Positions 1-64,000 of a stretch of 64,000 nucleotides of DNA are shown piece by piece. Source of the DNA: Dethiosulfovibrio peptidovorans DSM 11002 (GTDB lineage: Bacteria; Synergistota; Synergistia; Synergistales; Dethiosulfovibrionaceae); contig NZ_ABTR02000001.1 of NCBI RefSeq assembly GCF_000172975.1, forward strand, positions 493,501-557,500, in the 5' to 3' direction. A program made the translations under genes and the position numbers. The notes beneath the pieces were generated by a model. The model searched no databases, was not told where the DNA came from, and saw only the letters and a list, made by a program, of their open reading frames with translations. Positions within the stretch are counted from its first letter, which is position 1. Each line of letters begins with the position of its first letter.

Positions 1-807
1 GTCGGGACAGCTCCACAGGGCCTCGTCTTTCGACCGATCCCACCGGGCCAGCCGCCGCTCACCGCCGAGAGGGTGATGTTCGCTCAAATCTCCTATTATT
101 TCTCCGTAGGTCTCACATTTAACCCTAAGGGACATGGACATTCCCGGCTCTCTCATATCAAGTCCCGTGGTGGAAAACAACATACCGTCCTCCGCCGTCC
201 CTTTTTGGGAATCTATGGATACGTGAACACGGTCTTCCTTTCGAGGAAAATCTTTAAACGGGGAGCTCCCTTTTGCCTTGTAATTTTCATCCTTAGGATC
301 AATTTTAGGCATGGAGGCGACATCCTGGGCCAAAAGCCATTTGATCATAAGATCAGAACGCCAAAAAGGTGGGATCTTACCAGGCTTGAACGACTCTTCA
401 GGTTCGGGCTCCATGAAAGGCAGATATTCCTCTTCGCCCAGATCGGTCCCACAAGAGGAACCGCATCTATCCTCCACACGACGAGGCCTCAACATAAACG
501 GACCTTTCTTTTCGGCAGCATTGTCCTTTTGAACGAGAATATCCTTGGGAGCAGGAAAGAAGAGAAAGTCACCGTTAGAAGAGGATTCCAACGGCAAAGG
601 CCCTAAAATAGTCATCGCCTTGAGACCATCGACCATTTTTTTGTCGAAAGACCCTCCAGCCAGCTTACCAATCATGGTTCTGAGAGACCCTGCCACAGTT
701 GATGGTTTAGGCCAGTCCAGCGAGTGCATTCTGTTTCCAAAGGAAAAAGGCCTGCCGTCTCTGGCTATCAGAGGATCCTTAGGGATTATCCGTATCGTAG
801 AAATCAT
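1..807 (-). CDS. cmr3: Cmr3, type III-B CRISPR RAMP protein (partial, 3' end beyond window)
   Basis: The open frame runs from an ATG at 807 to base 1 without a stop, so 269 N-terminal residues are visible. The N-terminus carries the Cmr3 hallmark: DPLIARDGRPF near residues 11-21, then WPKPSTVAGSLRT near 32-44 and GKLAGG after it. Cmr3 binds the 5' handle region of crRNA at the base of the Cmr effector complex. The start overlaps the cas10 stop by four bases (ATGA), so the two are translationally coupled. Residues 95-170 are rich in Pro, Glu and Lys. The missing C-terminus and any cmr4, cmr5 and cmr6 should lie just beyond base 1. Identification rests on motif and gene order. Confidence 0.88.
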   Translation of the reverse strand, partial: MISTIRIIPKDPLIARDGRPFSFGNRMHSLDWPKPSTVAGSLRTMIGKLAGGSFDKKMVDGLKAMTILGPLPLESSSNGDFLFFPAPKDILVQKDNAAEKKGPFMLRPRRVEDRCGSSCGTDLGEEEYLPFMEPEPEESFKPGKIPPFWRSDLMIKWLLAQDVASMPKIDPKDENYKAKGSSPFKDFPRKEDRVHVSIDSQKGTAEDGMLFSTTGLDMREPGMSMSLRVKCETYGEIIGDLSEHHPLGGERRLARWDRSKDEALWSCPD

Positions 808-2537
808 GATCTGTCCTCCTCCTGCCCTGTCCCGAGGTGACGGGCGATGAGAAGCTCGGACACCAGGCTCTCAAGCTTTTCAACGGAGGTCACGCTCTCT
901 ATCCTCTTTTCCAGTACTTCGTCCATCGGCTTCAATGTACCGTCGGGGAACCTCTTTTTGCCTAAGACCCTCTTTATGTCCGCGGGGATGGCCTTCTCAA
1001 GTATCTTGCTGTCTTTCCAGTTACGGTAGAAATCGACCATGCTCCGAAGTTCGTAGGGGAAACGAGACGAGATCGTCTCGTCTTCGAAAAGCTCGGCCCA
1101 ACATCGCAGCCTCACATCGACGGGAGAACCACCACGATATTGATCCCACCGTTCCCTAAAAGCGATAGGGGCGTTGCCCCTGGAGCGAACGACCACTGCC
1201 AGACCGTTTCTATCTGGCTCCTTGGCCAGAGTCTCAGCCTCGTCGGCGAAGCGAAGCAAATCCTCAAGAGGTTCTAAAAAGTGTCCTACTGCGATGCCGA
1301 CGGAGAGGGAAGGTGCTCGATCACTGGGAAAATAACCGCGGCTTTTCTCAAAACTCTTCTCGAAAGCCTCCGCCAAGGCCTTAGCACATTCGATACAGCT
1401 GTCCAAAGGCAGGAACGCCAGCACATCGTCTCCACCGGCGTAGATACATCTTTTTATAACCCTTTCTTTGTCTTTCTTGTTAAGAATCTTGTGTGCCTCG
1501 TTGGCGAATCCGGCCAAATCGGAGGAGAAAACCCTGTGTCCTTCCGGGTCGTTTATGGACGATATGGCAGCACCCATTTTGTCCCCATCGGCTTTTAAGA
1601 TCGCAAAATACGGATTGGGCTCGCCGATCTTTTTAGCTAGCTTTTCTCGACACTCTTTGATCTCCGAGAGATCTTCTTTCATCTCATCCTGAAGCTCCAG
1701 GATTCTGGACGGGAAGGCGGCCTCCCCCTGCAGGAGACCTTTTACCTTACTCAACGCTTCCTCAAATTTGCCGTACTCTTCGGGAGCCAGTCGCTTGGCT
1801 TTTTCAATCCATGAAGACGCAGCAAAATCATCGACAGAAAGGAACGTTTTTTTCGAATCATCGATGGGGCTCGCTACCCTTTTTATAAGTCCCAAGGCAT
1901 CCAGCTGTTCCGATGACTTGAGCCTCAATGTCAGTCGCTTAGAGATATCGGACTTAAGGACCTTCTCCACGAGTTGTCTGTCTTTAAAAACCGACTCGTT
2001 TCTGCCGTCTAAAGACGACTTTTCCACCTGTCTCTTATCTGGATCGCCGGGCTGATAAAAATCTCGACAGTTTTTCCTGGCCCCCATTAGGCGGCCCACC
2101 TTGTCCCTGGCATCCTTGTAATTCGATTTACCATCATAGGGCACCCAGACGGAGAAGAACTCCAATGCCTGTTCTATCTGATCGTCCCAGAAATCTCTAT
2201 TGACCAGCTCTCCGTACTCTCCAAGAACCTGGTCGCCGTAGCCCTTCAGGACCGACAGGGCCTTTTCCCTGGCCTGACGGACCACTTCCTTTGGATCTCC
2301 ATTGGGAAGCTCCGCCAGTATGACGTTGGCAACGTTAGGGTCTCTGCCGTCGGAGACGTTCAGAGAGTCCTTTTGGGGGAAAATGAGAACACCACCGTTC
2401 TCTCTGACCGATCGGGCGGTCTCCATACAGATCTCCGAAAGGAGCCGGGATCCGAACCACAGGTCCCTTGTTCTCCTGGCGGCTGCGATAAAGGGCTGGA
2501 CGGGACCGATGGATATGTTAATCAGATAGCCGCTCAT
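804..2537 (-). CDS. cmr2: Cas10/Cmr2 large subunit without HD nuclease domain
   Basis: The product has 577 residues, far shorter than usual Cmr2 (about 850-1000). It opens directly at the first palm domain (ISIGPVQPFIAAARRTRDLW), so the N-terminal HD DNase domain is absent. KADGDKMG near residue 318 is the first palm motif, and YAGGDDVLAF has an intact GGDD at 368-371, the catalytic site that makes cyclic oligoadenylate. The Cys-rich zinc finger of typical Cmr2 is not seen; only isolated Cys residues occur in that region. Start and stop overlap cmr1 and cmr3 by four bases each. The protein should therefore signal rather than cut DNA, consistent with a CARF protein in the same locus. The family call is firm; the lack of nuclease activity is inferred. 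Confidence 0.93.
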   Translation of the reverse strand: MSGYLINISIGPVQPFIAAARRTRDLWFGSRLLSEICMETARSVRENGGVLIFPQKDSLNVSDGRDPNVANVILAELPNGDPKEVVRQAREKALSVLKGYGDQVLGEYGELVNRDFWDDQIEQALEFFSVWVPYDGKSNYKDARDKVGRLMGARKNCRDFYQPGDPDKRQVEKSSLDGRNESVFKDRQLVEKVLKSDISKRLTLRLKSSEQLDALGLIKRVASPIDDSKKTFLSVDDFAASSWIEKAKRLAPEEYGKFEEALSKVKGLLQGEAAFPSRILELQDEMKEDLSEIKECREKLAKKIGEPNPYFAILKADGDKMGAAISSINDPEGHRVFSSDLAGFANEAHKILNKKDKERVIKRCIYAGGDDVLAFLPLDSCIECAKALAEAFEKSFEKSRGYFPSDRAPSLSVGIAVGHFLEPLEDLLRFADEAETLAKEPDRNGLAVVVRSRGNAPIAFRERWDQYRGGSPVDVRLRCWAELFEDETISSRFPYELRSMVDFYRNWKDSKILEKAIPADIKRVLGKKRFPDGTLKPMDEVLEKRIESVTSVEKLESLVSELLIARHLGTGQEEDRS

Positions 2538-3805
2538 CGGGACACCTCCTGAAAACCTTGAGATTTGGCGTAGGCCATGAAGGCATCAAATACGTTCTTA
2601 CCTCCCATAGGCTTGCAGTTCATGGCCTTTGTATCCTCCAGAGAAGTCTCCACGCTATCCTTAAACTCCTCACTTCGGCCATGACTTACCCACTTCCCAG
2701 ACAAATCCAACGCCCTAAGAAAAGGAGGAGGTAATAAAAACAAGCCCGAACGCCATGAACCATCCACAAAAATGGGTCTAGTGATAATGGGGCTGGACAT
2801 TCTCTCCGCACCCGATGGTTTTATGGTTGTTGGGGAAGGATCCCTATCCGAACGAGCCCGATTTTTATCCCCATCAACGAATTGGAAAATAATAGGCAGG
2901 CCGAGATGAGCCCTCGGGAAAGACCTCCGTGCGACATTGGGGACTATCGGCTCGGAGTGTTTTGGGGTAGAGCAACCGGTAATATCTCTTATAGCATCGG
3001 CCTCCGGCCAAAAAGTACGACCTGGAACATGAAGCACCTTGCCATTATTTAATACTTTCTCATGAATAGCCCCTCTAAAACCCTGCCTGAAGGATCGATA
3101 AACCTCAACTGAATCTCTCCAAGCTGCCATGGCTCCTCCCTTAGGATTTGATATCAACACGCTAGCAAACACGCCATCAGACAAGCAATTTGAGAGATAG
3201 TCCTCTCCCAGATCAGTCCCATCGTTATGCAAAGCTCCAAGACCTCTCCTGGTACGGCTACCTATTCCACCAAAGGAAAGCCAGGCTCGCAACGCACACA
3301 AGACCTCATCTCTAACAGACACCTTTATCGGAGTAGTTTTCTTTATATCCTGATATCCATCGATATAGTCTGGAGCGGAGACGTTCAAATCGAAAGAAAG
3401 CCCTTCAGTAGCAACTTCCTGTCCGTTCTGCTTGGCGGAGAATAAGGCATACTGCTCTGGGCCAAAATTTTTAAACCGATCGACAGCCTTAGTTTCAATT
3501 GAAGTGTGTTTTGATACCGATATCCTCACCGGGCTGGCTTTTTCCGTATCCCCCCATATCTGGGACTCCCTGTGGTAAAGCTCCTGGGAGGAGCTGAACT
3601 TTCTGCCACAGGTCGCCCTCCACCAGAAACGAAGGTGCCCTCGAATCGCCGTTCCCCGAACAGGGTGTTTCCCGTCTACCTCTCCCGCTTTAACCCCTCC
3701 GCCGAACATCGGGGTTACCACCGAGATACGGTATGTCTCCTCGAACGTTCCGTCGCCAAGGTTGCTTTCAGGTTTGGCCGGAGGCTTACTTCCTATAGAG
3801 CGCAT
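2534..3805 (-). CDS. cmr1: Cmr1, type III-B CRISPR RAMP protein
   Basis: This is a 423-residue RAMP protein. The N-terminus reads ISVVTPMFGGGVKAGEVDGK, then RGTAIRGHLRFWWRAT, then QIWGDTEKASPVRISV. This is the Cmr1 pattern: TPLFxGG, RxxSIRGxLRFWWRA, and EaxIFG followed by a beta strand. Cmr1 joins the Cmr effector complex at the 3' end of the crRNA. A second glycine-rich stretch, GGIGSRTRRGLGAL near residue 190, is the G-rich loop typical of RAMPs. A GAAGGAG Shine-Dalgarno precedes the ATG at 3805. A 74-base gap separates it from the Csx20-like gene upstream, the largest gap in this unit, so a weak extra promoter is possible there. Confidence 0.9.
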   Translation of the reverse strand: MRSIGSKPPAKPESNLGDGTFEETYRISVVTPMFGGGVKAGEVDGKHPVRGTAIRGHLRFWWRATCGRKFSSSQELYHRESQIWGDTEKASPVRISVSKHTSIETKAVDRFKNFGPEQYALFSAKQNGQEVATEGLSFDLNVSAPDYIDGYQDIKKTTPIKVSVRDEVLCALRAWLSFGGIGSRTRRGLGALHNDGTDLGEDYLSNCLSDGVFASVLISNPKGGAMAAWRDSVEVYRSFRQGFRGAIHEKVLNNGKVLHVPGRTFWPEADAIRDITGCSTPKHSEPIVPNVARRSFPRAHLGLPIIFQFVDGDKNRARSDRDPSPTTIKPSGAERMSSPIITRPIFVDGSWRSGLFLLPPPFLRALDLSGKWVSHGRSEEFKDSVETSLEDTKAMNCKPMGGKNVFDAFMAYAKSQGFQEVSR

Positions 3806-3879
3806 ATAGTCGTCACACTCCTTCCATTTTTACCCACTTTATAAATGTACACCACAACCGTTTTTATTCCAAGGGAAAC

Positions 3880-4263
3880 CTACTTCAATTCAACGCTACA
3901 GGAAGCAGAACTCACGAAACCCTCGTGCCGAAACACCATGGTCTTCGACACCGACCCGTCGGGATTACGCCTCTCGTGGCATTCACGCTTAGAAAAGGCG
4001 TACAGAGGCACGACATCCCTATCGAGCAGAGCACGCTCCAGACAGGGCATAAGATATGGAGCCCCCCCGATCATGGCAAAACGGACTCCCCTCTTAACCG
4101 CCAGATCGGCGATGGCATTCGCACGCATTTCCAAGGTGGATCGATCGGGAACATCAGAGAAGGTCAAGAGCTTCGACACCTCATTCTGATCGTAGAGATC
4201 GACGACTCCCGCCAAGACCTGCTCCGGCGTAGCCCTATGCTGGGTCAGATTTAAAACGATCAC
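3880..4263 (-). CDS. Csx20-like small protein, possible CARF-type ring nuclease
   Basis: The product is 127 residues from a GTG at 4263, chosen because AGGAGG lies seven bases upstream and the start overlaps the phosphatase stop (GTGA). The C-terminal half (MIGGAPYLMPCLERALLDRD, then VPLYAFSKRE, then an FRHEGF ending) matches the pattern I know for Csx20: a Gly-rich loop followed by PVYATTKRE and FKHVxF. Csx20 proteins are small CARF-like proteins proposed or shown to cleave cyclic oligoadenylate. The N-terminus (VLNLTQHRATPEQ) belongs to a wider family also seen outside CRISPR loci, so a different nucleotide-binding role is possible. Its place between PP2C and cmr1 links the two modules. Confidence 0.6.
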   Translation of the reverse strand: MIVLNLTQHRATPEQVLAGVVDLYDQNEVSKLLTFSDVPDRSTLEMRANAIADLAVKRGVRFAMIGGAPYLMPCLERALLDRDVVPLYAFSKRECHERRNPDGSVSKTMVFRHEGFVSSASCSVELK

Positions 4264-5258
4264 TCGGCCGCCTCCTTTATATTCAGTACTTCCCATTTAA
4301 GCCTTTCCCTATGCCTTCTTACCGTGGACCTGGCCACCTCGAGCTTTATGGCCCTATCCTTGGTTCCCACGGATTCGCCCCGATATTCCAGGTCTCTAAG
4401 ATAATCCATATGGGTACAGTGATAGTTTTTCCTGTTCGTTCCCAAGAGTTCCGACCGCCTGGAGTCCTCTGTTCGCGCCAGCTCCGACGGAGACATGATG
4501 GAAGCTCCTAACACTGCCAGACTGCAATCGTCGCCAGTTCTCTCCCTTATCAATGTAGACAGATTGAGCTCCAACGCCGATGAAACCTGTTTCTCTCCGG
4601 CGGAGGCACACCAATCGACCATGGAGGCGCAGGCCCTGGCTGGATGAAAAGCTCCGTTTCTCTTTCTGTAAAGCGAGGCCGCCGGGCCGTCGGACATTAG
4701 AACGAATCCCTTGGTTCCCTTGTATACTTTTCCTCTGTAGAGACGCAGGCTTTTAGCCCCGTCTTTTCCCGTCAGAAAAACGGTCTGATTGGCGAACTCG
4801 CCTCCTTCAGGAACGCTGAGCATCCTTGCTCCTTTCTTGGACACCTGAACTATGGCGCCATCCCCTACGTGACAGGCCAGATATCTGTCGCCCCTCACTG
4901 CCACGGCCAGCAGGGTCGAGGCCATATCGTCCAGCGACAAACCCGCCCTATCTGCCGCCGCCTTCACCGCTCTCAAAAGGTCCTGATAAAGAGCTTCCAC
5001 CGCCTTATTCTTTTTGAATTTAGACAGTTCGTCGAAACGATCGGTCAAGGATCTTCCCGCCGCCTCCACTGCTGCCTCGGCCCCAATATGAGACAGAGGA
5101 CGGGATCCGGCCCCGTCGGCCAGTGAGGCGCATATCACCCCCTTCCGCCTGACGAGACCGGTCCTGTCCTGACAGGGCGTTCCGTTTTTGACGTGGTCTC
5201 TGCCGATAGCCCTGGCGTGAGCGCCGTTCCAGAGCTTCAGAGTGATCGAATAACCCAT
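4260..5258 (-). CDS. PP2C-family Ser/Thr phosphatase of a TerY-P triad
   Basis: I take the start at the ATG at 5258, two bases after the vWA stop; an upstream TTG at 5276 lacks a usable ribosome-binding site. PP2C metal-binding motifs occur in order: SLADGAG, ACHVGDGAI, VLMSDG and TGDDCSLAVL, which supply the Asp ligands of a metal-dependent phosphatase. About 70 further residues follow the catalytic domain, rich in Arg and Lys and ending in a helical stretch (RSTVRRHRERLKWEVLNIKE) that could bind a partner or nucleic acid. A vWA protein, PP2C and kinase with zinc ribbons together form the TerY-P triad known from Ter-linked stress systems. It probably reverses phosphorylation by the PIN-kinase. 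Confidence 0.85.
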   Translation of the reverse strand: MGYSITLKLWNGAHARAIGRDHVKNGTPCQDRTGLVRRKGVICASLADGAGSRPLSHIGAEAAVEAAGRSLTDRFDELSKFKKNKAVEALYQDLLRAVKAAADRAGLSLDDMASTLLAVAVRGDRYLACHVGDGAIVQVSKKGARMLSVPEGGEFANQTVFLTGKDGAKSLRLYRGKVYKGTKGFVLMSDGPAASLYRKRNGAFHPARACASMVDWCASAGEKQVSSALELNLSTLIRERTGDDCSLAVLGASIMSPSELARTEDSRRSELLGTNRKNYHCTHMDYLRDLEYRGESVGTKDRAIKLEVARSTVRRHRERLKWEVLNIKEAAE

Positions 5259-5260
5259 GA

Positions 5261-5938
5261 CTACAGCGATGCCCAACCCTCGAGTCCCTTGAGATCCAGT
5301 TCGACCTTCTCTCCCGGGATGGACTGAGAGACCTTGGAGACGCTGGAGCTGAGCCAGCGGAAGAATTCCTGGAAGTTGAGGTCCTTCAGCCTCAGGGGAT
5401 TTCTGGCGGGGGAGAATTCCTTCAAGGTGTCGGTACAGGCGTTATCCCCGATGGCTATGGGAAAAACGGTAAGCTTGCCCTTATCCACCAGTGCGCTGGT
5501 TTTGGCCGCGGCGAGCTGCCAATCGTCGTTAGGCTTTCCGTCGGTCATGATGACCATCCAGGGCTGATAGTAGTCCACCCCGAGAGTGCGATAGAGCTCC
5601 TTGCGCTTCTCCAGGGACTCGAGGGCGAGGGATACGGCACCTCCCATCCTGGTCTTGCCTATGGCTTTAAGCTCGGGGATATCGCACTTTTCCAGGGGAC
5701 CGAAGTCCACCTCCTGAGTTACCTCGTTGCTAAAAGAGATGACGCTAACCTCCGCCGAATAACGGGCCACATCGTCGTCCTTAAGGGACTTGAAGAAGAG
5801 CTCAACTCCACGGTTAAGCTCCTCTATAGGAGCTCCAAGCATCGATCCGCTGACGTCCAGCACCAGAGAGACCGGCACTCTGGGAGTGGGATTCTCCACC
5901 ATTTCATTCTGATCCAGTATCATGTTGAGGCTTGCCAT
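5261..5938 (-). CDS. TerY-type von Willebrand factor A domain protein
   Basis: The product is 225 residues, made almost entirely of one vWA domain. The metal-ion-dependent adhesion site is complete: DVSGSM near residues 28-33, a Thr in KTRMGGAV near 93, and MTDGKP near 130. The length and simple architecture match TerY proteins, which act as adaptor or scaffold partners of PP2C and kinase. An AGGAGG lies seven bases before the ATG. The gene starts a tightly packed unit running through PP2C, Csx20-like, cmr1, cmr2 and cmr3, and its leader carries the 23-bp element at 5978-6000. It has no signal peptide, so it is cytoplasmic. What it binds here is unknown. Confidence 0.87.
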   Translation of the reverse strand: MASLNMILDQNEMVENPTPRVPVSLVLDVSGSMLGAPIEELNRGVELFFKSLKDDDVARYSAEVSVISFSNEVTQEVDFGPLEKCDIPELKAIGKTRMGGAVSLALESLEKRKELYRTLGVDYYQPWMVIMTDGKPNDDWQLAAAKTSALVDKGKLTVFPIAIGDNACTDTLKEFSPARNPLRLKDLNFQEFFRWLSSSVSKVSQSIPGEKVELDLKGLEGWASL

Positions 5939-5977
5939 GTCGACTCCTCCTTTGAGTTTTTATAGGCTCTCTTGCCT

Positions 5978-6000
5978 TATATTTATTTTTTTAGAGACAT
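5978..6000 (-). promoter_or_regulatory. 23-bp repeated element, copy 1 (upstream of the vWA-PP2C-csx20-cmr unit)
   Basis: On the minus strand it reads ATGTCTCT, seven A, then TAAATATA, and it is identical to 7905-7927. Its 3' end is 39 bases before the vWA start codon. Directly after it comes a short hairpin (AGGC, six-base loop, GCCT) and then AAAGGAGG. No TTGACA-like box sits at the expected distance, so this is not an ordinary sigma-70 promoter. It overlaps the region just after the PIN-kinase stop. Confidence 0.7.
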
Positions 6001-6003
6001 CTC

Positions 6004-7860
6004 TCAGTGAACACAGGAGGCCTGAACGAAGGATCTGGAGACCTCTCTACAGGTCGGACAGGAGGCCGGGATATGGCCTCTCAAAACGCTGTCGGCCAGG
6101 AACTTGGGAGCCTCGTAAAGCTCTCCGCAGGAGACGCATCTAAGCGTCACGGAGGACCTGCAGTCGGGGCAATAGGTGGCCTTGCCACGACTGGTCAGAT
6201 CCTCCGCGAGAAATAGGGGCATCCCGAAGGTTTTTCCGCAATGATCACACTGAACCATGACTTCCTGGCGGCAGTCATCGCAGTAACAGTCCCTTCCCCT
6301 CTCTTTGAGACTTTCCAGGGTTGGAGAGCTTACCTTGAAAGCCTTTCCGCAGAGGGGACAGACGTGATCGACCGGGTCCACTATCTTGGGCGAGGAGGGA
6401 AAGAGCTCGTCGGAAAAGTAGCCTTCCTCCAGACCACGACGGTAATCCATGAGCATCTCGAGCCACATAAGGGCAGAGAGGCGGTCTCCCCTGTTGAATA
6501 CAGCCTCGAAGCCGTCTTTTATCGCCCTTGGAAGGTTGCTGAAGATATTGCGCCAGGGCCCGCGGGGAACGTTTTCGCTTCGTTTTTCTCCAACGGCATA
6601 GGGAAAGTTTCCGAGCCTTATGTTTTCGCCGGGATCTCCTCCACCTTGATGGGAATATGGAGGCTTGCCGGGAAGCAGGATCATGAAGATAAGGGTGGCC
6701 AGGGCGAATTCCTCATGAGCCTTGGTACGCAGGAAGAACTTGAAGTCCTTGCCCTGTATCTCAGGGGCGGTGAAATTCGCCGTTCCGACCGGGCAGGGAT
6801 AGTTCTCCAGCTGATAGCTGTCGGTGTCCACGAAGTAGGCTTTTCCCGTCCGGTCCAACATTATGTTCTGAGGATTTATGTCTCCTAAAAGGACGTTTCT
6901 ACCGTGAAGAGCACAGATCTTTTCCGTCACGTCTATGGCCAGATCGACCAGATTCCGCCTGGTCCATTCGGGAAAGTTTCTCTCGAAAAGGGGTTTGACG
7001 AAGAGGGCTTTATGAAGGGATATGCCTTCGGCCCTGTCCATGACGTATCCGACAAATCGACCGCACCCGTCCCTGAGGATGTCTCTGGGCCAGCAGATTC
7101 CGGTGGTGGAACATCCGGCATCCACCATTTTCTCCAGCTTAGGCTCCTGATAGGAGTGGAGTTTTTCCGGACGATAGATCTTGCAGACCCGACCGTCGTC
7201 GGCAAGCCAGCAGGTGCCCTCTCCTCCGCTGCCCAGGGAGGAGACCATGGTGATGTAATCGGAGCTGGTGTGCAGTACCGTTCCCTCCACGACCGGCTCG
7301 GGAAGAGCTTCCAGAGAAACGAACTCTACAGGCGAGGTCCCCATAGGAAATACGGAATCGGCAGAGGGTAGAGCAAAAGAGGGAGCTAGGGCCTCGTGGG
7401 AGACGAGCCTTTTTCCGTCGCTGGATATGCCAAAGGCGGCGATATCCCTTTTTCTATCCACCGAACCGATATCCCTGAGAGCTGTCAGATCTCGCCCGAG
7501 CTTTTTATCCTGGGTGATAAGACAGAGATCGTAATCGGTCATAAACCTGGTGAAGAGGTTTATGAAGAGTTGATCGGGGAAACGGTCTCCCGCCTCTCCC
7601 CTCAAAGAGAGCAACCCCTCTTTCTGGTAGGAACAGAGAATACGGTATCCCTCTCTGGCCAGCTTGCCCCTTCGGGTGTCCTCGTCTTTGAACTTGAGAA
7701 GTTCCTGCACCACTCCCCGAGGGACCACGACCTGAGCCCCCTCCTCCGCCAGTATCGGCGCCAAGACATCCATGAAGAAAGTCTGTGCTCTGCGATGCAT
7801 GATAGCGCAGGTGTCGACGAAGATACGTCCACTGGACGTCATGTATTTCTCCAGCTCCAC
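6004..7860 (-). CDS. PIN domain - protein kinase - triple zinc-ribbon fusion (TerY-P kinase)
   Basis: The product is 618 residues from a GTG at 7860 preceded by AGGAGG. Residues 10-155 form a PIN-like nuclease domain (VDTCAI with Asp16, VVQELL, then LITQDKKLG). Residues about 200-470 are a Ser/Thr kinase: glycine loop SLGSGGEGTCW, VCKIY lysine, catalytic loop HGRNVLLGDINPQN with Asp327, VDTD replacing DFG, and TAPE. Residues about 500-610 hold three CxxC...CxxC zinc ribbons (CPLCGKAF, CDHCGKTF, CVSCGELY, each with a later CxxC). Kinase plus zinc ribbons is the TerY-P arrangement; the N-terminal PIN nuclease is an addition. It is a single-gene unit between a terminator and the vWA unit, with its own 23-bp element. 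Targets are unknown; neighbours are obvious candidates. Confidence 0.87.
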   Translation of the reverse strand: MELEKYMTSSGRIFVDTCAIMHRRAQTFFMDVLAPILAEEGAQVVVPRGVVQELLKFKDEDTRRGKLAREGYRILCSYQKEGLLSLRGEAGDRFPDQLFINLFTRFMTDYDLCLITQDKKLGRDLTALRDIGSVDRKRDIAAFGISSDGKRLVSHEALAPSFALPSADSVFPMGTSPVEFVSLEALPEPVVEGTVLHTSSDYITMVSSLGSGGEGTCWLADDGRVCKIYRPEKLHSYQEPKLEKMVDAGCSTTGICWPRDILRDGCGRFVGYVMDRAEGISLHKALFVKPLFERNFPEWTRRNLVDLAIDVTEKICALHGRNVLLGDINPQNIMLDRTGKAYFVDTDSYQLENYPCPVGTANFTAPEIQGKDFKFFLRTKAHEEFALATLIFMILLPGKPPYSHQGGGDPGENIRLGNFPYAVGEKRSENVPRGPWRNIFSNLPRAIKDGFEAVFNRGDRLSALMWLEMLMDYRRGLEEGYFSDELFPSSPKIVDPVDHVCPLCGKAFKVSSPTLESLKERGRDCYCDDCRQEVMVQCDHCGKTFGMPLFLAEDLTSRGKATYCPDCRSSVTLRCVSCGELYEAPKFLADSVLRGHIPASCPTCREVSRSFVQASCVH

Positions 7861-7904
7861 GGCGATTCCTCCTTTTATTTTTTGAGCGATTGCATCGGTC
7901 GCTA

Positions 7905-7927
7905 TATATTTATTTTTTTAGAGACAT
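7905..7927 (-). promoter_or_regulatory. 23-bp repeated element, copy 2 (upstream of the PIN-kinase gene)
   Basis: It is identical over 23 bases to 5978-6000. Its 3' end lies 44 bases before the GTG start. A hairpin follows immediately (AGCGA, nine-base loop, TCGCT), then an A-rich stretch and AGGAGG, echoing the layout at copy 1. The polymerase-operon terminator lies just upstream at 7941-7974, so transcription must restart here. Confidence 0.7.
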
Positions 7928-7940
7928 TGTTGGAATAAAA

Positions 7941-7974
7941 AACGCTCCCTCGATCAGAAGACCGAGGGAGCGTT
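7941..7974 (-). terminator. Rho-independent terminator of the CARF-HD to AAA+ operon
   Basis: A perfect 12-bp stem (AACGCTCCCTCG with its complement) encloses a 10-base loop. On the minus strand it is followed by TTTTTATT. It sits about 40 bases after the AAA+ stop, separating the polymerase operon from the kinase gene. Confidence 0.9.
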
Positions 7975-8011
7975 GAAAGGTATTATGAAGAGAGTGGCAA
8001 CGATTTAGTGT

Positions 8012-9412
8012 CTACAGACAGTGCCTCAGACACAGCATATCAGAACCTTCTTTGATGGCTTTCTGGACGGCTCTGCGCACGATAAACCTCAATTCCCTGA
8101 AGTTACCGGGGTATTCCTTTTCGACCAGGTACTTTATGGCATCCAAGGATATCTTGGGAACTCGCTCGTCCGGATTTACATCTTCGTCCTGCAAGATCAG
8201 GCTAAGCAACAGTTTACGGTCTCCCTGTCTTTCTCTTATAGGGGGGACCTCCACCACATGGTCGAAACGGTGAAGAAGGTCGGCTCTAAACCCATCGTCT
8301 CCAGAGGAGACCCATTCTTTAAGGGGGCGATTCGTTGCCGCCACCAATATCACCGGTACAGGTATGGGCCTGTGATAGCCCACCGGTGTGATCGTTCCAC
8401 CGTCCATGTAGGTTAGGAGCCTGGTCTGGTGATCCGACCTCATGTCGCCAATTTCGTCCAGAAAGACGACCTTGCCTACATTGGAAGGAAAAAATCCTAA
8501 GAGATCCTCTCCCTTTTTCATGCCGGAGTAAGCCCCTTCCACCGCCCCGAAGAGCATGGTGTCCACTAGATCGGAGGGAACGGCGGAGATGTTCATCGAT
8601 GCAAATCCATCGTCCTGTCCGGGGAACAGGGCTTCGGCAATCCATCGAGCCAACAGACTTTTACCGGTGCCGGTCTCTCCCAAAAGAAGGATCGAGGGTA
8701 CGCGAGGAAAGTCAGAGCCTTTTTCACTAAGGTAATTGGCTACAATCTCTATTTTTTGACCGTCTCTCTTGACGAACTTTTTTACCTCCTCTCTGTAAAT
8801 ACGGAGGCTGCAAAGGGCTCTCTCGTCCGTGACGGATCTCAGACCGGACTTAAGGTCGTCCATCAGTTCCTGGGTGGAGGGATCGGCACATAGGCTGAAA
8901 AAGCTAGGACCGGATCCCTTAGCTATCTTCGCCTTCCAGGCTACGCTTTTATAGAGGACCTCCTCTCCTGATTTTTTCCGTAATTCCGCCCTAAAAAGGG
9001 ACGTAAGAGTGGATTGAAGCCTGGCCAACTCGTCCAGGTCCCTGTCCTGTTGGTCGGTGAGCCCCAGGTGGCTTTGACGAAAAATACCTACCACGGAGGA
9101 ATATATGTCACCGTGGAGCTTCTCTACAGAACCGTCCCAGGAGGAGTCCTTCAAGACGACGATCACCGACAGTGTCTTTTCTCTCTTGCCTTTCAGGCCA
9201 TCCAGAAGTTCGGCGGGGAAACCCATTGCTACGGTGGCCTTTTTCGGATCGTCCACGATCTCGAAATCGACCTCTTTCATCTCTTCTCGACGGGAAACGC
9301 TCAGCAAACATCTTTCTTTCCACTCTGCCACCAGAGTCTCCAGCCCTCTTTTTACCGCCTCATCTCCGCACAAAAAGACCTTGAAAAGAGATGCGCTCCT
9401 AATTCTCGCCAT
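8012..9412 (-). CDS. Sigma-54-activator-like AAA+ ATPase lacking a DNA-binding domain
   Basis: The product is 466 residues. The AAA+ domain has Walker A GETGTGKS at 245-252, Walker B FLDEIGD with Asp319-Glu320, and a sensor II region (EYPGNFRELRFIVRRAV) of the bacterial enhancer-binding protein type. The sigma-54 contact loop GAFTGA is replaced by GAYSGM at 293-298, and the protein ends soon after the AAA+ lid with no Fis-type helix-turn-helix. The first 200 residues (VFLCGDEAVKRGLETL onward) are unrecognised and may sense a ligand or partner. It is the last gene of the operon with the fused polymerase and overlaps the 326-residue gene by 14 bases. A polymerase remodeller is the natural guess; direct sigma-54 activation is less likely. 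RtcR-type regulators are the nearest relatives I can name. Confidence 0.82.
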   Translation of the reverse strand: MARIRSASLFKVFLCGDEAVKRGLETLVAEWKERCLLSVSRREEMKEVDFEIVDDPKKATVAMGFPAELLDGLKGKREKTLSVIVVLKDSSWDGSVEKLHGDIYSSVVGIFRQSHLGLTDQQDRDLDELARLQSTLTSLFRAELRKKSGEEVLYKSVAWKAKIAKGSGPSFFSLCADPSTQELMDDLKSGLRSVTDERALCSLRIYREEVKKFVKRDGQKIEIVANYLSEKGSDFPRVPSILLLGETGTGKSLLARWIAEALFPGQDDGFASMNISAVPSDLVDTMLFGAVEGAYSGMKKGEDLLGFFPSNVGKVVFLDEIGDMRSDHQTRLLTYMDGGTITPVGYHRPIPVPVILVAATNRPLKEWVSSGDDGFRADLLHRFDHVVEVPPIRERQGDRKLLLSLILQDEDVNPDERVPKISLDAIKYLVEKEYPGNFRELRFIVRRAVQKAIKEGSDMLCLRHCL

Positions 9413-10379
9413 TTAGCTCTCTCCTCAGACGTTTTTTCCAGGAATCGAAGATCTTGCACCTAAAGTTCTTCAGCTGGTCTTGAGACCTTCCGTAGCCGAA
9501 AGGGGCAAAGGGGTTGCCTTCATCCTCGATAAGCTTTGAGTTCAACTTCGCGTGGCTCCATCCTTTTTTAACGAAAGTCACCAGGTCGTTTTTGATCATA
9601 GTTTGATACTGTTCGTGCAGCATCCATCCATCGACCGCACCGTCAGGCGTTTTCGTCCACGAGACCGATTGATCCAAAAAAGATCTCTCGTTCGCTCCGT
9701 TTTCTTCGCACCATTTGGGAAGCCATTTCCTGCGAAACCAAAGCCAGTCGGCCACTTCCGGTAAGCCTCCGCCTCGGTAAGATCCGAAAAAGGAAGCTAC
9801 CGTCATTAGACACCTAGTTGATCCGGGAACGAGAATCGTCATTCTATTCCAAGACGGTATAGCGTTGGTTCCCAGCCAGGTCGGGGCGAATATCCCAGAT
9901 GCGTTCCAAGGGGCAGGTTGTCTTTCTTCGCTCTCCATCCACGGAAAATATCTCCTGTAGTTCTCGGTAGACCACTCTATTAGAAGACGAAGGCTCTCGC
10001 CCAGCCCCTCCTTGTACGGATCTCCTCCCCTTCCTGCATGACACCAGACTAGCTTTTCTCCCGTCCAGATCCAGACCGGACGACAATAGGCGTCCAGTTT
10101 ATTCGAGAGATAGAAGGGGTCTATTTCCTCTTCACAAAAATCTGTAACTTCGTCGTCAGACCGATCGTTCAGATCTACGTCGACATCCTGAAGCTCTTCC
10201 TGGTCTCGTTCTTCCCATAACTGCTCTATTAAATCCGACATGTCGTCATCAAGACAGGCAGCCAACTCGGATTTATTGAGGTACTGCCAGGCGCTGGCTC
10301 TGTTTTCCGCATTTACGGCAAGCTCTGTTTTCTGAGAGGTTTTAGTCCTCTGCCTGCTCTGTAACCTCATAGCGCCCAT
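9399..10379 (-). CDS. Unrecognised 326-residue protein, possible partner of the fused RNA polymerase
   Basis: I do not recognise this family. It starts 1 base after the polymerase stop, with GGGAGG eight bases upstream, and overlaps the AAA+ gene by 14 bases, so it should be made with both. The N-terminal 15 residues are basic. Residues 40-90 are strongly acidic (DDDMSDLIEQLWEERDQEE, DVDVDLNDRSDDE). The rest is Trp-rich (WIWTGEKLVWCHAGRGGDPY, WLWFRRKWLPKWCEEN) and ends basic (WKKRLRRELNGEN). No membrane segment or signal peptide is seen. Its position would suit an assembly, specificity or regulatory subunit for the neighbouring polymerase, but nothing in the sequence proves that. No sigma region 2/4 signature could be read by eye. 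Confidence 0.75.
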   Translation of the reverse strand: MGAMRLQSRQRTKTSQKTELAVNAENRASAWQYLNKSELAACLDDDMSDLIEQLWEERDQEELQDVDVDLNDRSDDEVTDFCEEEIDPFYLSNKLDAYCRPVWIWTGEKLVWCHAGRGGDPYKEGLGESLRLLIEWSTENYRRYFPWMESEERQPAPWNASGIFAPTWLGTNAIPSWNRMTILVPGSTRCLMTVASFFGSYRGGGLPEVADWLWFRRKWLPKWCEENGANERSFLDQSVSWTKTPDGAVDGWMLHEQYQTMIKNDLVTFVKKGWSHAKLNSKLIEDEGNPFAPFGYGRSQDQLKNFRCKIFDSWKKRLRRELNGEN

Positions 10380-10380
10380 T

Positions 10381-13300
10381 TCAAGAACCTCCCTTCGCCC
10401 AATCTTGATCCAGCATCACCTGGGCCTTCAGTCCCGACATGGATTCGCTTCCACCTTTTAGTAGGATGTCGTCGATCCTCTCGTAGGCCATAGCCGCAAG
10501 GGCTCTATTCTCACGGTCCGAGGCCCATGAGGATAGTCCTTTCGGAGCTCTCAAGGCCAGTTCGAAGAGGACGAGACGCTGAGGAAGCTCCTTGAAACGG
10601 TTGGATCTCTCTCCGTCTTCCGAGCCTGGGTCGGTCAGGACCTTGTCCAGTAGGTCTCTGTATCGTTCGGACAGGTCTCTTATAAAGCCTTCCTTTTCCT
10701 CTTGGAACAGGTTCACGTCGGACTCGACCTTTTTTACCTCGTCGGACAATAACCTTTTGCCTGTGATCAGCAACCGTCTCAAATAGCCTATAGGGTCGCC
10801 CTCCACGCCCGATCCGACGTCGTGGAATCTCTTCATGGCTAGCTGGGTTCCTCTTTCGCCTATGCCCATGGCGGCGTTTAGGCCAACCGGCATACCCACC
10901 GGCACAGCTTCATCGCCGACTCTGCCGATATCGGCACCGACGCACCGGGAGCACACTCCTCTTTCCGACTGAGCACAGGTGATGGGGCTGGCACAGGAGG
11001 CTATGAGGACCGGACCTTGACCTATGTTTATCGTTTTAGAGACATCCTTTAGCCTATCCAGGTCTTCAGCAGTGATCGGTTTATCGAAATCCACAAGATC
11101 GATACGTTCTTCCGCTTTTTGGCCGATCCTGTAACACCAGCGACCGAGCAGGACCGACTCTAGGGCACTACCTACGTCATCCCCGGGGAATATCTCCGGA
11201 GATTCCCAGAGACAGCCTCCTTTAGGCTTCAGATGATGGCCCTCGGGAAAAGTGTAGTTTATCGAAAGCCTACGTTTCTCTTCGCCAACGGCCTGAACGT
11301 ATATCTCCATTCGACCCTCCGAACCGCAGTCCTCCGATTCGGTCAAGGTATCGTACAGTCCTTCCGCCAGCAGCCGGGAGAGGTATCCTGCCTGAGCAGT
11401 GGCGAGTTTTTTGTCCCCCATAGAGTCTCTGGAGGCGTAGCTGTAGACGAAGAGTTCGTCGTCGGACAGGCCGGTCCAGAAACAGCCAGGAATCCAGCTT
11501 TCGTGGAGAGGTTTGTAGAGGATCGGATCAGGCTTTTTCGGGCTAGGCTTTTTCTTACCTTTAGCCGCCATATCTTCTTCGTCAATAGCTGGCGCAAGTT
11601 TCTCTGATGTCCTTGAGTAGATATCCTGAAGGCCGATAAAGCCGCACATATGACGAAGATCCGAGGGCTTCCCTTTGGCTTTGCTCAGGACCATTCTACC
11701 TAGGTGAGAGTTTGAGTGGCTTTCAAGCCATCTCGAGATCACCCCTTCAGCGGCTTTTTCGCACTTTTGATATTTTGCCTTAAGCTCTCCAAGCTCCTGT
11801 TGGGTTATCTCTTGCGGGGTGTAGTCCTCGGTCTCCTCCAGACTACGGGCCTCTTTCCTGTTTTCCTCTAGTTCAACAAACAGGGCATCCAGCTCGTCTG
11901 GAGGAAAGCTGCAACACCCCGTCGAGGCGGCACAGATATCTCGTTGTAGCTTCCCAAGATGGATCCACCAGTCTGGATCGTCCTTCACCATGGCGTTTAC
12001 CAGGTCACCTAAGGCTGTTGCGTAGTCCTTCGATTTATCCTCCACGTCCTCGACAGGATAGCAGTAGCCCAGGTATTCTTTCTTTGTCTCCCTGTCCAGA
12101 GCGCTCCATCCCAGAGCCAAATCCAGACCGGAGGCTATCATAAGCTTGCCGTCTCCGATGCGGCCGGGAGTGGCCTTCAACGTAAAATCGCTAAGGTCCT
12201 TTATCCAGGGATATTGGGGCAGATACACCGCCATGGTGTCGCCGTCAAAGTCGGCGTTAAAACCCTCTGTGACCATTGAGGGAATGGCCATGGCCTGTTC
12301 CTCCCATACGGTCCACTTGAAGGCCTGAACGGAGTGGCGGTGCAGGCTCGGCTGACGGATCAGGATACACCACAGGGGGCCACTGGCTTCCAATGCGGTG
12401 TTGATCATCTCCGCGGCCTCTTTAACCCTGACTGCGTCTCCACTGTGGGCTTTTTTACGAAGATCCTTTAATTTTCCCTCCAGGCCAAGTATATCCAGGC
12501 CGTTGTGGCCCTTCAGGAGTTCCACCGCCATCTGGACCGGCAGCCGGACCTCGTCCAGAGCCAGCTCCGGACGGCTTACTATGACCGCCCTTCCACTGTG
12601 GTCGGTCCTGTGGCCCAGAACGTGCCTCCGGAGGATTCCTCTCTTGCCTTTGACGCAGTTGGAGAGGGTCTGCCAGTATTTTTCGAGAGTGCTCAATATC
12701 GAATAAGCCCTCTCGAGGGAAACCGACTTGCTCCCCGTCACCTTGCCGAACTCGGCCATAAGGGCTCTGTAGCAGTTCGCCAGGGCTTCCTGCCCTATCA
12801 GGGTATCGCGATCAAACGGTATACCCCAGCCACCGTCAAGTCCCTTAACTGTACATAGGGACAAAGCCATGGGAGAACAGGGCATCTTAGGCCGAGATCT
12901 CTCCTCCTCATTTTTTATGACGACATTATTTGCTGCAGGGAGTTCATTAAGGACACCGAGTATAGGATGGATCGAGTCTCCATCGAGCGAGGCCAGAGCC
13001 TTCTGCATCTTATCGAGGGCGCTATTTCGCCAGTCGACAGTCATCCTACCGACGATATCCTCGTTACTGAGACAGAGAGCTACGATTTCCGAGACGGCCG
13101 ATTCTTTTTCTGAGTTCTCTCTGTCCATGAAGGTTACGACCCCTCGAGAAAGACCGGAGTTATCCACATCTCCGGAGTTCAGAAGGGATTGGGCAATCCT
13201 ACCGGATAAGGAAGGTTCACGGTCCTTTCCGGACAGTGGTCTCTCCCATACTACCCCGTGTTCCTTTTTCTTCGATTTAAGCCCTGCAAGCCACAGAAGC

Positions 13301-15459
13301 TTTTCCAGGGCATCCATGGTGAGTGCCTGGCCGTCTTTCTGTCTTTCTCCCGAGGCCCTAAGGCTGGACAGGAGGTCCAGGGCGTGGCTGTCCAAACCGT
13401 TTTCGGAACATAGTGGGCCTCTGCTGAGGATGGCCCAGTTCTCCATCTCTCCGAGCCTCTGTCCAGCTTTGGCTCCGCCGGAGGTTGGCTGGCCGATGAA
13501 ACGGTTGGAGGGGCCGTCGGTCCCCCGGGCCTGGAGCTTTTTGTCCACGTGATGGACTAGCCGGGAGATGTACTGATAACCGCAGAAGGCCCGGACCTCT
13601 TTCTCCTGGGCTCCTTCCCTATACCGGACGGGGAAGCCGCTGCCTTTGTCGGTCTCGTCACTCAGGCCAAGCTTTTTGAGGATCGTCAGGACCGTGTTTC
13701 GCCATTCTTCTCCACGGTAGAGACCGTCGCGTTTTACCTCGTCGTCTATGAGGCCCCATTCCCGGGCCTTCAAGGCCAGGCCGTGGCCCATCTCCAGTAT
13801 CTGGCCCAGGTTTTTACGGCCTACTATGGAGCAGGGGGAAATGATCAAATCCACCGTCTCCACACGTTCCGTACCGTCGGGGCCTTTCAGGACGACCTTA
13901 GGCATGGCATCGTCTTCCTCTATTTTTGTGACGACTCCTTTGTTGCCGTTCCTTCCGGTGATTTTATCCCCAATCCTGAGGGGCCTGACGATGTCGAACT
14001 CGTAGACAATCTCGACCTTGGTCGGTATCGAATCCTTTCGTTTTCTATCAATGACTGATTTTACCGACACATTGACCAGTGTCCCAGGCATAAACCACGG
14101 ATAGGAGTGGCTCTTTTCACCAGCTAAATATCCGGGCAAGGGCAGCGGCTTGTCGAAGATATAGGTTTTCTTCTTTTTTCCAGCCAGATCACGGACCTGC
14201 TCCTCAATTTTCTCGATTAGTTCTGAAAATTCCTTAACCCCGGCCTTGGGAAGCATCTCGTTCTTCAGCTCGTAGATCTTTCCGGTTGGCTGTTTTTTGG
14301 GCTTCATCTTCAGCTTTTCAGCGAAAGATCGAGAGACCACCAGACCGTCCTCGTAGGTAAGTCCCTTCCAGGGCATAACAGCCACCAGGGCATTGACTCC
14401 AAGATAGGGCTTAAACCGCCCCGCCTCGTCCAGATGCCCCTCAAGGGCCTCTATTTTTTTACCTCTGGCTCCCTCTATGTACCCAGGGACCAAAGAGGGC
14501 TCGCCACCCTCTATATTCTGTTCCGCCTGTTTGAGGTTTTTGCCTCCCATCATGAGCCTAGGCCCGTCGCTGTGATGGGGATAAGGAACCATACCGACGG
14601 CCACGGAGAAAAGGCTTTGTTCCTCGCCATCTTCAGCCAGCTCGACCCCCTTGCCGCCGTCACCCTGATGGGCCGTGGCGGTCATGAAAAGCTGAAGACC
14701 TATCTTCTCCGACTCGGGAGTGTGGAATGGGCACAGTCGATTTTTATGGCTTTTGTGGGGAAGCCTGACCCTGCCGTTGGTCTTGACCTTGGAGGCCATG
14801 GTGACCTGTCTCTCCAGCTCCAGGCAGCGAAGGGAGTTGCTGTCGTCCAGAGGCAAGGCCTTCACCAGTCCCGACCGGACCGATCGGGAGGTCCAGAAGC
14901 TGTTTAGGTTGGACTCCAGCTTACACAGGATAACGAGCATATCCTTCTTCAGTTTATCTTCAGGTACCTTCTTCTTCGATTCCGACAGCTTTTTGAGAGC
15001 TCTTTCGGCACGTTTTATCGAGTACTCCAGGTTAGACCACCAGGGGGAGTAGATCTCAAGTTTTTCCAGGTCGGGGACATCCTTGTTCGTTAAAGACGTC
15101 AGATACGTATCGTTCCGCGTTTCTTCGTCAAAGTTCTCTCCCTTTTTTTTCTTTACTTGAGTCCTCTTGCGACCTACCATAGCCAGGCTCCACTGGGATC
15201 TATCGTCGTCCAACGCAGCGACCTTAGATCCGATCGGCAGTATCATCGTTACCGTACGTTCGATATCTATGCCGTGAGCCGAAGCTTTTATCGATATGGG
15301 AGCCATGACGGCACCGCCGTTCAGCTCCTCTAAAACCTGAAAGTCGTTAACCTCTAAAAAGGGAGACAAAACGTCGGAGCGGCACCTCTCCACGACGGTC
15401 TTCAGCCTTTCGACTATCTTATCTATTTTAATTTTATCTTTATCGGGATCGACCTTCAT
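10381..15459 (-). CDS. Compact single-chain RNA polymerase: fused beta and beta-prime catalytic cores
   Basis: The product is 1692 residues. The beta half shows CPFHTPES at 243-250, the MMGGKNLKQA segment, NALVAVMPWKGLTYEDGLVVS, GDKITGRNGNKG at 497-508, and VHHVDKKLQARGTDGP before QPTSGGAKAGQRLGEMENWA. The beta-prime half shows LRRHVLGHRTDHSGRAVIVS, the active-site NADFDGD at 1068-1074 (all three Asp kept), a bridge-helix segment ending AQAGYLSRLLAEGL, four Cys fitting the second zinc site, and the trigger loop GIGERGTQLAMKRFH at 1532-1546 with its His. Active site to trigger loop is 464 residues, close to the Escherichia coli spacing. Large parts are missing, including the beta lobes and the beta-prime N-terminal zinc region; housekeeping beta plus beta-prime total about 2700. 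The start has AGGAGG eight bases upstream and overlaps CYTH by four bases. Its context excludes a housekeeping role. Confidence 0.95.
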   Translation of the reverse strand: MKVDPDKDKIKIDKIVERLKTVVERCRSDVLSPFLEVNDFQVLEELNGGAVMAPISIKASAHGIDIERTVTMILPIGSKVAALDDDRSQWSLAMVGRKRTQVKKKKGENFDEETRNDTYLTSLTNKDVPDLEKLEIYSPWWSNLEYSIKRAERALKKLSESKKKVPEDKLKKDMLVILCKLESNLNSFWTSRSVRSGLVKALPLDDSNSLRCLELERQVTMASKVKTNGRVRLPHKSHKNRLCPFHTPESEKIGLQLFMTATAHQGDGGKGVELAEDGEEQSLFSVAVGMVPYPHHSDGPRLMMGGKNLKQAEQNIEGGEPSLVPGYIEGARGKKIEALEGHLDEAGRFKPYLGVNALVAVMPWKGLTYEDGLVVSRSFAEKLKMKPKKQPTGKIYELKNEMLPKAGVKEFSELIEKIEEQVRDLAGKKKKTYIFDKPLPLPGYLAGEKSHSYPWFMPGTLVNVSVKSVIDRKRKDSIPTKVEIVYEFDIVRPLRIGDKITGRNGNKGVVTKIEEDDAMPKVVLKGPDGTERVETVDLIISPCSIVGRKNLGQILEMGHGLALKAREWGLIDDEVKRDGLYRGEEWRNTVLTILKKLGLSDETDKGSGFPVRYREGAQEKEVRAFCGYQYISRLVHHVDKKLQARGTDGPSNRFIGQPTSGGAKAGQRLGEMENWAILSRGPLCSENGLDSHALDLLSSLRASGERQKDGQALTMDALEKLLWLAGLKSKKKEHGVVWERPLSGKDREPSLSGRIAQSLLNSGDVDNSGLSRGVVTFMDRENSEKESAVSEIVALCLSNEDIVGRMTVDWRNSALDKMQKALASLDGDSIHPILGVLNELPAANNVVIKNEEERSRPKMPCSPMALSLCTVKGLDGGWGIPFDRDTLIGQEALANCYRALMAEFGKVTGSKSVSLERAYSILSTLEKYWQTLSNCVKGKRGILRRHVLGHRTDHSGRAVIVSRPELALDEVRLPVQMAVELLKGHNGLDILGLEGKLKDLRKKAHSGDAVRVKEAAEMINTALEASGPLWCILIRQPSLHRHSVQAFKWTVWEEQAMAIPSMVTEGFNADFDGDTMAVYLPQYPWIKDLSDFTLKATPGRIGDGKLMIASGLDLALGWSALDRETKKEYLGYCYPVEDVEDKSKDYATALGDLVNAMVKDDPDWWIHLGKLQRDICAASTGCCSFPPDELDALFVELEENRKEARSLEETEDYTPQEITQQELGELKAKYQKCEKAAEGVISRWLESHSNSHLGRMVLSKAKGKPSDLRHMCGFIGLQDIYSRTSEKLAPAIDEEDMAAKGKKKPSPKKPDPILYKPLHESWIPGCFWTGLSDDELFVYSYASRDSMGDKKLATAQAGYLSRLLAEGLYDTLTESEDCGSEGRMEIYVQAVGEEKRRLSINYTFPEGHHLKPKGGCLWESPEIFPGDDVGSALESVLLGRWCYRIGQKAEERIDLVDFDKPITAEDLDRLKDVSKTINIGQGPVLIASCASPITCAQSERGVCSRCVGADIGRVGDEAVPVGMPVGLNAAMGIGERGTQLAMKRFHDVGSGVEGDPIGYLRRLLITGKRLLSDEVKKVESDVNLFQEEKEGFIRDLSERYRDLLDKVLTDPGSEDGERSNRFKELPQRLVLFELALRAPKGLSSWASDRENRALAAMAYERIDDILLKGGSESMSGLKAQVMLDQDWAKGGS
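11023..11045 (-). promoter_or_regulatory. Degenerate copy of the 23-bp element inside the polymerase gene
   Basis: On the minus strand it matches the 23-bp element at 20 of 23 positions: ATGTCTCTAAAA, then CG in place of AA, then ATAAACATA. It lies in frame in the polymerase gene (codons for DVSKTINI), same orientation as the other copies. It is not followed by a hairpin. It could be an internal promoter or chance. Confidence 0.35.
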
Positions 15460-15914
15460 CCATCGTTCCTCCTCTTAGGGAATCCGTCTTTAGCCAGTTT
15501 TTTGTTTTTCCATCGGGGATCCCATGTAATTTCTTCTACAAGATCTAGCCACCCAGGCAAAGGAGGAACCGGGGAAGATTCGTTCGGCAACTCCACCTCC
15601 GCCACGGCCAATCCTGGGAGGTCGGGATAGATATCCACCTCCCATGAACCGGCCAGATAGCGGGTCTTTTCGATCCTCCAAGGGGCGAAGCATCCTACAA
15701 GACGAAAAAGCCAAGAGGGAATAGGGCTCTCCCACTCCCCTCTGACCATCCCGCCTCCGGTCTTGACAGTGAAGAAGCAACTTTCCACGACAGACCTGAG
15801 TCTGACCTCCAGGGATTTAGACGCCAGAAGATACCTTTGATCTATCCTGCGACGATCGCCCCTCGGGGTTCCGACGACCTTACAGAGATATTTCCTCTCG
15901 ATCTCGGTTCCCAT
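15456..15914 (-). CDS. CYTH-domain triphosphate tunnel protein
   Basis: The product is 152 residues, one whole CYTH domain. The signature EIERK near residues 4-8 fits ExExK, and RYLL, VRLR, FTVK, EKTRYL, WEVDIY and AVAEVEL supply the alternating charged strands of the tunnel. A DPRW motif follows. CYTH enzymes hydrolyse inorganic, thiamine or RNA 5' triphosphates, or make cAMP, using divalent metal. The gene sits between the CARF-HD gene and the fused polymerase, overlapping the latter by four bases. A role on triphosphorylated nucleotides or RNA ends made by that polymerase is plausible but unproven. The six-base gap to the upstream stop argues for co-transcription. Confidence 0.87.
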   Translation of the reverse strand: MGTEIERKYLCKVVGTPRGDRRRIDQRYLLASKSLEVRLRSVVESCFFTVKTGGGMVRGEWESPIPSWLFRLVGCFAPWRIEKTRYLAGSWEVDIYPDLPGLAVAEVELPNESSPVPPLPGWLDLVEEITWDPRWKNKKLAKDGFPKRRNDG

Positions 15915-15919
15915 CTCGG

Positions 15920-18340
15920 CTAGCTTTCATTCTCCAAGACATCAGGATCGGTATCGACGGTGATGCCACCTAAATAGTCACGAGGACTCTTAATCCCATC
16001 AATCGTGCCCCTCGCTCTATGGACCTCCTCGACGATATCCTTAGCGATGGATCTAAGCTCTTCTTTAGAGTGACCATTTTTCCCCGATAGAAGGGATATC
16101 TTTACTCCACCGTCGTTGCCGGCCCCATCTTTTTTAGCAGGCACGGGAAGGACCACCTCCACCGAACGGTGTTTGTAGAAGTGCAGAAACTGCTCCCACT
16201 TGAAGGCTATTCTGTTTGCCAATGACAGGGCCTGAATCACCTTGACGTTGTCCGGTTCGAAAAGGCTGTTAAAGCTCTTCTCTCCCTTGACGCTCCTCAG
16301 GATCTTGAATATTGACGGATAGAGGGAGGAACCGATTCTCTTTATCTTATTCGTATCGATATCGTCCATAGTGCCGTCTTTAGCAGCTTCGGGAGTAAGC
16401 TTTCCAGCCTCCGAGCAGATCTCCTCCAGGCATCTACGTATAGACATAGGGGTTCCGTCCGCGTCCACGACGTACTCTTTCAACACGTCTTCGAACATGG
16501 GTAACTGAGCCTCCAGCGTCTTGGCCTCGTAGGCCGTCCTCTGAAGACGCTGGATCAGATGATCGTCGCCGACCACCCTATCGGACTGGACGTCGCAACC
16601 GTCTATCACCCTGAGAAGTGCCGTGACGGTGAGAGTCATGTCGGGGGTCATCGTTTCGCCTGTCTCGTTGAAAAAGGGTCCATAGTTTTTCTCGAGTTTT
16701 TTGTCCAGAGGGAGAAGGGTTTTCTCAAAACGATCCTCTCCCATGAGGAACTTTCCTACCTGCCAGACCGCTTTTTTCTCCTTGAACTCCACATTTTCGT
16801 TCAATCGGACGTAGTTTCTGTGACCGGCGCAGACCTCGGGAAGAAGCTTTCTTAAGATCTTTATTTGGGACTCCAGTTTTTTCCAATCTAAGTTATCGCT
16901 GTCACCAAGCACGGAATAAGCCTTGGGAAAAAGCAGCCCTCTGGTCGAAGCTTCGCTTTCGTCGATATTTTCCGTCCTGTAGCGAATCATCTCGGCAGAA
17001 AGCAGGTGATGGACCTCCCGAACGGCAGAGGGGAACAAGGACAGAGGGAATGCCCCGGCGTCCTTGGCCTTATCGGGGTCGATGGGATAGACCAGCGCAG
17101 TGTGGCCGATGTCGTGAAGGTATATAGCAGAGATAAGAAGAGCCAGAGGAATGGCTTTATCCATATAAATGTGGGATACGCCATCGGTACCCTGGTCCAG
17201 AGCGCGAAGGAAGTTTCCTGCTATCTCCATGAGACGCTTGGAATGCCGCCTGGAGTGCTCCACCGTCTCGGGAATCTGATCCCCCATCCAGAGCTCGGAC
17301 CAACTGGTCTGGATAAGCCTCTCCAGATAGGTTCCCAGATCCGAGTCTATTGCTTTCAGACGGGTTAAAAGTTCCTTGCCCGATCCAGTGACCTGATTGC
17401 GCCCCTTTTCGTACTGTTCTATGAGGCTATCGACCAGGGAAGAGGGCTGCCCGTCAACGAAAAGCCCGCTCACCCATCGAGGAAGGGTTTTGTTATCGAG
17501 GATCCCCTTCCTGTTTTCTGGATTTTCAAGATCCCTTAGTCCCTTCAAGAGGGATATCTCCTCGTCCATGGCCCCTATGGCACAGGAGATGGGAAGGGGC
17601 ATAAGATCTAACGTTTTGGCCCCGTTTTCTTCAAAAACATAAATAGAAGGGAATCCGTTTATCAGGCCATAAAGATTGACATAAGAAGAAATAGCTTTAT
17701 AGCCACCCGTTCCATTACAAATAAGCTGAACATGATCAGTGATATTCTTATTTTTGATATTATCAAATTCCGAAAAAAGGCTATCTACTGCCCTTGCAAG
17801 GCTATCAGCGTCCTTAACCACTATATCCAAAGCCTCAACAAACCCATCAAATACAAAATGCTTCCACGGACCATGCTCAGAGATAAATTTAACAATATAG
17901 CTAGATAAATAAGCATTAAAAATACTATACTCATCTCTAGAAGGGAAAAAATGCATTTCCAAGGAAATTTCTTCCTCATTACCGTAGTAAGAAAAAAGCC
18001 ATCCCAAGGTACTTTGAATTTCGGCACTAGGGAAGCTATTGCCTAGCAAACTCTCTAGATTAAAATCTTTAAAAAAGATAGCACTAGCAGTAGACTTAGA
18101 CCCTCTTGTTTTATCTGGAAGATAAGATTGGTCAGAAAACAAAGAGACAACCTCTTCAAGGGTTTCCTTTGAAAAATCAAGACGTTCCAACTTATCTTGA
18201 GTCCTTTTTATTTTTTTAACTCTCTCTTTTCGAATTTCCTTATCATAACGCTCGACTTTCAAGTCTTTTTTAAGGCTTCCATTTACAGAAGTCCCCACCG
18301 TACAGAGCATCACTATTTTACGAACTTTATCCGAGCTCAT
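15920..18340 (-). CDS. CARF - HD fusion protein, probable cyclic-oligoadenylate-controlled effector
   Basis: The product is 806 residues. The N-terminal domain has the CARF features of the Csm6/Csx1 group: a first strand ending CTVGTSV (residues 13-19) and NGTGGYKAISS from residue 209, followed by NGFPSIYVFEE. An HD phosphohydrolase domain follows, with His362 (EHSRRH), His409-Asp410 (HDIGH) and a later ALLRVIDGCD segment. CARF domains bind cyclic oligoadenylate made by Cas10, so the GGDD-active Cas10 downstream is the likely partner. The HD domain missing from Cas10 is thus present here in a separate protein. The CARF-coding DNA is much more AT-rich than the rest: 22% GC at 17881-17940 against 57% at 17281-17340. 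It heads the polymerase operon. Its substrate is unknown. Confidence 0.85.
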   Translation of the reverse strand: MSSDKVRKIVMLCTVGTSVNGSLKKDLKVERYDKEIRKERVKKIKRTQDKLERLDFSKETLEEVVSLFSDQSYLPDKTRGSKSTASAIFFKDFNLESLLGNSFPSAEIQSTLGWLFSYYGNEEEISLEMHFFPSRDEYSIFNAYLSSYIVKFISEHGPWKHFVFDGFVEALDIVVKDADSLARAVDSLFSEFDNIKNKNITDHVQLICNGTGGYKAISSYVNLYGLINGFPSIYVFEENGAKTLDLMPLPISCAIGAMDEEISLLKGLRDLENPENRKGILDNKTLPRWVSGLFVDGQPSSLVDSLIEQYEKGRNQVTGSGKELLTRLKAIDSDLGTYLERLIQTSWSELWMGDQIPETVEHSRRHSKRLMEIAGNFLRALDQGTDGVSHIYMDKAIPLALLISAIYLHDIGHTALVYPIDPDKAKDAGAFPLSLFPSAVREVHHLLSAEMIRYRTENIDESEASTRGLLFPKAYSVLGDSDNLDWKKLESQIKILRKLLPEVCAGHRNYVRLNENVEFKEKKAVWQVGKFLMGEDRFEKTLLPLDKKLEKNYGPFFNETGETMTPDMTLTVTALLRVIDGCDVQSDRVVGDDHLIQRLQRTAYEAKTLEAQLPMFEDVLKEYVVDADGTPMSIRRCLEEICSEAGKLTPEAAKDGTMDDIDTNKIKRIGSSLYPSIFKILRSVKGEKSFNSLFEPDNVKVIQALSLANRIAFKWEQFLHFYKHRSVEVVLPVPAKKDGAGNDGGVKISLLSGKNGHSKEELRSIAKDIVEEVHRARGTIDGIKSPRDYLGGITVDTDPDVLENES

Positions 18341-18376
18341 CTCTACCGGCCCCTTCCTTATAAAACTCTAACCCCG

Positions 18377-18385
18377 ATGATAGCA
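18377..18385 (-). promoter_or_regulatory. Putative extended -10 promoter of the CARF-HD/polymerase operon
   Basis: The minus strand reads TGCTATCAT, an extended -10 (TG, one base, TATCAT), 37 bases before the CARF-HD ATG. No convincing -35 is present at 17 bases. It lies just after the crotonase terminator. GGAAGGGG about nine bases before the ATG is the ribosome-binding site. Confidence 0.4.
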
Positions 18386-18390
18386 CATGA

Positions 18391-18435
18391 AAAGAAGGCG
18401 AGGACCGTCTCCATCGGACAGTCCTCGCCTTCTTT
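18391..18435 (-). terminator. Terminator after the crotonase gene
   Basis: A perfect 15-bp stem (AAAGAAGGCGAGGAC with its complement) encloses a 15-base loop. It begins nine bases after the crotonase stop on the minus strand, and the 3' arm is T-rich (TTCTTTT). Confidence 0.8.
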
Positions 18436-18443
18436 AACTCCTG

Positions 18444-19223
18444 CTACCTCCCCTGCCATACCGGGGTTCGCTTTCCCAGAAAGGCCTCAAGCCCCTCCCT
18501 GGCGTCCTCCGTCGCGGCCAGTGCGGCGAACTTTTCTCCGGCGGCCTCTATGGCCCGCTCCAACGGCAGGCTTTCCATCTGCTGCAATCCCCTCTTGCCG
18601 GTTTTCAGGGCAAGAGGGCTCTTTTTAGCCAGCTTCCTGGCGAAATCCATGGTGGCCTCCTCCAGCTTTTCCTGGGGAACCACCCGATAGGCTATGCCCA
18701 GCTTCAGGGCCTCCTCGGCGGGGATGAAGTCCCCGGTGAGAACGTACTGAAGAGCCCGTTTAGGGCCTATCCAGCGGGAAAGCTGATACCCCGGCTCCAG
18801 GCAGATCAGCCCCACGTTTATTGCGGTGGTTCCGAAAACGGCGTTCTCCGCCGCCACAATGAAGTCGCAGGCCAGGGCCAGCCCGGCTCCGTTGGCCAGA
18901 GTATAACCCTGAACCGAGGCGACAACCGGCTTGGACATGGAGAAAAGAACGTTGTTGTGTCGATCCATCAGCCGCAGGAAATCCCTAATCTCGTGGCGTT
19001 CTTTGGACAAAAACTCTTTCAGGTCTATCCCTGTGGAAAAGTTCTTTCCCTCCCCGTCCAGCACGACGACCACCACCGACGGATCGGACTCCATGGCCTC
19101 CAGCGAATCGCAGAGCCCCTCTGCCAGCTCGGTGGAGAAGGTGTTCATCGACTCCGGCCTGTTCAACGTGATTCGCCCCACTCCATCCTCGACCTTCGTT
19201 ATAACCGCTTTCGACTCCGTCAT
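18444..19223 (-). CDS. Enoyl-CoA hydratase/isomerase (crotonase) family protein
   Basis: The product is 259 residues, the usual crotonase length. The oxyanion-hole segments are GKNFSTGIDLKEF near 60-72 and YTLANGAGLALACDF near 107-121. The first usual catalytic Glu (PEI in hydratases) appears as TAI, while a Glu occurs slightly later (ICLEPGYQL), so hydratase chemistry is uncertain and an isomerase or other crotonase reaction is possible. AGGAGG precedes the ATG. It diverges from the GntR regulator that heads the 2-oxoacid/acetoin dehydrogenase operon, so a shared catabolic role is plausible. A good promoter lies at 19287-19314 on the minus strand. Confidence 0.85.
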   Translation of the reverse strand: MTESKAVITKVEDGVGRITLNRPESMNTFSTELAEGLCDSLEAMESDPSVVVVVLDGEGKNFSTGIDLKEFLSKERHEIRDFLRLMDRHNNVLFSMSKPVVASVQGYTLANGAGLALACDFIVAAENAVFGTTAINVGLICLEPGYQLSRWIGPKRALQYVLTGDFIPAEEALKLGIAYRVVPQEKLEEATMDFARKLAKKSPLALKTGKRGLQQMESLPLERAIEAAGEKFAALAATEDAREGLEAFLGKRTPVWQGR

Positions 19224-19286
19224 TTTATTATTCCTCCTCGAAACAAAAACCCACTATATCAGCCGTTTCCACGAATTTCCTTCTCA

Positions 19287-19314
19287 ACTATACACGGCCT
19301 CTTTTAGCTGTCAA
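19287..19314 (-). promoter_or_regulatory. Sigma-70-type promoter of the crotonase gene
   Basis: On the minus strand TTGACA (19314-19309) is followed after 16 bases by TATAGT (19292-19287), about 64 bases before the start codon. Confidence 0.65.
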
Positions 19315-19330
19315 AGGGGCTTTGTCAGGC

Positions 19331-19385
19331 AAAAAAACAGCTTTCTCCGGCCTCCGAAGCCGTTTTTTTACAAAAAAAACGGCTT
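19331..19385. repeat. Three alternating inverted-repeat arms in the crotonase-gntR divergent region
   Basis: Three 13-base arms lie in a row: AAAAAAACAGCTT (19331-19343), AAGCCGTTTTTTT (19357-19369) and AAAAAAACGGCTT (19373-19385). Arms 2 and 3 form a perfect stem with a 3-base loop; arms 1 and 2 form a stem with one mismatch and a 13-base loop. The structures are mutually exclusive. They lie upstream of both divergent promoters, so ordinary attenuation is not evident. From 19386 to 19594 I see only AT-rich sequence. Confidence 0.7.
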
Positions 19386-19594
19386 TTTCCATCTGCCAAA
19401 ACACACCAAAAATGCCGAACATTCAGTCCGCTGAAGTTCATAGCTCACCATCGAAGGGGCTTCACACAGATGAAACAGTGCAGGGTTGTTTTTTTTGACC
19501 TTTTTTGTTCAGGCTTCGAGTCGCAGCTTTCTATATAAATTCAATAAAGTTGCATTTTAACGTTCAAGTATACTGCATAAAAGACGAAAACATT

Positions 19595-19623
19595 TTGATT
19601 TTCAAGTTTAGTTCCCGTATAGT
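19595..19623 (+). promoter_or_regulatory. Sigma-70-type promoter of gntR and probably the dehydrogenase operon
   Basis: TTGATT (19595-19600) and TATAGT (19618-19623) are separated by 17 bases. The expected start of transcription is near 19630, about 75 bases before the chosen TTG start codon. Confidence 0.65.
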
Positions 19624-19639
19624 GGCAATAGCGCAGGTG

Positions 19640-19656
19640 CCGTACAACTTGTATGG
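19640..19656. promoter_or_regulatory. Palindromic operator candidate for the GntR regulator
   Basis: CCGTACAACTTGTATGG is a 17-base palindrome around a central C with seven of eight pairs matched. It begins about ten bases after the predicted transcription start of gntR, a position suited to autorepression. Confidence 0.45.
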
Positions 19657-19703
19657 AACTGGAATACATACACGAAAGTGCCATTTCGAGAGGAGGCACC
19701 GCA

Positions 19704-20330
19704 TTGAGGACCCGAAAAAAGGATCTGGCCTACAAGGCGATCAAACAGATGATCATGGATAAAGAGCTTACGGAGGAACATTACGTATCGGAGAACAATC
19801 TGGCAAAAAAGCTCGATATGAGCAGAACTCCTGTAAGAGAGGCGCTACTCCGGCTGCAATCGGAGGGTTTCATAAACATCATCCCCAACAAGGGTGCCGT
19901 TGTCAGCAACGTCTCGGTGGTCATCGCCAAGGAGTTCTACGACATGAGGATGGCCATAGAGGAGTTCGTGGTCCGTAACATAGCGGACAGGCTAACTCCG
20001 CAACACATGGAACACATGGATCGCTTGTTGAGGGAACAGGAAAAAGCCTGCGAAAAGGGCGATCTGGACGGATACCTTAGGGCCGACAGCGAGTTTCACG
20101 ATTATTTCCTGCTCATATACGACAACCAGACCATATGGGACGCCATATTGCAGGTGAGACAGAGGTTTCACGCCGTTGGAGTGAACGTCCTGTCGACCCA
20201 GAAGGATATCTGGACGTCTCTGGCGTATCACAAAGAGATAGTGGACGCACTGAAACAGGGGGATGTGGAGAGGGCGGTACAGGTAACCCACGACCACCTG
20301 AAGTTCGGCAAAACCAACCTTATACGTTGA
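19704..20330 (+). CDS. GntR-family (FadR/FCD subgroup) transcriptional regulator
   Basis: I choose the TTG at 19704 because AGAGGAGG ends seven bases upstream; a frame extension to an ATG at 19653 lacks a ribosome-binding site and would begin inside the operator palindrome. The product is then 208 residues. Residues about 5-65 form the winged helix (VSENNLAKKLDMSRTPVREALLRLQSEGFI is the family signature). The C-terminal FCD domain holds metal/ligand His residues in EFHDYFLL and AYHKEIVDAL, and the final HDHL. FCD regulators typically sense organic acids. It precedes the E1 alpha gene by 93 bases in the same direction and most likely controls the dehydrogenase/TRAP operon. Confidence 0.9.
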   Translation: MRTRKKDLAYKAIKQMIMDKELTEEHYVSENNLAKKLDMSRTPVREALLRLQSEGFINIIPNKGAVVSNVSVVIAKEFYDMRMAIEEFVVRNIADRLTPQHMEHMDRLLREQEKACEKGDLDGYLRADSEFHDYFLLIYDNQTIWDAILQVRQRFHAVGVNVLSTQKDIWTSLAYHKEIVDALKQGDVERAVQVTHDHLKFGKTNLIR

Positions 20331-20423
20331 CCCGTATCGAAGACTGCAGCTTCGTTGGGAATAGATAGCTAAAAACGCGAGTGCGAAGGTGAAAGGAACA
20401 ACACAAAGAGGAGGGTGCGGCAT

Positions 20424-21428
20424 ATGTGTGCGAAAGCGATCCTTAAAGAGCCGACGATCCCGGTCAAGGACTACGATCGGGATCTGCTGATAGAGCTCTA
20501 CCGCAAGATGGTCTCGATCCGTCTCTTCGAGCAGAAGGTGGAACATCATTTCCTGGCCGGGGATATTCCCGGTTTCGTCCATCTGTACATCGGAGAGGAA
20601 GGCATCGGCACCGGGGTGATGGCAAATCTTACCAAGGAAGACTATATCGAGAGTACCCACAGAGGACACGGTCACACCATAGCCAAGGGCGCCGATCTGA
20701 ATCGGATGATGGCGGAGATTTTCGGCAAGAAAACCGGCTATTGCAAGGGCAAGGGTGGTTCGATGCATATAGCGGATTTCAGCGTCGGCATGCTTGGCGC
20801 CAACGGCATCGTCGGTGGAGGATATACCCTGGCTGTTGGAGCGGCTCTGGCGTCCAAGCTTCGTGAGGACGGCAGAATTTCCGTGGTGTTCTTCGGAGAC
20901 GGAGCTTCCAACAGAGGCACGTTCCATGAGGCGCTGAACATGGCGGCTGCCTGGAAGCTGCCGGTCCTTTTCGTGTGCGAGAACAACGAGTGGGCCTCCA
21001 CTACTCCCTATCTCACCACGACCTCGGTGGCGGACATAGCCGATCGGGCCCAGGGCTACGGTATTCCCGGCTATATGGTGGACGGCAACGACGTACTTTC
21101 CGTCTACGAGACCTCCAAGGAAGTGGTGGACTACATCCGTTCCGGCAACGGACCGGTTCTTCTCGAGTGCAAGACCTACAGGATAAAGGGACACTTCGTC
21201 GGCGACCCAGAGAAGTACCGCACCAAGGAAGAGGTCCAGGAGGTCTTCGACAACAACAACCCGATAAACCGTTTCGAGGAGAAGGTTCTCGAGGCGGGCG
21301 TTCTTTCCCGAGAGGACTTGGACGCAGTCTACGTCGAGGTAGAGACGGCCATAGAAGAGGCCGTGCGCTATGCGTTGGAGAGCCCCGAGCCTGACCCCTC
21401 GGAGCTGTTCGACGATCTTTACGTGTAG
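20424..21428 (+). CDS. acoA: Thiamine-diphosphate dehydrogenase E1 alpha subunit (acetoin dehydrogenase-like)
   Basis: I choose the ATG at 20424, nine bases after AGGAGG; a GTG at 20415 abuts the Shine-Dalgarno and is unlikely. The product is 334 residues. The thiamine diphosphate motif runs from GDGASNRG to ENNEWA (about residues 158-190), and the phosphorylation-loop region is present (YRIKGHFVGDPEKYRTKEE). Similarity across the GHGHTIAKGAD and CKGKGGSMHIAD blocks is to acetoin-dehydrogenase AcoA, though branched-chain or other 2-oxoacid E1 alpha cannot be excluded. It starts an operon with E1 beta 18 bases later. Acting with E1 beta, it decarboxylates or cleaves the substrate and passes the acyl group to lipoyl E2. 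Confidence 0.87.
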   Translation: MCAKAILKEPTIPVKDYDRDLLIELYRKMVSIRLFEQKVEHHFLAGDIPGFVHLYIGEEGIGTGVMANLTKEDYIESTHRGHGHTIAKGADLNRMMAEIFGKKTGYCKGKGGSMHIADFSVGMLGANGIVGGGYTLAVGAALASKLREDGRISVVFFGDGASNRGTFHEALNMAAAWKLPVLFVCENNEWASTTPYLTTTSVADIADRAQGYGIPGYMVDGNDVLSVYETSKEVVDYIRSGNGPVLLECKTYRIKGHFVGDPEKYRTKEEVQEVFDNNNPINRFEEKVLEAGVLSREDLDAVYVEVETAIEEAVRYALESPEPDPSELFDDLYV

Positions 21429-21446
21429 AGGCTGGAGGGATCTATT

Positions 21447-22430
21447 ATGGCTGAGACAAAGAAGATCACATTCTCCCAGGCCACCCTTGAGGCCATGCAG
21501 GAGGAGATGGAGAGAGACGACACCGTCTTCGTAATGGGCGAGGACATCGCCAGACAGGGCGGCATTTTCGGACAGTTCAAGGGACTTCCCGACTCTTTCG
21601 GTTCCGATAGAGTCCGAGACACCCCGATAACCGAGACCGCCATAGTCGGAGCGGCGGTGGGAGCCGCTCTGGCCGGGATGCGCCCCATAGCGGATATGCA
21701 CTTCGCCGACTTCATGCTGGTCTGCGGAGACGAGATATATAACCAGATGGCCAAGGTCCACTATATGTTCGGCGGCCAGAAGACCGTTCCCATGGTGCTT
21801 CGAGCCCCGGACGGACTGATAAATCAGGCGGCGGCCCAGCACTCCCAGAGCCTGGAGGCCATATTCCAGCACATACCGGGCCTCAAGGTAGTGGCTCCGT
21901 CCAACCCGGCGGACGCCAAAGGGCTACTCAAGTCGGCCATAAGGGACGATAACCCGGTCATATATTTCGAGCACAAGGCCCTGTTCAACACCAAGGGAGA
22001 TGTTCCCGTAGAGGAGTATTTCACCCCCATCGGCAAGGCCGACATAGTAACGGAGGGGTCGGATCTGACCGTAGTCTCCTACTCAAATTGCCTCCAGACG
22101 GTGGCTAAGCCCGTAGCGGAGATGGCAGAAAAGGAGGGGATATCGGTTGAGCTGATAGACCTTCGTACCATCTCTCCCATAGACAAGGACGCCATTCTGG
22201 AGTCTGTGGCCAAGACCAGCCGTCTCGCGATAATACACGAAGCTGTGAAGCAGGGCGGCGTCGGCGGAGAGATCGCCGCAATAGTGGCAGAGGAAGGCCT
22301 GGACTACCTGGACGCCCCGATAATGCGTTTCGGATCTCCCTTCACTCCAGTTCCCTTCGCTAGACCTCTGGAGCAGGCCTACCGTCTAAAGCCGGAGGCC
22401 ATTCTAGAGGGCATCAAGAGGATGTTCTAG
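21447..22430 (+). CDS. acoB: Thiamine-diphosphate dehydrogenase E1 beta subunit (acetoin dehydrogenase-like)
   Basis: The product is 327 residues, the usual E1 beta length. Family blocks are VMGEDIARQGGIFGQFKGL, DTPITETAIVGAAVGAALAGMRPI, MHFADFMLVCGDEIYNQMAK and the C-terminal GSPFTPVPFARPLEQAY. Together with the alpha subunit it forms the alpha2beta2 thiamine-dependent E1. GGAGGG lies before the ATG. The downstream gene starts four bases after its stop, so translation is probably coupled. AcoB is my best match, for the same reasons as AcoA; the true substrate should be the compound brought in by the TRAP transporter encoded in the same operon or a product of it. Confidence 0.87.
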   Translation: MAETKKITFSQATLEAMQEEMERDDTVFVMGEDIARQGGIFGQFKGLPDSFGSDRVRDTPITETAIVGAAVGAALAGMRPIADMHFADFMLVCGDEIYNQMAKVHYMFGGQKTVPMVLRAPDGLINQAAAQHSQSLEAIFQHIPGLKVVAPSNPADAKGLLKSAIRDDNPVIYFEHKALFNTKGDVPVEEYFTPIGKADIVTEGSDLTVVSYSNCLQTVAKPVAEMAEKEGISVELIDLRTISPIDKDAILESVAKTSRLAIIHEAVKQGGVGGEIAAIVAEEGLDYLDAPIMRFGSPFTPVPFARPLEQAYRLKPEAILEGIKRMF

Positions 22431-22433
22431 CCC

Positions 22434-22940
22434 ATGGGGACCTTCGAGGCGGCGACGCCAAGAGGAGCCAGACGGATAGCGGTCCGTATAACCCCGGGCA
22501 GCGATCTGTTCCAGGGGATAAGGGATGTCTGCCGCCATTTCGGCATAACCTGCGCCTCCGTCGAGAGCGCTCTGGGAAGCCTGGCATCCGCCACGGTGGT
22601 GTGTATATCCGACGACTCCGAATCCCCCTCGGGGGCCTCCTACAAAGAGCCAACCCATATCGAGGCTCCTATGGAACTGGTAGCCCTCTGTGGAACGGTA
22701 GGAGCCATGGATGGAGAGACCTCCATACATCTTCACGGAACGGTGGCGCTGGACGAGAAAACGCCCTATTGCGGACACCTGGTAGACGACGGGAAGAACA
22801 CCGTTCTGGCTACAGTGGAGATGCAGATAGTGGAGCTTATAGGGATGAACTGGGTCCGTCGTCACGACCCGGAGACAGGTTTCACTCTTTTCAAACCGGA
22901 AGACAGCCGTTATCCGGATATCGGAGAGCCCGGGAGGTGA
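22434..22940 (+). CDS. PPC (DUF296) domain protein
   Basis: The product is 168 residues, nearly all one PPC/DUF296 domain: RRIAVRITPGSDLFQGIRDVCRHFGI, ASVESALGSLASATV, then IHLHGTVALDEKTPYCGHLVDDGKNTVLATVEMQI, with the conserved His pair of the HLHG segment. PPC domains form trimers and are found alone in bacteria or attached to AT-hooks in plants; the bacterial function is poorly defined, with DNA binding or small-molecule/metal binding suggested. It is the only gene between E1 beta and the TRAP transporter, starting four bases after the E1 beta stop. No signal peptide or membrane segment is seen. Confidence 0.8.
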   Translation: MGTFEAATPRGARRIAVRITPGSDLFQGIRDVCRHFGITCASVESALGSLASATVVCISDDSESPSGASYKEPTHIEAPMELVALCGTVGAMDGETSIHLHGTVALDEKTPYCGHLVDDGKNTVLATVEMQIVELIGMNWVRRHDPETGFTLFKPEDSRYPDIGEPGR

Positions 22941-23006
22941 TCGTTCAGGAATAAAACGCGGTCGATGTGTTTCGATAGGCTTCGTTTATATCAAGGAGGG
23001 AAAGAC

Positions 23007-24086
23007 ATGAGGAAAGTGGTTTCTGCGGTTCTGCTGACAACTCTGGTCCTTTGTTTCGCAGCTCCCGGTTTCGCGGCGTACAAGAACGAGTACAAGATGA
23101 GCGTCGTTCCCGGCGCCATAACCCCCTGGGGGATGGGAGCGGGATACTTCGCCGATCTGGTCAAGGAACGCACCGACGGACGGGTGAACATAAAGGTCTA
23201 CTACTCGGGACAGCTTTTCGCCGGTAAGCAGACCTCCGAGTTCCTGCTTCTTCGCAACGGCGCCATAGACTTCTCCCTGGCATCGACCATCAACTGGTCT
23301 CCCCAGGTCAACGAGCTTAACCTTCCAGCTCTGCCCTTCTTCATCTCCGCCAACGGAGATGATCGTTACGCCGCCATGGACGCCATAGAGGAAGGCAAGT
23401 CGGGAAAGATGATGGTCGACGCGGTGGAGAAAAAAGGCGTCAAGTTCCTCGCCTGGGGTGAGAACGGATTCCGCGAGATGACCAACAGCGTCAGAGAAGT
23501 AGCCTCCCCTGACGACATGAAGGATCTCAAGCTTCGGGTCGTGGGCAGCCCCATATACATCGACACCTTCAAGGCATTGGGAGCCAACCCGATCAACATG
23601 AACTGGTCCGAGGCCACCACCGCCTTCCAGCAGGGAGTCGTGGACGGCCAGGAGAACCCTCTTACCGGAATCTGCATTCCCGTCAAGATCTGGAACTACC
23701 ATAAGTTCCTCACCAACTGGCACTATGTCATCGACCCCCTCCTCCTGTGCACCAACCCGAAGACCTGGAAGGGCTTCTCCGAGGAGGATCAGAAGATAAT
23801 AGCCCAGGCCGCAGTTGATGCCATGAAGTACCAGAAGGCCATAGCCAGAGCCGGTCTCGACGACGGCGAATCCATCGCATATCTCGAGAGCATCAATATC
23901 ACTCCCGAATATCCCAATCCCTACGCGACCTGCGAAGAGAATGGAATGACCGTCACCAACCTGACTCCGGAGAACCTAAAGGCCTTCCGGGACGCCACCG
24001 CTCAGGTACGTTCCGACTGGACGAAGAAGATCGGTGCCGAGCTTGTCGCGGCAGCCGAGGAGGACATGGCATCCATCAATAAGTAA
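23007..24086 (+). CDS. dctP: TRAP transporter solute-binding protein (DctP family)
   Basis: I choose the ATG at 23007, six bases after AAGGAGGG; upstream in-frame codons lack such a site. The product is 359 residues. A signal peptide is clear (MRKVVSAVLLTTLVLCFAAP, cleavage after GFAA near 23). Mature-domain blocks fit DctP: VKVYYSGQLFAGKQTSEFLLLRNG, LKLRVVGSPIYIDTFKALGANPI (holding the conserved Arg that pairs with a substrate carboxylate) and FQQGVVDGQENPLT. The protein binds an organic acid in the periplasm and delivers it to the QM permease encoded downstream. The conserved Arg suggests a carboxylate substrate. Confidence 0.92.
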   Translation: MRKVVSAVLLTTLVLCFAAPGFAAYKNEYKMSVVPGAITPWGMGAGYFADLVKERTDGRVNIKVYYSGQLFAGKQTSEFLLLRNGAIDFSLASTINWSPQVNELNLPALPFFISANGDDRYAAMDAIEEGKSGKMMVDAVEKKGVKFLAWGENGFREMTNSVREVASPDDMKDLKLRVVGSPIYIDTFKALGANPINMNWSEATTAFQQGVVDGQENPLTGICIPVKIWNYHKFLTNWHYVIDPLLLCTNPKTWKGFSEEDQKIIAQAAVDAMKYQKAIARAGLDDGESIAYLESINITPEYPNPYATCEENGMTVTNLTPENLKAFRDATAQVRSDWTKKIGAELVAAAEEDMASINK

Positions 24087-24168
24087 AGAACCACGCAACT
24101 AAAGAAACCGGAGGGGGAGGACGGCTCTCCCCTTCCCCTCCTTCACAGACCGAAAGGGGTGGCGGCTA

Positions 24169-24639
24169 GTGATAGCTAAATTTTTCGATCACTTCGAGGA
24201 GATACTTGGATCGATTCTGGTCGCCGTAATGGTGACCATCTCCTTCGTAAACGTGATAACCAGATATTTCATAAGGATGTCTCTTTCCTGGTCCGAGGAG
24301 ATAACGGTAAACCTTTTCGTATGGGTGGTCATGCTCGGAACGGCCATAGCCTTCAAGAAAGGCTCCCATCTGGGAATGGAGTTCATATACGAGAGGTTTC
24401 CCGACCGTATCAAGAAGGTTTTGTTCCTTCTCTCGGCAATTTTATCGATAGCTTTCTTCGTCGTTCTCGGATGGCTCGGAGCCATAGAGGTCAAAGACGA
24501 GATAGATCTCTGCGTAATAACCGAGTCCCTGGCGATACCGGTTTGGTACTACACCATAGCTATACCGGTCTTCTCCGTCCTGGTGATCTTCAGGATACTA
24601 CAGAACGTGGTTACGTCCCTCAGGGACCACTCTTACTAA
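24169..24639 (+). CDS. dctQ: TRAP transporter small membrane subunit (DctQ family)
   Basis: The product is 156 residues from a GTG at 24169. Four hydrophobic segments are visible (about 15-35, 47-67, 85-107, 125-147), as in DctQ. The typical SFVNVITRYFIRMSLSWSEEITVNLFVW block and the HLGMEFIYERFP segment mark the family. It lies 82 bases after dctP and 12 bases before dctM, forming the usual P-Q-M order. DctQ supports the large permease DctM. The ribosome-binding site (GGGG) is modest. Confidence 0.9.
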   Translation: MIAKFFDHFEEILGSILVAVMVTISFVNVITRYFIRMSLSWSEEITVNLFVWVVMLGTAIAFKKGSHLGMEFIYERFPDRIKKVLFLLSAILSIAFFVVLGWLGAIEVKDEIDLCVITESLAIPVWYYTIAIPVFSVLVIFRILQNVVTSLRDHSY

Positions 24640-24651
24640 GGGGGCAAGACA

Positions 24652-25947
24652 ATGGATTTTTCCGATCCCGCAATATGGACTCTCATTCTATTCGTCGTCC
24701 CCCTGCTGGTAAAGGTTCCCATAGCCATGGCCTTGGGAGGAGCGGCGGTGGCGGTGGTCCACTTCTGGGACATGGGGCTTCCCATGATCTCCTACAACTT
24801 TTTCGCCGGAATAGCCAAGTTTCCCTTGCTTGCCATACCTTTCTTCATCATGGCGGGGGTAATAATGGAAAAGGCCGGCATAGCCGAACGGATCATCGAC
24901 CTCATGAAGAAAATGGTCGGCAACATGACCGGCGGCCTTGCCATAGCGACGGTGGCGGTGGCCACATTCTGGGGTGCGGTCAGCGGTTCCGGCCCGGCGA
25001 CGGTCGCGGCTTTGGGTCTGATACTGATACCGGGAATGGCCGTGGCCGGATACGATAAGCCTTTCGCCGCTGCCACGGTTTCGGTAGCATCGGGACTAGC
25101 CATAGTGATACCTCCGAGCATCGCCTTCATAGTCTACGGCGGGGTGGCAAACGTCTCTATACCAGCCCTCTTCGCCGCCGGATTCATACCGGGAGCCATA
25201 GTTGCCTTCTTCATGATGGGAGCGGTCTACCTGGTCTCCAAAAAGAAAGGCTACGGCGGAGGTGAACCTGCCAAACCAGGCGAGACCTTCACGGCCTTCA
25301 AGAGATCCTTCTGGGGCATACTGGCCCCTGTGATAATCCTTGGAGGAATCTACGGAGGGATATTCACCCCTACAGAGGCGGCGGCGGTAGCCGTGTTCTA
25401 CGGTCTTTTCGTCGGGGTGTTCGTCTACAGAAAGATAAACTCCCTCAAGGTGCTCTATGAGATTCTGTCCTCCACCGTCGTGGCCACCTCGGTCGTCATG
25501 ATAGTGGTTACCTGCGCCGGACTGTTTTCCTGGGTCGGAGCGACGGTGGGCCTGATCGAGAAGGCCGCCGGAGTTCTCCTCGGCATATCCCAGTCTCAGT
25601 GGGTAATACTGTTCATGATCAACATAATCCTTCTATTGGCCGGGATGGTGCTGGACGCGATATCCATATACTACGTGTTTTTGCCCATACTTCTGCCCAT
25701 CATGGCCCACTTCGGCTGGGATCCCATCTGGTTCGGAGTCATGATGACCATCAACCTGGCGGTAGGACAGGTTACCCCTCCCGTGGCGGTCAACCTCTAC
25801 GTGGGGGCCAACATAAGCGGATTGACCATAGAGGACATAAGCCGTCCGGCCATTCCTCTCATACTGGGCGCCCTGCTCGCACTTATCGTCGTTATCCTCT
25901 TCCCCCAGCTTTCGACCTGGATGCCGAACATGCTGGGACTTAACTAG
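24652..25947 (+). CDS. dctM: TRAP transporter large permease (DctM family)
   Basis: The product is 431 residues, rich in hydrophobic helices throughout (about 12). Family blocks include AIPFFIMAGVIMEKAGIAERI, ATFWGAVSGSGPATVAALG, VASGLAIVIPPSIAFIVYG and TPTEAAAVAVFYGLFVG. It is the sodium-coupled translocation subunit of the TRAP system, ending with a stop only 12 bases before the E2 start. Its place between dehydrogenase genes indicates that uptake and oxidation of the substrate are expressed together. Confidence 0.93.
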   Translation: MDFSDPAIWTLILFVVPLLVKVPIAMALGGAAVAVVHFWDMGLPMISYNFFAGIAKFPLLAIPFFIMAGVIMEKAGIAERIIDLMKKMVGNMTGGLAIATVAVATFWGAVSGSGPATVAALGLILIPGMAVAGYDKPFAAATVSVASGLAIVIPPSIAFIVYGGVANVSIPALFAAGFIPGAIVAFFMMGAVYLVSKKKGYGGGEPAKPGETFTAFKRSFWGILAPVIILGGIYGGIFTPTEAAAVAVFYGLFVGVFVYRKINSLKVLYEILSSTVVATSVVMIVVTCAGLFSWVGATVGLIEKAAGVLLGISQSQWVILFMINIILLLAGMVLDAISIYYVFLPILLPIMAHFGWDPIWFGVMMTINLAVGQVTPPVAVNLYVGANISGLTIEDISRPAIPLILGALLALIVVILFPQLSTWMPNMLGLN

Positions 25948-25959
25948 GAGGTGTCTCGT

Positions 25960-27264
25960 TTGTCGACCACTCTTACAATGCCGAAACTCGGCCTTACCAT
26001 GACCGAGGGAACAGTATCCAAATGGATGAAGAAAGAGGGCGACCCCGTAAAGTCCGGGGAAGTCCTGTACGTAGTTTCCACCGATAAGATAACCTACGAG
26101 GTCCAAGCCGAAAGAGACGGAGTGTTGCTCAAGGTCTACGTGGACGAAGACGGCTCCGTACCGGTAGGAGCGGATGTAGCCGTGATAGGAGACGAGGGCG
26201 AGTCTGTATCCGACGCCGCCCCCGCCTTGAGCGAACCGATAGCCTCGAAAACCGAGACGGAGACGGCAGCTGCCGTGCCGTCGAAGATCGCAAAGCCACT
26301 GGCGAAGGGGAAGGTAAGGGCGACCCCTAAGGCCAGAAAGACCGCAAAGGAAAAGGGAATAGACCTAACCACGGTGGTCGGAACCGGCCCGGACGGAAGG
26401 ATAAAGAACAAAGACGTATTGGAGGCAGTCAAGAAAGGCCCCAAGGCCTCACCGGTAGCTGCTAAGATGGCAGCCGAGATGGGAGTGGATCTCTCCACAG
26501 TGAACGCCGATGGCCGGATAATGAAGGCCGACGTGATGGCCGCCACAGGAGCGGTCGTTCTCCAGGAGGCTTCGGACTCGGTCGTTCCCATGTCCACCAT
26601 GAGAAAGATCATAGCCCAGAGGATGCTGGAGAGCACTCTTACGGTACCCACCGTCACCTACGACATGGAAATAGACTGCTCCGCCATGATGGAGCTGAGA
26701 GGCAAGGTAAAGGCAGCGGCTGCCGAATCTGGAGCCAAGGTTTCCTATAACGACATCATCATGATGGCCTGCGCCAGGGTCCTTCAGGAACAACCCATGT
26801 GCAACTGCTCCACCGACATGGAGAACATGAGCTACATAATGCACTCGTCGGTCAATATCGGCCTGGCGGTGGCGGTAGATGGAGGACTTCTCGTACCAAA
26901 CGTCAAGGACGTCCAGGACAAGGGACTTCTGGACATAGCAAAAGCCACCGACGACCTGGTGGCGAGGGCCAGAGACAACCGGCTCATGCCGGCGGACATG
27001 GAGGGCGGAACCTTCACCGTGACCAACCTGGGGATGTTCGGTGTGGACAGCTTCACCCCCATCGTGAACCCGCCCGAGTCCTGCATACTGGCGGTCAATT
27101 CAATGAAGGAGAAGCCGGTCGTGGTGGACGGAAAGATAGAGGTTCGGACGATGACCACCCTCTGTCTGACCGCCGATCATCGTTCGGTGGACGGAGCCGA
27201 CGCGGCCAAATTCTTGGCCCGATTGAAGGAACTTCTGGAGTCTCCGTGGCTCCTGTTGCTCTAA
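25960..27264 (+). CDS. acoC: Dihydrolipoamide acyltransferase (E2) with two tandem peripheral-subunit-binding domains
   Basis: I choose a TTG at 25960, eight bases after AGGAGG; the GTG at 25951 overlaps the Shine-Dalgarno. The product is 434 residues. Residues 5-80 are a lipoyl domain with the lysine in VVSTDKITYEV. Next come two peripheral-subunit-binding domains in tandem: RATPKARKTAKEKGIDL to GRIKNKDVLEAV (about 115-155), and SPVAAKMAAEMGVDL to GRIMKADVMAAT (about 163-198). One is usual. The catalytic domain ends with the active-site His and Asp in LTADHRSVDGADAAKFL. It transfers the acyl group from E1 to CoA. The E3 gene follows after 13 bases. Confidence 0.9.
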   Translation: MSTTLTMPKLGLTMTEGTVSKWMKKEGDPVKSGEVLYVVSTDKITYEVQAERDGVLLKVYVDEDGSVPVGADVAVIGDEGESVSDAAPALSEPIASKTETETAAAVPSKIAKPLAKGKVRATPKARKTAKEKGIDLTTVVGTGPDGRIKNKDVLEAVKKGPKASPVAAKMAAEMGVDLSTVNADGRIMKADVMAATGAVVLQEASDSVVPMSTMRKIIAQRMLESTLTVPTVTYDMEIDCSAMMELRGKVKAAAAESGAKVSYNDIIMMACARVLQEQPMCNCSTDMENMSYIMHSSVNIGLAVAVDGGLLVPNVKDVQDKGLLDIAKATDDLVARARDNRLMPADMEGGTFTVTNLGMFGVDSFTPIVNPPESCILAVNSMKEKPVVVDGKIEVRTMTTLCLTADHRSVDGADAAKFLARLKELLESPWLLLL

Positions 27265-27277
27265 AGGGAGAGATTTT

Positions 27278-29017
27278 ATGGCAGTTACCATAACCATGCC
27301 CAAATTGGGGCTGACCATGACGGAGGGAACCGTCTCAAGCTGGTCTAAAAAGGCCGGTGATCCCGTATCCGAGGGCGACATCCTCTTCGTGGTCTCCACC
27401 GATAAACTCACCTACGAGGTAAAAGCCGAATGCGACGGGATCCTGGCCTCGGTGCTAGTAGCCGAGGGAGACGACGCTCCAGTGGCAGCTACCGTGGCGA
27501 TAATAGCAGAGCCCGGGGAGGATCCCGCGTCCTTGGCCGAAAGTACCCCCGTCCCTACTCCATCGGAAACATCCAAGAAAGATGAACCTATCGAGGCGAC
27601 CGCTCCGGCGGCATCCTCGACCCAAAAGGACGACGAAAACTGCAAAAAGGTCGTGGTGATAGGAGGGGGCCCGGGAGGTTACGTCTGCGCGATAAGGCTG
27701 GCTCAGCTGGGTGCTTCCGTAACAGTGGTGGAGAAAGAACGGATGGGGGGAACCTGTCTCAACTGGGGCTGCATCCCCACCAAGGTCCTGGTCCACACGG
27801 CCGAGCTGTATCACGAGACGATAAACGGCTCCGACCTCGGTCTGATCGTCAAGGACGCTTCTGTGGACTGGGCGGCCCTCATGACCCGAAAGACCGGAGT
27901 GGTGGACCAGCTGGTCGGCGGAGTGGAAGGTCTGATGGTCGCCAACGGAATAGACGTGGTCTACGGCGAGGCATCCTTCGCCTCCGCCGGATCCCTCAAG
28001 GTAGGAAACGACATACTGGAGTTCGACGCCGCAGTTGTCGCCACCGGGTCGGAAACGGTTATACCTCCCATTCCGGGGGTGGATCTGCCGGGCATAGTCA
28101 CCAGCAAGGAGGCCCTCTCCTTCGATTCCGTGCCGAAGTCCATGACGGTGGTCGGGGGAGGAGTTATAGGAATGGAGTTCGCCTGCGTCTACGCCACGCT
28201 GGGGACGAAGGTGACGGTGGTCGAGATGCTCGACACTGTCCTTCCTCCTATAGACAAGGAGATCTCCGCCATAGCCAGAGCCAGCATGGAGGCCCTCGGG
28301 GTGAAGTTTTACACGTCCTCGAAGGTAACGGGATTCACCGACAAGGGCGACAAGATCGCCACCTCGGTGGAGACACCGGATGGCCCGATCTCGGTGGAGT
28401 CGGAGAAGGTTCTGATGTCGGTGGGCAGAAAAGCTAGCACAGCATCTCTCAAGCTCGAAAACGCAGGTATCCTACACGACAGAGGCAGGATAACGGTGGA
28501 CCGCTTCATGGCGACCTCCGTACCCGGTATCTACGCCATAGGAGACTGCTGCAGCCCCATACAGCTGGCCCACGTGGCCTCCGCCGAGGGAGAGATCGCG
28601 GCGGAGAACGTCATGGGAGAAAGCAAAGCCATGGACTACAAGACCGTTCCCAGCTGCGTCTATACCATGCCGGAACTGGCCTCGGTCGGACTGACCGAGG
28701 AGGAAGCGGTAAAGAGAGGCCATTCGATAAAAATCGGCCGCTTCCCCCTGTCCGCCAACGGTAAGAGCCTGATAATGAAGGGCTACGACGGACTGATAAA
28801 GTTCGTCGTGGACGACAGATACGACGAGATCCTGGGAGTACACATCATAGGACCCAGGGCGACGGACCTCATCGTCGAAGGAGCCTTGGCCCTTCGACTG
28901 GAGGCGACGGTGGACGAAGTGGTGACCACAATCCATGCTCACCCAACCGTTGGAGAGGCTTTGGCCGAGGCGGCTCTGGCCGTGAACGGCAAAGCCATCC
29001 ATATGCCGCCGAGCTAA
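27278..29017 (+). CDS. acoL: Dihydrolipoamide dehydrogenase (E3) with N-terminal lipoyl domain
   Basis: The product is 579 residues, longer than a plain E3 (about 470) because residues 1-80 are a lipoyl domain (lysine in VVSTDKLTYEV), followed by an Ala/Pro/Thr/Glu-rich linker to about 120. The flavoprotein part has the FAD-binding VVIGGGPGGYVCAI, the redox disulfide GGTCLNWGCIPTK, the NAD-binding VVGGGVIGMEFAC and the C-terminal active-site HAHPTVGEALAEA. It reoxidises the lipoyl groups of E2 with NAD. Lipoyl-E3 fusions are known in acetoin and pyruvate dehydrogenase clusters. It is the last gene of the operon; a terminator follows. Confidence 0.93.
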   Translation: MAVTITMPKLGLTMTEGTVSSWSKKAGDPVSEGDILFVVSTDKLTYEVKAECDGILASVLVAEGDDAPVAATVAIIAEPGEDPASLAESTPVPTPSETSKKDEPIEATAPAASSTQKDDENCKKVVVIGGGPGGYVCAIRLAQLGASVTVVEKERMGGTCLNWGCIPTKVLVHTAELYHETINGSDLGLIVKDASVDWAALMTRKTGVVDQLVGGVEGLMVANGIDVVYGEASFASAGSLKVGNDILEFDAAVVATGSETVIPPIPGVDLPGIVTSKEALSFDSVPKSMTVVGGGVIGMEFACVYATLGTKVTVVEMLDTVLPPIDKEISAIARASMEALGVKFYTSSKVTGFTDKGDKIATSVETPDGPISVESEKVLMSVGRKASTASLKLENAGILHDRGRITVDRFMATSVPGIYAIGDCCSPIQLAHVASAEGEIAAENVMGESKAMDYKTVPSCVYTMPELASVGLTEEEAVKRGHSIKIGRFPLSANGKSLIMKGYDGLIKFVVDDRYDEILGVHIIGPRATDLIVEGALALRLEATVDEVVTTIHAHPTVGEALAEAALAVNGKAIHMPPS

Positions 29018-29068
29018 TAGAGGCAGAACCGGGAACCCCGTTCCCGTCTTCCCCGAACGAAGAGGAGG

Positions 29069-29098
29069 GAGCCATCGATGGCTCCCTCCTCTTTTAAT
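29069..29098 (+). terminator. Terminator after the dehydrogenase operon
   Basis: A perfect 12-bp stem GAGGAGGGAGCC, with loop ATCGAT, is followed by TTTT. It lies about 50 bases after the E3 stop and just before the convergent acetyltransferase stop, so it may also serve the minus strand. Confidence 0.85.
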
Positions 29099-29101
29099 AT
29101 C

Positions 29102-29623
29102 TCAATCCGACCTGGTAATCTCCATGTAGACCTTATCGTGTCTCTTGCCCTCCCGGAGGACCGCTTCCCTTCTGACGCCGAAGGTCCTGAAGCCTATTCT
29201 CTCGTAGCACCTGATGGCCCTGTCGTTGTAGGCCACCACCTGGAGCATTACGTTGTGAAGGTTCAGGACGTCGAAGCCGTATCTCACAAGCAGAGAGAGG
29301 GCCTCCCCTCCGTATCCCTTGCCCCAGTAGTCCTTGTCGCCTATGAATATGCCGACCTCGGCTGTCTGGTTCAAATGGTTCAGATTCATGAAGCCGCAGA
29401 TTCCCAGAGGGGCGTCTGTCTCCAGATCGACGATACAGTAGTTGTGCTCCCGAGAGAGTTTATCCAAGGCCTCCCTCTCGGCCTGAAGAGGGTAGCACGA
29501 CGGCGCCTCGGTCAGGTATCTGGTGACGTCGTAGTCGTTGATCCACCGGGTAAATACCGGAGCGTCGTCCGGGTCCACCGGCGAAAGGTAGCACATCTCC
29601 CCCATCATCTTCTTGAAATACAA
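29102..29623 (-). CDS. GNAT-family N-acetyltransferase
   Basis: The product is 173 residues from a TTG at 29623 with GGAGTG upstream. The fold is the RimJ/RimL/SpeG-like type of GNAT: YLSPVDPDDAPVFTRWIND at the N-terminus, VGIFIGDKDYWGKGYGGEAL holding the acetyl-CoA pyrophosphate loop (near 93-110), and AIRCYERIGF (near 137-146). It acetylates an amine of a protein, polyamine or small molecule; the substrate cannot be read. It is the last gene of a minus-strand run with a Vat-like acyltransferase, hydrolase and lipoate ligase, separated by 46 bases from its neighbour. Confidence 0.87.
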   Translation of the reverse strand: MYFKKMMGEMCYLSPVDPDDAPVFTRWINDYDVTRYLTEAPSCYPLQAEREALDKLSREHNYCIVDLETDAPLGICGFMNLNHLNQTAEVGIFIGDKDYWGKGYGGEALSLLVRYGFDVLNLHNVMLQVVAYNDRAIRCYERIGFRTFGVRREAVLREGKRHDKVYMEITRSD

Positions 29624-29669
29624 GAGACATCACTCCACTCTCATCTTATGTCCTTCATAGTCCCCAGTT

Positions 29670-30371
29670 TTAACGACATCGCTTCAGAGCCTCCACCGAT
29701 GGAGACGCCAGGACCTTGACGTTTCTGGTGATCTTCTCCGGCGGCCAATCCCACCACCTCAGCTTCAGCAGCATCTCCACGGTCGAGTCGTCGAAGCGCT
29801 TTTTTATCTCCGACGCGGGATTTCCACCTACCACCGTGTAGGGAGGAACGTCTTTTGTGACCACCGCCCCGGCACCTATAACCGCTCCGTCCCCTATGGT
29901 AACCCCTCCCAGTATCGTGGCCCTGAAGCCTATCCACACGTCGTTGCCCACAACGATGTCGCCTCTGAGGACCGGCTCGAAGGGCGCTGGCTCCCAGCCG
30001 CTGCCCATGAGGCCGAAGGGGTAGGTACTCACGTTGTCTATGGGGTGGTTTCCACCGCTCATGACGAACACCGTCTCGGCCCCGATGGAGCAGAATTTGC
30101 CGATGATCAACTTTTCCTGGACCGAGTGGATTACGTTTTTCTCGAACTCCAGCGGCCTGTCCCCTCGGATGTCGTCGTAGTAGGTGTAGTCTCCCACTAT
30201 TATGTTGGGGCTTTTGACCACGTTTTTGAGGAACACCAACTGGGAGTACCTCTTTCTGGGGTGGACCTTATCGGGATCGGGCCCCTTCATCACAGGGACG
30301 TGGAGTCGATGGATTTTTTTGTTCCTATGCTTCCGGGCCTTCTCGATCATAGCCTCTCGTTCGTCCGTCAT
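29670..30371 (-). CDS. Left-handed beta-helix acyltransferase of the Vat/CatB type
   Basis: The product is 233 residues. Hexapeptide repeats run from about 60 to 185, with [47 protein letters not shown] at the end, the hallmark of xenobiotic acetyltransferases (streptogramin Vat, chloramphenicol CatB). The catalytic His is in [15 protein letters not shown] near residue 105. These enzymes acetylate antibiotics or related alcohols with acetyl-CoA; a chromosomal copy next to a GNAT gene may have another natural substrate. The first 45 residues (basic, including [17 protein letters not shown]) are longer than in short family members. Confidence 0.85.
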
Positions 30372-30412
30372 GCAGAACCATCACCGCCCTATCGCCCAAC
30401 GGCATGGATCGA

Positions 30413-31225
30413 TTATCGAGACAGAAAATTCGTCACCATCTCGGCCAGTTCTTTCGGATACTGGTAGACCAGGCCGTGGCCTCCATCGGAGAAGGAGCGG
30501 AAGGAACCGTCGGGCAGGGCTTTCACCAGCTCTCTGGACAGAGACGCCGGGATGACTCCGTCCATCTCTCCCGCCACCACCAGGGTTGGAACGGATATGG
30601 ACGGCACCCTGTCGCAGCAGCCCTTCCAAGACGCTATGGCCTTGACCTGCCCCGCTATGCCCTCGGCACAGCGGGAGTAGACGGTCATAGGTCGGGATAG
30701 GAATGCCTTCTCGAACCCGGGATGGAAGTCCAGCCATGGACGGGGGAAAAGCATCCTCAAAGTCGTCTTCGTCCTATCCATACCCGTTTCCGACAGGTCC
30801 ATCAGGTCGCCGAAGGTCTCCGGGCGACTGACCAGCGCCGCTCGATGATCGCAGCAGGTACCGTAGAGTACCAGATCCCTGACAAGCTCAGGCCGGGCCA
30901 GTGTCAGCTCCTGGGCAACGTAGCCCCCCATGGACCAACCGAGAACGTGGGTCGACTCGATTCCTAGATGGTCCAAGAGACCCGCGGCGTCGGATGCGAA
31001 CCTCTCTATGCTAGGGGGCTCTGTGCCTATGGAGCTTTCTCCCACTCCCCTATTGTCGAAGGCTATTACCTTGAACTTTTTCATCAAGGTCGAGACGAAG
31101 GGGAATCCCCAAAAGTCCATGGTGCCGCCGAAGCCCATGATCAAAAGGAGAGGCTCGCCCTGTCCCGCAACGGTGTAGGCCAACGATACGTCGTCGATCT
31201 GGGCGGTTCGAAACCCCTGAGACAT
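30413..31225 (-). CDS. Alpha/beta hydrolase
   Basis: The product is 270 residues. The nucleophile elbow GWSMGG lies near residue 95, preceded by the oxyanion segment LIMGFGGTMDFWG near 28-40. The Asp is in VVAGEMDGVIP and the His in GGHGLVYQYP, giving a full Ser-Asp-His triad. Esterase, lactonase or C-C bond hydrolase activity is possible; the substrate is not recognisable. Its ATG overlaps the lipoate ligase stop by one base (TGATG), so the two are translated together. No signal peptide is seen. Confidence 0.87.
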   Translation of the reverse strand: MSQGFRTAQIDDVSLAYTVAGQGEPLLLIMGFGGTMDFWGFPFVSTLMKKFKVIAFDNRGVGESSIGTEPPSIERFASDAAGLLDHLGIESTHVLGWSMGGYVAQELTLARPELVRDLVLYGTCCDHRAALVSRPETFGDLMDLSETGMDRTKTTLRMLFPRPWLDFHPGFEKAFLSRPMTVYSRCAEGIAGQVKAIASWKGCCDRVPSISVPTLVVAGEMDGVIPASLSRELVKALPDGSFRSFSDGGHGLVYQYPKELAEMVTNFLSR

Positions 31226-32226
31226 CAGTCTACCACCAGATCCGTAAGTTCTTCCGCCGAGACTCCCAGGATGTATTTTCCCACAGGAAGGGACGACAAA
31301 ACCTCCGAGACGGCCTTACGGTCGAACCGGACGCCTCTGAGGACGTTTTCCAGATCGGAGGGATCGGCCACGCTGAAGAAGTCTCCCCTTATGGCGACGT
31401 CCTCTATCGTACCTTCTTTTACGTCCAAATAGACCTGCACCTTCCCCTTCTCGAAGCGGCGCTCCGACGACAGGGAGAAAGGAGGCGAGCTGCCCCACAC
31501 CCAGTCCCAGGTGGCGTACTTGGAGTCCCTCATTTCCGAGATCTCCCTCACCTCGTCATCCTCCAGGGAACGGGAGGTTCCTCCGAAGGGAGCGGCGAAG
31601 TAGGACATCAGTCCCTCTATGAAGTCCTCCATCGGCATCGGTTTGGGCAGATGGGGGGTTACGTTGGTCACCCTGCTTCTGACCGAGGCGACTCCTTTGG
31701 ACTTGAACTTTTCCGGATCGACCGACAGGGAGGCTGCTACATCCTCAAGGCAGGAGTCGAACATTATGGTACCGTGATGGAGCATGGTATTTTTGCTCAC
31801 GTGCTGGGCGTTGCCGGAGAACTTCTTGCCCTCTATGGTGAGGTCGTTTCTCCCGGTAAGCTCCGCCTTCACCCCTATGCTGTCCAGATATTCCAGGAGG
31901 GGCTTGGTGTAGAGGGCGAAGTCCAATCCCCGAGAATCCCTGTCTCCGACCGGCAGTATGAAGGTGTAGTTCAGGTTGCCCAGGTCGTGATACACCGCTC
32001 CTCCACCGGTGGTGCGACGGACGACCGCCACTCCTCTCTCTCGGAGAAAGGGCGGGTTGACCTCCCCTGCGGCATTTTGGAAACGTCCAACCACCACCGT
32101 CGGCCTGTTCCGCCAGAGGATTATGTAGCCGTCCCCCGTTTCGGAGGATCGACCGAACAGAACCTCTTCCATGGCGAGATTGAAGAAAGGATCGTCATCT
32201 CTATGTATTATGCAGTGCATCGTCAT
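31225..32226 (-). CDS. lplA: Lipoate-protein ligase A
   Basis: The product is 333 residues, close to the LplA length. The lipoate-binding signature RRTTGGGAVYHDLGNLNYTF lies near 70-90, with LWRNRPTVVVGRFQN before it and GNDLTIEGKKFSGNAQ-type residues (GRNDLTIEGKKFSGNAQHVS) near 130-148, including the catalytic Lys. The C-terminal domain is present. The enzyme activates lipoate with ATP and attaches it to lipoyl domains; the E2 and lipoyl-E3 proteins of the nearby operon are likely acceptors. GGGGAGG lies seven bases before the ATG, and a 17-base palindrome at 32243-32259 lies just upstream. Confidence 0.93.
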   Translation of the reverse strand: MTMHCIIHRDDDPFFNLAMEEVLFGRSSETGDGYIILWRNRPTVVVGRFQNAAGEVNPPFLRERGVAVVRRTTGGGAVYHDLGNLNYTFILPVGDRDSRGLDFALYTKPLLEYLDSIGVKAELTGRNDLTIEGKKFSGNAQHVSKNTMLHHGTIMFDSCLEDVAASLSVDPEKFKSKGVASVRSRVTNVTPHLPKPMPMEDFIEGLMSYFAAPFGGTSRSLEDDEVREISEMRDSKYATWDWVWGSSPPFSLSSERRFEKGKVQVYLDVKEGTIEDVAIRGDFFSVADPSDLENVLRGVRFDRKAVSEVLSSLPVGKYILGVSAEELTDLVVD

Positions 32227-32242
32227 CGGTATTCCTCCCCAT

Positions 32243-32259
32243 ATCGATAGGATATCGAT
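32243..32259. promoter_or_regulatory. Inverted repeat upstream of lplA, operator candidate
   Basis: ATCGATA, three bases, TATCGAT form perfect 7-base arms just upstream of the lplA ribosome-binding site. It could be a repressor site; the regulator is unknown. Confidence 0.4.
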
Positions 32260-32295
32260 GACATGGTACCACGGCTTTTACCGCCGGGACAGCCG

Positions 32296-32985
32296 TCAGT
32301 CCCTATCTTTTCGGAGGTATCTCTCTGTCCAGGGACAGCACCTTATGCATATTCCGCAGATGGCGTGGTTCAGGCCCCTCTCGTCCATGAAAAATTTCAG
32401 CTGCCCCATACAGGCCTCTATCTCAACCAGAGACCCTCTGTCCATTCCGGGACTCCAGCTTCTATCTCCCGGGGCGTTGACGGGACATTCTTGCAGACAG
32501 GCGCTGCAAGTTCCACAACTGGATTCTAAGACCGGGACGTCGGCATCGAGAGGGGCATCGGTGAATACAGTGCCGAGTCGAACGGCAGAGCCGTACTCCT
32601 CCGTGATCAGCAGGGCGTTCTTTCCTATCCAGCCCAGTCCGGCCAGGGTCGCGGCGGTCTTGTGGGGAAAGGAGGCGCTCAAGGTCCGGCGATCGAAGTC
32701 GGGAGAGGACGCGGGCTCCATCTCCGCTTTGTGTCCTCGGTCGGAGAGAAAACGGACTATTCGATTCAGTATGTCGTTTATTCTGCCGTTCACCGACGTA
32801 TATTCATCCTGGTATCTCAGACTCGGACCATCGGACAGAGTCTCGACTATATCGGGGTTTAAAGCTACAGCCACCGATATGGCCCGCGGAAACGGCATTT
32901 TCAGCCCGGAGATATCTGCCACGCCGATCAGATCGGCCCCCCAACCAAGGGTATTTTCCTTCAGTTCAACAGTAAGATCGTTCAT
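32296..32985 (-). CDS. QueG-like iron-sulfur protein with two 4Fe-4S motifs (short form)
   Basis: The product is 229 residues. The C-terminal half has two cysteine clusters, SSCGTCSACLQECPVNA near 165-181 and HAICGICIRCCPW near 208-220, the arrangement of the double 4Fe-4S domain of epoxyqueuosine reductase. The middle (FPHKTAATLAGLGWIGKNALLITEEYGSAVRLGTVFTD) matches the QueG family as well. QueG proteins are usually above 300 residues, so this is a reduced relative; a role in queuosine synthesis is doubtful. AGGAGG precedes the ATG. A 69-base gap separates it from lplA. Confidence 0.78.
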   Translation of the reverse strand: MNDLTVELKENTLGWGADLIGVADISGLKMPFPRAISVAVALNPDIVETLSDGPSLRYQDEYTSVNGRINDILNRIVRFLSDRGHKAEMEPASSPDFDRRTLSASFPHKTAATLAGLGWIGKNALLITEEYGSAVRLGTVFTDAPLDADVPVLESSCGTCSACLQECPVNAPGDRSWSPGMDRGSLVEIEACMGQLKFFMDERGLNHAICGICIRCCPWTERYLRKDRD

Positions 32986-33240
32986 CTAAATAGCCTCCTC
33001 GCCGATAGCGTCTAAAGGCATTGTATCCTCTAAAGAGGGGCGGATCATCTAGGTAGATTCGATTATGCAACATACACCTGATATAGGTATTTTTACCTAT
33101 CGTCCATGAGGTTTTTCTCCCGATGCGGCTGAAAACGGAAAGACATATACTTTGTTCACAGAGCGAGATACTGAGTACCTCCAAGCAAGACGACGCCACA
33201 CACACTTCTTCAAGAAACTCACACACTTCTATAACTCCTT

Positions 33241-33276
33241 GACGTAAGCCCGGGGCCTGAGCCCCGGGCTTACGTC
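33241..33276. repeat. 36-base perfect palindrome between tetR and the QueG-like gene
   Basis: A 16-bp stem (GACGTAAGCCCGGGGC and its complement) encloses the loop CTGA. It lies 17 bases after the TetR stop and could terminate the minus-strand RND operon although no T-run follows. The rest of 32986-33240 holds the QueG-like leader; I see no gene there. Confidence 0.75.
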
Positions 33277-33292
33277 CTTTCACCGTATAGAC

Positions 33293-33901
33293 CTAATCGG
33301 CCAGTCCTCGAAAGTAAAGGTCCAGCATCGGGCCGACCAGAGATGATGGAGAGAAGGACTCGGAGGAATAGAGGCTTCGCTCCATTAGGCCGAAGATCAG
33401 GAATCGAAGGGATTCCGCTGCCGCCCGAAGGTTTACCGATCTAGAGATGTCCCCGGCCCCTCGGGCCTCCGTCAAGGCCTTCTCGATTCTGATTAAGGTA
33501 CTCTCCCTCATTCCCTCTATCGCCAACAATACCCGTTCGTCCTCGACCAGACTTCGACGATCCAGGAAGATGGATAAAAGCCTTCGGGCATTCTCGCTCT
33601 CCTCGAATATGGAGATTTCCTCTCTCGCCATGGTGGAAAGCCTCTCCAAAGGAGGGCCTTCTCCACTCAATGTGGACTCCTCTATACGGTCGACTATATC
33701 GACAGCGTAGTCCATCAGCTCCAAAAGCAACCCCGCCTTCCCTCCGAAATGGCGGTAGAGGGCTCCCTTGGTGAAGCCGGCCTCCCTTCCTATCTCCACC
33801 AAGGTAACCCCGTCCACCCCTCTGACGGAAAAGAGCTCGGCGGAGACGTCCAGAAGCCTCTTTCTGGTCTTCGCAGCCTCCTCCCTGGTTCTACGACCCA
33901 T
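33293..33901 (-). CDS. TetR-family regulator of the adjacent RND pump
   Basis: I place the start at the ATG at 33901 (MGRRTREEAAKTRKRLL), overlapping the RND gene stop by 11 bases; an upstream ATG at 33937 lies inside the pump gene. The product is 202 residues. The N-terminal helix-turn-helix is typical (VTLVEIGREAGFTKGALYRHFGGKAGLLLEL, near 30-60). The C-terminal ligand domain resembles AcrR-type regulators. It is the last gene of the MFP-RND-TetR unit and probably represses the promoter at 38254-38282. An operator candidate lies at 38227-38245. Confidence 0.87.
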   Translation of the reverse strand: MGRRTREEAAKTRKRLLDVSAELFSVRGVDGVTLVEIGREAGFTKGALYRHFGGKAGLLLELMDYAVDIVDRIEESTLSGEGPPLERLSTMAREEISIFEESENARRLLSIFLDRRSLVEDERVLLAIEGMRESTLIRIEKALTEARGAGDISRSVNLRAAAESLRFLIFGLMERSLYSSESFSPSSLVGPMLDLYFRGLAD

Positions 33902-36900
33902 AGGAGGTCTCTTTGGAGGAAATGCCGTACATGGCACAGTACATCACCGGCACGACAACCAGGGTCAGGACGGTGGCGAAGGAGAGTCCGAACATTATGG
34001 TGACGGCCATGGAGGCGAAGAAGTCATCCAGCGCCAGAGGGGCCATGCCGAGCACTGTGGTCATAGCCGCCATCATGACCGGCCGAACCCTTCCGGTAGA
34101 GGCGTCCAGCACAGCGGAAAAACGGGGTTTCCCCGCTGCCATATCAAGCTCTATCTGATCCAGAAGCACTATGGCATTCTTTATGAGCATGCCTATCAGG
34201 CTTAGATAGCCTAGCAGGGCCATGAAGCCGAAGCTTCGTCCCGTTATCAGAAGCCCGGAGGTAACTCCTATGGCGGCCAGAGGCAGACACAGAAAGACCG
34301 CCGCGGGTTGGCGAAAGCCGTTGAATAGCCCCATGACCACGATAACCATAAATACCAGGCTCAACAGGAAGGGCCCTACTAGGGCTTCTTGAGATGTTCT
34401 GGAATCCTCGTACTCCCCTCCCCATTCGACATCGTAGCCGTCCGGAAGCTTCAAGGCTTCCACCATGGGTATCAGTCTGCGTCTGAGGTCCTCCGCCGAT
34501 CCCTTCAGCGAATCACACTGAGGGGTTATAACCCTGGAGCGATTCCTCCGCCATATCAGAGGGTCCTCCCAGAGCAGCTCCATGTTCGAGACCACCTGTC
34601 CGATAGGCACGAACCGCATCAGACCCCGGCTCCAGACCTGGACGTCCGCCGCGGAATCCAGGTCGGCTCTCTCCGCCTCGGGAACCCTGAGTTTTATGGG
34701 CAGGAGCTCGTCGCCCTCCCGGTAGACCCCTACTGTGCGACCGTCGAAGGTCCCCTTCAAGGACGACGCTATGTCCCCCCTGGTCAGTCCGGCCCTCCGG
34801 GCCTTGGCCTCGTCCACCTCTGGCACCAAAATCTTCACCCTCTGGCGCCAGTCGTCCCTGACGTCTATGCCGTCGGGATCGGCTGCCATGGCGGCCTTGA
34901 CCCTTTCGGAGAGGGCCCGAAGTACCGAGGGATCGTCGCCGGTTATCCGCAGTTTTATCTCCGCTCCGGTGCTGGGCCCCTTCTTGAATCTCTCGAAACG
35001 GGGCTCCGAGTCGGGGAATCGCTCGGCTATCCATCGAGACTGCCTGGCGATTATTCCTCCTATTTCGTCGTAATCGTCAACGGTCACAAGGATAAATCCG
35101 TAGGAGCTATCCGGCAGCTCTGGCTCGAAGGCCAGATAAAATCGAAGGGGCCCCTCCCCTGCGAAGGATGCCACCGATTCGACGGAGGACTCGCTTTCCA
35201 GTAGATGTCGTGAGATCTCCCTCAGGTCGCTGTCGGTTCCGGTGACGTCGGTGCCCTTCGGCAGCCTGTAATGGATCATAAACTGATCTCGAACCATGTC
35301 GGGGAAAAAGCTCTGCCCAACGAAGCGAAATCCCCACAGAGCCAGCAGAAGCAGGGCCGCCATTACCCCTAGAGTGACCCACCGTCTTTCGACGCAGTCG
35401 ATGAGGAAGCCCCTGTAGAACCTATGAAAACGGGATCTTCCTCCGTTTTCGTCATCTATCTCGGGGGTCAGAAACATCACCGCCAAGACAGGGGTCACCG
35501 TTATGGCCAGAAACCAGGACAGGAGAAGCGACGCCGCCACGACCTGAAAGAGGCTGCGGCAGAACTCACCTGTGACGTCTTTGGAGAGACCTATGGCGGA
35601 GAAGGCCAGTATGGCCACGGCGGTAGCTCCCAGCAGGGGCCATTTGGTCTCGTCGACGACCCGATCCGCCGCGGTCTCTCCGTCCTCTCCGGAGGAGATG
35701 CCCACCAAGATCCCCTCGGTGACAACTATGGCGTTGTCCACCAGCATACCGAGGCAGATTATGAGGGCTCCCAGAGAGACGCTGTGGAGCTCTATTCCCA
35801 TTATCCTCATGGCTATGAAGGTTCCGGCTATGGTGAGAAGCAGTATAGCTCCCATCAGAAGACCGCTGGTGATTCCCATGAAGACCACCAGGAGCCCCAC
35901 CACTATGGCCACAGCCTCGGCCAAGTTCAAAGCGAATCCCCTGACCGCATCTTTCACCAGATCGCTTTGGAAGGTTACAGTCTCTACCTCGACTCCCAGA
36001 GGAAGGTCTTTTCTTATCCTCTCGAGCTCTCCCCGGACCATCTCTCCCATTCGGACCACGTTGCCTCCCGGCACGGTGGAGACCCCTATGGCGATGGCCG
36101 GGGTTCCATCGTAGGACATCATCCGGGAGGGAGGATCCAGGTAGCCCCGGGATACCTGGGCCACGTCTTTAAGGTAGACCAGTCTTCCTCCTGAAGCTCC
36201 TCTTATTAAGAGATCCCCTATGCTCTCAACCGAATCCACGCTGCCCGAGGGATCTATGGGAACCCTGAGAGATCCGGCCATGACGGACCCCGAGTCCACC
36301 TCCAGGTTCTGTCCCTGAAGGGTGGCGGCTATCTGCTCCGGCGATATTCCCAGCTCGGCCATTTTAGCCCTTGAGATCTCGACGAATACCGCTTCGGTCC
36401 TGTCTCCCCACAGGGACACCTGCGCCACATCCGGAACCAGGAGCAGGATTTTTTTTATGTCTTCGGCATGGCGTTTCAGATCGGCCAGAGGGTAGCCGTC
36501 GCCGGTAACCGCGAAGACCACTCCGAAGACGTCTCCGAAATCGTCGTTCACCATAGACGGACCCGCTCCAGGAGGCAGATGTCTCTGGGCCTCCTTTACC
36601 TTTCGCCTTAGCTCGTCCCAGACCTGAGGAAGTTCGTCGGAGTATTCGTCCTTTATGTCCACATATACGACCGACAGCCCCCTCTCCGATCTGGAACGGA
36701 CCCTCTTGAGCTGGGGCAACCTCTGGATAGCCTGTTCCACCTCGTCCGTGACCTCTTCCTCCACCTCCATGGGGGATGCTCCAGGGTAGGCTGTCACGAC
36801 GAGGGCGGTCTTGACGGTGAAGTCAGGATCTTCCAGCCTTCCCAACCCGAAATAGGCCCACGCTCCTCCCAAAGCCAGAAGGACAGCCACGAAGAGGGTG

Positions 36901-36938
36901 AAGGACCTTCTCTTCATGGCCCACCGGGCCACGCTCAT
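33891..36938 (-). CDS. RND-family inner-membrane efflux transporter
   Basis: The product is 1015 residues with the RND layout: one N-terminal helix (RRSFTLFVAVLLALGGAWAY), a large periplasmic loop (about 35-330), helices 2-6 (about 330-470), helix 7, a second periplasmic loop and helices 8-12. The proton-relay helix reads LGMLVDNAIVVTEGI, with one Asp and an Asn where AcrB has two Asp. SGLLITGRSFGFMALLGYLSLIGMLIKNAIVLLDQ is the C-terminal counterpart. It works with the membrane-fusion protein encoded upstream (four-base overlap). No TolC gene is in this operon; the one at 48778 could serve. The substrate is unknown. Confidence 0.92.
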   Translation of the reverse strand: MSVARWAMKRRSFTLFVAVLLALGGAWAYFGLGRLEDPDFTVKTALVVTAYPGASPMEVEEEVTDEVEQAIQRLPQLKRVRSRSERGLSVVYVDIKDEYSDELPQVWDELRRKVKEAQRHLPPGAGPSMVNDDFGDVFGVVFAVTGDGYPLADLKRHAEDIKKILLLVPDVAQVSLWGDRTEAVFVEISRAKMAELGISPEQIAATLQGQNLEVDSGSVMAGSLRVPIDPSGSVDSVESIGDLLIRGASGGRLVYLKDVAQVSRGYLDPPSRMMSYDGTPAIAIGVSTVPGGNVVRMGEMVRGELERIRKDLPLGVEVETVTFQSDLVKDAVRGFALNLAEAVAIVVGLLVVFMGITSGLLMGAILLLTIAGTFIAMRIMGIELHSVSLGALIICLGMLVDNAIVVTEGILVGISSGEDGETAADRVVDETKWPLLGATAVAILAFSAIGLSKDVTGEFCRSLFQVVAASLLLSWFLAITVTPVLAVMFLTPEIDDENGGRSRFHRFYRGFLIDCVERRWVTLGVMAALLLLALWGFRFVGQSFFPDMVRDQFMIHYRLPKGTDVTGTDSDLREISRHLLESESSVESVASFAGEGPLRFYLAFEPELPDSSYGFILVTVDDYDEIGGIIARQSRWIAERFPDSEPRFERFKKGPSTGAEIKLRITGDDPSVLRALSERVKAAMAADPDGIDVRDDWRQRVKILVPEVDEAKARRAGLTRGDIASSLKGTFDGRTVGVYREGDELLPIKLRVPEAERADLDSAADVQVWSRGLMRFVPIGQVVSNMELLWEDPLIWRRNRSRVITPQCDSLKGSAEDLRRRLIPMVEALKLPDGYDVEWGGEYEDSRTSQEALVGPFLLSLVFMVIVVMGLFNGFRQPAAVFLCLPLAAIGVTSGLLITGRSFGFMALLGYLSLIGMLIKNAIVLLDQIELDMAAGKPRFSAVLDASTGRVRPVMMAAMTTVLGMAPLALDDFFASMAVTIMFGLSFATVLTLVVVPVMYCAMYGISSKETSYGS

Positions 36939-38209
36939 CTCGCCGCCTCCGACAGCCTCACGACTTGCCCCTCCCGTATCGAGTGGACCCCGGCGGTCAC
37001 TACCCTATCTCCGGAGACCACATCTCCCGAAACGTCCACCCGACCGTCACACAGACCTACCACCTCTACCGAGGCCCAGTGGACCCTCATGTCCTCTCCG
37101 AGGGTCCATACACCAGGGCCTTGATCGCCGGAGAGAAGAGCCTCTATTGGAATACGGTAGACCGGCTCGGAACCGAGGCGATTTATCCTGGCCGATACCT
37201 GAACGGCCATTCCTGGAAGGAGCCTTACTCCTTCCGGTATATCCATGGAGAAGGTGGCCCTGTAGGTCTGGGTCTCCCTGTCGGGGACGGAGGAGAACTC
37301 CACGAGCTTAAGGGGGAAATCCCTGCCGGGAAGAAAGTTGAACGACGCCCATACATCCAGATCCTCCGGATCGAGTCTGGCGGCGGATTCGGGTACATCT
37401 GCCACTATCTCCACCGACGAGGTGCTCTGAAGGCCGATGACCGGCTGTCTGGCCGTCAAGAACTGATAGTTTTCAACCATCCTACTGGACACGACTCCAT
37501 CGAAGGGAGCCCTGAGCTCCGTGTCGACCAGGGCGGCTGCGGCAGCTTTTTCCCTTGCCTCCAGAGATTTTATGCCCGACTCCATGGCCTTTATATCCTC
37601 GTCCCTGGCTCCTTTTCTGGCCTTCCTGAGCTCCTGTCTCGCCGCCGCCAGAGACGACTCGGCCACGACTTTGGCGGTCCTGTAACGATCGTATTCGGAC
37701 TGAGAGATAACCTTGGCCTGATAGAGTCTCTCGAAACGTCGAAACTGAGCCTCCGCCTCCTCTGCCCTGGCTTGAGCCGAAGCGACCTGGGCCTCCAGAG
37801 ACCGGAGATCCTCGTTCCTGGCGCCCTTTTTCATGGCATCCAGGTTGGCCTTGGCCTGAGACAGAGCACCCCGCGCCTGCTCCAACGCCAGACGGAAATC
37901 CCTGGGGTCTATCCTAGCCAGTAGGTCACCCTTCGAGACTCGGTCTCCCTCCCGGGCGGGAAGTTCCACCAAGGGACCGGACACCCTAAAGGCCATGTCC
38001 ACCCGTTTGGAGGGCCTGACCCTTCCCGGCACGGTGCGGACCGAGTCGCCGTTTATGGGCCTCAGCACCTCCGACTTGACCGGACGAACCGCCATAGGCT
38101 TTCTGTTGGCTCCGTCTCGAGAGAAAAAGCGAGGGCCCAAAAGCACCGCCACAAGGGCAAGGGCCAGAAAAAGAGGATATATACGGCTCAACTTTTTATA
38201 TGATTTCAC
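36935..38209 (-). CDS. RND membrane-fusion (periplasmic adaptor) protein
   Basis: The product is 424 residues from a GTG at 38209 behind AGGGGTG. A single N-terminal membrane helix (IYPLFLALALVAVLLGPRFF) anchors it. The lipoyl halves are AFRVSGPLVELPAREGDRVSKGDLLARIDP and APFDGVVSSRMVENYQFLTA. Between them a long coiled-coil hairpin runs from about 100 to 210 with repeated ARNEDLRSLEAQ and GARDEDIKAME segments. A beta-barrel and membrane-proximal domain follow. It bridges the RND pump to an outer-membrane channel. It overlaps the RND gene by four bases. Confidence 0.92.
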   Translation of the reverse strand: MKSYKKLSRIYPLFLALALVAVLLGPRFFSRDGANRKPMAVRPVKSEVLRPINGDSVRTVPGRVRPSKRVDMAFRVSGPLVELPAREGDRVSKGDLLARIDPRDFRLALEQARGALSQAKANLDAMKKGARNEDLRSLEAQVASAQARAEEAEAQFRRFERLYQAKVISQSEYDRYRTAKVVAESSLAAARQELRKARKGARDEDIKAMESGIKSLEAREKAAAAALVDTELRAPFDGVVSSRMVENYQFLTARQPVIGLQSTSSVEIVADVPESAARLDPEDLDVWASFNFLPGRDFPLKLVEFSSVPDRETQTYRATFSMDIPEGVRLLPGMAVQVSARINRLGSEPVYRIPIEALLSGDQGPGVWTLGEDMRVHWASVEVVGLCDGRVDVSGDVVSGDRVVTAGVHSIREGQVVRLSEAAR

Positions 38210-38226
38210 GGGATCACCCCTATATT

Positions 38227-38245
38227 TAGATTCATAGAGTATCTA
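38227..38245. promoter_or_regulatory. Operator candidate for the RND-linked TetR
   Basis: Arms TAGAT and ATCTA enclose nine bases in the leader of the MFP gene, 9-27 bases downstream of the -10 box at 38254-38259. It is a weak palindrome, suggestive by position. Confidence 0.35.
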
Positions 38246-38253
38246 TATTGCGG

Positions 38254-38282
38254 ATTATAGAAACCCACCGGGGCATAGTCAA
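38254..38282 (-). promoter_or_regulatory. Sigma-70-type promoter of the MFP-RND-TetR operon
   Basis: On the minus strand TTGACT (38282-38277) and TATAAT (38259-38254) are separated by 17 bases, about 45 bases before the GTG start codon. Confidence 0.75.
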
Positions 38283-38327
38283 CGGGAAGTGCTAAAATTT
38301 ACGGACTCACTGTTAGGGGGAATAATC

Positions 38328-39683
38328 TTGTTCTATCTTGGATTGGCGGCCATAGTAACCCTTTTTCTCGCTCTGGGCTTCAATGCCTCCAGAAAGGTCT
38401 CCTCGTCGTCGGACTACGCCGTCGCCGGTAGATCCACCGGAGCGATAGGGGTCGGAGGGATAATAATGGGGGCCATGGTAGGGGGGGCCTCCACGGTGGG
38501 GACGGTTCAGATGGCCTATTCTCTGGGCCTTTCGGCCTGGTGGTTCACCTTGGGAGCCGGAACGGGGTGTCTGATTCTCGGGCTCTGGTTCGCCGGTCCT
38601 CTAAGAGGATCGGGGCTGGTCACAGTGCCCGAGTTTCTGGCCGGAAAGTACGGTCGGAAGATGAGCGGTCTGTCCATGGCGGCGTCCTCCGCAGGAACTT
38701 TTCTCTCCATAGTGGCCCAGTTCCTGGCCGGGACAGCCCTTTTTCGCTCCCTCCTGCCAATATCGGTACCGGCATCTACGGCCCTGCTGGCGGTGCTCAT
38801 ACTGGGCTTCATATACGCCGGAGGGCTGAAGAGCTACAGCTCGGTGGGCAGCGCCAAGATGGTGGCCCTCTACGCAACGATGATCCTCGGATCCATCGCG
38901 GCTTTGACCGTTTTGAGCTCTCCTACAGAGATATTCCGGACACTTCCGGCGACCCCCTGGTTCGATCTATTCGGCAGAGGCTTCCGGTCCGACGGCAACG
39001 CCCTGCTTTCGCTAATAGCCGGGGTCTTCTGCACCCAGATATACATACAGGGGGTTTTCGCAGCTTCCGACGAAAAAACGGCCAGAAAGGGGGCCCTCAT
39101 GGCGGCCTTCTTCATCCCTCCTGTGGGGCTCATGGGGGTCTCCATCGGACTGGCGATGAGGGCATCGGGAACCGTGGTGGAACCGGCTATGGCTCTGCCC
39201 GCCTTCCTGCTGGCCTCATTCCCGGACGCCCTGGCCGGAGTCCTGTGGGGGGCTTTGGTAATAACCGTCGTGGGAGCCGGTGCGGGGCTGTCCTTCGGGA
39301 TCGCCACCAATCTGGTGAGAGATCTGATCATACCCGGAGCCGGTTCGTCCGCAGCAAACAAGGAACTCCCCCTTAGCCGATGGGCGGTGGCCCTGGTGGT
39401 ATGTACGGCAGCCGCCACCGGGTGTATGGTCGAGGGCAGCCTGATCCTTCAGTGGAGCTACCTGAGCATGGGGCTGAGAGGAGCCGGGACCTTCGTCCCC
39501 TTGATGATAGCCATGATATGGCCCGACAGGCTGTCACCCCGATGGGCCCTGGCGGCCAACGGCGGTGGGCTGGCGACAATGATAGCCTCGGGGGTCATGC
39601 ATACCCCCGTGCCTCCTATGGCGAGCGGTCTGGCGGTCAGCGCCGCGATAGCACTGTTTGGGATGACGAGGAAAAGGACATGA
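38328..39683 (+). CDS. Sodium:solute symporter (SSS) family transporter
   Basis: I prefer the TTG at 38328 because AGGGGG lies seven bases upstream; the frame also has a GTG at 38289. The product is then 451 residues with about 12-13 membrane helices. Family features include ASRKVSSSSDYAVAGRSTG (the SSS helix 1-2 loop), GGASTVGTVQMAYSLGLSAWWFTLGAGTG and FIYAGGLKSYSSVGSAKMVALY. It imports an organic solute with sodium. The stop overlaps the next start (ATGA), coupling it to an MFS transporter and an M20 peptidase, which suggests uptake of an N-acyl amino acid or peptide. Confidence 0.87.
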   Translation: MFYLGLAAIVTLFLALGFNASRKVSSSSDYAVAGRSTGAIGVGGIIMGAMVGGASTVGTVQMAYSLGLSAWWFTLGAGTGCLILGLWFAGPLRGSGLVTVPEFLAGKYGRKMSGLSMAASSAGTFLSIVAQFLAGTALFRSLLPISVPASTALLAVLILGFIYAGGLKSYSSVGSAKMVALYATMILGSIAALTVLSSPTEIFRTLPATPWFDLFGRGFRSDGNALLSLIAGVFCTQIYIQGVFAASDEKTARKGALMAAFFIPPVGLMGVSIGLAMRASGTVVEPAMALPAFLLASFPDALAGVLWGALVITVVGAGAGLSFGIATNLVRDLIIPGAGSSAANKELPLSRWAVALVVCTAAATGCMVEGSLILQWSYLSMGLRGAGTFVPLMIAMIWPDRLSPRWALAANGGGLATMIASGVMHTPVPPMASGLAVSAAIALFGMTRKRT

Positions 39684-40846
39684 CGGTTTTCTGGAGGTGC
39701 TTTCTAGCCGCTTATTTCATACAGGCCATGCTCGCGGCGGGGTTCCTTTTCCCCGTCGTGCTGAGCGCCGAGGGATATTCGATGACCGCCATAGGATGGG
39801 CCATGGCCCTCTTGAACCTGACGGCGATAGCGTCCCGCCCTCTCGGAGGTTGGGCCACGGAGAAAAAGGGTTTCAAGGGATGTCTGATGCTCTCCGGAGT
39901 TCTGTCTCTTATCGCGACAGCCGCTTTATGGCTTATACCGGGACTTCCGGGGGCCCTTACCTTTCGGATCGTCCTCGGCGCAGTGGGAGGCATAGCGATG
40001 GTGGCGGTCTCCACTTTGCAGGGTCTGGTGATACCGGAAAAACAGAGAGGCAGGCTCTTCGCCATAATGGGTATAGCTTACGTAATACCTCAGCTGACGG
40101 TGATCCCCGTCGGAGAGTGGCTCCTAGACGGAGGACGGACATGGCTCTATCTCATGCTTCCCATGCTGCTGACCCTCTCCGCCTCGGCGGTAAGCAGAGG
40201 ACTTCCCGCACCGGAGGATCTGAGAGACGAGCTTGACCGTTCCCAGCCGTGGGGAAGTTGGAGAGAATGCCTAAACACGCCGGGGACCTTGGCGATGATA
40301 ATAACCTTGACGTCTTTTTCCATGATGAACTCTACGACCCTTCAGTATTTTCCTCTGGCGATCAGGGAAAAGGGCCTTTCGGCGAGCTTATTCTTCACCG
40401 TAAACGCCGGGACCTGCGTGATACTACGCTCCTTCGGGACCTCCATCGTCGACAGGATCCCACGTCCCGTTCTGGGAACGGTCTGTATAACGATTATGGC
40501 CAGCGCTCTGACCGTAGCTTTAAAGACGTCCTCCCAGACCGGGCTGGCCCTGTGCGCCGTGGCATACGGAATAGGAATGGGATACGGATTTCCCGTGATG
40601 ATAGCCCTCATTCCCGACGTATATCCTCCCAGGCTCATGCCTAAAGGATCCTCCATGGGCATGCTCGCCATGGATCTGGGATTCGCTCTCTCCCCTCTGG
40701 CAATAGGGGCTATATCGGCGTCTTTCGGTCTGGAAAGGGCTATGCTGTCCATGGCCTGGGCTCAATACGCCATAGCCCCAGCCGGGCTGCTTATGTGGAG
40801 AAAAAAACCTAATAAAAAGGAGATTTTCAAATGTTGGATAATATAA
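39680..40846 (+). CDS. Major facilitator superfamily transporter
   Basis: The product is 388 residues from the ATG at 39680 that overlaps the symporter stop by four bases; the frame is open much further upstream but that part lies antisense-free within the symporter gene. About 12 hydrophobic helices are seen. The A-type MFS motif between helices 2 and 3 appears as SRPLGGWATEKKGFKG. The second half begins near MIITLTSFSMMN. Substrate and direction cannot be read; export of a hydrolysis product or uptake are both possible. It overlaps the M20 peptidase gene by 16 bases. Confidence 0.87.
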   Translation: MTVFWRCFLAAYFIQAMLAAGFLFPVVLSAEGYSMTAIGWAMALLNLTAIASRPLGGWATEKKGFKGCLMLSGVLSLIATAALWLIPGLPGALTFRIVLGAVGGIAMVAVSTLQGLVIPEKQRGRLFAIMGIAYVIPQLTVIPVGEWLLDGGRTWLYLMLPMLLTLSASAVSRGLPAPEDLRDELDRSQPWGSWRECLNTPGTLAMIITLTSFSMMNSTTLQYFPLAIREKGLSASLFFTVNAGTCVILRSFGTSIVDRIPRPVLGTVCITIMASALTVALKTSSQTGLALCAVAYGIGMGYGFPVMIALIPDVYPPRLMPKGSSMGMLAMDLGFALSPLAIGAISASFGLERAMLSMAWAQYAIAPAGLLMWRKKPNKKEIFKCWII

Positions 40847-42018
40847 AGAAAAAGGCCGGAGAGATCAAAGGCGACATCGCCGCCTGGAGGCATCACTTTC
40901 ACAGCCACCCGGAGCTCTCCTATCAGGAGACCGAGACCGCGACAAGAATAGCCTCCATTCTTAGGGATATGGGCTACGACGACGTAAAGGTCGGCTGCAA
41001 GGGCAGGGATATCTGCGTGGTCGCCGACCTCGACACGGGAAGACCGGGAAAATGCATCGCTCTCAGGGCCGACATCGACGCACTGGCGGTTCAGGAGGAG
41101 AGGGACGTTCCCTACCGTTCGAAAAACGACGGAGTGATGCACGCCTGCGGACACGACGCCCACGCCTCGATGCTTCTGGGGGCGGCGAGGATATTGAAGG
41201 ACATCGAGCCGGAGCTGAAAGGCAAGGTACGGCTTATCTTCCAGCACGCCGAGGAACGGGGCGGAGGCGCCAGAGAGCTGGTGGAGGAAGGAGTTCTGGA
41301 CGGCGTGGACGCCGTTTTCGGCCAGCATATATGGTCCCCCGTTCCAAGCGGATCCATAAGCTACTGTTACGGTCCCACCATGGCCTCGGCCGATCAGTTC
41401 GAGCTCAGAATTCAGGGCAGGGGAGGACACGGATCGATGCCTCACCTGTCGATAGATCCGGTGGTGGCGGCCTGTTCGGTAGTGTCGGCCTGGCAGACCA
41501 TAGTGAGCAGAGAGGTGGATCCTCTGGACGCGGCGGTTATCTCCGTAGGCGAGATAAAAAGCGGCAGCGTCTTCAACGCCATTCCCGACTCGGCCACGAT
41601 AAAGGGGACCACCCGCACCTTCGACCCTGCCGTGAGGGAGTTGCTGGCAAAGAGGATGGAGGAGACAGCTGTGGCCATATGCTCCGGCCTGAGATGCCAA
41701 GCCGAGTTCGAATATAAATTCATGCTTTCCCCGACGATAACGGACCCGGAATTCACCCGTTTCGCCGTGGAGGTGGCAAAGAAGGTTCTGGGAGAGGACA
41801 AGGTCGTAGAGGCCAGGCCCACTATGGGAGCCGAGGACTTCAGCTACTATCTTCAGGAACGGCCTGGTACATTCATGTTCTTGGGAACGGGAAACGAGGA
41901 GAAGGACATGACCTACCCTCAACATCATCCGAAATACTGCGTCGACGACGATGTCCTGGACCTGGGAGCGGCCATGTCGGCATCCATAGCCTGGTCCTAT
42001 CTGAAAGAAGGAGAATAG
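40831..42018 (+). CDS. M20-family amidohydrolase (N-acyl-amino-acid / hippurate hydrolase type)
   Basis: The product is 395 residues; AAGGAG lies before the ATG. Metal-binding motifs are MHACGHDAHASMLLGAAR near 105-120, FQHAEERGGGARELVEEG near 138-155 and a C-terminal MGAEDFSYYLQ near 332-342, which place it in the M20D group (IAA-amino-acid hydrolase, hippuricase, N-acetyl-diaminopimelate deacetylase). The dimerisation domain starts near VSAWQTI. It cleaves an N-acyl amino acid in the cytoplasm. Co-translation with two transporters suggests catabolism of an imported conjugate. Confidence 0.92.
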   Translation: MLDNIKKKAGEIKGDIAAWRHHFHSHPELSYQETETATRIASILRDMGYDDVKVGCKGRDICVVADLDTGRPGKCIALRADIDALAVQEERDVPYRSKNDGVMHACGHDAHASMLLGAARILKDIEPELKGKVRLIFQHAEERGGGARELVEEGVLDGVDAVFGQHIWSPVPSGSISYCYGPTMASADQFELRIQGRGGHGSMPHLSIDPVVAACSVVSAWQTIVSREVDPLDAAVISVGEIKSGSVFNAIPDSATIKGTTRTFDPAVRELLAKRMEETAVAICSGLRCQAEFEYKFMLSPTITDPEFTRFAVEVAKKVLGEDKVVEARPTMGAEDFSYYLQERPGTFMFLGTGNEEKDMTYPQHHPKYCVDDDVLDLGAAMSASIAWSYLKEGE

Positions 42019-42024
42019 AAAACT

Positions 42025-42062
42025 CGGAGGGGAGCTGGCTTGAACCGGTTCCCCTCCGTGTT
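42025..42062 (+). terminator. Terminator after the symporter-MFS-amidohydrolase operon
   Basis: CGGAGGGGAGCTGG pairs with CCGGTTCCCCTCCG (two G-U pairs) around a six-base loop, followed by TGTTTT. It begins seven bases after the amidohydrolase stop. Confidence 0.8.
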
Positions 42063-42078
42063 TTCGGATAGAGACGAC

Positions 42079-43815
42079 CTATCGCCTGAACTTGAACAGC
42101 GTCAGAGGCAGGATCAACATCGCAGCAGCAGGGGCAAAGCCGACGGCACATCCTCCGCCGCCGCCGAAGAGACTACCTCCGGAGACCGATACCGTAGCGC
42201 TGTCCTGGACCGAGCTACCGTCGCTGCTCTTGGCGTAGATAATGGCGGTACCACTGGAAACTCCGGTCACTACGCCGTTACCCGAGACTGTTGCCACTTT
42301 GGGGTCGCTGGAGGACCAGCTTATGACCTTGTTGGTAGCATTGGAAGGGCTCACCGTCAGCCCCAGGGTCACGGACTCTCCCGCATCAAGGTACAGCTCT
42401 TTCTGGCTTGGAGAGATAGCGATGGAGGTCACCGGTATCCCTGCCCGGATTCCCCTTAGTGCATCGTAGAGGTTTAGCTCTCCCGCCGTGGAGACATTGC
42501 CGGTCAGAAAATAGTTGGATTTGGCGTTGGCCAATATCCTGGCCTTTATATCCCCGGCGGAAAGACCTCCGTCATAGGCCGCCAGAAGTGCGGCGGCGCC
42601 GGCCACGTGAGGACTCGCCATGGAGGTTCCCCTGTAGGAGACATAGCTATCGTTGGACACGGTGCTTATTATGGAGACCCCGGGAGCCGCGATATGGACG
42701 TAGTTGGGGCTGTGGTTGGAGAAACTGGGCATCCAACCGCTCTCGTCGATGGCCCCCACGGTGATCATGTTATCGAACTGGAAACAGGCGGGATAAGGCC
42801 TCTGACCGGTGAGATCGACCCATACGTCGTTACCGAACTCATCCTCATCCCAATAACCGGTGGGAGAATCTATGTCCTGCGCCTCGTTCCCGGCTGCCAC
42901 GACCAGGACTATGCCCGCATCCGAAATAGCCTTGAACGTCAGAGCGTAAGGATCCGATTCCGGATTGCATATAGGATAACCCCAGCCGCCCAAAGACATG
43001 TTTGCCACCCTTATGTTCAATCCTCTGTGCTTTTGGGCAACCACGTAGTTAAGACCCGCCACTATCTGATCGCCGGTTCCCGAGCCCTTATCGTTCAGCA
43101 CGCGAACCGCCAGAAGGCCTACATTCCAGTTGACCCCGACGACTCCGATATCGTTGCTTCCGACCGCTCCGATCGTACCCGCTACGTGGGTTCCATGACC
43201 GTTGCCGTCGTCGGGCACATAGTCGTCGTCAACCGAATCATATCCCCACCGACCGTCCAGGTCTTTGACCAGGTTTCCAACCAGATCGCTGTGATCCAGG
43301 TCCACACCGGAATCGATGACGGCTACACACACTCCGTCGCTGCCGGTGGACAGATCCCAGGCGGCGGGAGCCCCTATTCGGGCCATTCCCCACATATCGC
43401 CGCTGACGTAGTAGGGGTCCGAGGGGTTCTTGTCGGAGATCTTGAATATATAGTTAGGACACGCCCCGATCACCTGAGGAAGCCCCTGAAGCTCCGCAAT
43501 GAGTTCCTCGGTGGTCTTTCCCTCCGTTTTTACGTAAACCACGTTCCTCCCCGACTCGAGTGCTATAGAGGAAAAAACCCTTATCGACTCGGCCCCCACC
43601 GAGGCTCCCAGGGCCTCGGCCTGAGAGAATAGTTTAGCCCTGAAAGCGGAAGAATCCGAGGTGGAGAGCCCTACGGGACCGTTCAGCACCACCAGGGCCT
43701 CTCCCTCGACATAGTTTCTCCCCGAAAGGGAGGCACAGGCGAGAGAGGAGAAACCGATGGAAAGGGAGATAGCTAAGAACAGAGAAAAGAGCGTTTTTTT
43801 AAACAAAACGCACAC
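42079..43815 (-). CDS. Secreted subtilisin-like serine protease with Big2 domain and Synergist-CTERM tail
   Basis: The product is 578 residues. A signal peptide (TLFSLFLAISLSIGFSSLACA) is followed by a pro-domain (about 35-130), then an S8 catalytic domain with Asp in VAVIDSGVDLDHSDL, His in GHGTHVAGTIG and Ser in GTSMASPHVAGAAALLA. Residues about 465-550 form a Big2 immunoglobulin-like domain (VTSIAISPSQKELYLDAGES, then ISWSSSDPKVATVSGNGVVT). The end reads GGGGGCAVGFAPAAAMLILP and then a Lys/Arg tail, matching the Synergist-CTERM sorting signal, so it is probably processed and anchored at the cell surface. It degrades extracellular protein, fitting a peptide fermenter. A pro-domain-like gene lies 12 bases upstream. 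Confidence 0.93.
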   Translation of the reverse strand: MCVLFKKTLFSLFLAISLSIGFSSLACASLSGRNYVEGEALVVLNGPVGLSTSDSSAFRAKLFSQAEALGASVGAESIRVFSSIALESGRNVVYVKTEGKTTEELIAELQGLPQVIGACPNYIFKISDKNPSDPYYVSGDMWGMARIGAPAAWDLSTGSDGVCVAVIDSGVDLDHSDLVGNLVKDLDGRWGYDSVDDDYVPDDGNGHGTHVAGTIGAVGSNDIGVVGVNWNVGLLAVRVLNDKGSGTGDQIVAGLNYVVAQKHRGLNIRVANMSLGGWGYPICNPESDPYALTFKAISDAGIVLVVAAGNEAQDIDSPTGYWDEDEFGNDVWVDLTGQRPYPACFQFDNMITVGAIDESGWMPSFSNHSPNYVHIAAPGVSIISTVSNDSYVSYRGTSMASPHVAGAAALLAAYDGGLSAGDIKARILANAKSNYFLTGNVSTAGELNLYDALRGIRAGIPVTSIAISPSQKELYLDAGESVTLGLTVSPSNATNKVISWSSSDPKVATVSGNGVVTGVSSGTAIIYAKSSDGSSVQDSATVSVSGGSLFGGGGGCAVGFAPAAAMLILPLTLFKFRR

Positions 43816-43827
43816 CGACCTTTCGAA

Positions 43828-44235
43828 TCAGATACCTTTTTTGGACGTCCCAACGGGAGTCGATATCATTTTCTGCACCTCGTTAGGAGAGACCGCCTCT
43901 ATGAAGGGGTCGGATCTCATGTTCTCCAACAGCTCCGCCTCGAACTTTCCGTCAACGGCAGCCCTATCGCTGATCACGAAGAACATTCCCTTCCCGCTGG
44001 ACCGAGAGATGGCGCTGAAGCTGTTTTTCACCTCCACGCCGTATCTCACGGACAGATACTCGGCCTGAAAATCCAACATGACCGAAACCGCCACGTTCCT
44101 GTCGTTTCCCTCAAAGTCCATGACTGCCTCTCTGGCCTTGAATAGAACCATGTACTCACCCGGGACCACCTCGGAGGCGAAAGCAGAACCGACGACCAGA
44201 CCGATCAGACAGATAGCGCAGACAAATCCCCTCAA
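43828..44235 (-). CDS. Small secreted protein resembling a free-standing subtilase pro-domain (I9-like)
   Basis: I choose the TTG at 44235, eight bases after AAGGAGG; an ATG at 44262 lies upstream of that site. The product is 135 residues. A signal peptide (MRGFVCAICLIGLVVGSAFA) is clear. The mature part (VPGEYMVLFKAREAV, FSAISRSSGKGMFFVISD, ELLENMRSDPFIEAVSPNE) lines up with the pro-domain of the next gene (VEGEALVVLNGP, FSSIALESGRNVVYVKTE, ELIAELQGLPQVIGACPN). Pro-domains fold and inhibit their protease, so this is likely an inhibitor or folding helper acting in trans. Similarity was judged by eye. Confidence 0.65.
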   Translation of the reverse strand: MRGFVCAICLIGLVVGSAFASEVVPGEYMVLFKAREAVMDFEGNDRNVAVSVMLDFQAEYLSVRYGVEVKNSFSAISRSSGKGMFFVISDRAAVDGKFEAELLENMRSDPFIEAVSPNEVQKMISTPVGTSKKGI

Positions 44236-44346
44236 GTCCAATTCCTCCTTTTTTAAATCCATCTTTTGGTACGGCCAGAAAAACCGCCACAGATCCCGAA
44301 AGGCACCGGCCAGGATTACTTCTGGACAAAACCAAAGGGTCTAGTC

Positions 44347-44415
44347 TCAAAATGTAAAAGCGCAGACCACTGAAGCGACCACAAAAACGGCAAGTAGTCG
44401 GAATCGGGACAGCAA
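44347..44415 (-). CDS. Possible 22-residue hydrophobic peptide
   Basis: A TTG at 44415 follows GGAGAGG and opens a frame for 22 residues ending in TGA: a short basic start (MLSRFR) then LLAVFVVASVVCAFTF. It resembles a truncated signal peptide or a small membrane peptide. It lies in the 274-base gap between the pro-domain gene and the YdjM-like gene, where I see no other gene. It could be a remnant of a secreted-protein gene. Support is weak. Confidence 0.25.
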   Translation of the reverse strand: MLSRFRLLAVFVVASVVCAFTF

Positions 44416-44509
44416 CAAACCCTCTCCTTTCGAAGAACGATTTTCTATAATCATACATCAAACCTTATCTTAAAAGGAATACCAATTTACAGTCTTCCCC
44501 TGCGATAGT

Positions 44510-45028
44510 CTATACGACGATCCCGGCCGCGGCATCCACGTATCGCAACACCACCGCCGCGGCAAGAGCCGCACGGGCCATCACCCGCTCCGCCAAGCCA
44601 CCTGTCTTGAAAACCTGTAGAAAAAGCCTCTGTCTTTTCCAGGGAACGAGAAGAGGCATAGGGCCGAAAAAAGCGTCCTCCGCCAGATGGAGAAGACAGC
44701 CTACCAACCACCAGAAGAGAAAAAAAGCCGCCGTAGCTGTTATCGACTTGGGCCCTACCGGAACGTAAAGATCGCCTCCGATGCTCTCGATCAAGCCGGG
44801 GAAGGGATTGGCCTCCAGATATTTCCCGGTGAGCCAAGCCAGGGCCAGATATGGAGGAAACCAGTGACTCCACTTACGATGATACTTCATCCATCTCCTG
44901 CCACAAACTATCCTCTCGATCGAATCGGGAAAAATCGCTCCGGCCGATGCCACCGACGCCGGAATAACCCTTCCGGTGGCGCCGTATACAAGGGCAAAGG
45001 ACATTATGGCGTGGCTGGCTCCCAGCAT
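44510..45028 (-). CDS. YdjM-like membrane-bound metal-dependent hydrolase (DUF457)
   Basis: The product is 172 residues with four hydrophobic segments. Conserved polar residues fit the family: SHAIMSF near 5-11, ASAGAIFPDSIERI near 27-40, YHRKWSHWF near 48-56 and LHLAEDAFFGPMPLLVP near 113-129, a His/Asp pattern of the DUF457 hydrolases such as YdjM. The biochemical role of the family is little known. GGGAGGTG lies before the ATG, and an extended -10 (TGGTATACT) is visible at 45064-45072. It diverges from the MATE gene. Confidence 0.8.
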   Translation of the reverse strand: MLGASHAIMSFALVYGATGRVIPASVASAGAIFPDSIERIVCGRRWMKYHRKWSHWFPPYLALAWLTGKYLEANPFPGLIESIGGDLYVPVGPKSITATAAFFLFWWLVGCLLHLAEDAFFGPMPLLVPWKRQRLFLQVFKTGGLAERVMARAALAAAVVLRYVDAAAGIVV

Positions 45029-45063
45029 GAAGACACCTCCCTTCTAAGTTAATGTATCGAAAA

Positions 45064-45072
45064 AGTATACCA
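45064..45072 (-). promoter_or_regulatory. Extended -10 promoter of the YdjM-like gene
   Basis: The minus strand reads TGGTATACT (TG, one base, TATACT), about 36 bases before the start codon, with no clear -35. Confidence 0.45.
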
Positions 45073-45093
45073 TGAGCGACGTTCCATGTCGCC

Positions 45094-45134
45094 TTGACTA
45101 ATATCTTAGGCCCGACTATAGTTGCTTAAGCAAC
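45094..45134 (+). promoter_or_regulatory. Promoter and MarR operator of the MATE-MarR-reductase operon
   Basis: TTGACT (45094-45099) and TATAGT (45117-45122) are separated by 17 bases. The perfect 14-base palindrome GTTGCTTAAGCAAC (45121-45134) overlaps the last two bases of the -10 box and the start site. Such TTGC/GCAA palindromes are typical MarR operators, and a MarR gene lies in the operon, so autorepression by promoter occlusion is expected. Confidence 0.7.
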
Positions 45135-45166
45135 CTTTGTCCTCCTACAGGGAAGGGGATAGTTAG

Positions 45167-46540
45167 ATGGCGAAAGTTCCTAAGGGGAAAAAGGCGGAGA
45201 TGATGGGGAGCTATCCGGTAGGAGCGATACTCTGGAAGCTGTCGCTTCCTACCATAACGGGGATGGTCGTCCAGGCATCGTACAACATGGTGGACGCGGC
45301 CTTCATAGGCAAGGGAGTAGGGACCCTGGCCCTCGGAGGAACTACCATATGCCTTCCATTTCAGATGTTGATGGGCGCCATGGGGGGAGCTATCGGCATG
45401 GGCGGAGCGTCTCTGGTCTCCAGGGCCCTGGGACGACATGACAGGGAGCTGGCCTCCCGAGCTCTGGGGAACGTGGTGGCCTTGGCCCTTATCCTGGGTA
45501 TAGCAGCTACGCTGCTGGGCAAGGCATCCGCCGAGGCTGTGGTGACCCTGTTCGGAGCCAGCGAGGAGATAAAGCCCTACGCTCTGGAATACCTGGGGAT
45601 AATACTCCTGAGCTGTCCCTTGACCCTGCTGGCGATGTCGTCCAATGCGGTGGTCCGGTCCGAGGGGAACGCCAACGTAGCCATGTTATCCATGGTCATA
45701 TCCGGTCTGGCCAACGTTTTTCTGGACTGGTTGTTCATCTTCCACTTCCATATGGGAGTAGCCGGAGCCGCATGGGGAACGCTGATTTCCAAACTCTTGG
45801 TGGTGATATGGCTGGTCTCCCACTTCACCGTCTCCCCTCACAAGGTGATAAAGCTCTCTCCTAGGAGGTTGAGAGTCGACAGGGATATAGTCTCCGAGAT
45901 TTCCTCCATAGGGGTCTCGGCTTTCGTCAGAATGGCCGGAACCAGTCTGGTCATGGCATCGGTCAACAACGCCATGGGAATATACGGTGGCCCCTACTAC
46001 GTCGCAGCCTACGGTGTAATCAACAGGGTCATGTCAATAGTCTACATGGCGGTCAACGGGGTCGCCCTGGGAATGCAGCCTCTGGCGGGATACAACTACG
46101 GTGCGGGACTGTTCGACCGGGTCCGGTCCTCCATAAAGCTGTCCATCATATGGGGAACCGGAGGCTGCGTGTTCTTCTTCCTGCTGCTATTCTTCCTGCC
46201 AGAGAGGGTGTTCTCCCTTTTTACCAACGACCCCGATCTCATAGCCGCCGGGGTGGTATCTCTGCCTACCATAGTGGCAGGAACGAGCCTCGTGGCGATA
46301 CACAGGATAGGGGCCACCGCATTTCAGGCCCTGGGTAAGGGCAAACCGGCCTTCTGGCTTTCCATGACAAGGCACGTACTGGTTTTTCTGCCCCTTCTGG
46401 CGATCCTCCCTCGGTTCATGGGACTGACCGGAGTGCTTCTCTCCTTTCCCCTGGCCGATGCGATAGCGGCTGGCATAACCCTGCTTCCTCTGAGGAAGGA
46501 GATGAGGCAGCTTAAAAAGGAGGTTCTATCTACCTTATGA
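45167..46540 (+). CDS. MATE-family multidrug efflux transporter
   Basis: The product is 457 residues with 12 hydrophobic helices. Typical MATE blocks are VGAILWKLSLPTITGMVVQASYNMVDAAFIGKGVG (helix 1), LGGTTICLPFQMLMGAMGGAIGMGGASLVSRALGR and, in the second half, VNGVALGMQPLAGYNYGAGLFDRVRSSIK. It exports cationic drugs or metabolites in exchange for sodium or protons. The stop overlaps the marR start (ATGA). Its promoter carries a MarR-type palindrome, so it is probably induced by a MarR ligand. Confidence 0.93.
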   Translation: MAKVPKGKKAEMMGSYPVGAILWKLSLPTITGMVVQASYNMVDAAFIGKGVGTLALGGTTICLPFQMLMGAMGGAIGMGGASLVSRALGRHDRELASRALGNVVALALILGIAATLLGKASAEAVVTLFGASEEIKPYALEYLGIILLSCPLTLLAMSSNAVVRSEGNANVAMLSMVISGLANVFLDWLFIFHFHMGVAGAAWGTLISKLLVVIWLVSHFTVSPHKVIKLSPRRLRVDRDIVSEISSIGVSAFVRMAGTSLVMASVNNAMGIYGGPYYVAAYGVINRVMSIVYMAVNGVALGMQPLAGYNYGAGLFDRVRSSIKLSIIWGTGGCVFFFLLLFFLPERVFSLFTNDPDLIAAGVVSLPTIVAGTSLVAIHRIGATAFQALGKGKPAFWLSMTRHVLVFLPLLAILPRFMGLTGVLLSFPLADAIAAGITLLPLRKEMRQLKKEVLSTL

Positions 46541-47007
46541 AGAACTCTATGGGACGGTGGATCTCCATAATCCACAGGCTCTCCCACTCTTACATGTCGA
46601 CGGCTATCTCGCCGGAGGAAATAGGCTGCGGCGAGTTCGGGGCGCTGTTCTGCCTGAACTCGATGGACCGAGACCTCCCCTCTCAGGAGGAACTGCGAGA
46701 GAAGCTGGAGATGGACAAGGGAGCACTGGCCAGGACACTGGCGGGGATGGAGGACAAGGGACTGATAACCAGAGAGAGGGATAGATCGGACCGACGGATA
46801 CTCCGTCTGGGGCTGACCTCTAAGGGGAAGGCCCTAGTGGAAAAGAAGATCTCCGCCATGGATCGGTGGAACGAGGCCATATCGGAGGGAATAGACGAAG
46901 GGGATCTGGAGACGACGGCGAGGACAATGGAGAGAATGGCCAAAAACGCCGTGGCCTTCAGGGAAAGAGGATGGAAGAAAAAAACGGAAGGGGAGATTTC
47001 CGAATGA
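46537..47007 (+). CDS. MarR-family transcriptional regulator
   Basis: The product is 156 residues. The winged helix spans about 45-115: QEELREKLEMDKGALARTLAGMEDKGLITRERDRSDRRILRLGLTSKGKAL, including the wing motif DxRxxxLxLT. Flanking helices would form the dimer interface. It overlaps the MATE gene by four bases and the aldo/keto reductase gene by four bases, so all three are made together. It probably binds the palindrome at 45121-45134. Confidence 0.92.
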   Translation: MKNSMGRWISIIHRLSHSYMSTAISPEEIGCGEFGALFCLNSMDRDLPSQEELREKLEMDKGALARTLAGMEDKGLITRERDRSDRRILRLGLTSKGKALVEKKISAMDRWNEAISEGIDEGDLETTARTMERMAKNAVAFRERGWKKKTEGEISE

Positions 47008-48140
47008 AATACCGTAAGATGCCCAAGACCGGCGATGAACTGTCCGCACTGGGATTCGGCTGTATGAGGCTCCCGATGGGAGAAAACGGGAAAGTTGACA
47101 CCGACGAGGCGGTCAGGGTGATCCGCCGGGGAATCGACGGCGGGATAAACTATGTGGACACAGCCTGGCCCTACCACGACGGAGACGGAGAGCTGTACCT
47201 GGCCAAAGCGCTAAAAGACGGCTACAGGGAGAAGGTTTTCCTGGCCACCAAGCTCCCGGTCTGGCTGGCGGAGAAACCGGAGGACATGGACGACTTTCTG
47301 GACCGCCAGCTGGAGAGACTGGAGACTGGCCATATAGACTACTACCTTGTCCACGCCCTGAACAAGGCGCGGTGGAGACACGCCGAGTCGCTTAAGGTAG
47401 GGGAATTTCTGGACCGAGCCAAAAGAGCGGGCAAGATCAAGAACGCCGGTTTCTCATTCCACGACGGCCCGGACCTGTTCGACGCCATACTGAACGCCTA
47501 CGACTGGGACTTATGCCAGATACAGTACAACTTCATAGACCGCAACTACCAGGCGGGAGAAAAAGGTCTTAAGGCTGCCGCGGAAAAGGGGCTCGGGGTA
47601 ATAGTTATGGAACCCCTCAGAGGAGGAGCCCTGGTCAGGACGGTTCCGGAAGACGTGGCTAAGATATGGAGGGAGAACGCCCCCGGCAGATCTCCCGCCC
47701 AATGGGGACTTCGATGGCTATGGGACCAACCGGAGGTGTCGGTGGTCCTCAGCGGAATGAGCTCCATGGAGCAGGTCGAGGACAACCTCGAGGCCGCCGA
47801 ACAGGGCTACCCCGGAAACCTTACCGAGACGGAGAGAACCGCGGTGGATAAAGCGGCTCGGATATACATGGACCGTATGGCCGTGAACTGCACCGGATGC
47901 CGTTACTGCATGCCCTGCCCCGCCGGGGTGAAGATTCCCGAGTGTTTCGCCCAGTACAACAAGGTCACCATGCTGGACGACCTGGCGGGAGCCAAACAGT
48001 TCTACGGAGTGTTAACCAAGGACGGAGGCAAGGCGTCCCAGTGCGTGGAGTGCGGAAAGTGCGAGACCGCCTGCCCTCAGAACATCCCGATAAGGAAGGC
48101 CCTCAAGGAAGTGGTCCAGCTTCTGGAAAATGAAAACTAG
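47004..48140 (+). CDS. Aldo/keto reductase with C-terminal ferredoxin-type 4Fe-4S domain
   Basis: I use the ATG at 47004 that overlaps the marR stop (ATGA); the product is 378 residues. The AKR barrel is recognised by LGFGCMRLPMG, the catalytic Asp/Tyr segment INYVDTAWPYHDGDGE, Lys in FLATKLPVW and His in YYLVHALNK. The last 100 residues carry two Cys clusters, CTGCRYCMPCPAGV and CVECGKCETACPQNIP, that should hold 4Fe-4S centres. Such fused reductases are common in anaerobes and may take electrons from ferredoxin. Regulation with a MATE pump suggests a detoxification role. Confidence 0.92.
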   Translation: MKYRKMPKTGDELSALGFGCMRLPMGENGKVDTDEAVRVIRRGIDGGINYVDTAWPYHDGDGELYLAKALKDGYREKVFLATKLPVWLAEKPEDMDDFLDRQLERLETGHIDYYLVHALNKARWRHAESLKVGEFLDRAKRAGKIKNAGFSFHDGPDLFDAILNAYDWDLCQIQYNFIDRNYQAGEKGLKAAAEKGLGVIVMEPLRGGALVRTVPEDVAKIWRENAPGRSPAQWGLRWLWDQPEVSVVLSGMSSMEQVEDNLEAAEQGYPGNLTETERTAVDKAARIYMDRMAVNCTGCRYCMPCPAGVKIPECFAQYNKVTMLDDLAGAKQFYGVLTKDGGKASQCVECGKCETACPQNIPIRKALKEVVQLLENEN

Positions 48141-48143
48141 AGC

Positions 48144-48191
48144 GAGAAGAGGCCGTATCGGTTCGAACCGATACGGCCTCTTCTCTTTTTT
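48144..48191 (+). terminator. Terminator after the MATE operon, 42-base perfect palindrome
   Basis: GAGAAGAGGCCGTATCGG, loop TTCGAA and the complementary arm are followed by TTTTTT. It begins four bases after the reductase stop and ends where the convergent repeat-protein gene ends, so it may serve both. Confidence 0.9.
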
Positions 48192-48706
48192 CATCTCTTA
48201 CCGAATCCCCTGGGGGGCGTTCCCATGTTCTCCGAGGAGAACCATTCGGGAAGATCGATTGGGGTCATCACAGGATCGGGAACCACCGACTGTCTGAAGC
48301 ATTTTCCCTCCGGATCGGCGAACCAACGGACACCCTTAGCCTTGGGACCGGGGGGATAGAACTCTCTATAGCCTTTTTTGTCGACCAGTGCCCATCTTCC
48401 CCACGACATGGAATCGCCTCCGGGCTTGCCGGGGGCCTCTCCTATGCCGTCGGAGGAGAACCAATCGGGCCGGGGGATGGTCTCCAAAGATGCGTCGGGA
48501 ACCACCGCCGTAAGAAAACAGTTTCCATCGGGGTCGGAGAAAAACCGCACGCCCTTCACAGGCACGGGAGAGAAAAACTCTCTATAGCTATCGCCCTCCA
48601 GAAAGACCCAGTTTCCCCACGACATAGAGGGAGACTCGATCGCCTCCGATCGGGTCACCAAGGCGCAAAGGACCAAAGCCGCGCATATCGTCCAGATATT
48701 TCTCAT
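48191..48706 (-). CDS. Secreted protein with two tandem repeats of about 68 residues, unknown function
   Basis: I do not recognise this family. The product is 171 residues. A signal peptide (MRNIWTICAALVLCALVTRS) is followed by two similar units: MSWGNWVFLEGDSYREFFSP to PRPDWFSSDGIG, and MSWGRWALVDKKGYREFYPP to LPEWFSSENMG. Each contains SWGxW, a YREF segment, KGVRxFxDPxGxCF and a WFSS end, with one Cys each. They could form paired beta domains at the cell surface or in the periplasm. No promoter was placed. It stands alone between the MATE operon and the tolC-like gene. Confidence 0.75.
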   Translation of the reverse strand: MRNIWTICAALVLCALVTRSEAIESPSMSWGNWVFLEGDSYREFFSPVPVKGVRFFSDPDGNCFLTAVVPDASLETIPRPDWFSSDGIGEAPGKPGGDSMSWGRWALVDKKGYREFYPPGPKAKGVRWFADPEGKCFRQSVVPDPVMTPIDLPEWFSSENMGTPPRGFGKR

Positions 48707-48777
48707 TCTATCACCTCCATATCAACCACTGTATCACAGAACCGGAGCTTGTTAATTGTTCTGGCCCCGACCTCGCT

Positions 48778-50355
48778 CTAATCGGAGCCCTCGAGCTCCT
48801 TCCTTATCTTGTCCAGGTAGGCCTGGCTCTCGTCGCTCAGCTCTATGCCCTTCGGCTCGTCCTTCTTCAGAGCCCGAGCCTGCACCGGGCCGTACTCCGA
48901 CATAGGAGCCCAGCCTCCTCCTAGGGCCTTGAAGATCCTCACCAGGTTCGACAGCATCTCGCCTTCGCTGACGGCCAGCTGTTCTTCCAGATCCAGCAGC
49001 GCCCTCTGAGCTATTATGACGTTGTTGAAGTCGGTGAGGCCGTTTACGTATTGGTCCTCCGCCACTGCCATGGCGGAGGCGGCGGACTCGACTCCTCTGC
49101 CTAGGGACTCGTTTCTGAGCCTTTCCTGGGTCTCGGCGGTGAGGGCGTTTCGCACCTCGGCTACAGCGTTCAATACGGTCTGCTCGTAGTTTGCCAGAGC
49201 CTGTTTCTGTTTCTCGGTCTGCACCTTTATGTTCTTCCTGATAGCCCCCCCGTGGAAGATGGGCCAGGAAATCTTGGGGCCTATGGAGTACACCCCTCCG
49301 TCCGACACGGAAAGCCCCCCGGCGGAGCTGTAGGACTCTAGTCCGATAGAGCCGAACAGGCTAAATTTCGGCAGGAAGTCCTTCCTGGAAGCGTCCTTTC
49401 TAGCTATCTGGGCGGCCAGCTGTCTCTCGGCCATGTAGATATCCGGACGCTGACGGATGAAATCGGCGGGAATGCCGACGAGATCTATCTTCTCGGGATC
49501 GGGAAGTTCTTCGTAGTCGAAAAGCTCCTCCGCCAGACTCCCGGGAACCTGACCGACCAGTATGGCCAGCCTGTTCATAGCCTCCTCTATCCCTGTCTTT
49601 ATTGGAGGGATGGACGACCGGGTCTGCTCCATGGTGTACTTGGCCTGACTGAGGGCAAGCTCGTCGGCCAGTCCCGAATCGTACTGCGACTGCAGCAGCT
49701 CCAATGTGGCGTTCTGAAGCCCCAGGTTCTTCTCTGCTACCATCAGCCTTTTCTGAAGGGTCCTCAAGGATATATAGTTGAGAGCCACCTCGGAGGAGAG
49801 ACTCACCCATGAGTTGTGCAGAGCCCCGTATCTGGCCTGAAGGTCTGCGGCGCTGGCCTTTATCTTAAGGGCCTGACCGCCGAAGAGATCTATCTCCCAT
49901 GATGCGTCTATACCCAGCTTGTAGAGGTCTATGGGCCCTACCTGGGAGCCAGTCAGACTGGCGTTCTCTCCGGTCTTCATGTTGGTGAAGGATCCGGCGC
50001 TGTCCAACCAGGGCAGAAGGGCTGCCTTGCTTATTCCCAGAGCGGCTCTCGCCTCGGCGAAGCTGGACCGAGCCGAGGCCATGTCCCTGTTGTTCTCCAG
50101 AGAGGCCAATATGAGCCTCGTCAGGGTCTCGTCGCCGAGGGAATTCCACCAGTTTGCCAACACCTCCGGGGCCGGAGCGTCCGGGGTATCCAAAGCGGCG
50201 AAATAGGGCATGGGATACCGTTTCGCCATCTTCCGCCAGTCCCCCAGCTCCAGATTAATATCCTTAGACGCAGGCTCCTCAGCGGCGAAAGCGATAACGG
50301 GCATCACCGCAGTCAGTGCCACGAAAACCGCTAAAGCGGCGATAAATTTTCTCAA
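48778..50355 (-). CDS. TolC/NodT-type outer-membrane efflux channel
   Basis: The product is 525 residues with a signal peptide (MRKFIAALAVFVALTAVMPV, Ala-rich cleavage region). The two-fold repeat of long helices and short strands typical of the family is visible: NWWNSLGDETLTRLILASLENNRDMASARSSFAEARAALGIS near 75-115, and IRQRPDIYMAERQLAAQIARKDASRKDFLPKFSLFGSIG near 305-345. There is no lipobox Cys. A 30-residue extension follows the usual C-terminus (LKKDEPKGIELSDESQAYL). It is the last gene of the TetR-MFP-RND-TolC set, six bases after the RND gene. Confidence 0.92.
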   Translation of the reverse strand: MRKFIAALAVFVALTAVMPVIAFAAEEPASKDINLELGDWRKMAKRYPMPYFAALDTPDAPAPEVLANWWNSLGDETLTRLILASLENNRDMASARSSFAEARAALGISKAALLPWLDSAGSFTNMKTGENASLTGSQVGPIDLYKLGIDASWEIDLFGGQALKIKASAADLQARYGALHNSWVSLSSEVALNYISLRTLQKRLMVAEKNLGLQNATLELLQSQYDSGLADELALSQAKYTMEQTRSSIPPIKTGIEEAMNRLAILVGQVPGSLAEELFDYEELPDPEKIDLVGIPADFIRQRPDIYMAERQLAAQIARKDASRKDFLPKFSLFGSIGLESYSSAGGLSVSDGGVYSIGPKISWPIFHGGAIRKNIKVQTEKQKQALANYEQTVLNAVAEVRNALTAETQERLRNESLGRGVESAASAMAVAEDQYVNGLTDFNNVIIAQRALLDLEEQLAVSEGEMLSNLVRIFKALGGGWAPMSEYGPVQARALKKDEPKGIELSDESQAYLDKIRKELEGSD

Positions 50356-50361
50356 AAGCGA

Positions 50362-53300
50362 CTACCCCTTTTCCTCTGTCTTTTGTCCGTGGCCCATCAC
50401 CATTCTACCTATGGCACCCTTTATCCTCTCCCTGTAGGTCTGAAGGAAAACGTAGAGACCAGGGATCAGAAAGATGCCGAAGGTCGAGGCTATGCTCATG
50501 CCGAAGAACATTGTCGTACCGACGTGAAGACGGCTACCGGCCCCGGCTCCTGTGGCAAAAAGCATGGGCAGAATGCCTATAACGCAGGTGAAGGCGGTCA
50601 TCATGACCGATCTAAACCGCTCGGACGCCGCGATACCCACCGCATCTATCACGGGTAGTCCCTTCTCGTCGTGCTGTTCCTTGGCGAACTCCACTATGAG
50701 TATGGCGTTCTTGGCCGACAGCCCCACAAGCAACAGTATGCCAAGCTGGGCATATATGCTGAGAGACAGCTTCATCACGAATATACCGACCAACGCGCCG
50801 AGCAGAGCTACCGGCAGAGAAAGGATAACTCCCAGGGGAACGGACCAGCTCTCGTACTGGGCCACCAGGAACAGATACCCGAACAATACCGCTATTGCTA
50901 TTATCATGACCGTCTGACCACTGGACTCCCTCTCCTGATAGGTCATGCCGGAGTAGTCCACCTTATAGCCCTCGGGAAGCTCCGAGGCCAGCCTCTCGAC
51001 CACCTCTATGCCGTTTCCCGACGAAAAACCCGGGGCTGTGAAGGCCATCACAGACGCCGTAGGGAACAGATTGTAACGGCTTACGGCCCTTGGGGCCAGG
51101 GTCTTATGGAGCTTCATGAAACTGTCCACCGGAACCCTTTCTCCCATCCTGTTGTTCACGAAGATATTGCCTACGTTGGACCTCTCGTTCCTGTAAGGCC
51201 AGTCGGACTGTAATATGACCTTGTTTACCGTCGTGCCTATGTTTATGTCGTTGACATAGGCCGTTCCGAAATAGGTCTGAAGGGTGCTGAAGGCGTTGTC
51301 CAACGGCACCCCGAGCATCTCGGCCTTCTCCCTATCTATGTCCAGAAACAGGTGGGGAGTGTCTGCAGTGTAGGTGCTGAAACCGTACATGAACTCAGGA
51401 GCCCTGTTAAGCTTCATTAGGAATTCGCCGGTTACCTGGGCGAGCCTCTGAGGATCGTTGTCCACCGTGGACTGTAGTCTGACGTCCAGCCCTCCAGCCA
51501 TTCCCAAGCCCTGTATAGCCGGAGGGGTGAAGACGTTCACCCTGGCCTCGGGGATCGATGCGGCTATGGCCTTCACGTTTTCCACTATGGCGTTCAGTCC
51601 TGTCTCAGCGGTTTTTCTCTCGGACCAGGTATCCAGGTTTATTATAAGAGACGCCACATTCTCTCCCGAGTCTCCCAGCAGGCTGAATCCCACTACGTTC
51701 ATGACGAACTTGACCCCCGGAATCCTCTCCAGCTGGGGCACCAGTTTTTCCATGACCGCATCGGTCCTCTCCTGGGTGGCTCCCTCGGGAAGCTGGACCA
51801 CCGCGAAGGCCGCCCCCTGGTCCTCGTCCGGGACGAAGGCGGTGGGGGTTATTCTCATGATCCCTACCGCCACGGCCATGACCAATGCCAGCAGTCCCAA
51901 CGTGACGAGAGTCCTTCTGGCTATCCACAGAGACCCGGCCACGTAACCCCGGGAGGCCTTTGAGACCATCCGGTTGAACCAGGCCAGAGGTCCTCTGGTC
52001 TTTGGCTTTATGCCGTGAAGCATATGGGCGCACATGGCTGGGCTCAAGGTCAAAGCCACCACCAGGGAGAACACGACCGAGAAGGACACCGTGACCGCGA
52101 ACTGACGGTAGATTTCTCCCGTCATTCCTCCCATGAATGCCACAGGAACGAATATGGCCAAAAAGACCAGTGTGGTCGCCGTCATAGGCCCTGTGACGTC
52201 CTTCATGGCCTGAACGGTGGCCTCCACGGAGCCCACTCCGTCCCTTTCCATGACGTAGAGAACCCTTTCGACCACTATTATAGCGTCGTCCACGACGGTC
52301 CCTATTACCAAAACGAAGGCGAACAAGGTCAGTATGTTTATGCTGAAGCCCAGCGTCATCAATCCTATGAAGGTCGCCAGAAGCGATATGGGAATCGCCA
52401 TGACCGGCACCAGGGTGACCCTCCAGTCCTGAAGGAACACGTAACACACCAAGACCACCAGGGAGAAGGTCAGCGCCAGGGTGAATAGGATCTCGTGGAT
52501 GGTCTCCTTGACGTACTCGGTGGAGTCGTATCCTATAACGAACTCCATGTCAGACGGCAGAGTCTTGGAAAGATCCTTCAGGGCCTTCTCCGTTGCCCTC
52601 ATAGCATCCAGAGCGTTGGAATCGGACGCCTGGGACAGCAGCATCATGGCCACAGGAGCGCCGTTCAACCCGGCGTGGAAGGTGTAGTCCTCTGAGCCCA
52701 GCTCTATCCTAGCCACGTCCTTCAGCTTGACCATAGCGCCGTCCTCGGTGGTCCTTATGACGACGTTCTCGAAGTCTCTCACGCTGCCGAGCCGCCCCTT
52801 GGTGGTCAAGGTGTAGACCAGAGAGTTGCTTCCATCGCCCGGGGCAGCCCCGATCGATCCGAGAGAAGCCTGTCTGTTCTGGCTGGAGATGGCTCCGGCC
52901 ACGTCGGAGGTGCTGAGTCCCATAGAGGCCAGCCTGTCCGGATCCAGCCACACCCTTATGCTGTACTTGGCTCCCATTACCTGGACGTCCCCGAGCCCTG
53001 GAACCCTCTTGAGAGCGTTGCTGACGTTGTTCTGGGCGTAGTCAGTCATGAAGGTAGAGTCTCTCGTCCCGTTCGGTGAGATGAGGGCAACGAAGCCCAA
53101 CACGTCGGAAAACCTGGACTCGGTGGTTATGCCTCGGGCCGTGACCTCGCCGGGCAACAGAGGCTCGGCCTGCTGAACCCTGTTTTGGACCTTAACCAAA
53201 GCCATATCCGTGTCGGTTCCGGTCTTGAAGGTTATGGTCAGAGAATAGCGTCCGGTGTTGCTGGAGGTGGAGTTCATGTAGATCATGTCGTCCACGCCGT

Positions 53301-53511
53301 TTATGGCCTCCTCCAGAGGAATCCCGACGGTGTTGGCCAGGGTCTCGGCATCTGCGCCTGGATACATGGCCTCGACACTTATCTGGGGAGGAGCGATGTC
53401 GGGATACTGCTTGACCGGCAGGTTCAGAGCCGCTATTCCTCCGGCCAGGGCCAGTACCACCGCTATGACCATGGCGAAACGGGGACGTTCTATGAAAAAT
53501 TTTGAGAACAT
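50362..53511 (-). CDS. AcrB-type RND multidrug efflux transporter (HAE1 family)
   Basis: The product is 1049 residues, the AcrB length. It starts MFSKFFIERPRFAMVIAVV, as HAE1 pumps do, with LPVKQYPDIAPPQISVEAMYPGADAETLANTVGIPLEEAINGVDDMIYMNS after it. The proton-relay helix 4 is GTVVDDAIIVVERV with two Asp, as in AcrB. AFMGGMTGEIYRQFAVTVSFSVVFSLVVALTLSPAMCAHML is the helix 5-6 region. It exports hydrophobic compounds by proton exchange, with the adaptor encoded four bases upstream and the TolC-type channel downstream. Confidence 0.95.
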   Translation of the reverse strand: MFSKFFIERPRFAMVIAVVLALAGGIAALNLPVKQYPDIAPPQISVEAMYPGADAETLANTVGIPLEEAINGVDDMIYMNSTSSNTGRYSLTITFKTGTDTDMALVKVQNRVQQAEPLLPGEVTARGITTESRFSDVLGFVALISPNGTRDSTFMTDYAQNNVSNALKRVPGLGDVQVMGAKYSIRVWLDPDRLASMGLSTSDVAGAISSQNRQASLGSIGAAPGDGSNSLVYTLTTKGRLGSVRDFENVVIRTTEDGAMVKLKDVARIELGSEDYTFHAGLNGAPVAMMLLSQASDSNALDAMRATEKALKDLSKTLPSDMEFVIGYDSTEYVKETIHEILFTLALTFSLVVLVCYVFLQDWRVTLVPVMAIPISLLATFIGLMTLGFSINILTLFAFVLVIGTVVDDAIIVVERVLYVMERDGVGSVEATVQAMKDVTGPMTATTLVFLAIFVPVAFMGGMTGEIYRQFAVTVSFSVVFSLVVALTLSPAMCAHMLHGIKPKTRGPLAWFNRMVSKASRGYVAGSLWIARRTLVTLGLLALVMAVAVGIMRITPTAFVPDEDQGAAFAVVQLPEGATQERTDAVMEKLVPQLERIPGVKFVMNVVGFSLLGDSGENVASLIINLDTWSERKTAETGLNAIVENVKAIAASIPEARVNVFTPPAIQGLGMAGGLDVRLQSTVDNDPQRLAQVTGEFLMKLNRAPEFMYGFSTYTADTPHLFLDIDREKAEMLGVPLDNAFSTLQTYFGTAYVNDINIGTTVNKVILQSDWPYRNERSNVGNIFVNNRMGERVPVDSFMKLHKTLAPRAVSRYNLFPTASVMAFTAPGFSSGNGIEVVERLASELPEGYKVDYSGMTYQERESSGQTVMIIAIAVLFGYLFLVAQYESWSVPLGVILSLPVALLGALVGIFVMKLSLSIYAQLGILLLVGLSAKNAILIVEFAKEQHDEKGLPVIDAVGIAASERFRSVMMTAFTCVIGILPMLFATGAGAGSRLHVGTTMFFGMSIASTFGIFLIPGLYVFLQTYRERIKGAIGRMVMGHGQKTEEKG

Positions 53512-53514
53512 GGT

Positions 53515-54771
53515 TTAACCGTCTATCTCCCCGTCGCCCGACACGATCGGCTTGAGATCGTAATCGGACGCCTGGGCCAACTCCGCCGGCGATTTATCCC
53601 CGCCGGTCTCCTCCTGAATAGGAGAGACGACCACACCGGGCCTGACCGACTGAATCCCTCGGAACACTATCCTCTCGCCGCCCTCGAGACCGGAGAGAAC
53701 CTCGCAGTTTTTACCTATGGAATCCCCCAATACTACTCCCCTCCTGTCCACCTTATTGGCCTCGTCGACGACGTAGACGAAATCTCCCTGGCCATCGGCC
53801 ATGACGGATTCCTGAGGTATGACCGGAACCACCTTGGACTTGGAGGGCCTGGCCTCTACCCTGACCATAGAGCCGGGAACGAGGGCTCCCCCATCGTTCT
53901 CGAACCTCAGGCTGACCATTATGGTGCCGGTACCCTTATCCATGACGTTATCCTCGAAGTCCCTCTCGCCTTTTTTGGGGTAGACCTCTCCGTTGGCCAA
54001 CTTTATGGTCGCGTCGAACACCGACTGATCCCGGTTTTTGAAGGAATCCAACTGATCCAGATATTCCCTGTCCGACAGTGCGAAGGAAACCCTTATGGGA
54101 TCCATCTGCACTATCTTGGTCAGGGTCGTAGACCCCGCCGGGGTGACGTAGTTACCCTTGGTATAGAACGCCTCTCCCACCTTTCCTGTTATAGGGGCCC
54201 TTATCTTGGTGTAGCTCAGGTCTATCTGAGCCAGAGACAGAGACGCCTTGGCCTGCTGTACCTGGGCCTTAGCCTGGAGAAGATCGCTCTGAGCCATATC
54301 TATGTCCGACGCCGAGACGCTCCTGGGATCGGCGGCCTTGAGTCTCTTCAGATACTTGGAGGCCCTGTCGTAGTTGGCCTCCGCCTTGGCGAGCTCGGCC
54401 TTCCTGAGAGAGACGGTAGTCCTGAACCGTCTGTCGTCTATGGAGAAAAGAAGGTCGCCCTCCTTCACCATAGAACCTTCCTGGAAGTGAACCTCGGCTA
54501 TCTCGCCGCTTATCTGGGGCCTTATGGACACCGACTGTATGGGCTCCACCCTGCCGATATACTCCCTGGGGACGGCCAAATCGGCCTTTCGAACCACGTG
54601 GAGCACCACCACGGGAGCCTGAGGCTTGGCCTGTTCGACCGCTTGAGCCTGAGCCCTGGCCTCGTCCTGCGCCTTTCCGACGAAGTACTCCCTTCCGAAG
54701 AAAGCCGCCGCTCCCAATATCAGGATCAGCAAAACCACCTTCGCCGAACCCCTTCTGCCTACGTTACCCAT
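53515..54771 (-). CDS. AcrA-type periplasmic adaptor of the RND pump
   Basis: I favour the ATG at 54771 (MGNVGRRGSAKVVLLILILG), nine bases after AGGTG; a GTG at 54783 is the alternative. The product is 418 residues. The N-terminal helix anchors it. The lipoyl halves are SVSIRPQISGEIAEVHFQEGSMVKEGDLLFSIDDRRF and IDLSYTKIRAPITGKVGEAFYTKGNYVTP, enclosing a short coiled coil. VSFALSDREYLDQL and RVEARPSKSKVVPVIPQESVM belong to the barrel and proximal domains. It links the RND pump and the TolC channel and lies 34 bases after the TetR gene. Confidence 0.93.
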   Translation of the reverse strand: MGNVGRRGSAKVVLLILILGAAAFFGREYFVGKAQDEARAQAQAVEQAKPQAPVVVLHVVRKADLAVPREYIGRVEPIQSVSIRPQISGEIAEVHFQEGSMVKEGDLLFSIDDRRFRTTVSLRKAELAKAEANYDRASKYLKRLKAADPRSVSASDIDMAQSDLLQAKAQVQQAKASLSLAQIDLSYTKIRAPITGKVGEAFYTKGNYVTPAGSTTLTKIVQMDPIRVSFALSDREYLDQLDSFKNRDQSVFDATIKLANGEVYPKKGERDFEDNVMDKGTGTIMVSLRFENDGGALVPGSMVRVEARPSKSKVVPVIPQESVMADGQGDFVYVVDEANKVDRRGVVLGDSIGKNCEVLSGLEGGERIVFRGIQSVRPGVVVSPIQEETGGDKSPAELAQASDYDLKPIVSGDGEIDG

Positions 54772-54805
54772 GTATAAAAGCACCTACCCTTCGAACTCGA
54801 AAAAT

Positions 54806-55435
54806 TCAATCCGCCAACAGACCCCTTATGACCAGGTCTCTGACGGTATACACGTAAACCTCTCCGGGGAAACTCACCATCCCCGCTGCAAACTGCTTGG
54901 CTACCCCCATGGTCATGGCGTTTATGGCAGCCTCGGCCATGGCGGGCTCGATAGGTCGAAACACTCCGGACTTCACCCCCATGGCTATGACCTCGGCAAT
55001 GACCTTTCTGACCTCTCTCATAGGGTGATCCTCGTGACAGGCCTGATCGGGGTCTATATTTCTACGCAGATCCTTGTCCTCGTAATAGGCCTGGACCGTG
55101 GCGGAGATCAGCTTTCTCTTCTCGTAGAGGTCCATGAAGGTCTTGTCCACTATTTTCCTCAACAATTCGACAGGATCGGACTTGCCCAGGTCGACGGATC
55201 GAACGAACTCCCTTATCTCCTCGGTGTTCCTCTCCATCACGGAAAAAAGGATATCCCTCTTGTCCTTGAAGTAGTTGTAGACCGTACCCTTGGAGACACC
55301 GGCCTCCTTGGCTATCCGATCCATGGTGGTACCTTTCCAACCATCTTCCTGAAGGAGCTTCTCAACCGCCGAGATGAGAGAATCTCTGGTCATCCTCTCC
55401 AACACGGCCTTCTTCTTGGCGGAAAGCCTCGCCAT
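54806..55435 (-). CDS. TetR-family regulator of the AcrAB-TolC-like operon
   Basis: The product is 209 residues. The helix-turn-helix is TTMDRIAKEAGVSKGTVYNYFKDKRDILFSVMER near 33-66. The remainder is an all-helical ligand domain. GGGGAGGTG lies before the ATG. It is the first gene of the pump operon, so it should be autoregulated through the palindrome at 55480-55492 just after its promoter (55506-55534). Confidence 0.92.
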   Translation of the reverse strand: MARLSAKKKAVLERMTRDSLISAVEKLLQEDGWKGTTMDRIAKEAGVSKGTVYNYFKDKRDILFSVMERNTEEIREFVRSVDLGKSDPVELLRKIVDKTFMDLYEKRKLISATVQAYYEDKDLRRNIDPDQACHEDHPMREVRKVIAEVIAMGVKSGVFRPIEPAMAEAAINAMTMGVAKQFAAGMVSFPGEVYVYTVRDLVIRGLLAD

Positions 55436-55479
55436 GGCCTACACCTCCCCATCATATCCATGACCAACGGTTTTTATTT

Positions 55480-55492
55480 TGACCGACGGTCA
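55480..55492. promoter_or_regulatory. TetR operator of the RND operon
   Basis: TGACCGACGGTCA is a perfect 13-base palindrome (central A). Related half-sites occur at 55461-55471 (TGACCAACGGT) and near 55530-55545 (CAACGACGGTC). It lies just downstream of the expected transcription start of the tetR gene. Confidence 0.6.
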
Positions 55493-55505
55493 TCATAGGT
55501 AAGAG

Positions 55506-55534
55506 AGTCTAATCGATTGGCTGCTCTTTGTCAA
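55506..55534 (-). promoter_or_regulatory. Sigma-70-type promoter of the tetR-MFP-RND-tolC operon
   Basis: On the minus strand a consensus TTGACA (55534-55529) and TAGACT (55511-55506) are separated by 17 bases, about 70 bases before the tetR start. Confidence 0.75.
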
Positions 55535-55617
55535 CGACGGTCTTACCGAAAAACCGCTCGACTTACTGAGCGGCAAGTTAGCTTAGCAAACAAAAAAGCC
55601 GACACCTGAGTCCTCCG

Positions 55618-55646
55618 TTGACGAACAACCGTCAGGGTCATAGAAT
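55618..55646 (+). promoter_or_regulatory. Sigma-70-type promoter of the cecR-ybhGFSR operon
   Basis: TTGACG (55618-55623) and TAGAAT (55641-55646) are separated by 17 bases, 43 bases before the cecR start codon. Confidence 0.7.
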
Positions 55647-55657
55647 AAAACAAATGA

Positions 55658-55675
55658 TTTAAACGTATGTTTAAA
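55658..55675. promoter_or_regulatory. Operator candidate for the CecR-like regulator
   Basis: TTTAAAC, four bases, GTTTAAA form perfect 7-base arms. It lies just after the predicted transcription start and runs into the ribosome-binding site, a repressing position. Confidence 0.6.
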
Positions 55676-55688
55676 AAGGAGACCCGAC

Positions 55689-56333
55689 ATGACAGAGATA
55701 AAGGCCACTAAGCAGAAGATCCTCGACGCAGCAGGAATGGTCTTCGGCGAGAAAAGTTACAACGAGGCCACGATCAGGGAGATATGTTCCCTGGCCGAGG
55801 TGAACCTGGCGTCGGTAAACTACCACTTCGGGAGCAAGGAGATGCTCTACCGAGCCCTCCTGGAGGACATACTCACCACCATCATAGAGCGACATCCGGT
55901 TGTGCCGCCGGGAGACCACTCCGCCGAGGAAAGGCTGGCCTTTTTCCTGAGGGCCTACGTCAACCGGCTCGTCGGAGAGGCTCAAATCCACGGCAACGAG
56001 GGGAGAATAGCCCTTCTTTCACGGGAGCTGCTGCATCCCTCGCCGATAATGACGGAACTCATGGTCAAACACATCTACCCCCAAAGGGACATAGTCATGT
56101 CCACCGTGGCGGAGCTTTTGGGAGACAGTGCCACGAGACGTCAGGTGCTGCTTTGCGTCATGAGCTCGGTGAGCCAGTGCTTCTACATGATATTTTTCGG
56201 CGACACCATAAAGGCCATCGGCCTGGCCGGAGAGGCCAAGGAGATAGACATGGACACCCTCGCCCGCCACACCGCGACCTTCGCCCTGGCGGGAATAAAG
56301 GCGATTCGAGAGGGAGGAAAGATCGATGGATAA
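55689..56333 (+). CDS. TetR-family regulator, CecR (YbiH)-like
   Basis: The product is 214 residues. The helix-turn-helix is ATIREICSLAEVNLASVNYHFGSKEMLYRALLEDIL near 27-62, with the VNYHFGSK end characteristic of the CecR group, and a C-terminal domain of the DUF1956 type (REGxLALLxRELxxPSP-like RIALLSRELLHPSPIMTELM). In Escherichia coli CecR heads the operon with ybhGFSR, the same gene order as here. AAGGAG precedes the ATG. It overlaps the ybhG-like start by eight bases. Confidence 0.88.
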   Translation: MTEIKATKQKILDAAGMVFGEKSYNEATIREICSLAEVNLASVNYHFGSKEMLYRALLEDILTTIIERHPVVPPGDHSAEERLAFFLRAYVNRLVGEAQIHGNEGRIALLSRELLHPSPIMTELMVKHIYPQRDIVMSTVAELLGDSATRRQVLLCVMSSVSQCFYMIFFGDTIKAIGLAGEAKEIDMDTLARHTATFALAGIKAIREGGKIDG

Positions 56334-57510
56334 AAAGAAAGCTTTTATAGGTATCGCCGCGGTAGCAGCGGCCCTGACGATGGCGGCAGCTGCGTCCTGG
56401 ACCCTGGGAAAAAACGGGAACGGGGCCCTCTCCCTTTCCGGAACGGTGGAGGCCACTACGTCGACCCTCAGCTTTCGTGTAGGAGGATATGTAAAGACCG
56501 TCTACACCGATGAGGGAGACCGGGTAAAAAAAGGGGAGGTCCTGGCAAAGCTGGACACCGAAGATCTGAAGCTGGCGCTGGAGACTGCCATAGGAGAACA
56601 GATCATGGCGGCGGCGAACTTGGAGGAGCTGGAGAAAGGCAGCCGCCCGGAGGAAATAGCCGCTGCCAGCGCCGACGTCCAGAAGGCCAAGGCGGCCTTG
56701 GCCGAGATGGAGGGAGGCTCCAGGGTCCAGCTGATAGCCGAGGCCCAGGCCAGGCTGAACCAGGCCGTCGCCGCCAGACGATCCGCCGAGGCTACTTTAG
56801 AGATGGCCAAGGCAGACGACGAAAGGTTCAAAAGCCTCTATAAATCGGGGTCCATAGGCCAGAGAGAGTACGAATCCTACAGGACGGCATATCGCAACGC
56901 TCAGGAAAAACTCCACGAAGCGAGAGCATCGGTGTCGGCCGCCTCCCAACAGCTGAGTCTTTTGAAGGAGGGAAGTCGCAGAGAGGACGTTCAACAGGCC
57001 TACGCCGCCCTTCAGGGAGCCCAGGCCCGCTACGACCTCGTAACGGCAGGACCGAGAGAGGAAGTAAAGGCCCAGGCCAGAGCCAGGCTGAGAGCCTCTA
57101 AGGCCAAGACCGACATGGCCGCTCTGAAATTGGAATACGCCGAGCTGAGGGCTCCCTTCGACGGAACGGTGCTGGTGAAGGCCTCGGAAGAGGGGGAGAA
57201 CGTCTCTCCCGGAACACCGGCCTTCTCCCTCGCCAGGCTGGACCGACCATGGATAAGGTGCTTCGTAATGGAGACCGACCTGCCCCACATAGCCCTCGGT
57301 CAGAGCGCCTTGGTGGAGATAGACGGACTGGACCGCGGGATCGAGGGGAAGGTGACATACATATCCTCCCAGGCGGAGTTCACTCCCAAAACGGTGGAGA
57401 CCAGAAAAGAACGGGTCAACCTGATGTACCGCATAAAGGTCCGGGTCGATAACGACGACGGAGTTCTAAAGATAGGCATGCCAGTCACGGTGAGGATAAC
57501 TCCGAGATGA
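56326..57510 (+). CDS. ybhG: HlyD-family membrane-fusion protein, YbhG-like
   Basis: The product is 394 residues. An N-terminal helix (AFIGIAAVAAALTMAAAASW) anchors or exports it. The lipoyl half-motifs are STLSFRVGGYVKTVYTDEGDRVKKGEVLAKLDTEDL and LEYAELRAPFDGTVLVKASEEGENVSPGTP. A long coiled-coil hairpin (about 85-250) carries repeated segments with EEIAAASADVQKAKAAL and REDVQQAYAALQGAQA. It should bridge the YbhFSR ABC transporter to an outer-membrane channel. Start and stop overlap both neighbours. Confidence 0.9.
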   Translation: MDKKKAFIGIAAVAAALTMAAAASWTLGKNGNGALSLSGTVEATTSTLSFRVGGYVKTVYTDEGDRVKKGEVLAKLDTEDLKLALETAIGEQIMAAANLEELEKGSRPEEIAAASADVQKAKAALAEMEGGSRVQLIAEAQARLNQAVAARRSAEATLEMAKADDERFKSLYKSGSIGQREYESYRTAYRNAQEKLHEARASVSAASQQLSLLKEGSRREDVQQAYAALQGAQARYDLVTAGPREEVKAQARARLRASKAKTDMAALKLEYAELRAPFDGTVLVKASEEGENVSPGTPAFSLARLDRPWIRCFVMETDLPHIALGQSALVEIDGLDRGIEGKVTYISSQAEFTPKTVETRKERVNLMYRIKVRVDNDDGVLKIGMPVTVRITPR

Positions 57511-59201
57511 CCGCCCTCGTCGATGTCCATGACCTGGAGAGATCTTTCGGGAGCCTCCAAGCGGTGGCTCACCTGTCCTTCTCTGTAGACCCAGGGGAGA
57601 TTTTCGGCATAGTCGGCCCGGACGGAGCCGGAAAGACCACGGTGCTTCGAATACTGGCCACCGTGCTGGACGGAACAGGAGGCTCCGCCATGATCGACGG
57701 CCTTGACGTGTCGGAGGAACCGGACCGAGTCAAGGATAGAATAGCCTACATGAGCCAGAGGTTCGGCCTCTATCCGGACCTGACGGTGGAGGAAAACGTC
57801 GACCTCTACGCCGACCTATACGGCCTACCCAAAAAAGGTAGATCCGAAAGGGTGGACGAGCTCCTTCGCTTCAGCTACATGGACCCCTTCAAGAAGAGGC
57901 GGGCGGGTGCCCTGTCCGGAGGGATGAAGCAGAAGCTTCAGCTGGTCTGCGCCCTGATCCACACCCCGAAGGTACTCCTCCTGGACGAGCCGACCAACGG
58001 GGTGGATCCGGTAAGTCGACGGGATTTCTGGCGAATGCTATTCGGCCTGTCGGACCGAGGGGTCGCCACGGTGGTAACCACGGCCTACATGGACGAGGCG
58101 GAGCGATGTCACAGGATCGCCCTAATGGACAAAGGGAGATTTCTCGGACAGGGAACCCTGGAGCAGGTAAGGTCCCTCATGTCGGGCAGACTGTACTCCT
58201 TCACCACCAGGGCACCGAGAAAAGCGGCAGAGGCCTTTAGGACCAGGGATGGCTGGCACTCCACCCCCTTCGGTGATTCGATCCACCTGGAGTGTCCCGA
58301 CGACGTCGCTTCCTCGGAGATAGAGGCCATCCTGCGAACGGCCTCTATACCTCACGGTACGGTGGAGGAGACGATTCCGTCGCTGGAGGACGTCTTCGTG
58401 TCGGTGGTCTCCGAGCCCCGAGGGGAGAGGGCGATGGCACCTCCGGGAGAAATACCCCCCTTCGAAGACGGGACGGCGGTAACGGCTAATAACCTCACCA
58501 AGACCTTCGGCGACTTCACCGCCGTAAACGACCTGTCCTTCGAGGTATTCCAGGGGGAGATTTTCGGCTTTCTCGGCCCCAACGGAGCTGGCAAGAGCAC
58601 CACTATAAGGATGCTCTGCGGCCTGCTTTCCCCCAGCTCGGGACGGGCGGTGGTGGCCGAAGTGGACGTCGGGAAGGATCCCGAGTCGGTCAAGTGGAGG
58701 ATCGGCTACATGAGCCAGAAATTCTCCCTCTACGAGGATCTGACCGTGGAGGAGAACCTGAACTTCTACGGCGGAATCTACGGCCTGGACGACTCCAGAC
58801 TGAAGGAGAGAAAGGAATGGGCCCTCGACATGGCCGACCTCTCTCGCAGGAGAGGCGACATTGCAGGATCCCTCACCGGGGGATGGAGACAGAAACTGGC
58901 TCTGGCCTGCGCCGTGCTTCACGAACCTCCGATAGTGTTTCTCGACGAGCCCACCAGCGGGGTGGACCCGGTTAGCCGACGGACCTTCTGGGAGCTCATA
59001 AACGACATGAGCGATAGAGGGATAACGGTGTTCGTCACAACCCACTACATGGAGGAGGCGGAATACTGCAACCGTCTGGCCATGATCTTTCGGGGAGACA
59101 TGATAGCTCTGGGTACCCCGGGAGAGCTGAAAAAACGTACAGACACGTCCTCCATGGAGGATGCCTTCGTAGAGCTGGTGGAGGGAGGCGAGAAAAGTTG
59201 A
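57507..59201 (+). CDS. ybhF: ABC transporter with two fused ATPase domains, YbhF-like
   Basis: The product is 564 residues and contains two nucleotide-binding domains. Domain 1: Walker A GPDGAGKTT near 36-44, signature LSGGMKQKL, Walker B VLLLDEPTNGVDP. Domain 2: Walker A GPNGAGKST near 356, signature LTGGWRQKL with a Trp, and IVFLDEPTSGVDP. The first Walker A has Asp in place of the usual Asn. Fused NBDs of this kind define YbhF and the drug-efflux relatives. It powers the permeases encoded by the next two genes, with four-base overlaps on both sides. Confidence 0.93.
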   Translation: MTALVDVHDLERSFGSLQAVAHLSFSVDPGEIFGIVGPDGAGKTTVLRILATVLDGTGGSAMIDGLDVSEEPDRVKDRIAYMSQRFGLYPDLTVEENVDLYADLYGLPKKGRSERVDELLRFSYMDPFKKRRAGALSGGMKQKLQLVCALIHTPKVLLLDEPTNGVDPVSRRDFWRMLFGLSDRGVATVVTTAYMDEAERCHRIALMDKGRFLGQGTLEQVRSLMSGRLYSFTTRAPRKAAEAFRTRDGWHSTPFGDSIHLECPDDVASSEIEAILRTASIPHGTVEETIPSLEDVFVSVVSEPRGERAMAPPGEIPPFEDGTAVTANNLTKTFGDFTAVNDLSFEVFQGEIFGFLGPNGAGKSTTIRMLCGLLSPSSGRAVVAEVDVGKDPESVKWRIGYMSQKFSLYEDLTVEENLNFYGGIYGLDDSRLKERKEWALDMADLSRRRGDIAGSLTGGWRQKLALACAVLHEPPIVFLDEPTSGVDPVSRRTFWELINDMSDRGITVFVTTHYMEEAEYCNRLAMIFRGDMIALGTPGELKKRTDTSSMEDAFVELVEGGEKS

Positions 59202-60304
59202 ACCTCCAGAGGCTGTCCGCACTGATAAAAAAGGAGTTCATACACCTCGTCCGGGACCCCAGAAGCCTCGCTCTGGCCGTGGCCATGCCGGTGATACTGA
59301 TACTACTGTTCGGCTACGCCCTGAAGATGGACCTTAAGGACGTCCCCACGGTGGTATGGGACGGCGACGGCAGCCCCCAAAGCAGGGAGCTCATCTCCCT
59401 CTTCGACGGATCGCCCTACTTCGACGTGGTCCTTAACGGAAAGACCCTGAAGGACCTGGAAAAGGCCATAGATCGTGGAGATGCCCTGGTGGGACTGGCA
59501 ATACCGGCGGATTTCTCCGAGGCGGTTCTGTCCGGACGAGCCTCCCGATTCCAGGCGGTGGTGGACGGATCTGACGCCACGACAGCCAGAATGGCGTCGG
59601 GCTACGTGTCGGCCCTGGCGATGGCTTTCTCCCCTAAACTCGCCCCATCCTTCAGGGCTCCGATCTCCTTGGTTAGTCGAAGCTGGTTCAACGAGGCCAT
59701 GGAGAGTACCTGGACACTGGTCCCGGGGGTGATAGCCATAGTGATGGTGGTCATAGCGGCTCTTCTAGCCAGCACCACTATAGCGAAAGAGTGGGAGACA
59801 GGCACCATGGAACAGCTCATAAGCACCCCGATCAGGAAGGGAGAGCTACTTACCGCCAAGATAGCCCCCTATTTGGTCATAGGACTGGGAGACATAGTCC
59901 TGTCGGTCGCAGCGGGACGTTGGCTCTTTGGGGTACCTCTCAGGGGCAACCCGGCGCTGCTCTTTGCCGCCGGTACGGTTTTCCTGCTAGGATCGCTCCT
60001 ATTCGGACTACAACAGAGCGCCAGACTGAGGTCCCAGCTTCTGGCAAGCCAGGTGGCCGTCATGGCAAGCTACGTGCCGACACTTCTTATGAGCGGTTAC
60101 GTATTCTCCATAGCTGATATGCCGATGCCGCTTAGGTGGTTGACCTACGTAATCCCGGGAAGATATTTCATATCCATACTTCGGGGAATATACCTGAAGG
60201 GAGTGGGCCTTTCCGTGTTGTGGCTGGACCTGGCCTTTCTCGCCCTGTACGGCACTCTGATGGCCGTTTTGACGGCTAAGGCCATGAGGATGAAGGTGGA
60301 TTGA
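59198..60304 (+). CDS. ybhS: ABC-2 type permease, YbhS-like
   Basis: The product is 368 residues. One helix near the N-terminus (SLALAVAMPVILILLFGYAL) is followed by a large external domain (about 40-175) and five helices from about 178, with the ABC-2 features AKEWETGTMEQLISTPIRKGELLTAKIAPY and the LRWLTYVIPGRYFISILRGIYLKG end. It pairs with YbhR as a heterodimer. The neighbouring ybhR-like gene follows after one base. Confidence 0.9.
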   Translation: MNLQRLSALIKKEFIHLVRDPRSLALAVAMPVILILLFGYALKMDLKDVPTVVWDGDGSPQSRELISLFDGSPYFDVVLNGKTLKDLEKAIDRGDALVGLAIPADFSEAVLSGRASRFQAVVDGSDATTARMASGYVSALAMAFSPKLAPSFRAPISLVSRSWFNEAMESTWTLVPGVIAIVMVVIAALLASTTIAKEWETGTMEQLISTPIRKGELLTAKIAPYLVIGLGDIVLSVAAGRWLFGVPLRGNPALLFAAGTVFLLGSLLFGLQQSARLRSQLLASQVAVMASYVPTLLMSGYVFSIADMPMPLRWLTYVIPGRYFISILRGIYLKGVGLSVLWLDLAFLALYGTLMAVLTAKAMRMKVD

Positions 60305-60305
60305 C

Positions 60306-61409
60306 ATGTGGAAGAGACTCGAAAGGATGCTCGTCAAGGAAGGGCTCCAGATAGTACGGGATAAAAGGATGAGGCTTCTTGTGTTCGCCATGCCGGTGAT
60401 GATGATGCTGGTAATGTCATTCGCCATGACCACCGACCTCCGTCAGGCAAAACTGGTGGTGCTGGACCTGGACAGGACGCCGTCCTCACGGAATGCTATC
60501 AGGAGCTTCGTGGCGGGACGTCATTTCTCTATGGGGTGGTACGTCTCTTCTCCAGAGAAACTGAAAAGCCTCATGGACCGGGGAGACACCAGGGCAGCGC
60601 TCTGGATACCCAGAGGATTCGAAGCGGATATCCTATCCAGGCGGGGAGCCTCCATCCAGATACTGCTGGACGGAACCTACTCCCTCGACTCCGGAACCAT
60701 ATTGAGCGCAGCCTCGGCGGTGGTAAGAAGGCTGAACGAGGAGCTGCTTCCACCGGGATCGATGGGCGAAGCGGTGGACCTCAGGCTGAGGAACTGGTTC
60801 AACCCAAACCTGGACAGCGAAAGATACTACGTTCCGGGGCTTATAGCCATGATGTTGACCCTACAGAGTCTACTGGTCGCTGGGGTTTCGATCGTCAGAG
60901 AAAAGGAGATCGGAACGATAGAGCAGATAATGGTAACCCCCATAAGGGGGATCGAGTTCATACTGGGAAAGACCCTTCCCTACATGGCAATTGCCTATCT
61001 GATAATGACAGCCATGCTCGCCATAGCCTTCGTAGTATTCGACGTGCCCTTTAAGGGAAGCCTGGCGCTGCTCTACGCTCTCACCGCGATTTTCCTAGCG
61101 GGGAACCTGGGTTGCGCCCTTCTGATAAGCGTAAGCGCCACCACCCAGCAACAGGCCCTCTTGACTGCGTTCTTCTTTCTCATGCCAGCCATACTGCTAA
61201 GCGGATTCGTCTTCCCTGTCCGGAATATGCCCCTTCCGGTCCAATGGCTCACCGCTTTGAACCCTCTAAGGTGGTATCTGGAGATTATGCAGGCCATCCT
61301 CTCCAAGGGAGTGGGTCTATCGGACCTGATACCTCAGGTATCGGCCCAGACCGCTCTGGCTCTGGTCTCACTGACCGCCGCCGCCAAGGGATTCCACAAA
61401 ACCCTATAG
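60306..61409 (+). CDS. ybhR: ABC-2 type permease, YbhR-like
   Basis: The product is 367 residues with the same layout as the previous gene: helix near 23-42, external domain, then helices from about 180. ABC-2 blocks are REKEIGTIEQIMVTPIRGIEFILGKTLPY and LPVQWLTALNPLRWYLEIMQAILSKGVG. The two permeases are related by sequence, reflecting an old duplication. It is the last gene of the operon; a long hairpin lies at 61428-61467. Homologues export drugs, chloride-type antibiotics or lithium/sodium, so the substrate is open. Confidence 0.9.
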   Translation: MWKRLERMLVKEGLQIVRDKRMRLLVFAMPVMMMLVMSFAMTTDLRQAKLVVLDLDRTPSSRNAIRSFVAGRHFSMGWYVSSPEKLKSLMDRGDTRAALWIPRGFEADILSRRGASIQILLDGTYSLDSGTILSAASAVVRRLNEELLPPGSMGEAVDLRLRNWFNPNLDSERYYVPGLIAMMLTLQSLLVAGVSIVREKEIGTIEQIMVTPIRGIEFILGKTLPYMAIAYLIMTAMLAIAFVVFDVPFKGSLALLYALTAIFLAGNLGCALLISVSATTQQQALLTAFFFLMPAILLSGFVFPVRNMPLPVQWLTALNPLRWYLEIMQAILSKGVGLSDLIPQVSAQTALALVSLTAAAKGFHKTL

Positions 61410-61427
61410 AACAAACCAGACATAACG

Positions 61428-61467
61428 CGACCAGCCCCGACCATCGAAGGATGGTCGGGGCTGGTCG
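61428..61467. terminator. Long hairpin between the ABC operon and the convergent rRNA operon
   Basis: A perfect 18-bp stem (CGACCAGCCCCGACCATC and complement) encloses GAAG. It lies 18 bases after the ybhR stop and 18 bases after the 5S 3' end, so it probably stops transcription from both sides, though neither side has a strong T-run. Confidence 0.7.
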
Positions 61468-61485
61468 TAGAAAGGAGAAAAGACT

Positions 61486-61600
61486 CTTGGCAGCGACCTA
61501 CTCTCCCACGAAGCGAATCGCAGTACCATCGGCGCTGGAGGGCTTAACTGCCGGGTTCGGCATGGGACCGGGTGTACCCCCTCCGCAAAAGCCACCAAGA
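61486..61600 (-). rRNA. rrf: 5S ribosomal RNA
   Basis: The minus strand begins TCTTGGTGGCTTTTGCGGAG and ends with GGTCGCTGCCAAG, the complementary ends of 5S rRNA, over about 115 bases. Internal blocks (ACCCGGTCCCATGCCGAACC, then AGTTAAGCCCTCCAGCGCCG) are typical 5S. It lies about 50 bases after the 23S 3' end. Confidence 0.95.
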
Positions 61601-61651
61601 ATCTTTCCAAACTATATATAAGCTCCCTGACAAGGAACAAAGAAAACAAAA

Positions 61652-64000
<2,349 letters not shown>

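Follow-up and report, generated by a model that had tools for sequence, protein, structure and literature searches.

The 64,000-nucleotide stretch of Dethiosulfovibrio peptidovorans DSM 11002 analysed here (the window) carries on its minus strand a gene for a 466-residue protein that, judged by its sequence, is a bEBP-clade AAA+ protein with intact ATPase motifs. Members of this clade carry out ATP-driven remodelling of the sigma-54 holoenzyme. We consider it roughly an even call that the protein would be an active, ring-forming ATPase, decoupled from sigma-54, that serves the RNA polymerase (RNAP) of its own operon together with the neighbouring protein p326. An AAA+ protein of this type in genomes without detectable sigma-54, beside an RNAP with no recognisable sigma-docking clamp, makes the transfer of bEBP-style initiation to another polymerase testable.

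The operon comprises, in the order of transcription, genes for a CARF7-HD protein, a CYTH-like protein, a fused beta-beta' RNAP, p326 and the AAA+ protein. These genes overlap or are separated by gaps of at most 5 bp, and the best-formed intrinsic terminator of our scan lies directly 3' of the last one. This arrangement supports the prediction, already made in the earlier note, that the AAA+ gene is co-transcribed with the polymerase, and makes it the closing gene of a tight predicted operon. The features of the region are as follows, with the basis of each assignment in brackets.

15920..18340, minus strand: CARF7-HD protein, first gene of the operon (Pfam, PADLOC)
15456..15914, minus strand: CYTH-like protein of 152 residues (ORF; EIERK motif)
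10381..15459, minus strand: fused beta-beta' RNA polymerase, 1692 residues (ORF, alignments)
12238..12258, minus strand: RNAP catalytic motif NADFDGD (motif scan)
10819..10860, minus strand: RNAP trigger-loop-type motif GERGTQLAMKRFHD (alignment)
9399..10379, minus strand: p326 orphan with polar N-terminus, acidic segment and folded C-terminal part (ORF, composition)
10116..10235, minus strand: acidic 40-residue segment of p326, net charge -17 (composition)
8012..9412, minus strand: bEBP-clade AAA+ protein, 466 residues, ATG start, without HTH (ORF, Pfam, model)
7941..7974, minus strand: intrinsic terminator with a 15-pair stem and T-rich tail (terminator scan)
2534..3805, minus strand: Cmr1 (context search)
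804..2537, minus strand: Cas10/Cmr2 with GGDD, no HD domain match (ORF, Pfam)

Pfam assigns the AAA+ protein to Sigma54_activat (PF00158, E=1.1e-32) and AAA_lid_14 (E=8.6e-9), and no HTH family is among the Pfam families shown. All ATPase motifs that we looked for are present, which confirms the complete core (GETGTGKS, FLDEIGD) described in the earlier note.

8969..9388, minus strand: N-terminal alpha/beta domain, residues 9-148 (AlphaFold2 model)
8657..8680, minus strand: Walker A, GETGTGKS, residues 245-252 (motif scan)
8519..8536, minus strand: L1 loop, GAYSGM at the GAFTGA position, residues 293-298 (motif scan, alignment)
8444..8470, minus strand: Walker B, VVFLDEIGD, residues 315-323 (motif scan)
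8261..8290, minus strand: arginine-finger segment, FRADLLHRFD, residues 375-384 (motif scan)
8090..8107, minus strand: sensor II, GNFREL, residues 436-441 (motif scan)

Additionally, the switch Asn is residue 274 and sensor I (AATN) spans residues 358-361, while only 25 residues lead from GNFREL to the C-terminus. The AlphaFold2 model (pLDDT 83.7) places a helical linker between the alpha/beta domain and an AAA+ module of bEBP type. In a structure search with this model, the module matched NtrC1 (1ny6) with a Z of 24.2 and an rmsd of 2.1 over 241 residues; VpsR and FleQ were also among the structural matches. The AAA+ fold, Walker A and B, switch Asn, R fingers, sensor II and L1 insertion are common to this protein and the bEBPs of AAA+ clade 6 (NtrC1, PspF, ZraR, FleQ).

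A phylum-wide search of 185 Synergistota genomes returned matches at E<=1e-30 in 18, of which 15 belong to the AAA+ family of the operon; the remaining three (G143, G106 and G108), with E of about 1e-31, are hits to ordinary bEBPs and fall outside it. Thirteen loci were fetched besides the window, 14 in total, and 11 of these entered the AAA+ alignment, a near-duplicate (L032), a truncated copy (L039) and a split one (L041) having been dropped. Some trimmed starts in this alignment and in that of the p326 family were chosen by hand. Overall, 16 family members were compared, every one from Synergistota. The chain stops just past the lid in all 16 and an HTH occurs in none, as at the HTH-less end reported in the earlier note. 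Walker A and B, the switch Asn, the R fingers and sensor II are conserved in 11/11 aligned members, all of which match PF00158, and the ATPase motifs and a C-terminal C-L-R-H tail persist down to about 36% identity. Because the truncated end and the intact motifs both recur in homologues, they are not due to chance. Two copies are irregular. In genome G018 (L039:6800-9679) a 315-residue AAA+ protein of the family, without the N-terminal domain or a polymerase, adjoins a 580-residue protein with a Csx20-like C-terminus, and in G080 (L041:1788-3160) the AAA+ gene is broken into two frames that overlap, through either sequencing error or decay.

With respect to the L1 loop, the 16 members were searched for GAFTGA and an HTH, which the earlier note had named together as contrary to its proposal, and neither was found (0/16 for each). 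One member (L046, from a genome outside the sigma-54 test set) has GAYTGA, and seven of the 16 have D or S at position 5. Variation falls mainly at positions 2, 5 and 6; all 11 aligned members begin the loop with Gly and have an aromatic residue at position 3 and Thr or Ser at position 4. GAYTGA is also the loop of the only genuine bEBP of the genome, whose gene adjoins rpoN and whose domain order is receiver, AAA+, HTH. Since this variant occurs both there and in a family member, the altered loop of the earlier note is weaker than it sounds: the reading GAYSGM is correct, but Tyr for Phe is ordinary in the genus, and from the sequences compared it is the Thr-to-Ser and Ala-to-Met changes that are real departures. 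In PspF, the loop Phe touches the threaded N-terminal peptide of sigma-54, according to PMC9770992. The half of the loop expected to grip a peptide is kept and the remainder is free, a pattern that would be more readily explained by a new partner than by lost function.

The main new evidence comes from the distribution of sigma-54. A search for Sigma54_DBD in 20 genomes gave 11 positives and nine negatives, and seven of the negatives carry the AAA+ gene (G065, G036, G059, G045, G062, G037 and G080); Sigma54_CBD was also undetected in these seven, while control genomes were positive for sigma-54 domains as expected. Sigma-54 was detected in 8/15 AAA+ genomes and undetected in 7/15. The earlier note had proposed checking the genome for sigma-54, and the answer is divided, as the window's own genome is among the positives. 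The seven negative genomes are 89-99% complete, G037 being a single contig, and the complete chromosome record of Fretibacterium fastidiosum, which belongs to this sigma-54-negative group, likewise gave no sigma-54 match. Across the phylum, Sigma54_CBD was found in 42 of 183 genomes. None of the seven has a strong Sigma54_activat match other than the operon AAA+ protein; the remaining matches (none stronger than E=2e-10, with frames roughly 370-890 residues long) are probably Lon- or Clp-type proteins, judging by their length. Persistence without sigma-54 is not what is expected of an obligate sigma-54 activator, and the presence of the AAA+ gene in such genomes therefore makes the private polymerase its probable target. 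Control of the locus by sigma-54 promoters was also considered, and was rejected: with two mismatches allowed, the -24/-12 pattern occurs 11 times in the window, where 16.9 occurrences are expected.

An RNAP or RNAP fragment adjoins the AAA+ gene in 13 of the 14 fetched loci, window included. The exception is G018, with neither RNAP nor p300, the family of p326, within 20 kb of its AAA+ gene. In every sufficiently complete locus p300 sits between the polymerase and the AAA+ gene, which starts at most about 20 bp from the p300 stop in 11/11 aligned pairs (some of these starts being hand-chosen). Gene linkage is thus the evidence that suggests the RNAP-p326 pair as the partner of the AAA+ protein, with G018 as an orphan exception. 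The earlier note had proposed a bEBP mechanism redirected to the polymerase or its 326-residue neighbour; this is partly supported, in that a bEBP-type machine decoupled from sigma-54 is upheld by the seven genomes above and the tie to the polymerase by gene linkage.

The CARF-HD alignment was also run as query against 84,980 species genomes, a scan that finds CARF-HD-linked systems only. This returned 14 loci, all in Synergistota, including Fretibacterium fastidiosum and Pyramidobacter. In Pyramidobacter sp. C12-8 (L053:4582-9526), cmr1 and a broken cas10 come immediately after the CARF-HD gene, and RNAP, p300 and AAA+ genes are lacking. Because this locus has CARF-HD and cmr yet neither AAA+ nor RNAP, the AAA+ gene appears to track the polymerase and not CARF-HD or cmr. 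The first gene product of the operon matches PADLOC model PDLC01933 (1129 bits; 9/9 aligned members match) and belongs to the known CARF7 CARF-HD ancillary proteins, a family that covers the CARF-HD gene only. The second has no Pfam match, and we take its EIERK motif to be CYTH-like. Among the fetched loci its gene occurs only in the window and in G109, and PADLOC includes a CARF-CYTH-HD fusion family. The G109 locus (L029:4662-6971) also holds, after the AAA+ gene, Cas1 (5973-6971) and a group-II-like reverse transcriptase (4662-5654), as well as a 541-residue protein without assigned identity.

The catalytic motifs of the operon polymerase are intact. In an alignment of seven operon polymerases, NADFDGD is conserved in 7/7, the trigger-loop-type GERGTQL is invariant, and Pfam finds Rpb2_3, Rpb2_6, Rpb1_2 and Rpb1_5 in all seven. 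In contrast, Rpb2_1, Rpb2_2, Rpb2_45, Rpb1_1 and Rpb1_3 were absent from all seven by Pfam, and control RpoB/RpoC from the same phylum show every one. The hhalign alignment to cellular RpoC starts at RpoC residue 444, past the coiled coil near residues 420-440 (the DLNDLYRRVINRNNRL segment, residues 420 on) that we take to be the sigma dock of cellular RNAP. The beta lobes and the sigma-docking beta' clamp are thus not recognisable at the sequence level, although diverged helices could remain. An RNAP without the usual sigma dock would need a starting factor of its own, and p326, located between the RNAP and AAA+ genes, is therefore the obvious candidate.

In the p300 alignment (12 members, with L039, in a wrong frame, and the near-duplicate L032 dropped), every member has an acidic 40-mer of net charge -10 to -22 that precedes the folded part; the N-terminus of the family is polar. 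No Pfam family matches p326, and elsewhere in p300 there are only weak, single-member matches; the AlphaFold2 model (pLDDT 53) is too poor to interpret, and Foldseek gave no match at E<=0.001. We also considered p300 as a divergent sigma-54 and rejected it, as hhalign against the genome's RpoN gave 0.1% and the likeness (a polar start, then an acidic linker and a folded part) extends to composition alone.

The N-terminal domain of the AAA+ protein has no Pfam match, CARF families included. A CARF identity found no support by profile (hhalign 0.1% against the operon's own CARF domain); the 50 structural matches listed for the whole AAA+ model contain bEBPs and no CARF chain, which does not count against a CARF. 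A receiver likewise found no support by profile (hhalign 0.2%, no Pfam match). In the whole-model search, alignments to receiver-containing bEBP structures reach AAA+ residues 8-10 at rmsd above 16, so that the domain may be receiver-like by these extended, high-rmsd alignments.

The operon has a type III-B cmr locus and a CRISPR array as neighbours. Downstream of it in the window are a kinase/VWA/PP2C triad, a Csx20-like gene, Cmr1 and Cas10/Cmr2, followed beyond the window by cmr-like ORFs, a Csx1-like protein and type-I-like cas ORFs (named by eye). The array, past the cmr genes (L057:4-1693), has 26 copies at about 66-bp spacing. Among the 13 other fetched loci, seven have cmr1, six of them with cas10 as well; single loci have Cas1, an array about 8 kb away, a Csx20-like gene with a weak Cas10 match, or a Csx1-like CARF gene only. 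Two, both on short contigs, showed no CRISPR genes or array. A type III cas neighbourhood thus recurs around the family, as is characteristic of CRISPR ancillary genes. This context and the CARF-HD head of the operon are additions to the earlier note. The triad (window 4260-7860) resembles TerY-P, with a PIN/kinase/zinc-ribbon protein, a VWA protein and a PP2C, and lies between the AAA+ and cmr genes. It was rejected as part of the system, since the terminator at 7974-7941 intervenes and the matches listed for the remaining 13 loci do not include it.

These data suggest the following mechanism. The AAA+ protein would assemble as a ring. The Gly of L1 that never varies, and the aromatic residue with the Thr or Ser next to it, would hold on to a flexible polypeptide, for which the polar/acidic N-terminal tail of p326 and a mobile portion of the polymerase are the likeliest candidates. 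ATP hydrolysis would remodel the RNAP-p326 complex, and the polymerase would then start or be loaded. Having no DNA-binding domain, the ring would be recruited by protein contact and not by an enhancer. Type III-B CRISPR systems respond to invader RNA by synthesising cyclic oligoadenylate, and the neighbourhood, with what is known of these families, makes it probable that the operon answers such signalling. The GGDD Cas10 would make the cyclic oligoadenylate, which CARF7-HD would read or degrade. Candidate outputs of the polymerase are transcription of defence genes or of invader DNA, or a non-standard product.

The points against this explanation are the linkage break in G018, the presence of sigma-54 in 8/15 genomes, the sigma-54-competent GAYTGA of L046, the lack of profile similarity between p300 and RpoN, and a loss of the clamp that is judged by profile. 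The AAA+ protein could be a sigma-54-independent remodeller of another partner (CARF-HD, the Cmr complex or a host protein) that is merely an operon-mate of the polymerase. This is a genuine possibility, if a somewhat doubtful one: the G018 relative occurs without RNAP or p300, Csx1-like/CARF and cmr genes lie near many loci too, and bEBPs act on both protein and DNA substrates, as PMC9770992 states, but the AAA+ gene otherwise keeps company with the polymerase, with p300 between them wherever visible, and is missing together with RNAP from the Pyramidobacter locus that has CARF-HD and cmr. More conventionally, the protein could act from solution on sigma-54 RNAP, with its loop variant tolerated. 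Groups of this kind exist, since group 5 bEBPs (FlgR, CtcC) and FleT have no DNA-binding domain and are listed as sigma-54 activators, FlgR and CtcC with a receiver domain and FleT without one, in the account given by PMC7175178; furthermore, the window's genome has RpoN and a canonical bEBP with GAYTGA. In contrast to those proteins, the operon AAA+ occurs in seven genomes in which sigma-54 was not detected, and its N-terminal domain is not established as a receiver; -24/-12 sites are not enriched in the window, and D or S at loop position 5 is frequent. We regard this reading as improbable.

VpsR and R. capsulatus NtrC bind DNA via an HTH. A role like theirs, as a regulator of the housekeeping sigma-70 polymerase in which ATP binding outweighs remodelling, is very unlikely given the absence of an HTH from the whole family, the strict conservation of the ATPase motifs and the operon's own polymerase, even though the structure search also matched VpsR and FleQ, and bEBPs without GAFTGA at sigma-70 promoters are described in PMC10274813. 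Finally, a decaying bEBP without function is scarcely credible: the two-frame copy in G080 and the missing N-terminal domain in G018 would agree with it, and the ATPase motifs and C-L-R-H tail, conserved across widely diverged members, do not.

The preferred reading, a remodeller of the RNAP-p326 pair, can be extended to a private transcription machine tied to type III CRISPR. Here a clampless single-chain RNAP would use p326 as its initiation factor, the AAA+ ring would pull on the polar/acidic N-terminal tail of p326, the counterpart of sigma-54 region I/II, and CRISPR second messengers would gate the machine through the CARF-HD protein. We hold this extension to be doubtful. If true, evolution would have arrived a second time at ATP-dependent initiation of the sigma-54 type, for a new polymerase and with no sigma-54 involved. 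To our knowledge, CRISPR ancillary activities are mainly those of nucleases, membrane proteins, proteases and nucleotide-converting enzymes; the type III link would bring RNA synthesis into this repertoire.

Among known systems, the best PADLOC match of the AAA+ protein is RtcR/RtcR_PspF2 (CARF-AAA-HTH; 6.5e-51, AAA+ part only), from which it differs in having no HTH and an N-terminal domain without CARF similarity in the tests run. From bEBPs in general, of which every group but group 5 has a C-terminal HTH, it differs in the same absence of HTH, in its loop and in its occurrence in genomes without detectable sigma-54. PADLOC has no model for the operon RNAP, and we recognised no description of the RNAP/AAA+ module in the literature searched; the CARF census of Makarova et al. 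2020, which lay outside that scope, may mention the neighbours.

A phage origin was considered and rejected, as a phage tblastn gave 58 records, none with at least 80% query coverage. A plasmid search returned 10 matches, all ordinary bEBPs. In IMG/VR, the AAA+ alignment found 80 bEBP-like loci and the RNAP alignment 40 loci, mostly with split or distant RNAPs of about 2300 residues, near which there was no match to the AAA+ or p300 references. Five of the IMG/VR contigs (L066, L068, L070, L071 and L083) carry single-frame RNAPs of about 2300 residues with 23-30% identity to the operon polymerase.

Follow-up and report, generated by a model that had tools for sequence, protein, structure and literature searches.

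Small RNA polymerase accessory elements carrying an acidic disordered segment include the delta subunit (RpoE) and sigma region 1.1. Sigma54 (RpoN) works with AAA+ partners of the RtcR/NtrC/PspF kind. Divergent multisubunit polymerases of phages may carry an extra subunit: gp226 of AR9 is a subunit for promoter specificity whose sequence shows no detectable similarity to sigma, and gp68 of phiKZ is reported to be necessary for assembly of the elongation-capable enzyme (PMC9209446). CARF7-HD proteins and RtcR-like CARF-AAA proteins belong to type III CRISPR loci (PADLOC, PMC4012209). We compare with these systems a protein, here called X, that is encoded between a fused RNA polymerase and an AAA+ ATPase in the window, the whole 64,000-nucleotide stretch of Dethiosulfovibrio peptidovorans DNA that was analysed.

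X would resemble gp226 and gp68 as an additional subunit of a pared-down, divergent multisubunit RNA polymerase, and like them it lacks detectable sequence similarity to sigma (PMC9209446). However, gp226 is larger (464 aa), has no recorded long acidic N-terminal tail and has no sequence similarity to X, and X differs from the subunits of the jumbo-phage non-virion polymerases in having an AAA+ activator and CRISPR genes for neighbours. With sigma54 it has in common the kind of AAA+ partner and an acidic segment, and the model of one family member may weakly resemble the sigma54 C-terminal region. In contrast to sigma54 it has no sequence homology or Pfam domain of that family, its acidic segment is N-terminal, its length of about 300 aa leaves no room for the full sigma54 plan, and the neighbouring AAA+ protein has no helix-turn-helix (HTH). 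The acidic disordered segment on a small polymerase accessory element recalls delta and sigma region 1.1, but X has no HARE-HTH or sigma70 Pfam match and its tail is at the opposite end from that of delta. Two other proteins of the operon belong to the type III CRISPR loci with CARF7-HD and CARF-AAA proteins, or near to them; neither a fused RNA polymerase nor an X-like protein at such loci was found in the openly accessible literature. An extra subunit on a divergent polymerase is of a known kind, while the X family itself was previously unrecognised.

Organization of the locus

The reading frame of X occupies positions 9399–10379 on the minus strand, begins with ATG and encodes 326 aa; its assignment draws on the open reading frame, the family alignments A1 and A3, and co-occurrence. 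Upstream lies the gene of the fused beta-beta′ RNA polymerase (10381–15459, minus strand, 1692 aa), which ends at 10381 and leaves a 1-base gap, and downstream the gene of a sigma54-activator-type AAA+ ATPase (8012–9412, minus strand), whose start at 9412 overlaps X by 14 bases. The coordinates and both junctions given by the first-pass annotation are thus exact, as is its identification of the two neighbours. It was also correct that the operon offers the polymerase no recognisable alpha, omega or sigma partner.

That annotation mentioned neither the leading gene of the operon nor the CRISPR genes downstream. The first gene of the conserved operon encodes a CARF7-HD protein of 806 aa (15920–18340, minus strand; PADLOC CARF7--CARF_HD, 1129 bits), which is also matched by the fused CARF_CYTH_HD family of PADLOC at 225 bits. 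Downstream on the minus strand are the type III-B genes for Cmr1 (2534–3805) and Cas10/Cmr2 (804–2537), the latter with an intact GGDD motif (AGGDDVLAFL). The usual gene order in the carriers is CARF-HD, polymerase, X, AAA+. X always lies directly behind the polymerase, the junction being -4, -1 or +1 bases in most loci, and -4 junctions between the X and AAA+ genes are found in many loci.

Two features of the window are largely or wholly its own. Between the CARF-HD and polymerase genes is a CYTH-like protein (15456–15914, minus strand) with an EIERKYL signature, assigned by eye and with no Pfam match; among the loci compared it is present only here and in one further genome, G109 (L036, 15835–16332), the two belonging to one genus. 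Behind the AAA+ gene, positions 4260–7860 on the minus strand encode a PIN-kinase-zinc-ribbon protein, a vWA protein and a PP2C phosphatase, which have no counterpart at the other loci compared and look like a separate kinase/vWA/phosphatase triad.

Sequence, fold and distribution of X

X was described by the first-pass annotation as acidic and rich in tryptophan, and so it proves, with 18 Trp in 326 aa (5.5%) and a strongly charged tail. Residues 1–101 (10077–10379, minus strand) are modelled with low confidence, are probably disordered and have a net charge of -15; the most acidic block of 30 aa, residues 56–85 (10125–10214, minus strand), has a net charge of -14. A tail of 73–101 aa is found in 13 of the 13 members compared, with a net charge of -8 to -24 and in each case one 30-aa block of -10 to -19, so that the family keeps the charge of the tail but little of its sequence. 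Residues 102–326 (9402–10076, minus strand) form the predicted folded core, which is aromatic and has invariant Trp, Gly and Pro residues in alignments A1 and A3 (Trp103, Trp112, Trp168, Gly203 and Pro207 in A1; pLDDT of the homologous core about 80). It ends in a basic helix, residues 302–323 (9411–9476, minus strand), of STLQRKKLxxWKKWW type in the relatives, and the last 25 residues are basic in most members. The family alignment has no invariant His, Cys, Ser, Lys or acidic residue in the core, and an enzyme is thus unlikely. The mean pairwise identity is 28% for X, compared with 44% for the polymerase, 45% for the AAA+ protein and 42% for the CARF-HD protein, making X the fastest-evolving of the four. 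The lack of catalytic-type invariants and the fast evolution are as expected for a binding or specificity factor. Among close relatives dN is lower than dS, though there are few changes; this, together with homologues at the same position in 15 genomes, argues that X is not a chance reading frame.

No recognisable relative of X was found in Pfam, NCBIfam, PADLOC, PHROGs or the PDB, and none in phages, plasmids or viral contigs. Matches to SURF2, slr1957, CheR_N, DUF4250, sulfotransferase and TTHA0252 involved single members or had E > 0.01, and were read as chance. X has no Pfam or NCBIfam match to sigma70 (regions 2 and 4), and no RpoA or RpoZ sequence domain; the sigma54 domains PF00309, PF04963 and PF04552 (AID, CBD and DBD) were absent from the 10 members tested. 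Homology was also rejected by hhalign, with probabilities of 0.3% against a nine-sequence sigma54 profile, 0.2% against AR9 gp226, and 0.1–0.3% against the polymerase, the AAA+ protein, the CARF protein and host RpoB/RpoC. Subunits like gp226 may nevertheless diverge beyond sequence detection. A likeness by eye of the C-terminal helix to the RpoN box received no support from profile comparison. X thus stays unrecognised, as first described, and the confident match to an unrelated enzyme that had been named as evidence against a subunit role was not found in the profile and structure searches.

The model of X from the window is poor (pLDDT 58), and X of genome G045 was modelled in its place for the fold search. 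This second model has a pLDDT of 67 overall and about 80 over residues 75–281, with a disordered tail. Foldseek returned nothing from the PDB or BFVD for either model; the search is informative mostly for residues 92–281 of the G045 model, the tail (1–74) and the parts outside 92–281 being barely tested. With VIA-align the top match of the G045 model is sigma54 in an RNA polymerase complex (8rec chain M; 137 aligned residues, RMSD = 5.6), at a Z of 5.0, where values below 8 may reflect a common arrangement. It spans residues 75–281 of the model and 272–465 of sigma54. The lower matches, many of them winged-helix domains, have a Z of 3.8 and below (about 2–4), and the model of X from the window gave no match in the second fold comparison. 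The sigma54 match is a weak lead that would fit the neighbourhood, and we do not read it as homology.

A single-protein search with X over 185 Synergistota genomes found 8, and a search with the polymerase found 14; at every sufficiently complete locus of these 14 an ORF of about 270–330 aa lies directly behind the polymerase. The profile A3 of X finds 15 of the 185 genomes, comprising the 14 polymerase carriers and G020, where a contig end preserves the C-terminus of the polymerase upstream of X and the AAA+ gene downstream. Polymerase loci without X had also been named as evidence against a subunit role; every polymerase genome among the 185 has X, and X is accompanied by the polymerase in 15 of 15. 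The linkage is strict in Synergistota, in the sense of co-occurrence in one operon, which is not in itself proof of contact. Of the approaches that had been suggested for X, profile–profile search revealed no homology, the model of X alone is poor, and co-occurrence is complete. In one genome, G055, which retains the polymerase and X, dapF (L048, 4493–5350) takes the place of the AAA+ gene behind X; with no Cas10 found in that genome either, this locus is possibly decaying.

Outside Synergistota, no polymerase of this kind was found by its profile at E 1e-100 in about 200 genomes that sample the large phyla thinly, and its distribution may be wider. The viral-contig polymerases that match the profile are mostly two-gene phage enzymes, with few fused, and none is adjoined by X, CARF-HD or the AAA+ protein of the operon. 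Three viral contigs (L057, 6033–13019; L061, 6093–12923; L074, 6027–12917) have fused beta-beta′ reading frames of 2276–2328 aa, longer than the polymerase of the window and without X-like neighbours.

The polymerase, the AAA+ protein and the CRISPR link

Profile matches identify the polymerase as a beta-beta′ fusion with the features of a double-psi barrel multisubunit enzyme. The NADFDGD, GDKxTGRxGNKGVV and trigger-loop motifs are present. Alignment A2 shows no variation in NADFDGD, the beta lysine motif or the trigger loop, so the enzyme should be active. The polymerase profile covers residues 440–1125 of the 1280 of host RpoB and 483–1108 of the 1663 of host RpoC. On comparison with host RpoC nothing was detected before the RPLKSL segment of beta′, that is, of the zinc finger, lid, clamp-helix coiled coil and rudder, and the C-terminal parts of beta′ were likewise undetected. 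In cellular RNA polymerases the part comprising the zinc finger, lid, clamp helices and rudder includes the dock for sigma region 2. With this dock undetectable, ordinary sigma docking is doubtful and a dedicated factor plausible; the polymerase is probably unable to employ a standard sigma factor in the usual manner.

The AAA+ protein contains the sigma54-interaction domain PF00158 (E = 1.1e-32), following an N-terminal domain of about 165 aa, and a protein of this type adjoins X at nearly all loci. The Walker A and B motifs and FRxDLxxRF are retained, together with a GAFTGA-like loop having an aromatic-Thr/Ser pair ([FY][ST]). The loop is partly kept, as GAYSGM in the window and as GSYTG, GSYTS or GAFTDA in relatives. 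No DNA-binding HTH is present, the proteins ending after the AAA+ lid. In profile comparison the N-terminal domain gave no match to the CARF domain of the CARF-HD protein. In G080 (L118, 1788–3160) two ORFs that overlap encode the AAA+ protein, one for an N-terminal domain of 143 aa and the other for an AAA+ domain of 314 aa; this is either a real split or an assembly error.

Searches with two Pfam domains detected no sigma54 in 8 of the 14 carriers tested (G020 was outside this test), including genomes that are 97–99% complete. These eight are all of one family, and the other six have sigma54. In the eight the AAA+ protein must act on something else, most naturally on X, which is adjacent and co-inherited, or on the polymerase itself. 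Where host sigma54 was inspected in Synergistota (L049–L052, L094) it ends PRRTAAWHGK or PRRTITWHRQ, compared with the usual RpoN box ARRTVAKYRE.

A strong Cas10 match is present in 12 of the 15 carriers. It is on the same contig and within about 10 kb of the polymerase in 10 of those 12, and about 30 kb away in G037. There is no match in G045 or G055, and a weak GGDEF-like match only in G036; the cases without Cas10 include fragmented assemblies. From the CARF domain and the neighbourhood, it may be a Cas10 product that controls the operon. No description of a CRISPR-linked polymerase operon as a whole was found in the open literature, subscription papers and the 2020 CARF classification being outside the scope.

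Function of X

The first-pass annotation had proposed X as a specificity or assembly subunit. The strict linkage to the polymerase, the undetectable sigma dock and the lack of any other role that fits favour such a subunit, while sequence comparison does not separate assembly from specificity. We consider that there is about an even chance that X is a dedicated initiation factor of the fused polymerase, remodelled by the AAA+ protein under CRISPR control. It would then be a non-enzymatic subunit acting at initiation, sigma-like in manner and not by detectable descent. The folded core would dock on the polymerase, and the acidic N-terminal tail might close off either the DNA channel or the surface by which the core itself binds DNA, until the AAA+ protein, at the expense of ATP, remodelled X and lifted the block. 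The machine would be switched on when a Cas10 product was read by the CARF-HD protein, and possibly also by the N-terminal domain of the AAA+ protein. Binding, gating, remodelling and the CRISPR trigger are all steps that we infer. The initiation role draws on the strict linkage, the missing sigma dock, the presence of the AAA+ protein in carriers without sigma54, the fast evolution of X, the weak fold match and the precedent of gp226. Against it stand the hhalign probabilities of 0.3% for sigma54 and 0.2% for gp226, the absence of a Pfam sigma domain, a Z of 5.0 that is in the range of common arrangements and the blank Foldseek search, as well as G055, where the lack of an AAA+ gene next to X suggests that this protein may not be obligatory.

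The same missing parts of the polymerase would be explained if X were a structural or assembly subunit, replacing the beta′ clamp module or an alpha scaffold and staying on throughout transcription. The clamp, rudder and C-terminal parts of beta′ are undetected, the operon has no recognisable gene for alpha or omega, phiKZ gp68 offers a precedent (PMC9209446), and X accompanies the polymerase even without the AAA+ protein in G055. However, a buried scaffold would not usually diverge so much faster than the polymerase (mean identities of 28% and 44%), and a clamp has no need of an acidic tail of 73–101 aa; such a role is rather unlikely. That tail, with its charge and not its sequence kept in all 13 members, would suit an inhibitor, an acidic mimic of DNA or RNA that acted like an anti-sigma factor or guard and was removed by the adjoining gene's AAA+ product on a CRISPR signal. 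An extra polymerase without a guard could be toxic, and this function overlaps that of the initiation factor. Yet most members have a basic C-terminal helix, and a plug would not require so large a folded core; we regard a pure inhibitor as distinctly unlikely.

The overlap of the AAA+ start codon with the end of X, and the -4 junctions between these genes in many loci, would also fit an X that serves solely the AAA+ protein, as its cofactor or regulator, and makes no contact with the polymerase, in the way that PspA serves PspF. Such a function is improbable given that G055 has X and the polymerase with no adjacent AAA+ gene, and that the AAA+ protein has an N-terminal domain of its own. The lack of a recognisable fold or family would agree with X as an unrelated passenger of the operon, an effector or enzyme, but X has no catalytic-type invariant residue and holds its strict place behind the polymerase in 15 of 15 genomes, making this highly improbable.

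If X is a dedicated initiation factor, it would represent a second, independent solution to the problem met by sigma54 and its ATP-driven activators. A broader proposal, which we make tentatively and think more doubtful than the initiation role itself, is that in some Synergistota type III CRISPR immunity has an RNA polymerase of its own at its command. X and the AAA+ protein would form an ATP-driven initiation machine, an analogue of sigma54 and its activator built from an unrelated factor, and recognition of invader RNA would start a private programme of transcription or RNA copying. If this is true, CRISPR signalling would control a private RNA polymerase, an output that we did not find in the openly accessible literature. 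The polymerase, X, the AAA+ protein and the CARF-HD protein make up a small, testable set for how an RNA polymerase starts without the usual sigma dock.

Follow-up and report, generated by a model that had tools for sequence, protein, structure and literature searches.

Comparison of a 64,000-nucleotide stretch of the Dethiosulfovibrio peptidovorans DSM 11002 genome (the window) with related genomes leads us to propose that type III CRISPR immunity in certain Synergistota has a dedicated sigma54-style transcription machine attached to it, operating as set out below, a reading to which we assign a probability of roughly 55%. The machine would combine a single-chain RNA polymerase, a small partner protein and an AAA+ ATPase with a sensor of the CRISPR messenger (Table 1). 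In favour of this proposal are an intact polymerase active site, purifying selection, a nearly fixed set of partner genes, linkage to type III loci and an activator that is kept in genomes without RpoN. Its control by a messenger, the sigma54-like role of the partner protein, the choice of DNA transcribed and its independence from the alpha and sigma subunits of the host are elements that we infer.

Table 1 Genes of the module and its surroundings, in window coordinates.
Feature	Coordinates	Strand	Evidence and remarks
Single-chain beta-beta' RNA polymerase core	10381-15459	minus	1692 aa; Pfam, NCBIfam and motif matches
Conserved partner, putative initiation factor	9399-10379	minus	326 aa; family of 15 (alignment A1), fold matches
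bEBP-type AAA+ ATPase	8012-9412	minus	466 aa; Sigma54_activat 1.1e-32
CARF7-HD protein	15920-18340	minus	806 aa; first module gene; PADLOC CARF7--CARF_HD E=0
CYTH-like protein	15456-15914	minus	152 aa; EIERKYL signature seen
PIN-kinase-zinc ribbon protein	6004-7860	minus	between module and cmr genes; Pfam; not conserved core
TerY-like vWA protein	5261-5938	minus	Pfam; not conserved core
PP2C phosphatase	4260-5276	minus	Pfam; not conserved core
Cmr1 of adjoining type III-B system	2534-3805	minus	PADLOC 1.4e-31
Cas10/Cmr2	804-2537	minus	PADLOC Cas10 1.2e-85; GGDD present, HD nuclease motif absent

The polymerase is encoded by a single open frame with an ATG start and no internal stop. In Pfam, the first half of the chain matches domains 3 and 6 of Rpb2 (Rpb2_3, 7e-7; Rpb2_6, 1.4e-24) and the second half domains 2 and 5 of Rpb1 (Rpb1_2, 1.4e-20; Rpb1_5, 9.9e-15), with a match to Rpb1 domain 4 below cut-off. 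The top NCBIfam model is the Helicobacter-type fused beta/beta' (5.6e-59, 199 bits against a cut-off of 5372), followed among the top models by rpoC, also far under its cut-off, and the best-matching PDB chains are bacterial beta' subunits. The motifs LCPFHTPES, MPWKGLTYEDG, GDKITGRNGNKG and GQRLGEMENW are present together with RQPSLHRH, NADFDGD, a bridge helix, a Cys-rich zinc site and the trigger loop GERGTQLAMKRFHD, all of them invariant or nearly so across 11 full-length members (alignment A2), most of which are 36-38% identical to the window protein and the closest of which (G111) is 78% identical. The protein thereby displays the hallmarks of the double-psi beta-barrel enzymes, i.e. the Mg-binding NADFDGD, the beta lysine blocks, bridge helix, trigger loop and a secondary zinc site. 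The original prediction of all catalytic landmarks of a multisubunit RNA polymerase in one chain is hence borne out by Pfam and motif alignment, and we predict an active, DNA-templated RNA polymerase core with intact catalytic residues. Aligned globally to its enterobacterial equivalent, the chain lacks most of beta SI1/lobe, beta SI2 and beta' SI3, and its coverage of the beta' N-terminal zinc/clamp region is poor.

The source assembly (2.58 Mb, 100% complete) contains its own rpoB (1272 aa) and rpoC (1660 aa), adjacent at C1:2023.5-2032.3 kb, so that the polymerase of the window is a second enzyme, as had been anticipated; housekeeping rpoB is likewise found in 16 of 16 polymerase carriers. 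In a tree (1231 columns; CRISPR-linked, cellular and viral enzymes; IQ-TREE and FastTree) the CRISPR-linked polymerases group as one clade (support 100), set apart by a branch that measures 1.9 substitutions per site. They fall outside the cellular enzymes, which have a clade of their own (support 100). The supposed loss of about a thousand residues relative to the housekeeping pair is therefore correct as to size, at 1692 against 1272+1660 aa, but not as to history, since the tree indicates a separate deep clade rather than a trimmed copy of host rpoBC. IQ-TREE places the CRISPR-linked polymerases as sister to fused viral enzymes with a support of 76, a grouping not recovered by FastTree. The motif states RQP[ST]LHR (RAPTLHR in cellular enzymes) and TPES (cellular TPEG) are shared by the CRISPR-linked enzymes with viral ones, and phage ancestry is plausible.

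Scanning viral contigs with profile A2 retrieved compact viral polymerases, many of them beta'/beta pairs and some fusions of ~2300 aa. Among the IMG/VR contigs (L083-L122), the beta' gene (~900-980 aa) often precedes the beta gene (~1010-1075 aa), and many of the encoded enzymes carry RQP[ST]LHR. The product gp206 of Salmonella phage Arash (L134:3090-7667), annotated as 'beta', is a 1525-aa chain in which the match to the family profile crosses from beta into beta'. The viral polymerase loci yielded no match to the module AAA+ or to the ~300-aa partner, and the viral contigs searched for the AAA+ gave nearly exclusively matches to the AAA+ core, as ordinary activators would. Carriage of the polymerase as plasmid or phage cargo was also considered and rejected, as the plasmid and phage collections returned only ordinary-type rpoBC or distant phage enzymes.

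Relatives of the polymerase occur in 16 of the 188 Synergistota genomes searched, and a 17th genome (G020) has a C-terminal fragment at a contig end. These counts apply to this phylum; a wider scan of genome contigs, made with peptides of a single protein, returned three Synergistota, and the family may also occur elsewhere. The full-length relatives are all single-chain proteins (1356-1709 aa), and with dN/dS values of 0.12-0.29, i.e. synonymous change far above amino-acid change, the polymerase is under purifying selection. The similarity of the polymerases in two carriers from different families (G124 and G034) suggests that the gene has moved within the phylum.

Across four families of Synergistota, the polymerase lies in a conserved row of genes for a CARF-HD protein, the polymerase, a partner of ~280-360 aa and the AAA+ protein, in this order. 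The CARF7-HD gene opens every complete locus, and the protein is predicted to sense cyclic oligoadenylate and to carry an intact HD phosphohydrolase domain. The residues of its HD motif (H362..H366, H409-D410, H413, H444, H507 and D580/D583) are invariant or nearly so in 13 relatives. A shorter, 460-aa CARF-HD relative, which matches the HD half of the profile only, is encoded ~30 kb from the module and outside the window (L065:9861-11243; C1 ~473.4-474.7 kb). The CYTH-like gene is inserted between CARF-HD and polymerase in two complete loci only, those of the window genome (G000) and G111, and its product has no Pfam or PADLOC match. All neighbours named in the original prediction (CARF-HD, CYTH-like, AAA+, kinase and Cmr genes) are present as described according to Pfam and PADLOC, the CYTH assignment by motif only. 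The inclusion of the TerY and kinase genes in the system did not hold, however: the TerY, PIN-kinase and PP2C genes adjoin the polymerase in the source genome only and are absent at the other loci, which sets them outside the core. The PIN-kinase protein is an unusual fusion for a Cmr locus, joining a PIN-like domain, a degenerate kinase and zinc ribbons in one chain, and a 138-aa open reading frame (3880-4296, minus strand) between the Cmr1 and PP2C genes overlaps the end of the latter by 37 bases.

In the window, the module is followed by a type III-B system, the Cas10/Cmr2 of which, with an intact GGDD cyclase motif and without the HD nuclease motif, appears to be of the signalling type. 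Just outside lie Cas6, a CARF-DUF2103 protein, type I-B cas genes, Cas1 and a CRISPR array of ~35 repeats. Elsewhere, the module leads into a CARF-RelE gene followed by cmr1 (G021-G024) or is divergent from cmr (G061, G064 and G067), and its neighbour in the congener G111 is a III-D system that includes reverse transcriptase and Cas1. The reverse transcriptase next to Cas1 in that locus (L036:9661-10653) has relatives in G061, G064 and G124. Of seven linked Cmr2 proteins checked, all have GGDD, and six lack the N-terminal HD pair. A strong Cas10 match was found in 14 of 17 carriers (G020 included) as compared to 24 of 171 other genomes (Fisher p=9e-9, an optimistic value since related genomes were counted singly). 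The three carriers without a strong match are G047, G057 and G038, and the G047 contig breaks off exactly at the position of cmr1 in the close relative G061. Outside the source genome, the anticipated linkage to type III genes was recovered at III-B and III-D loci, and, judged by the neighbouring effector genes and the CARF sensor, we classify the row as a putative type III CRISPR ancillary module.

The AAA+ protein is of the sigma54-activator type. Its Walker motifs are kept, and its L1 loop is GAFTGA-like (GAYSGM in the window protein; G[AS][YF][TS][GSD] in the family). All ten members compared end shortly past the AAA+ lid, i.e. without a C-terminal HTH, and a family search with the N-terminal, sensor-like domain of ~150 aa gave no match. 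Locus-type AAA+ proteins (326-693 bits) are found in 15 of the 16 carriers and in G020 and G018, the next scores being those of ordinary activators at 161 bits when lower-scoring second pieces of the same genes are left aside; none was seen in the carrier G057. In G018 the gene (G018:C34:23305-24075, 326 bits) lies on a contig that also carries two Cas10 matches, and no polymerase or ~300-aa partner was detected in the 20 kb analysed there; the gene may be a remnant, or the activator may have a use of its own in this genome. The gene rpoN is present in the window's own genome and absent from nine of the 16 carriers. Eight of the nine have no strong Sigma54_activat protein besides the locus AAA+, which scores 89-129 bits (other AAA+ proteins ~25-41 bits), and such a protein is missing altogether from four relatives that lack the polymerase. 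As the ATPase is kept where rpoN is absent, its target there must be something other than RpoN, most simply the ~300-aa partner that always travels with it.

This partner consists of a variable N-terminus, an acidic stretch and a C-terminal domain. Throughout the phylum, its family is found only with the polymerase and in G020, which has the polymerase fragment; one further match, in G122, is marginal (E=4e-4). The C-terminal domain was well predicted for one member (pLDDT 81, pTM 0.81), and models from two different members both have sigma54 as their top fold match, with Z scores that are low in absolute terms: 4.1 for the first model (8rec_M), and 4.9 (8rec_M) and 4.8 (8ree_M) over 143-150 residues for the second, for which the next unrelated chain scores 2.5. 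Foldseek against the PDB also ranks sigma54 first for the second model, with a non-significant E=4.7. The match covers residues 269-471 of sigma54, which is the DNA-binding half. By sequence, the partner was not identified as an RpoN family member: hhalign (E 0.92) and Pfam gave no match to Sigma54 domains. Neither the sequence profile against the PDB nor a search of the viral fold library returned a match. We regard the partner as a protein that may work like sigma54, and not as a proven RpoN family member. Partner, ATPase and polymerase together resemble an initiation set of the sigma54 style. A search of 37 upstream regions for a common promoter motif, whether -24/-12 or of another kind, gave none.

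Several known systems come close to the module. As in sigma54 (RpoN) systems with bacterial enhancer-binding proteins such as RtcR and NtrC, there is an activator-type AAA+ protein with a GAFTGA-like loop, and it adjoins a factor whose modelled fold most resembles the C-terminal half of sigma54. In contrast to RpoN, which uses the polymerase of the host, the module brings its own core; furthermore, its factor has no detectable sequence similarity to RpoN, its ATPase lacks the HTH and the carrier genomes may lack rpoN. The top PADLOC match of the ATPase is RtcR_PspF2 (E=6.5e-51), a likeness to the RtcR-type CARF-AAA-HTH regulators that is confined to the AAA+ part, as the HTH is missing and the N-terminal domain is not recognised as CARF. 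The nearest known idea for coupling type III CRISPR to a transcriptional output is CalpL-CalpT-CalpS, in which a SAVED-Lon protease releases a sigma factor for the host polymerase (PMC11229360), whereas the present module supplies the whole core enzyme; PADLOC detected no match to the SAVED-Lon protease or the anti-sigma factor among the ten operon proteins. Like the jumbo-phage polymerases (PMC7824862) and those of the viral contigs above, the enzyme is a non-housekeeping double-barrel polymerase, many of which are compact, but PhiKZ-type enzymes are split into several chains, and many of the contig enzymes are beta'/beta pairs or, when fused, ~2300 aa long. The fusions of Helicobacter and Wolbachia share the order of beta then beta' in one chain and are, unlike the module enzyme, full-length housekeeping polymerases (NCBIfam models of 2839-2890 positions). 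That no described type III system has such a component agrees with the open-access literature searched, in which we found no type III system with its own RNA polymerase, including the main survey of type III effectors (PMC11229360), where RNA polymerase is not mentioned; CARF-classification and accessory-gene surveys lie partly outside this coverage, and a prior mention is possible there.

We propose that the module operates using the following mechanism. Recognition of invader RNA would cause Cas10 to make cyclic oligoadenylate, which the CARF-HD protein may sense or clear, thereby linking the set to the Cas10 signal; activation by this messenger is deduced from the CARF domain and the GGDD motif. 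The 326-aa partner would serve as a private, sigma54-like initiation factor, holding the polymerase closed at its own promoter until it is remodelled by the AAA+ protein through ATP hydrolysis. The single-chain polymerase, as the catalytic core, would then start at that promoter, and defence genes, or the invader DNA, would on infection be transcribed without recourse to the host polymerase. The latter is often inhibited or redirected by phages, and our first guess for the template is defence genes during such a shut-off. Alternatively, the activities of the CARF and HD domains might be devoted to a separate effector. In its fullest version, a private apparatus with a core of non-cellular ancestry, its own sigma54-like factor and its own ATPase would be switched by the messenger and active when a phage disables the host polymerase, representing also a new lineage of AAA+-dependent initiation factors beyond RpoN; this more extensive reading is tentative, and we consider its chances somewhat below even.

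Other functions have to be weighed against this mechanism. The machine may serve CRISPR expression, transcribing the array and cas genes, or invader DNA into target RNA, rather than wider defence genes. In most loci the module lies within or next to the cmr/cas cluster, which, like the array just outside the window, is compatible with such a role, but no shared motif is found 5' of the cas genes in module loci, and we regard it as unlikely, if worth keeping in mind. The polymerase could also be the effector itself, stalling growth by promoter-free RNA synthesis or by draining nucleotides like other growth-arresting type III effectors. This would be in line with how type III ancillary proteins usually operate and with the Cas10 of the window, which as a cyclase without the nuclease motif must leave defence to effectors. 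Near-invariable partners and an ATPase of the sigma54-activator type point instead to regulated initiation at chosen sites, and a role as effector is thus rather improbable.

It is less probable still that the type III genes are mere neighbours in defence islands and that the module answers another signal. The combination with both III-B and III-D does imply that the module is not part of one effector complex, and three carriers lack a strong Cas10 match; nevertheless, the first position of CARF7-HD in every complete locus and the Cas10 association both argue for a type III signal. A domesticated phage polymerase, kept as a decoy or sensor for phage anti-polymerase proteins, would account for the viral motif states and the weak sister grouping with fused viral enzymes, but the catalytic residues are all kept, the private ATPase is conserved and the grouping is not backed by the FastTree topology, and we give this possibility little credence. 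That the polymerase is the housekeeping enzyme or a recent copy, in favour of which only homology can be cited, is ruled out for practical purposes by the separate rpoB and rpoC and by the long branch outside the cellular clade.

In conclusion, we favour a dedicated, ATPase-controlled transcription machine of type III CRISPR immunity, on the mechanism of which the putative initiation set of polymerase, partner and AAA+ protein says more than the polymerase alone. The outputs known for type III systems are destruction, by nucleases, proteases or membrane damage, or a nudging of host transcription. If the proposed reading is true, a defence system equipped with a core RNA polymerase of its own would be an immune output of a new class, and with it a new way of meeting the phage shut-off of host transcription. 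The set comprises four genes, and D. peptidovorans and its congener G111 provide a closely matched natural pair, with 78% identical polymerases next to different types of type III system. The set could moreover yield a minimal, ATPase-controlled single-chain polymerase, useful for understanding the origin of sigma54-type initiation.
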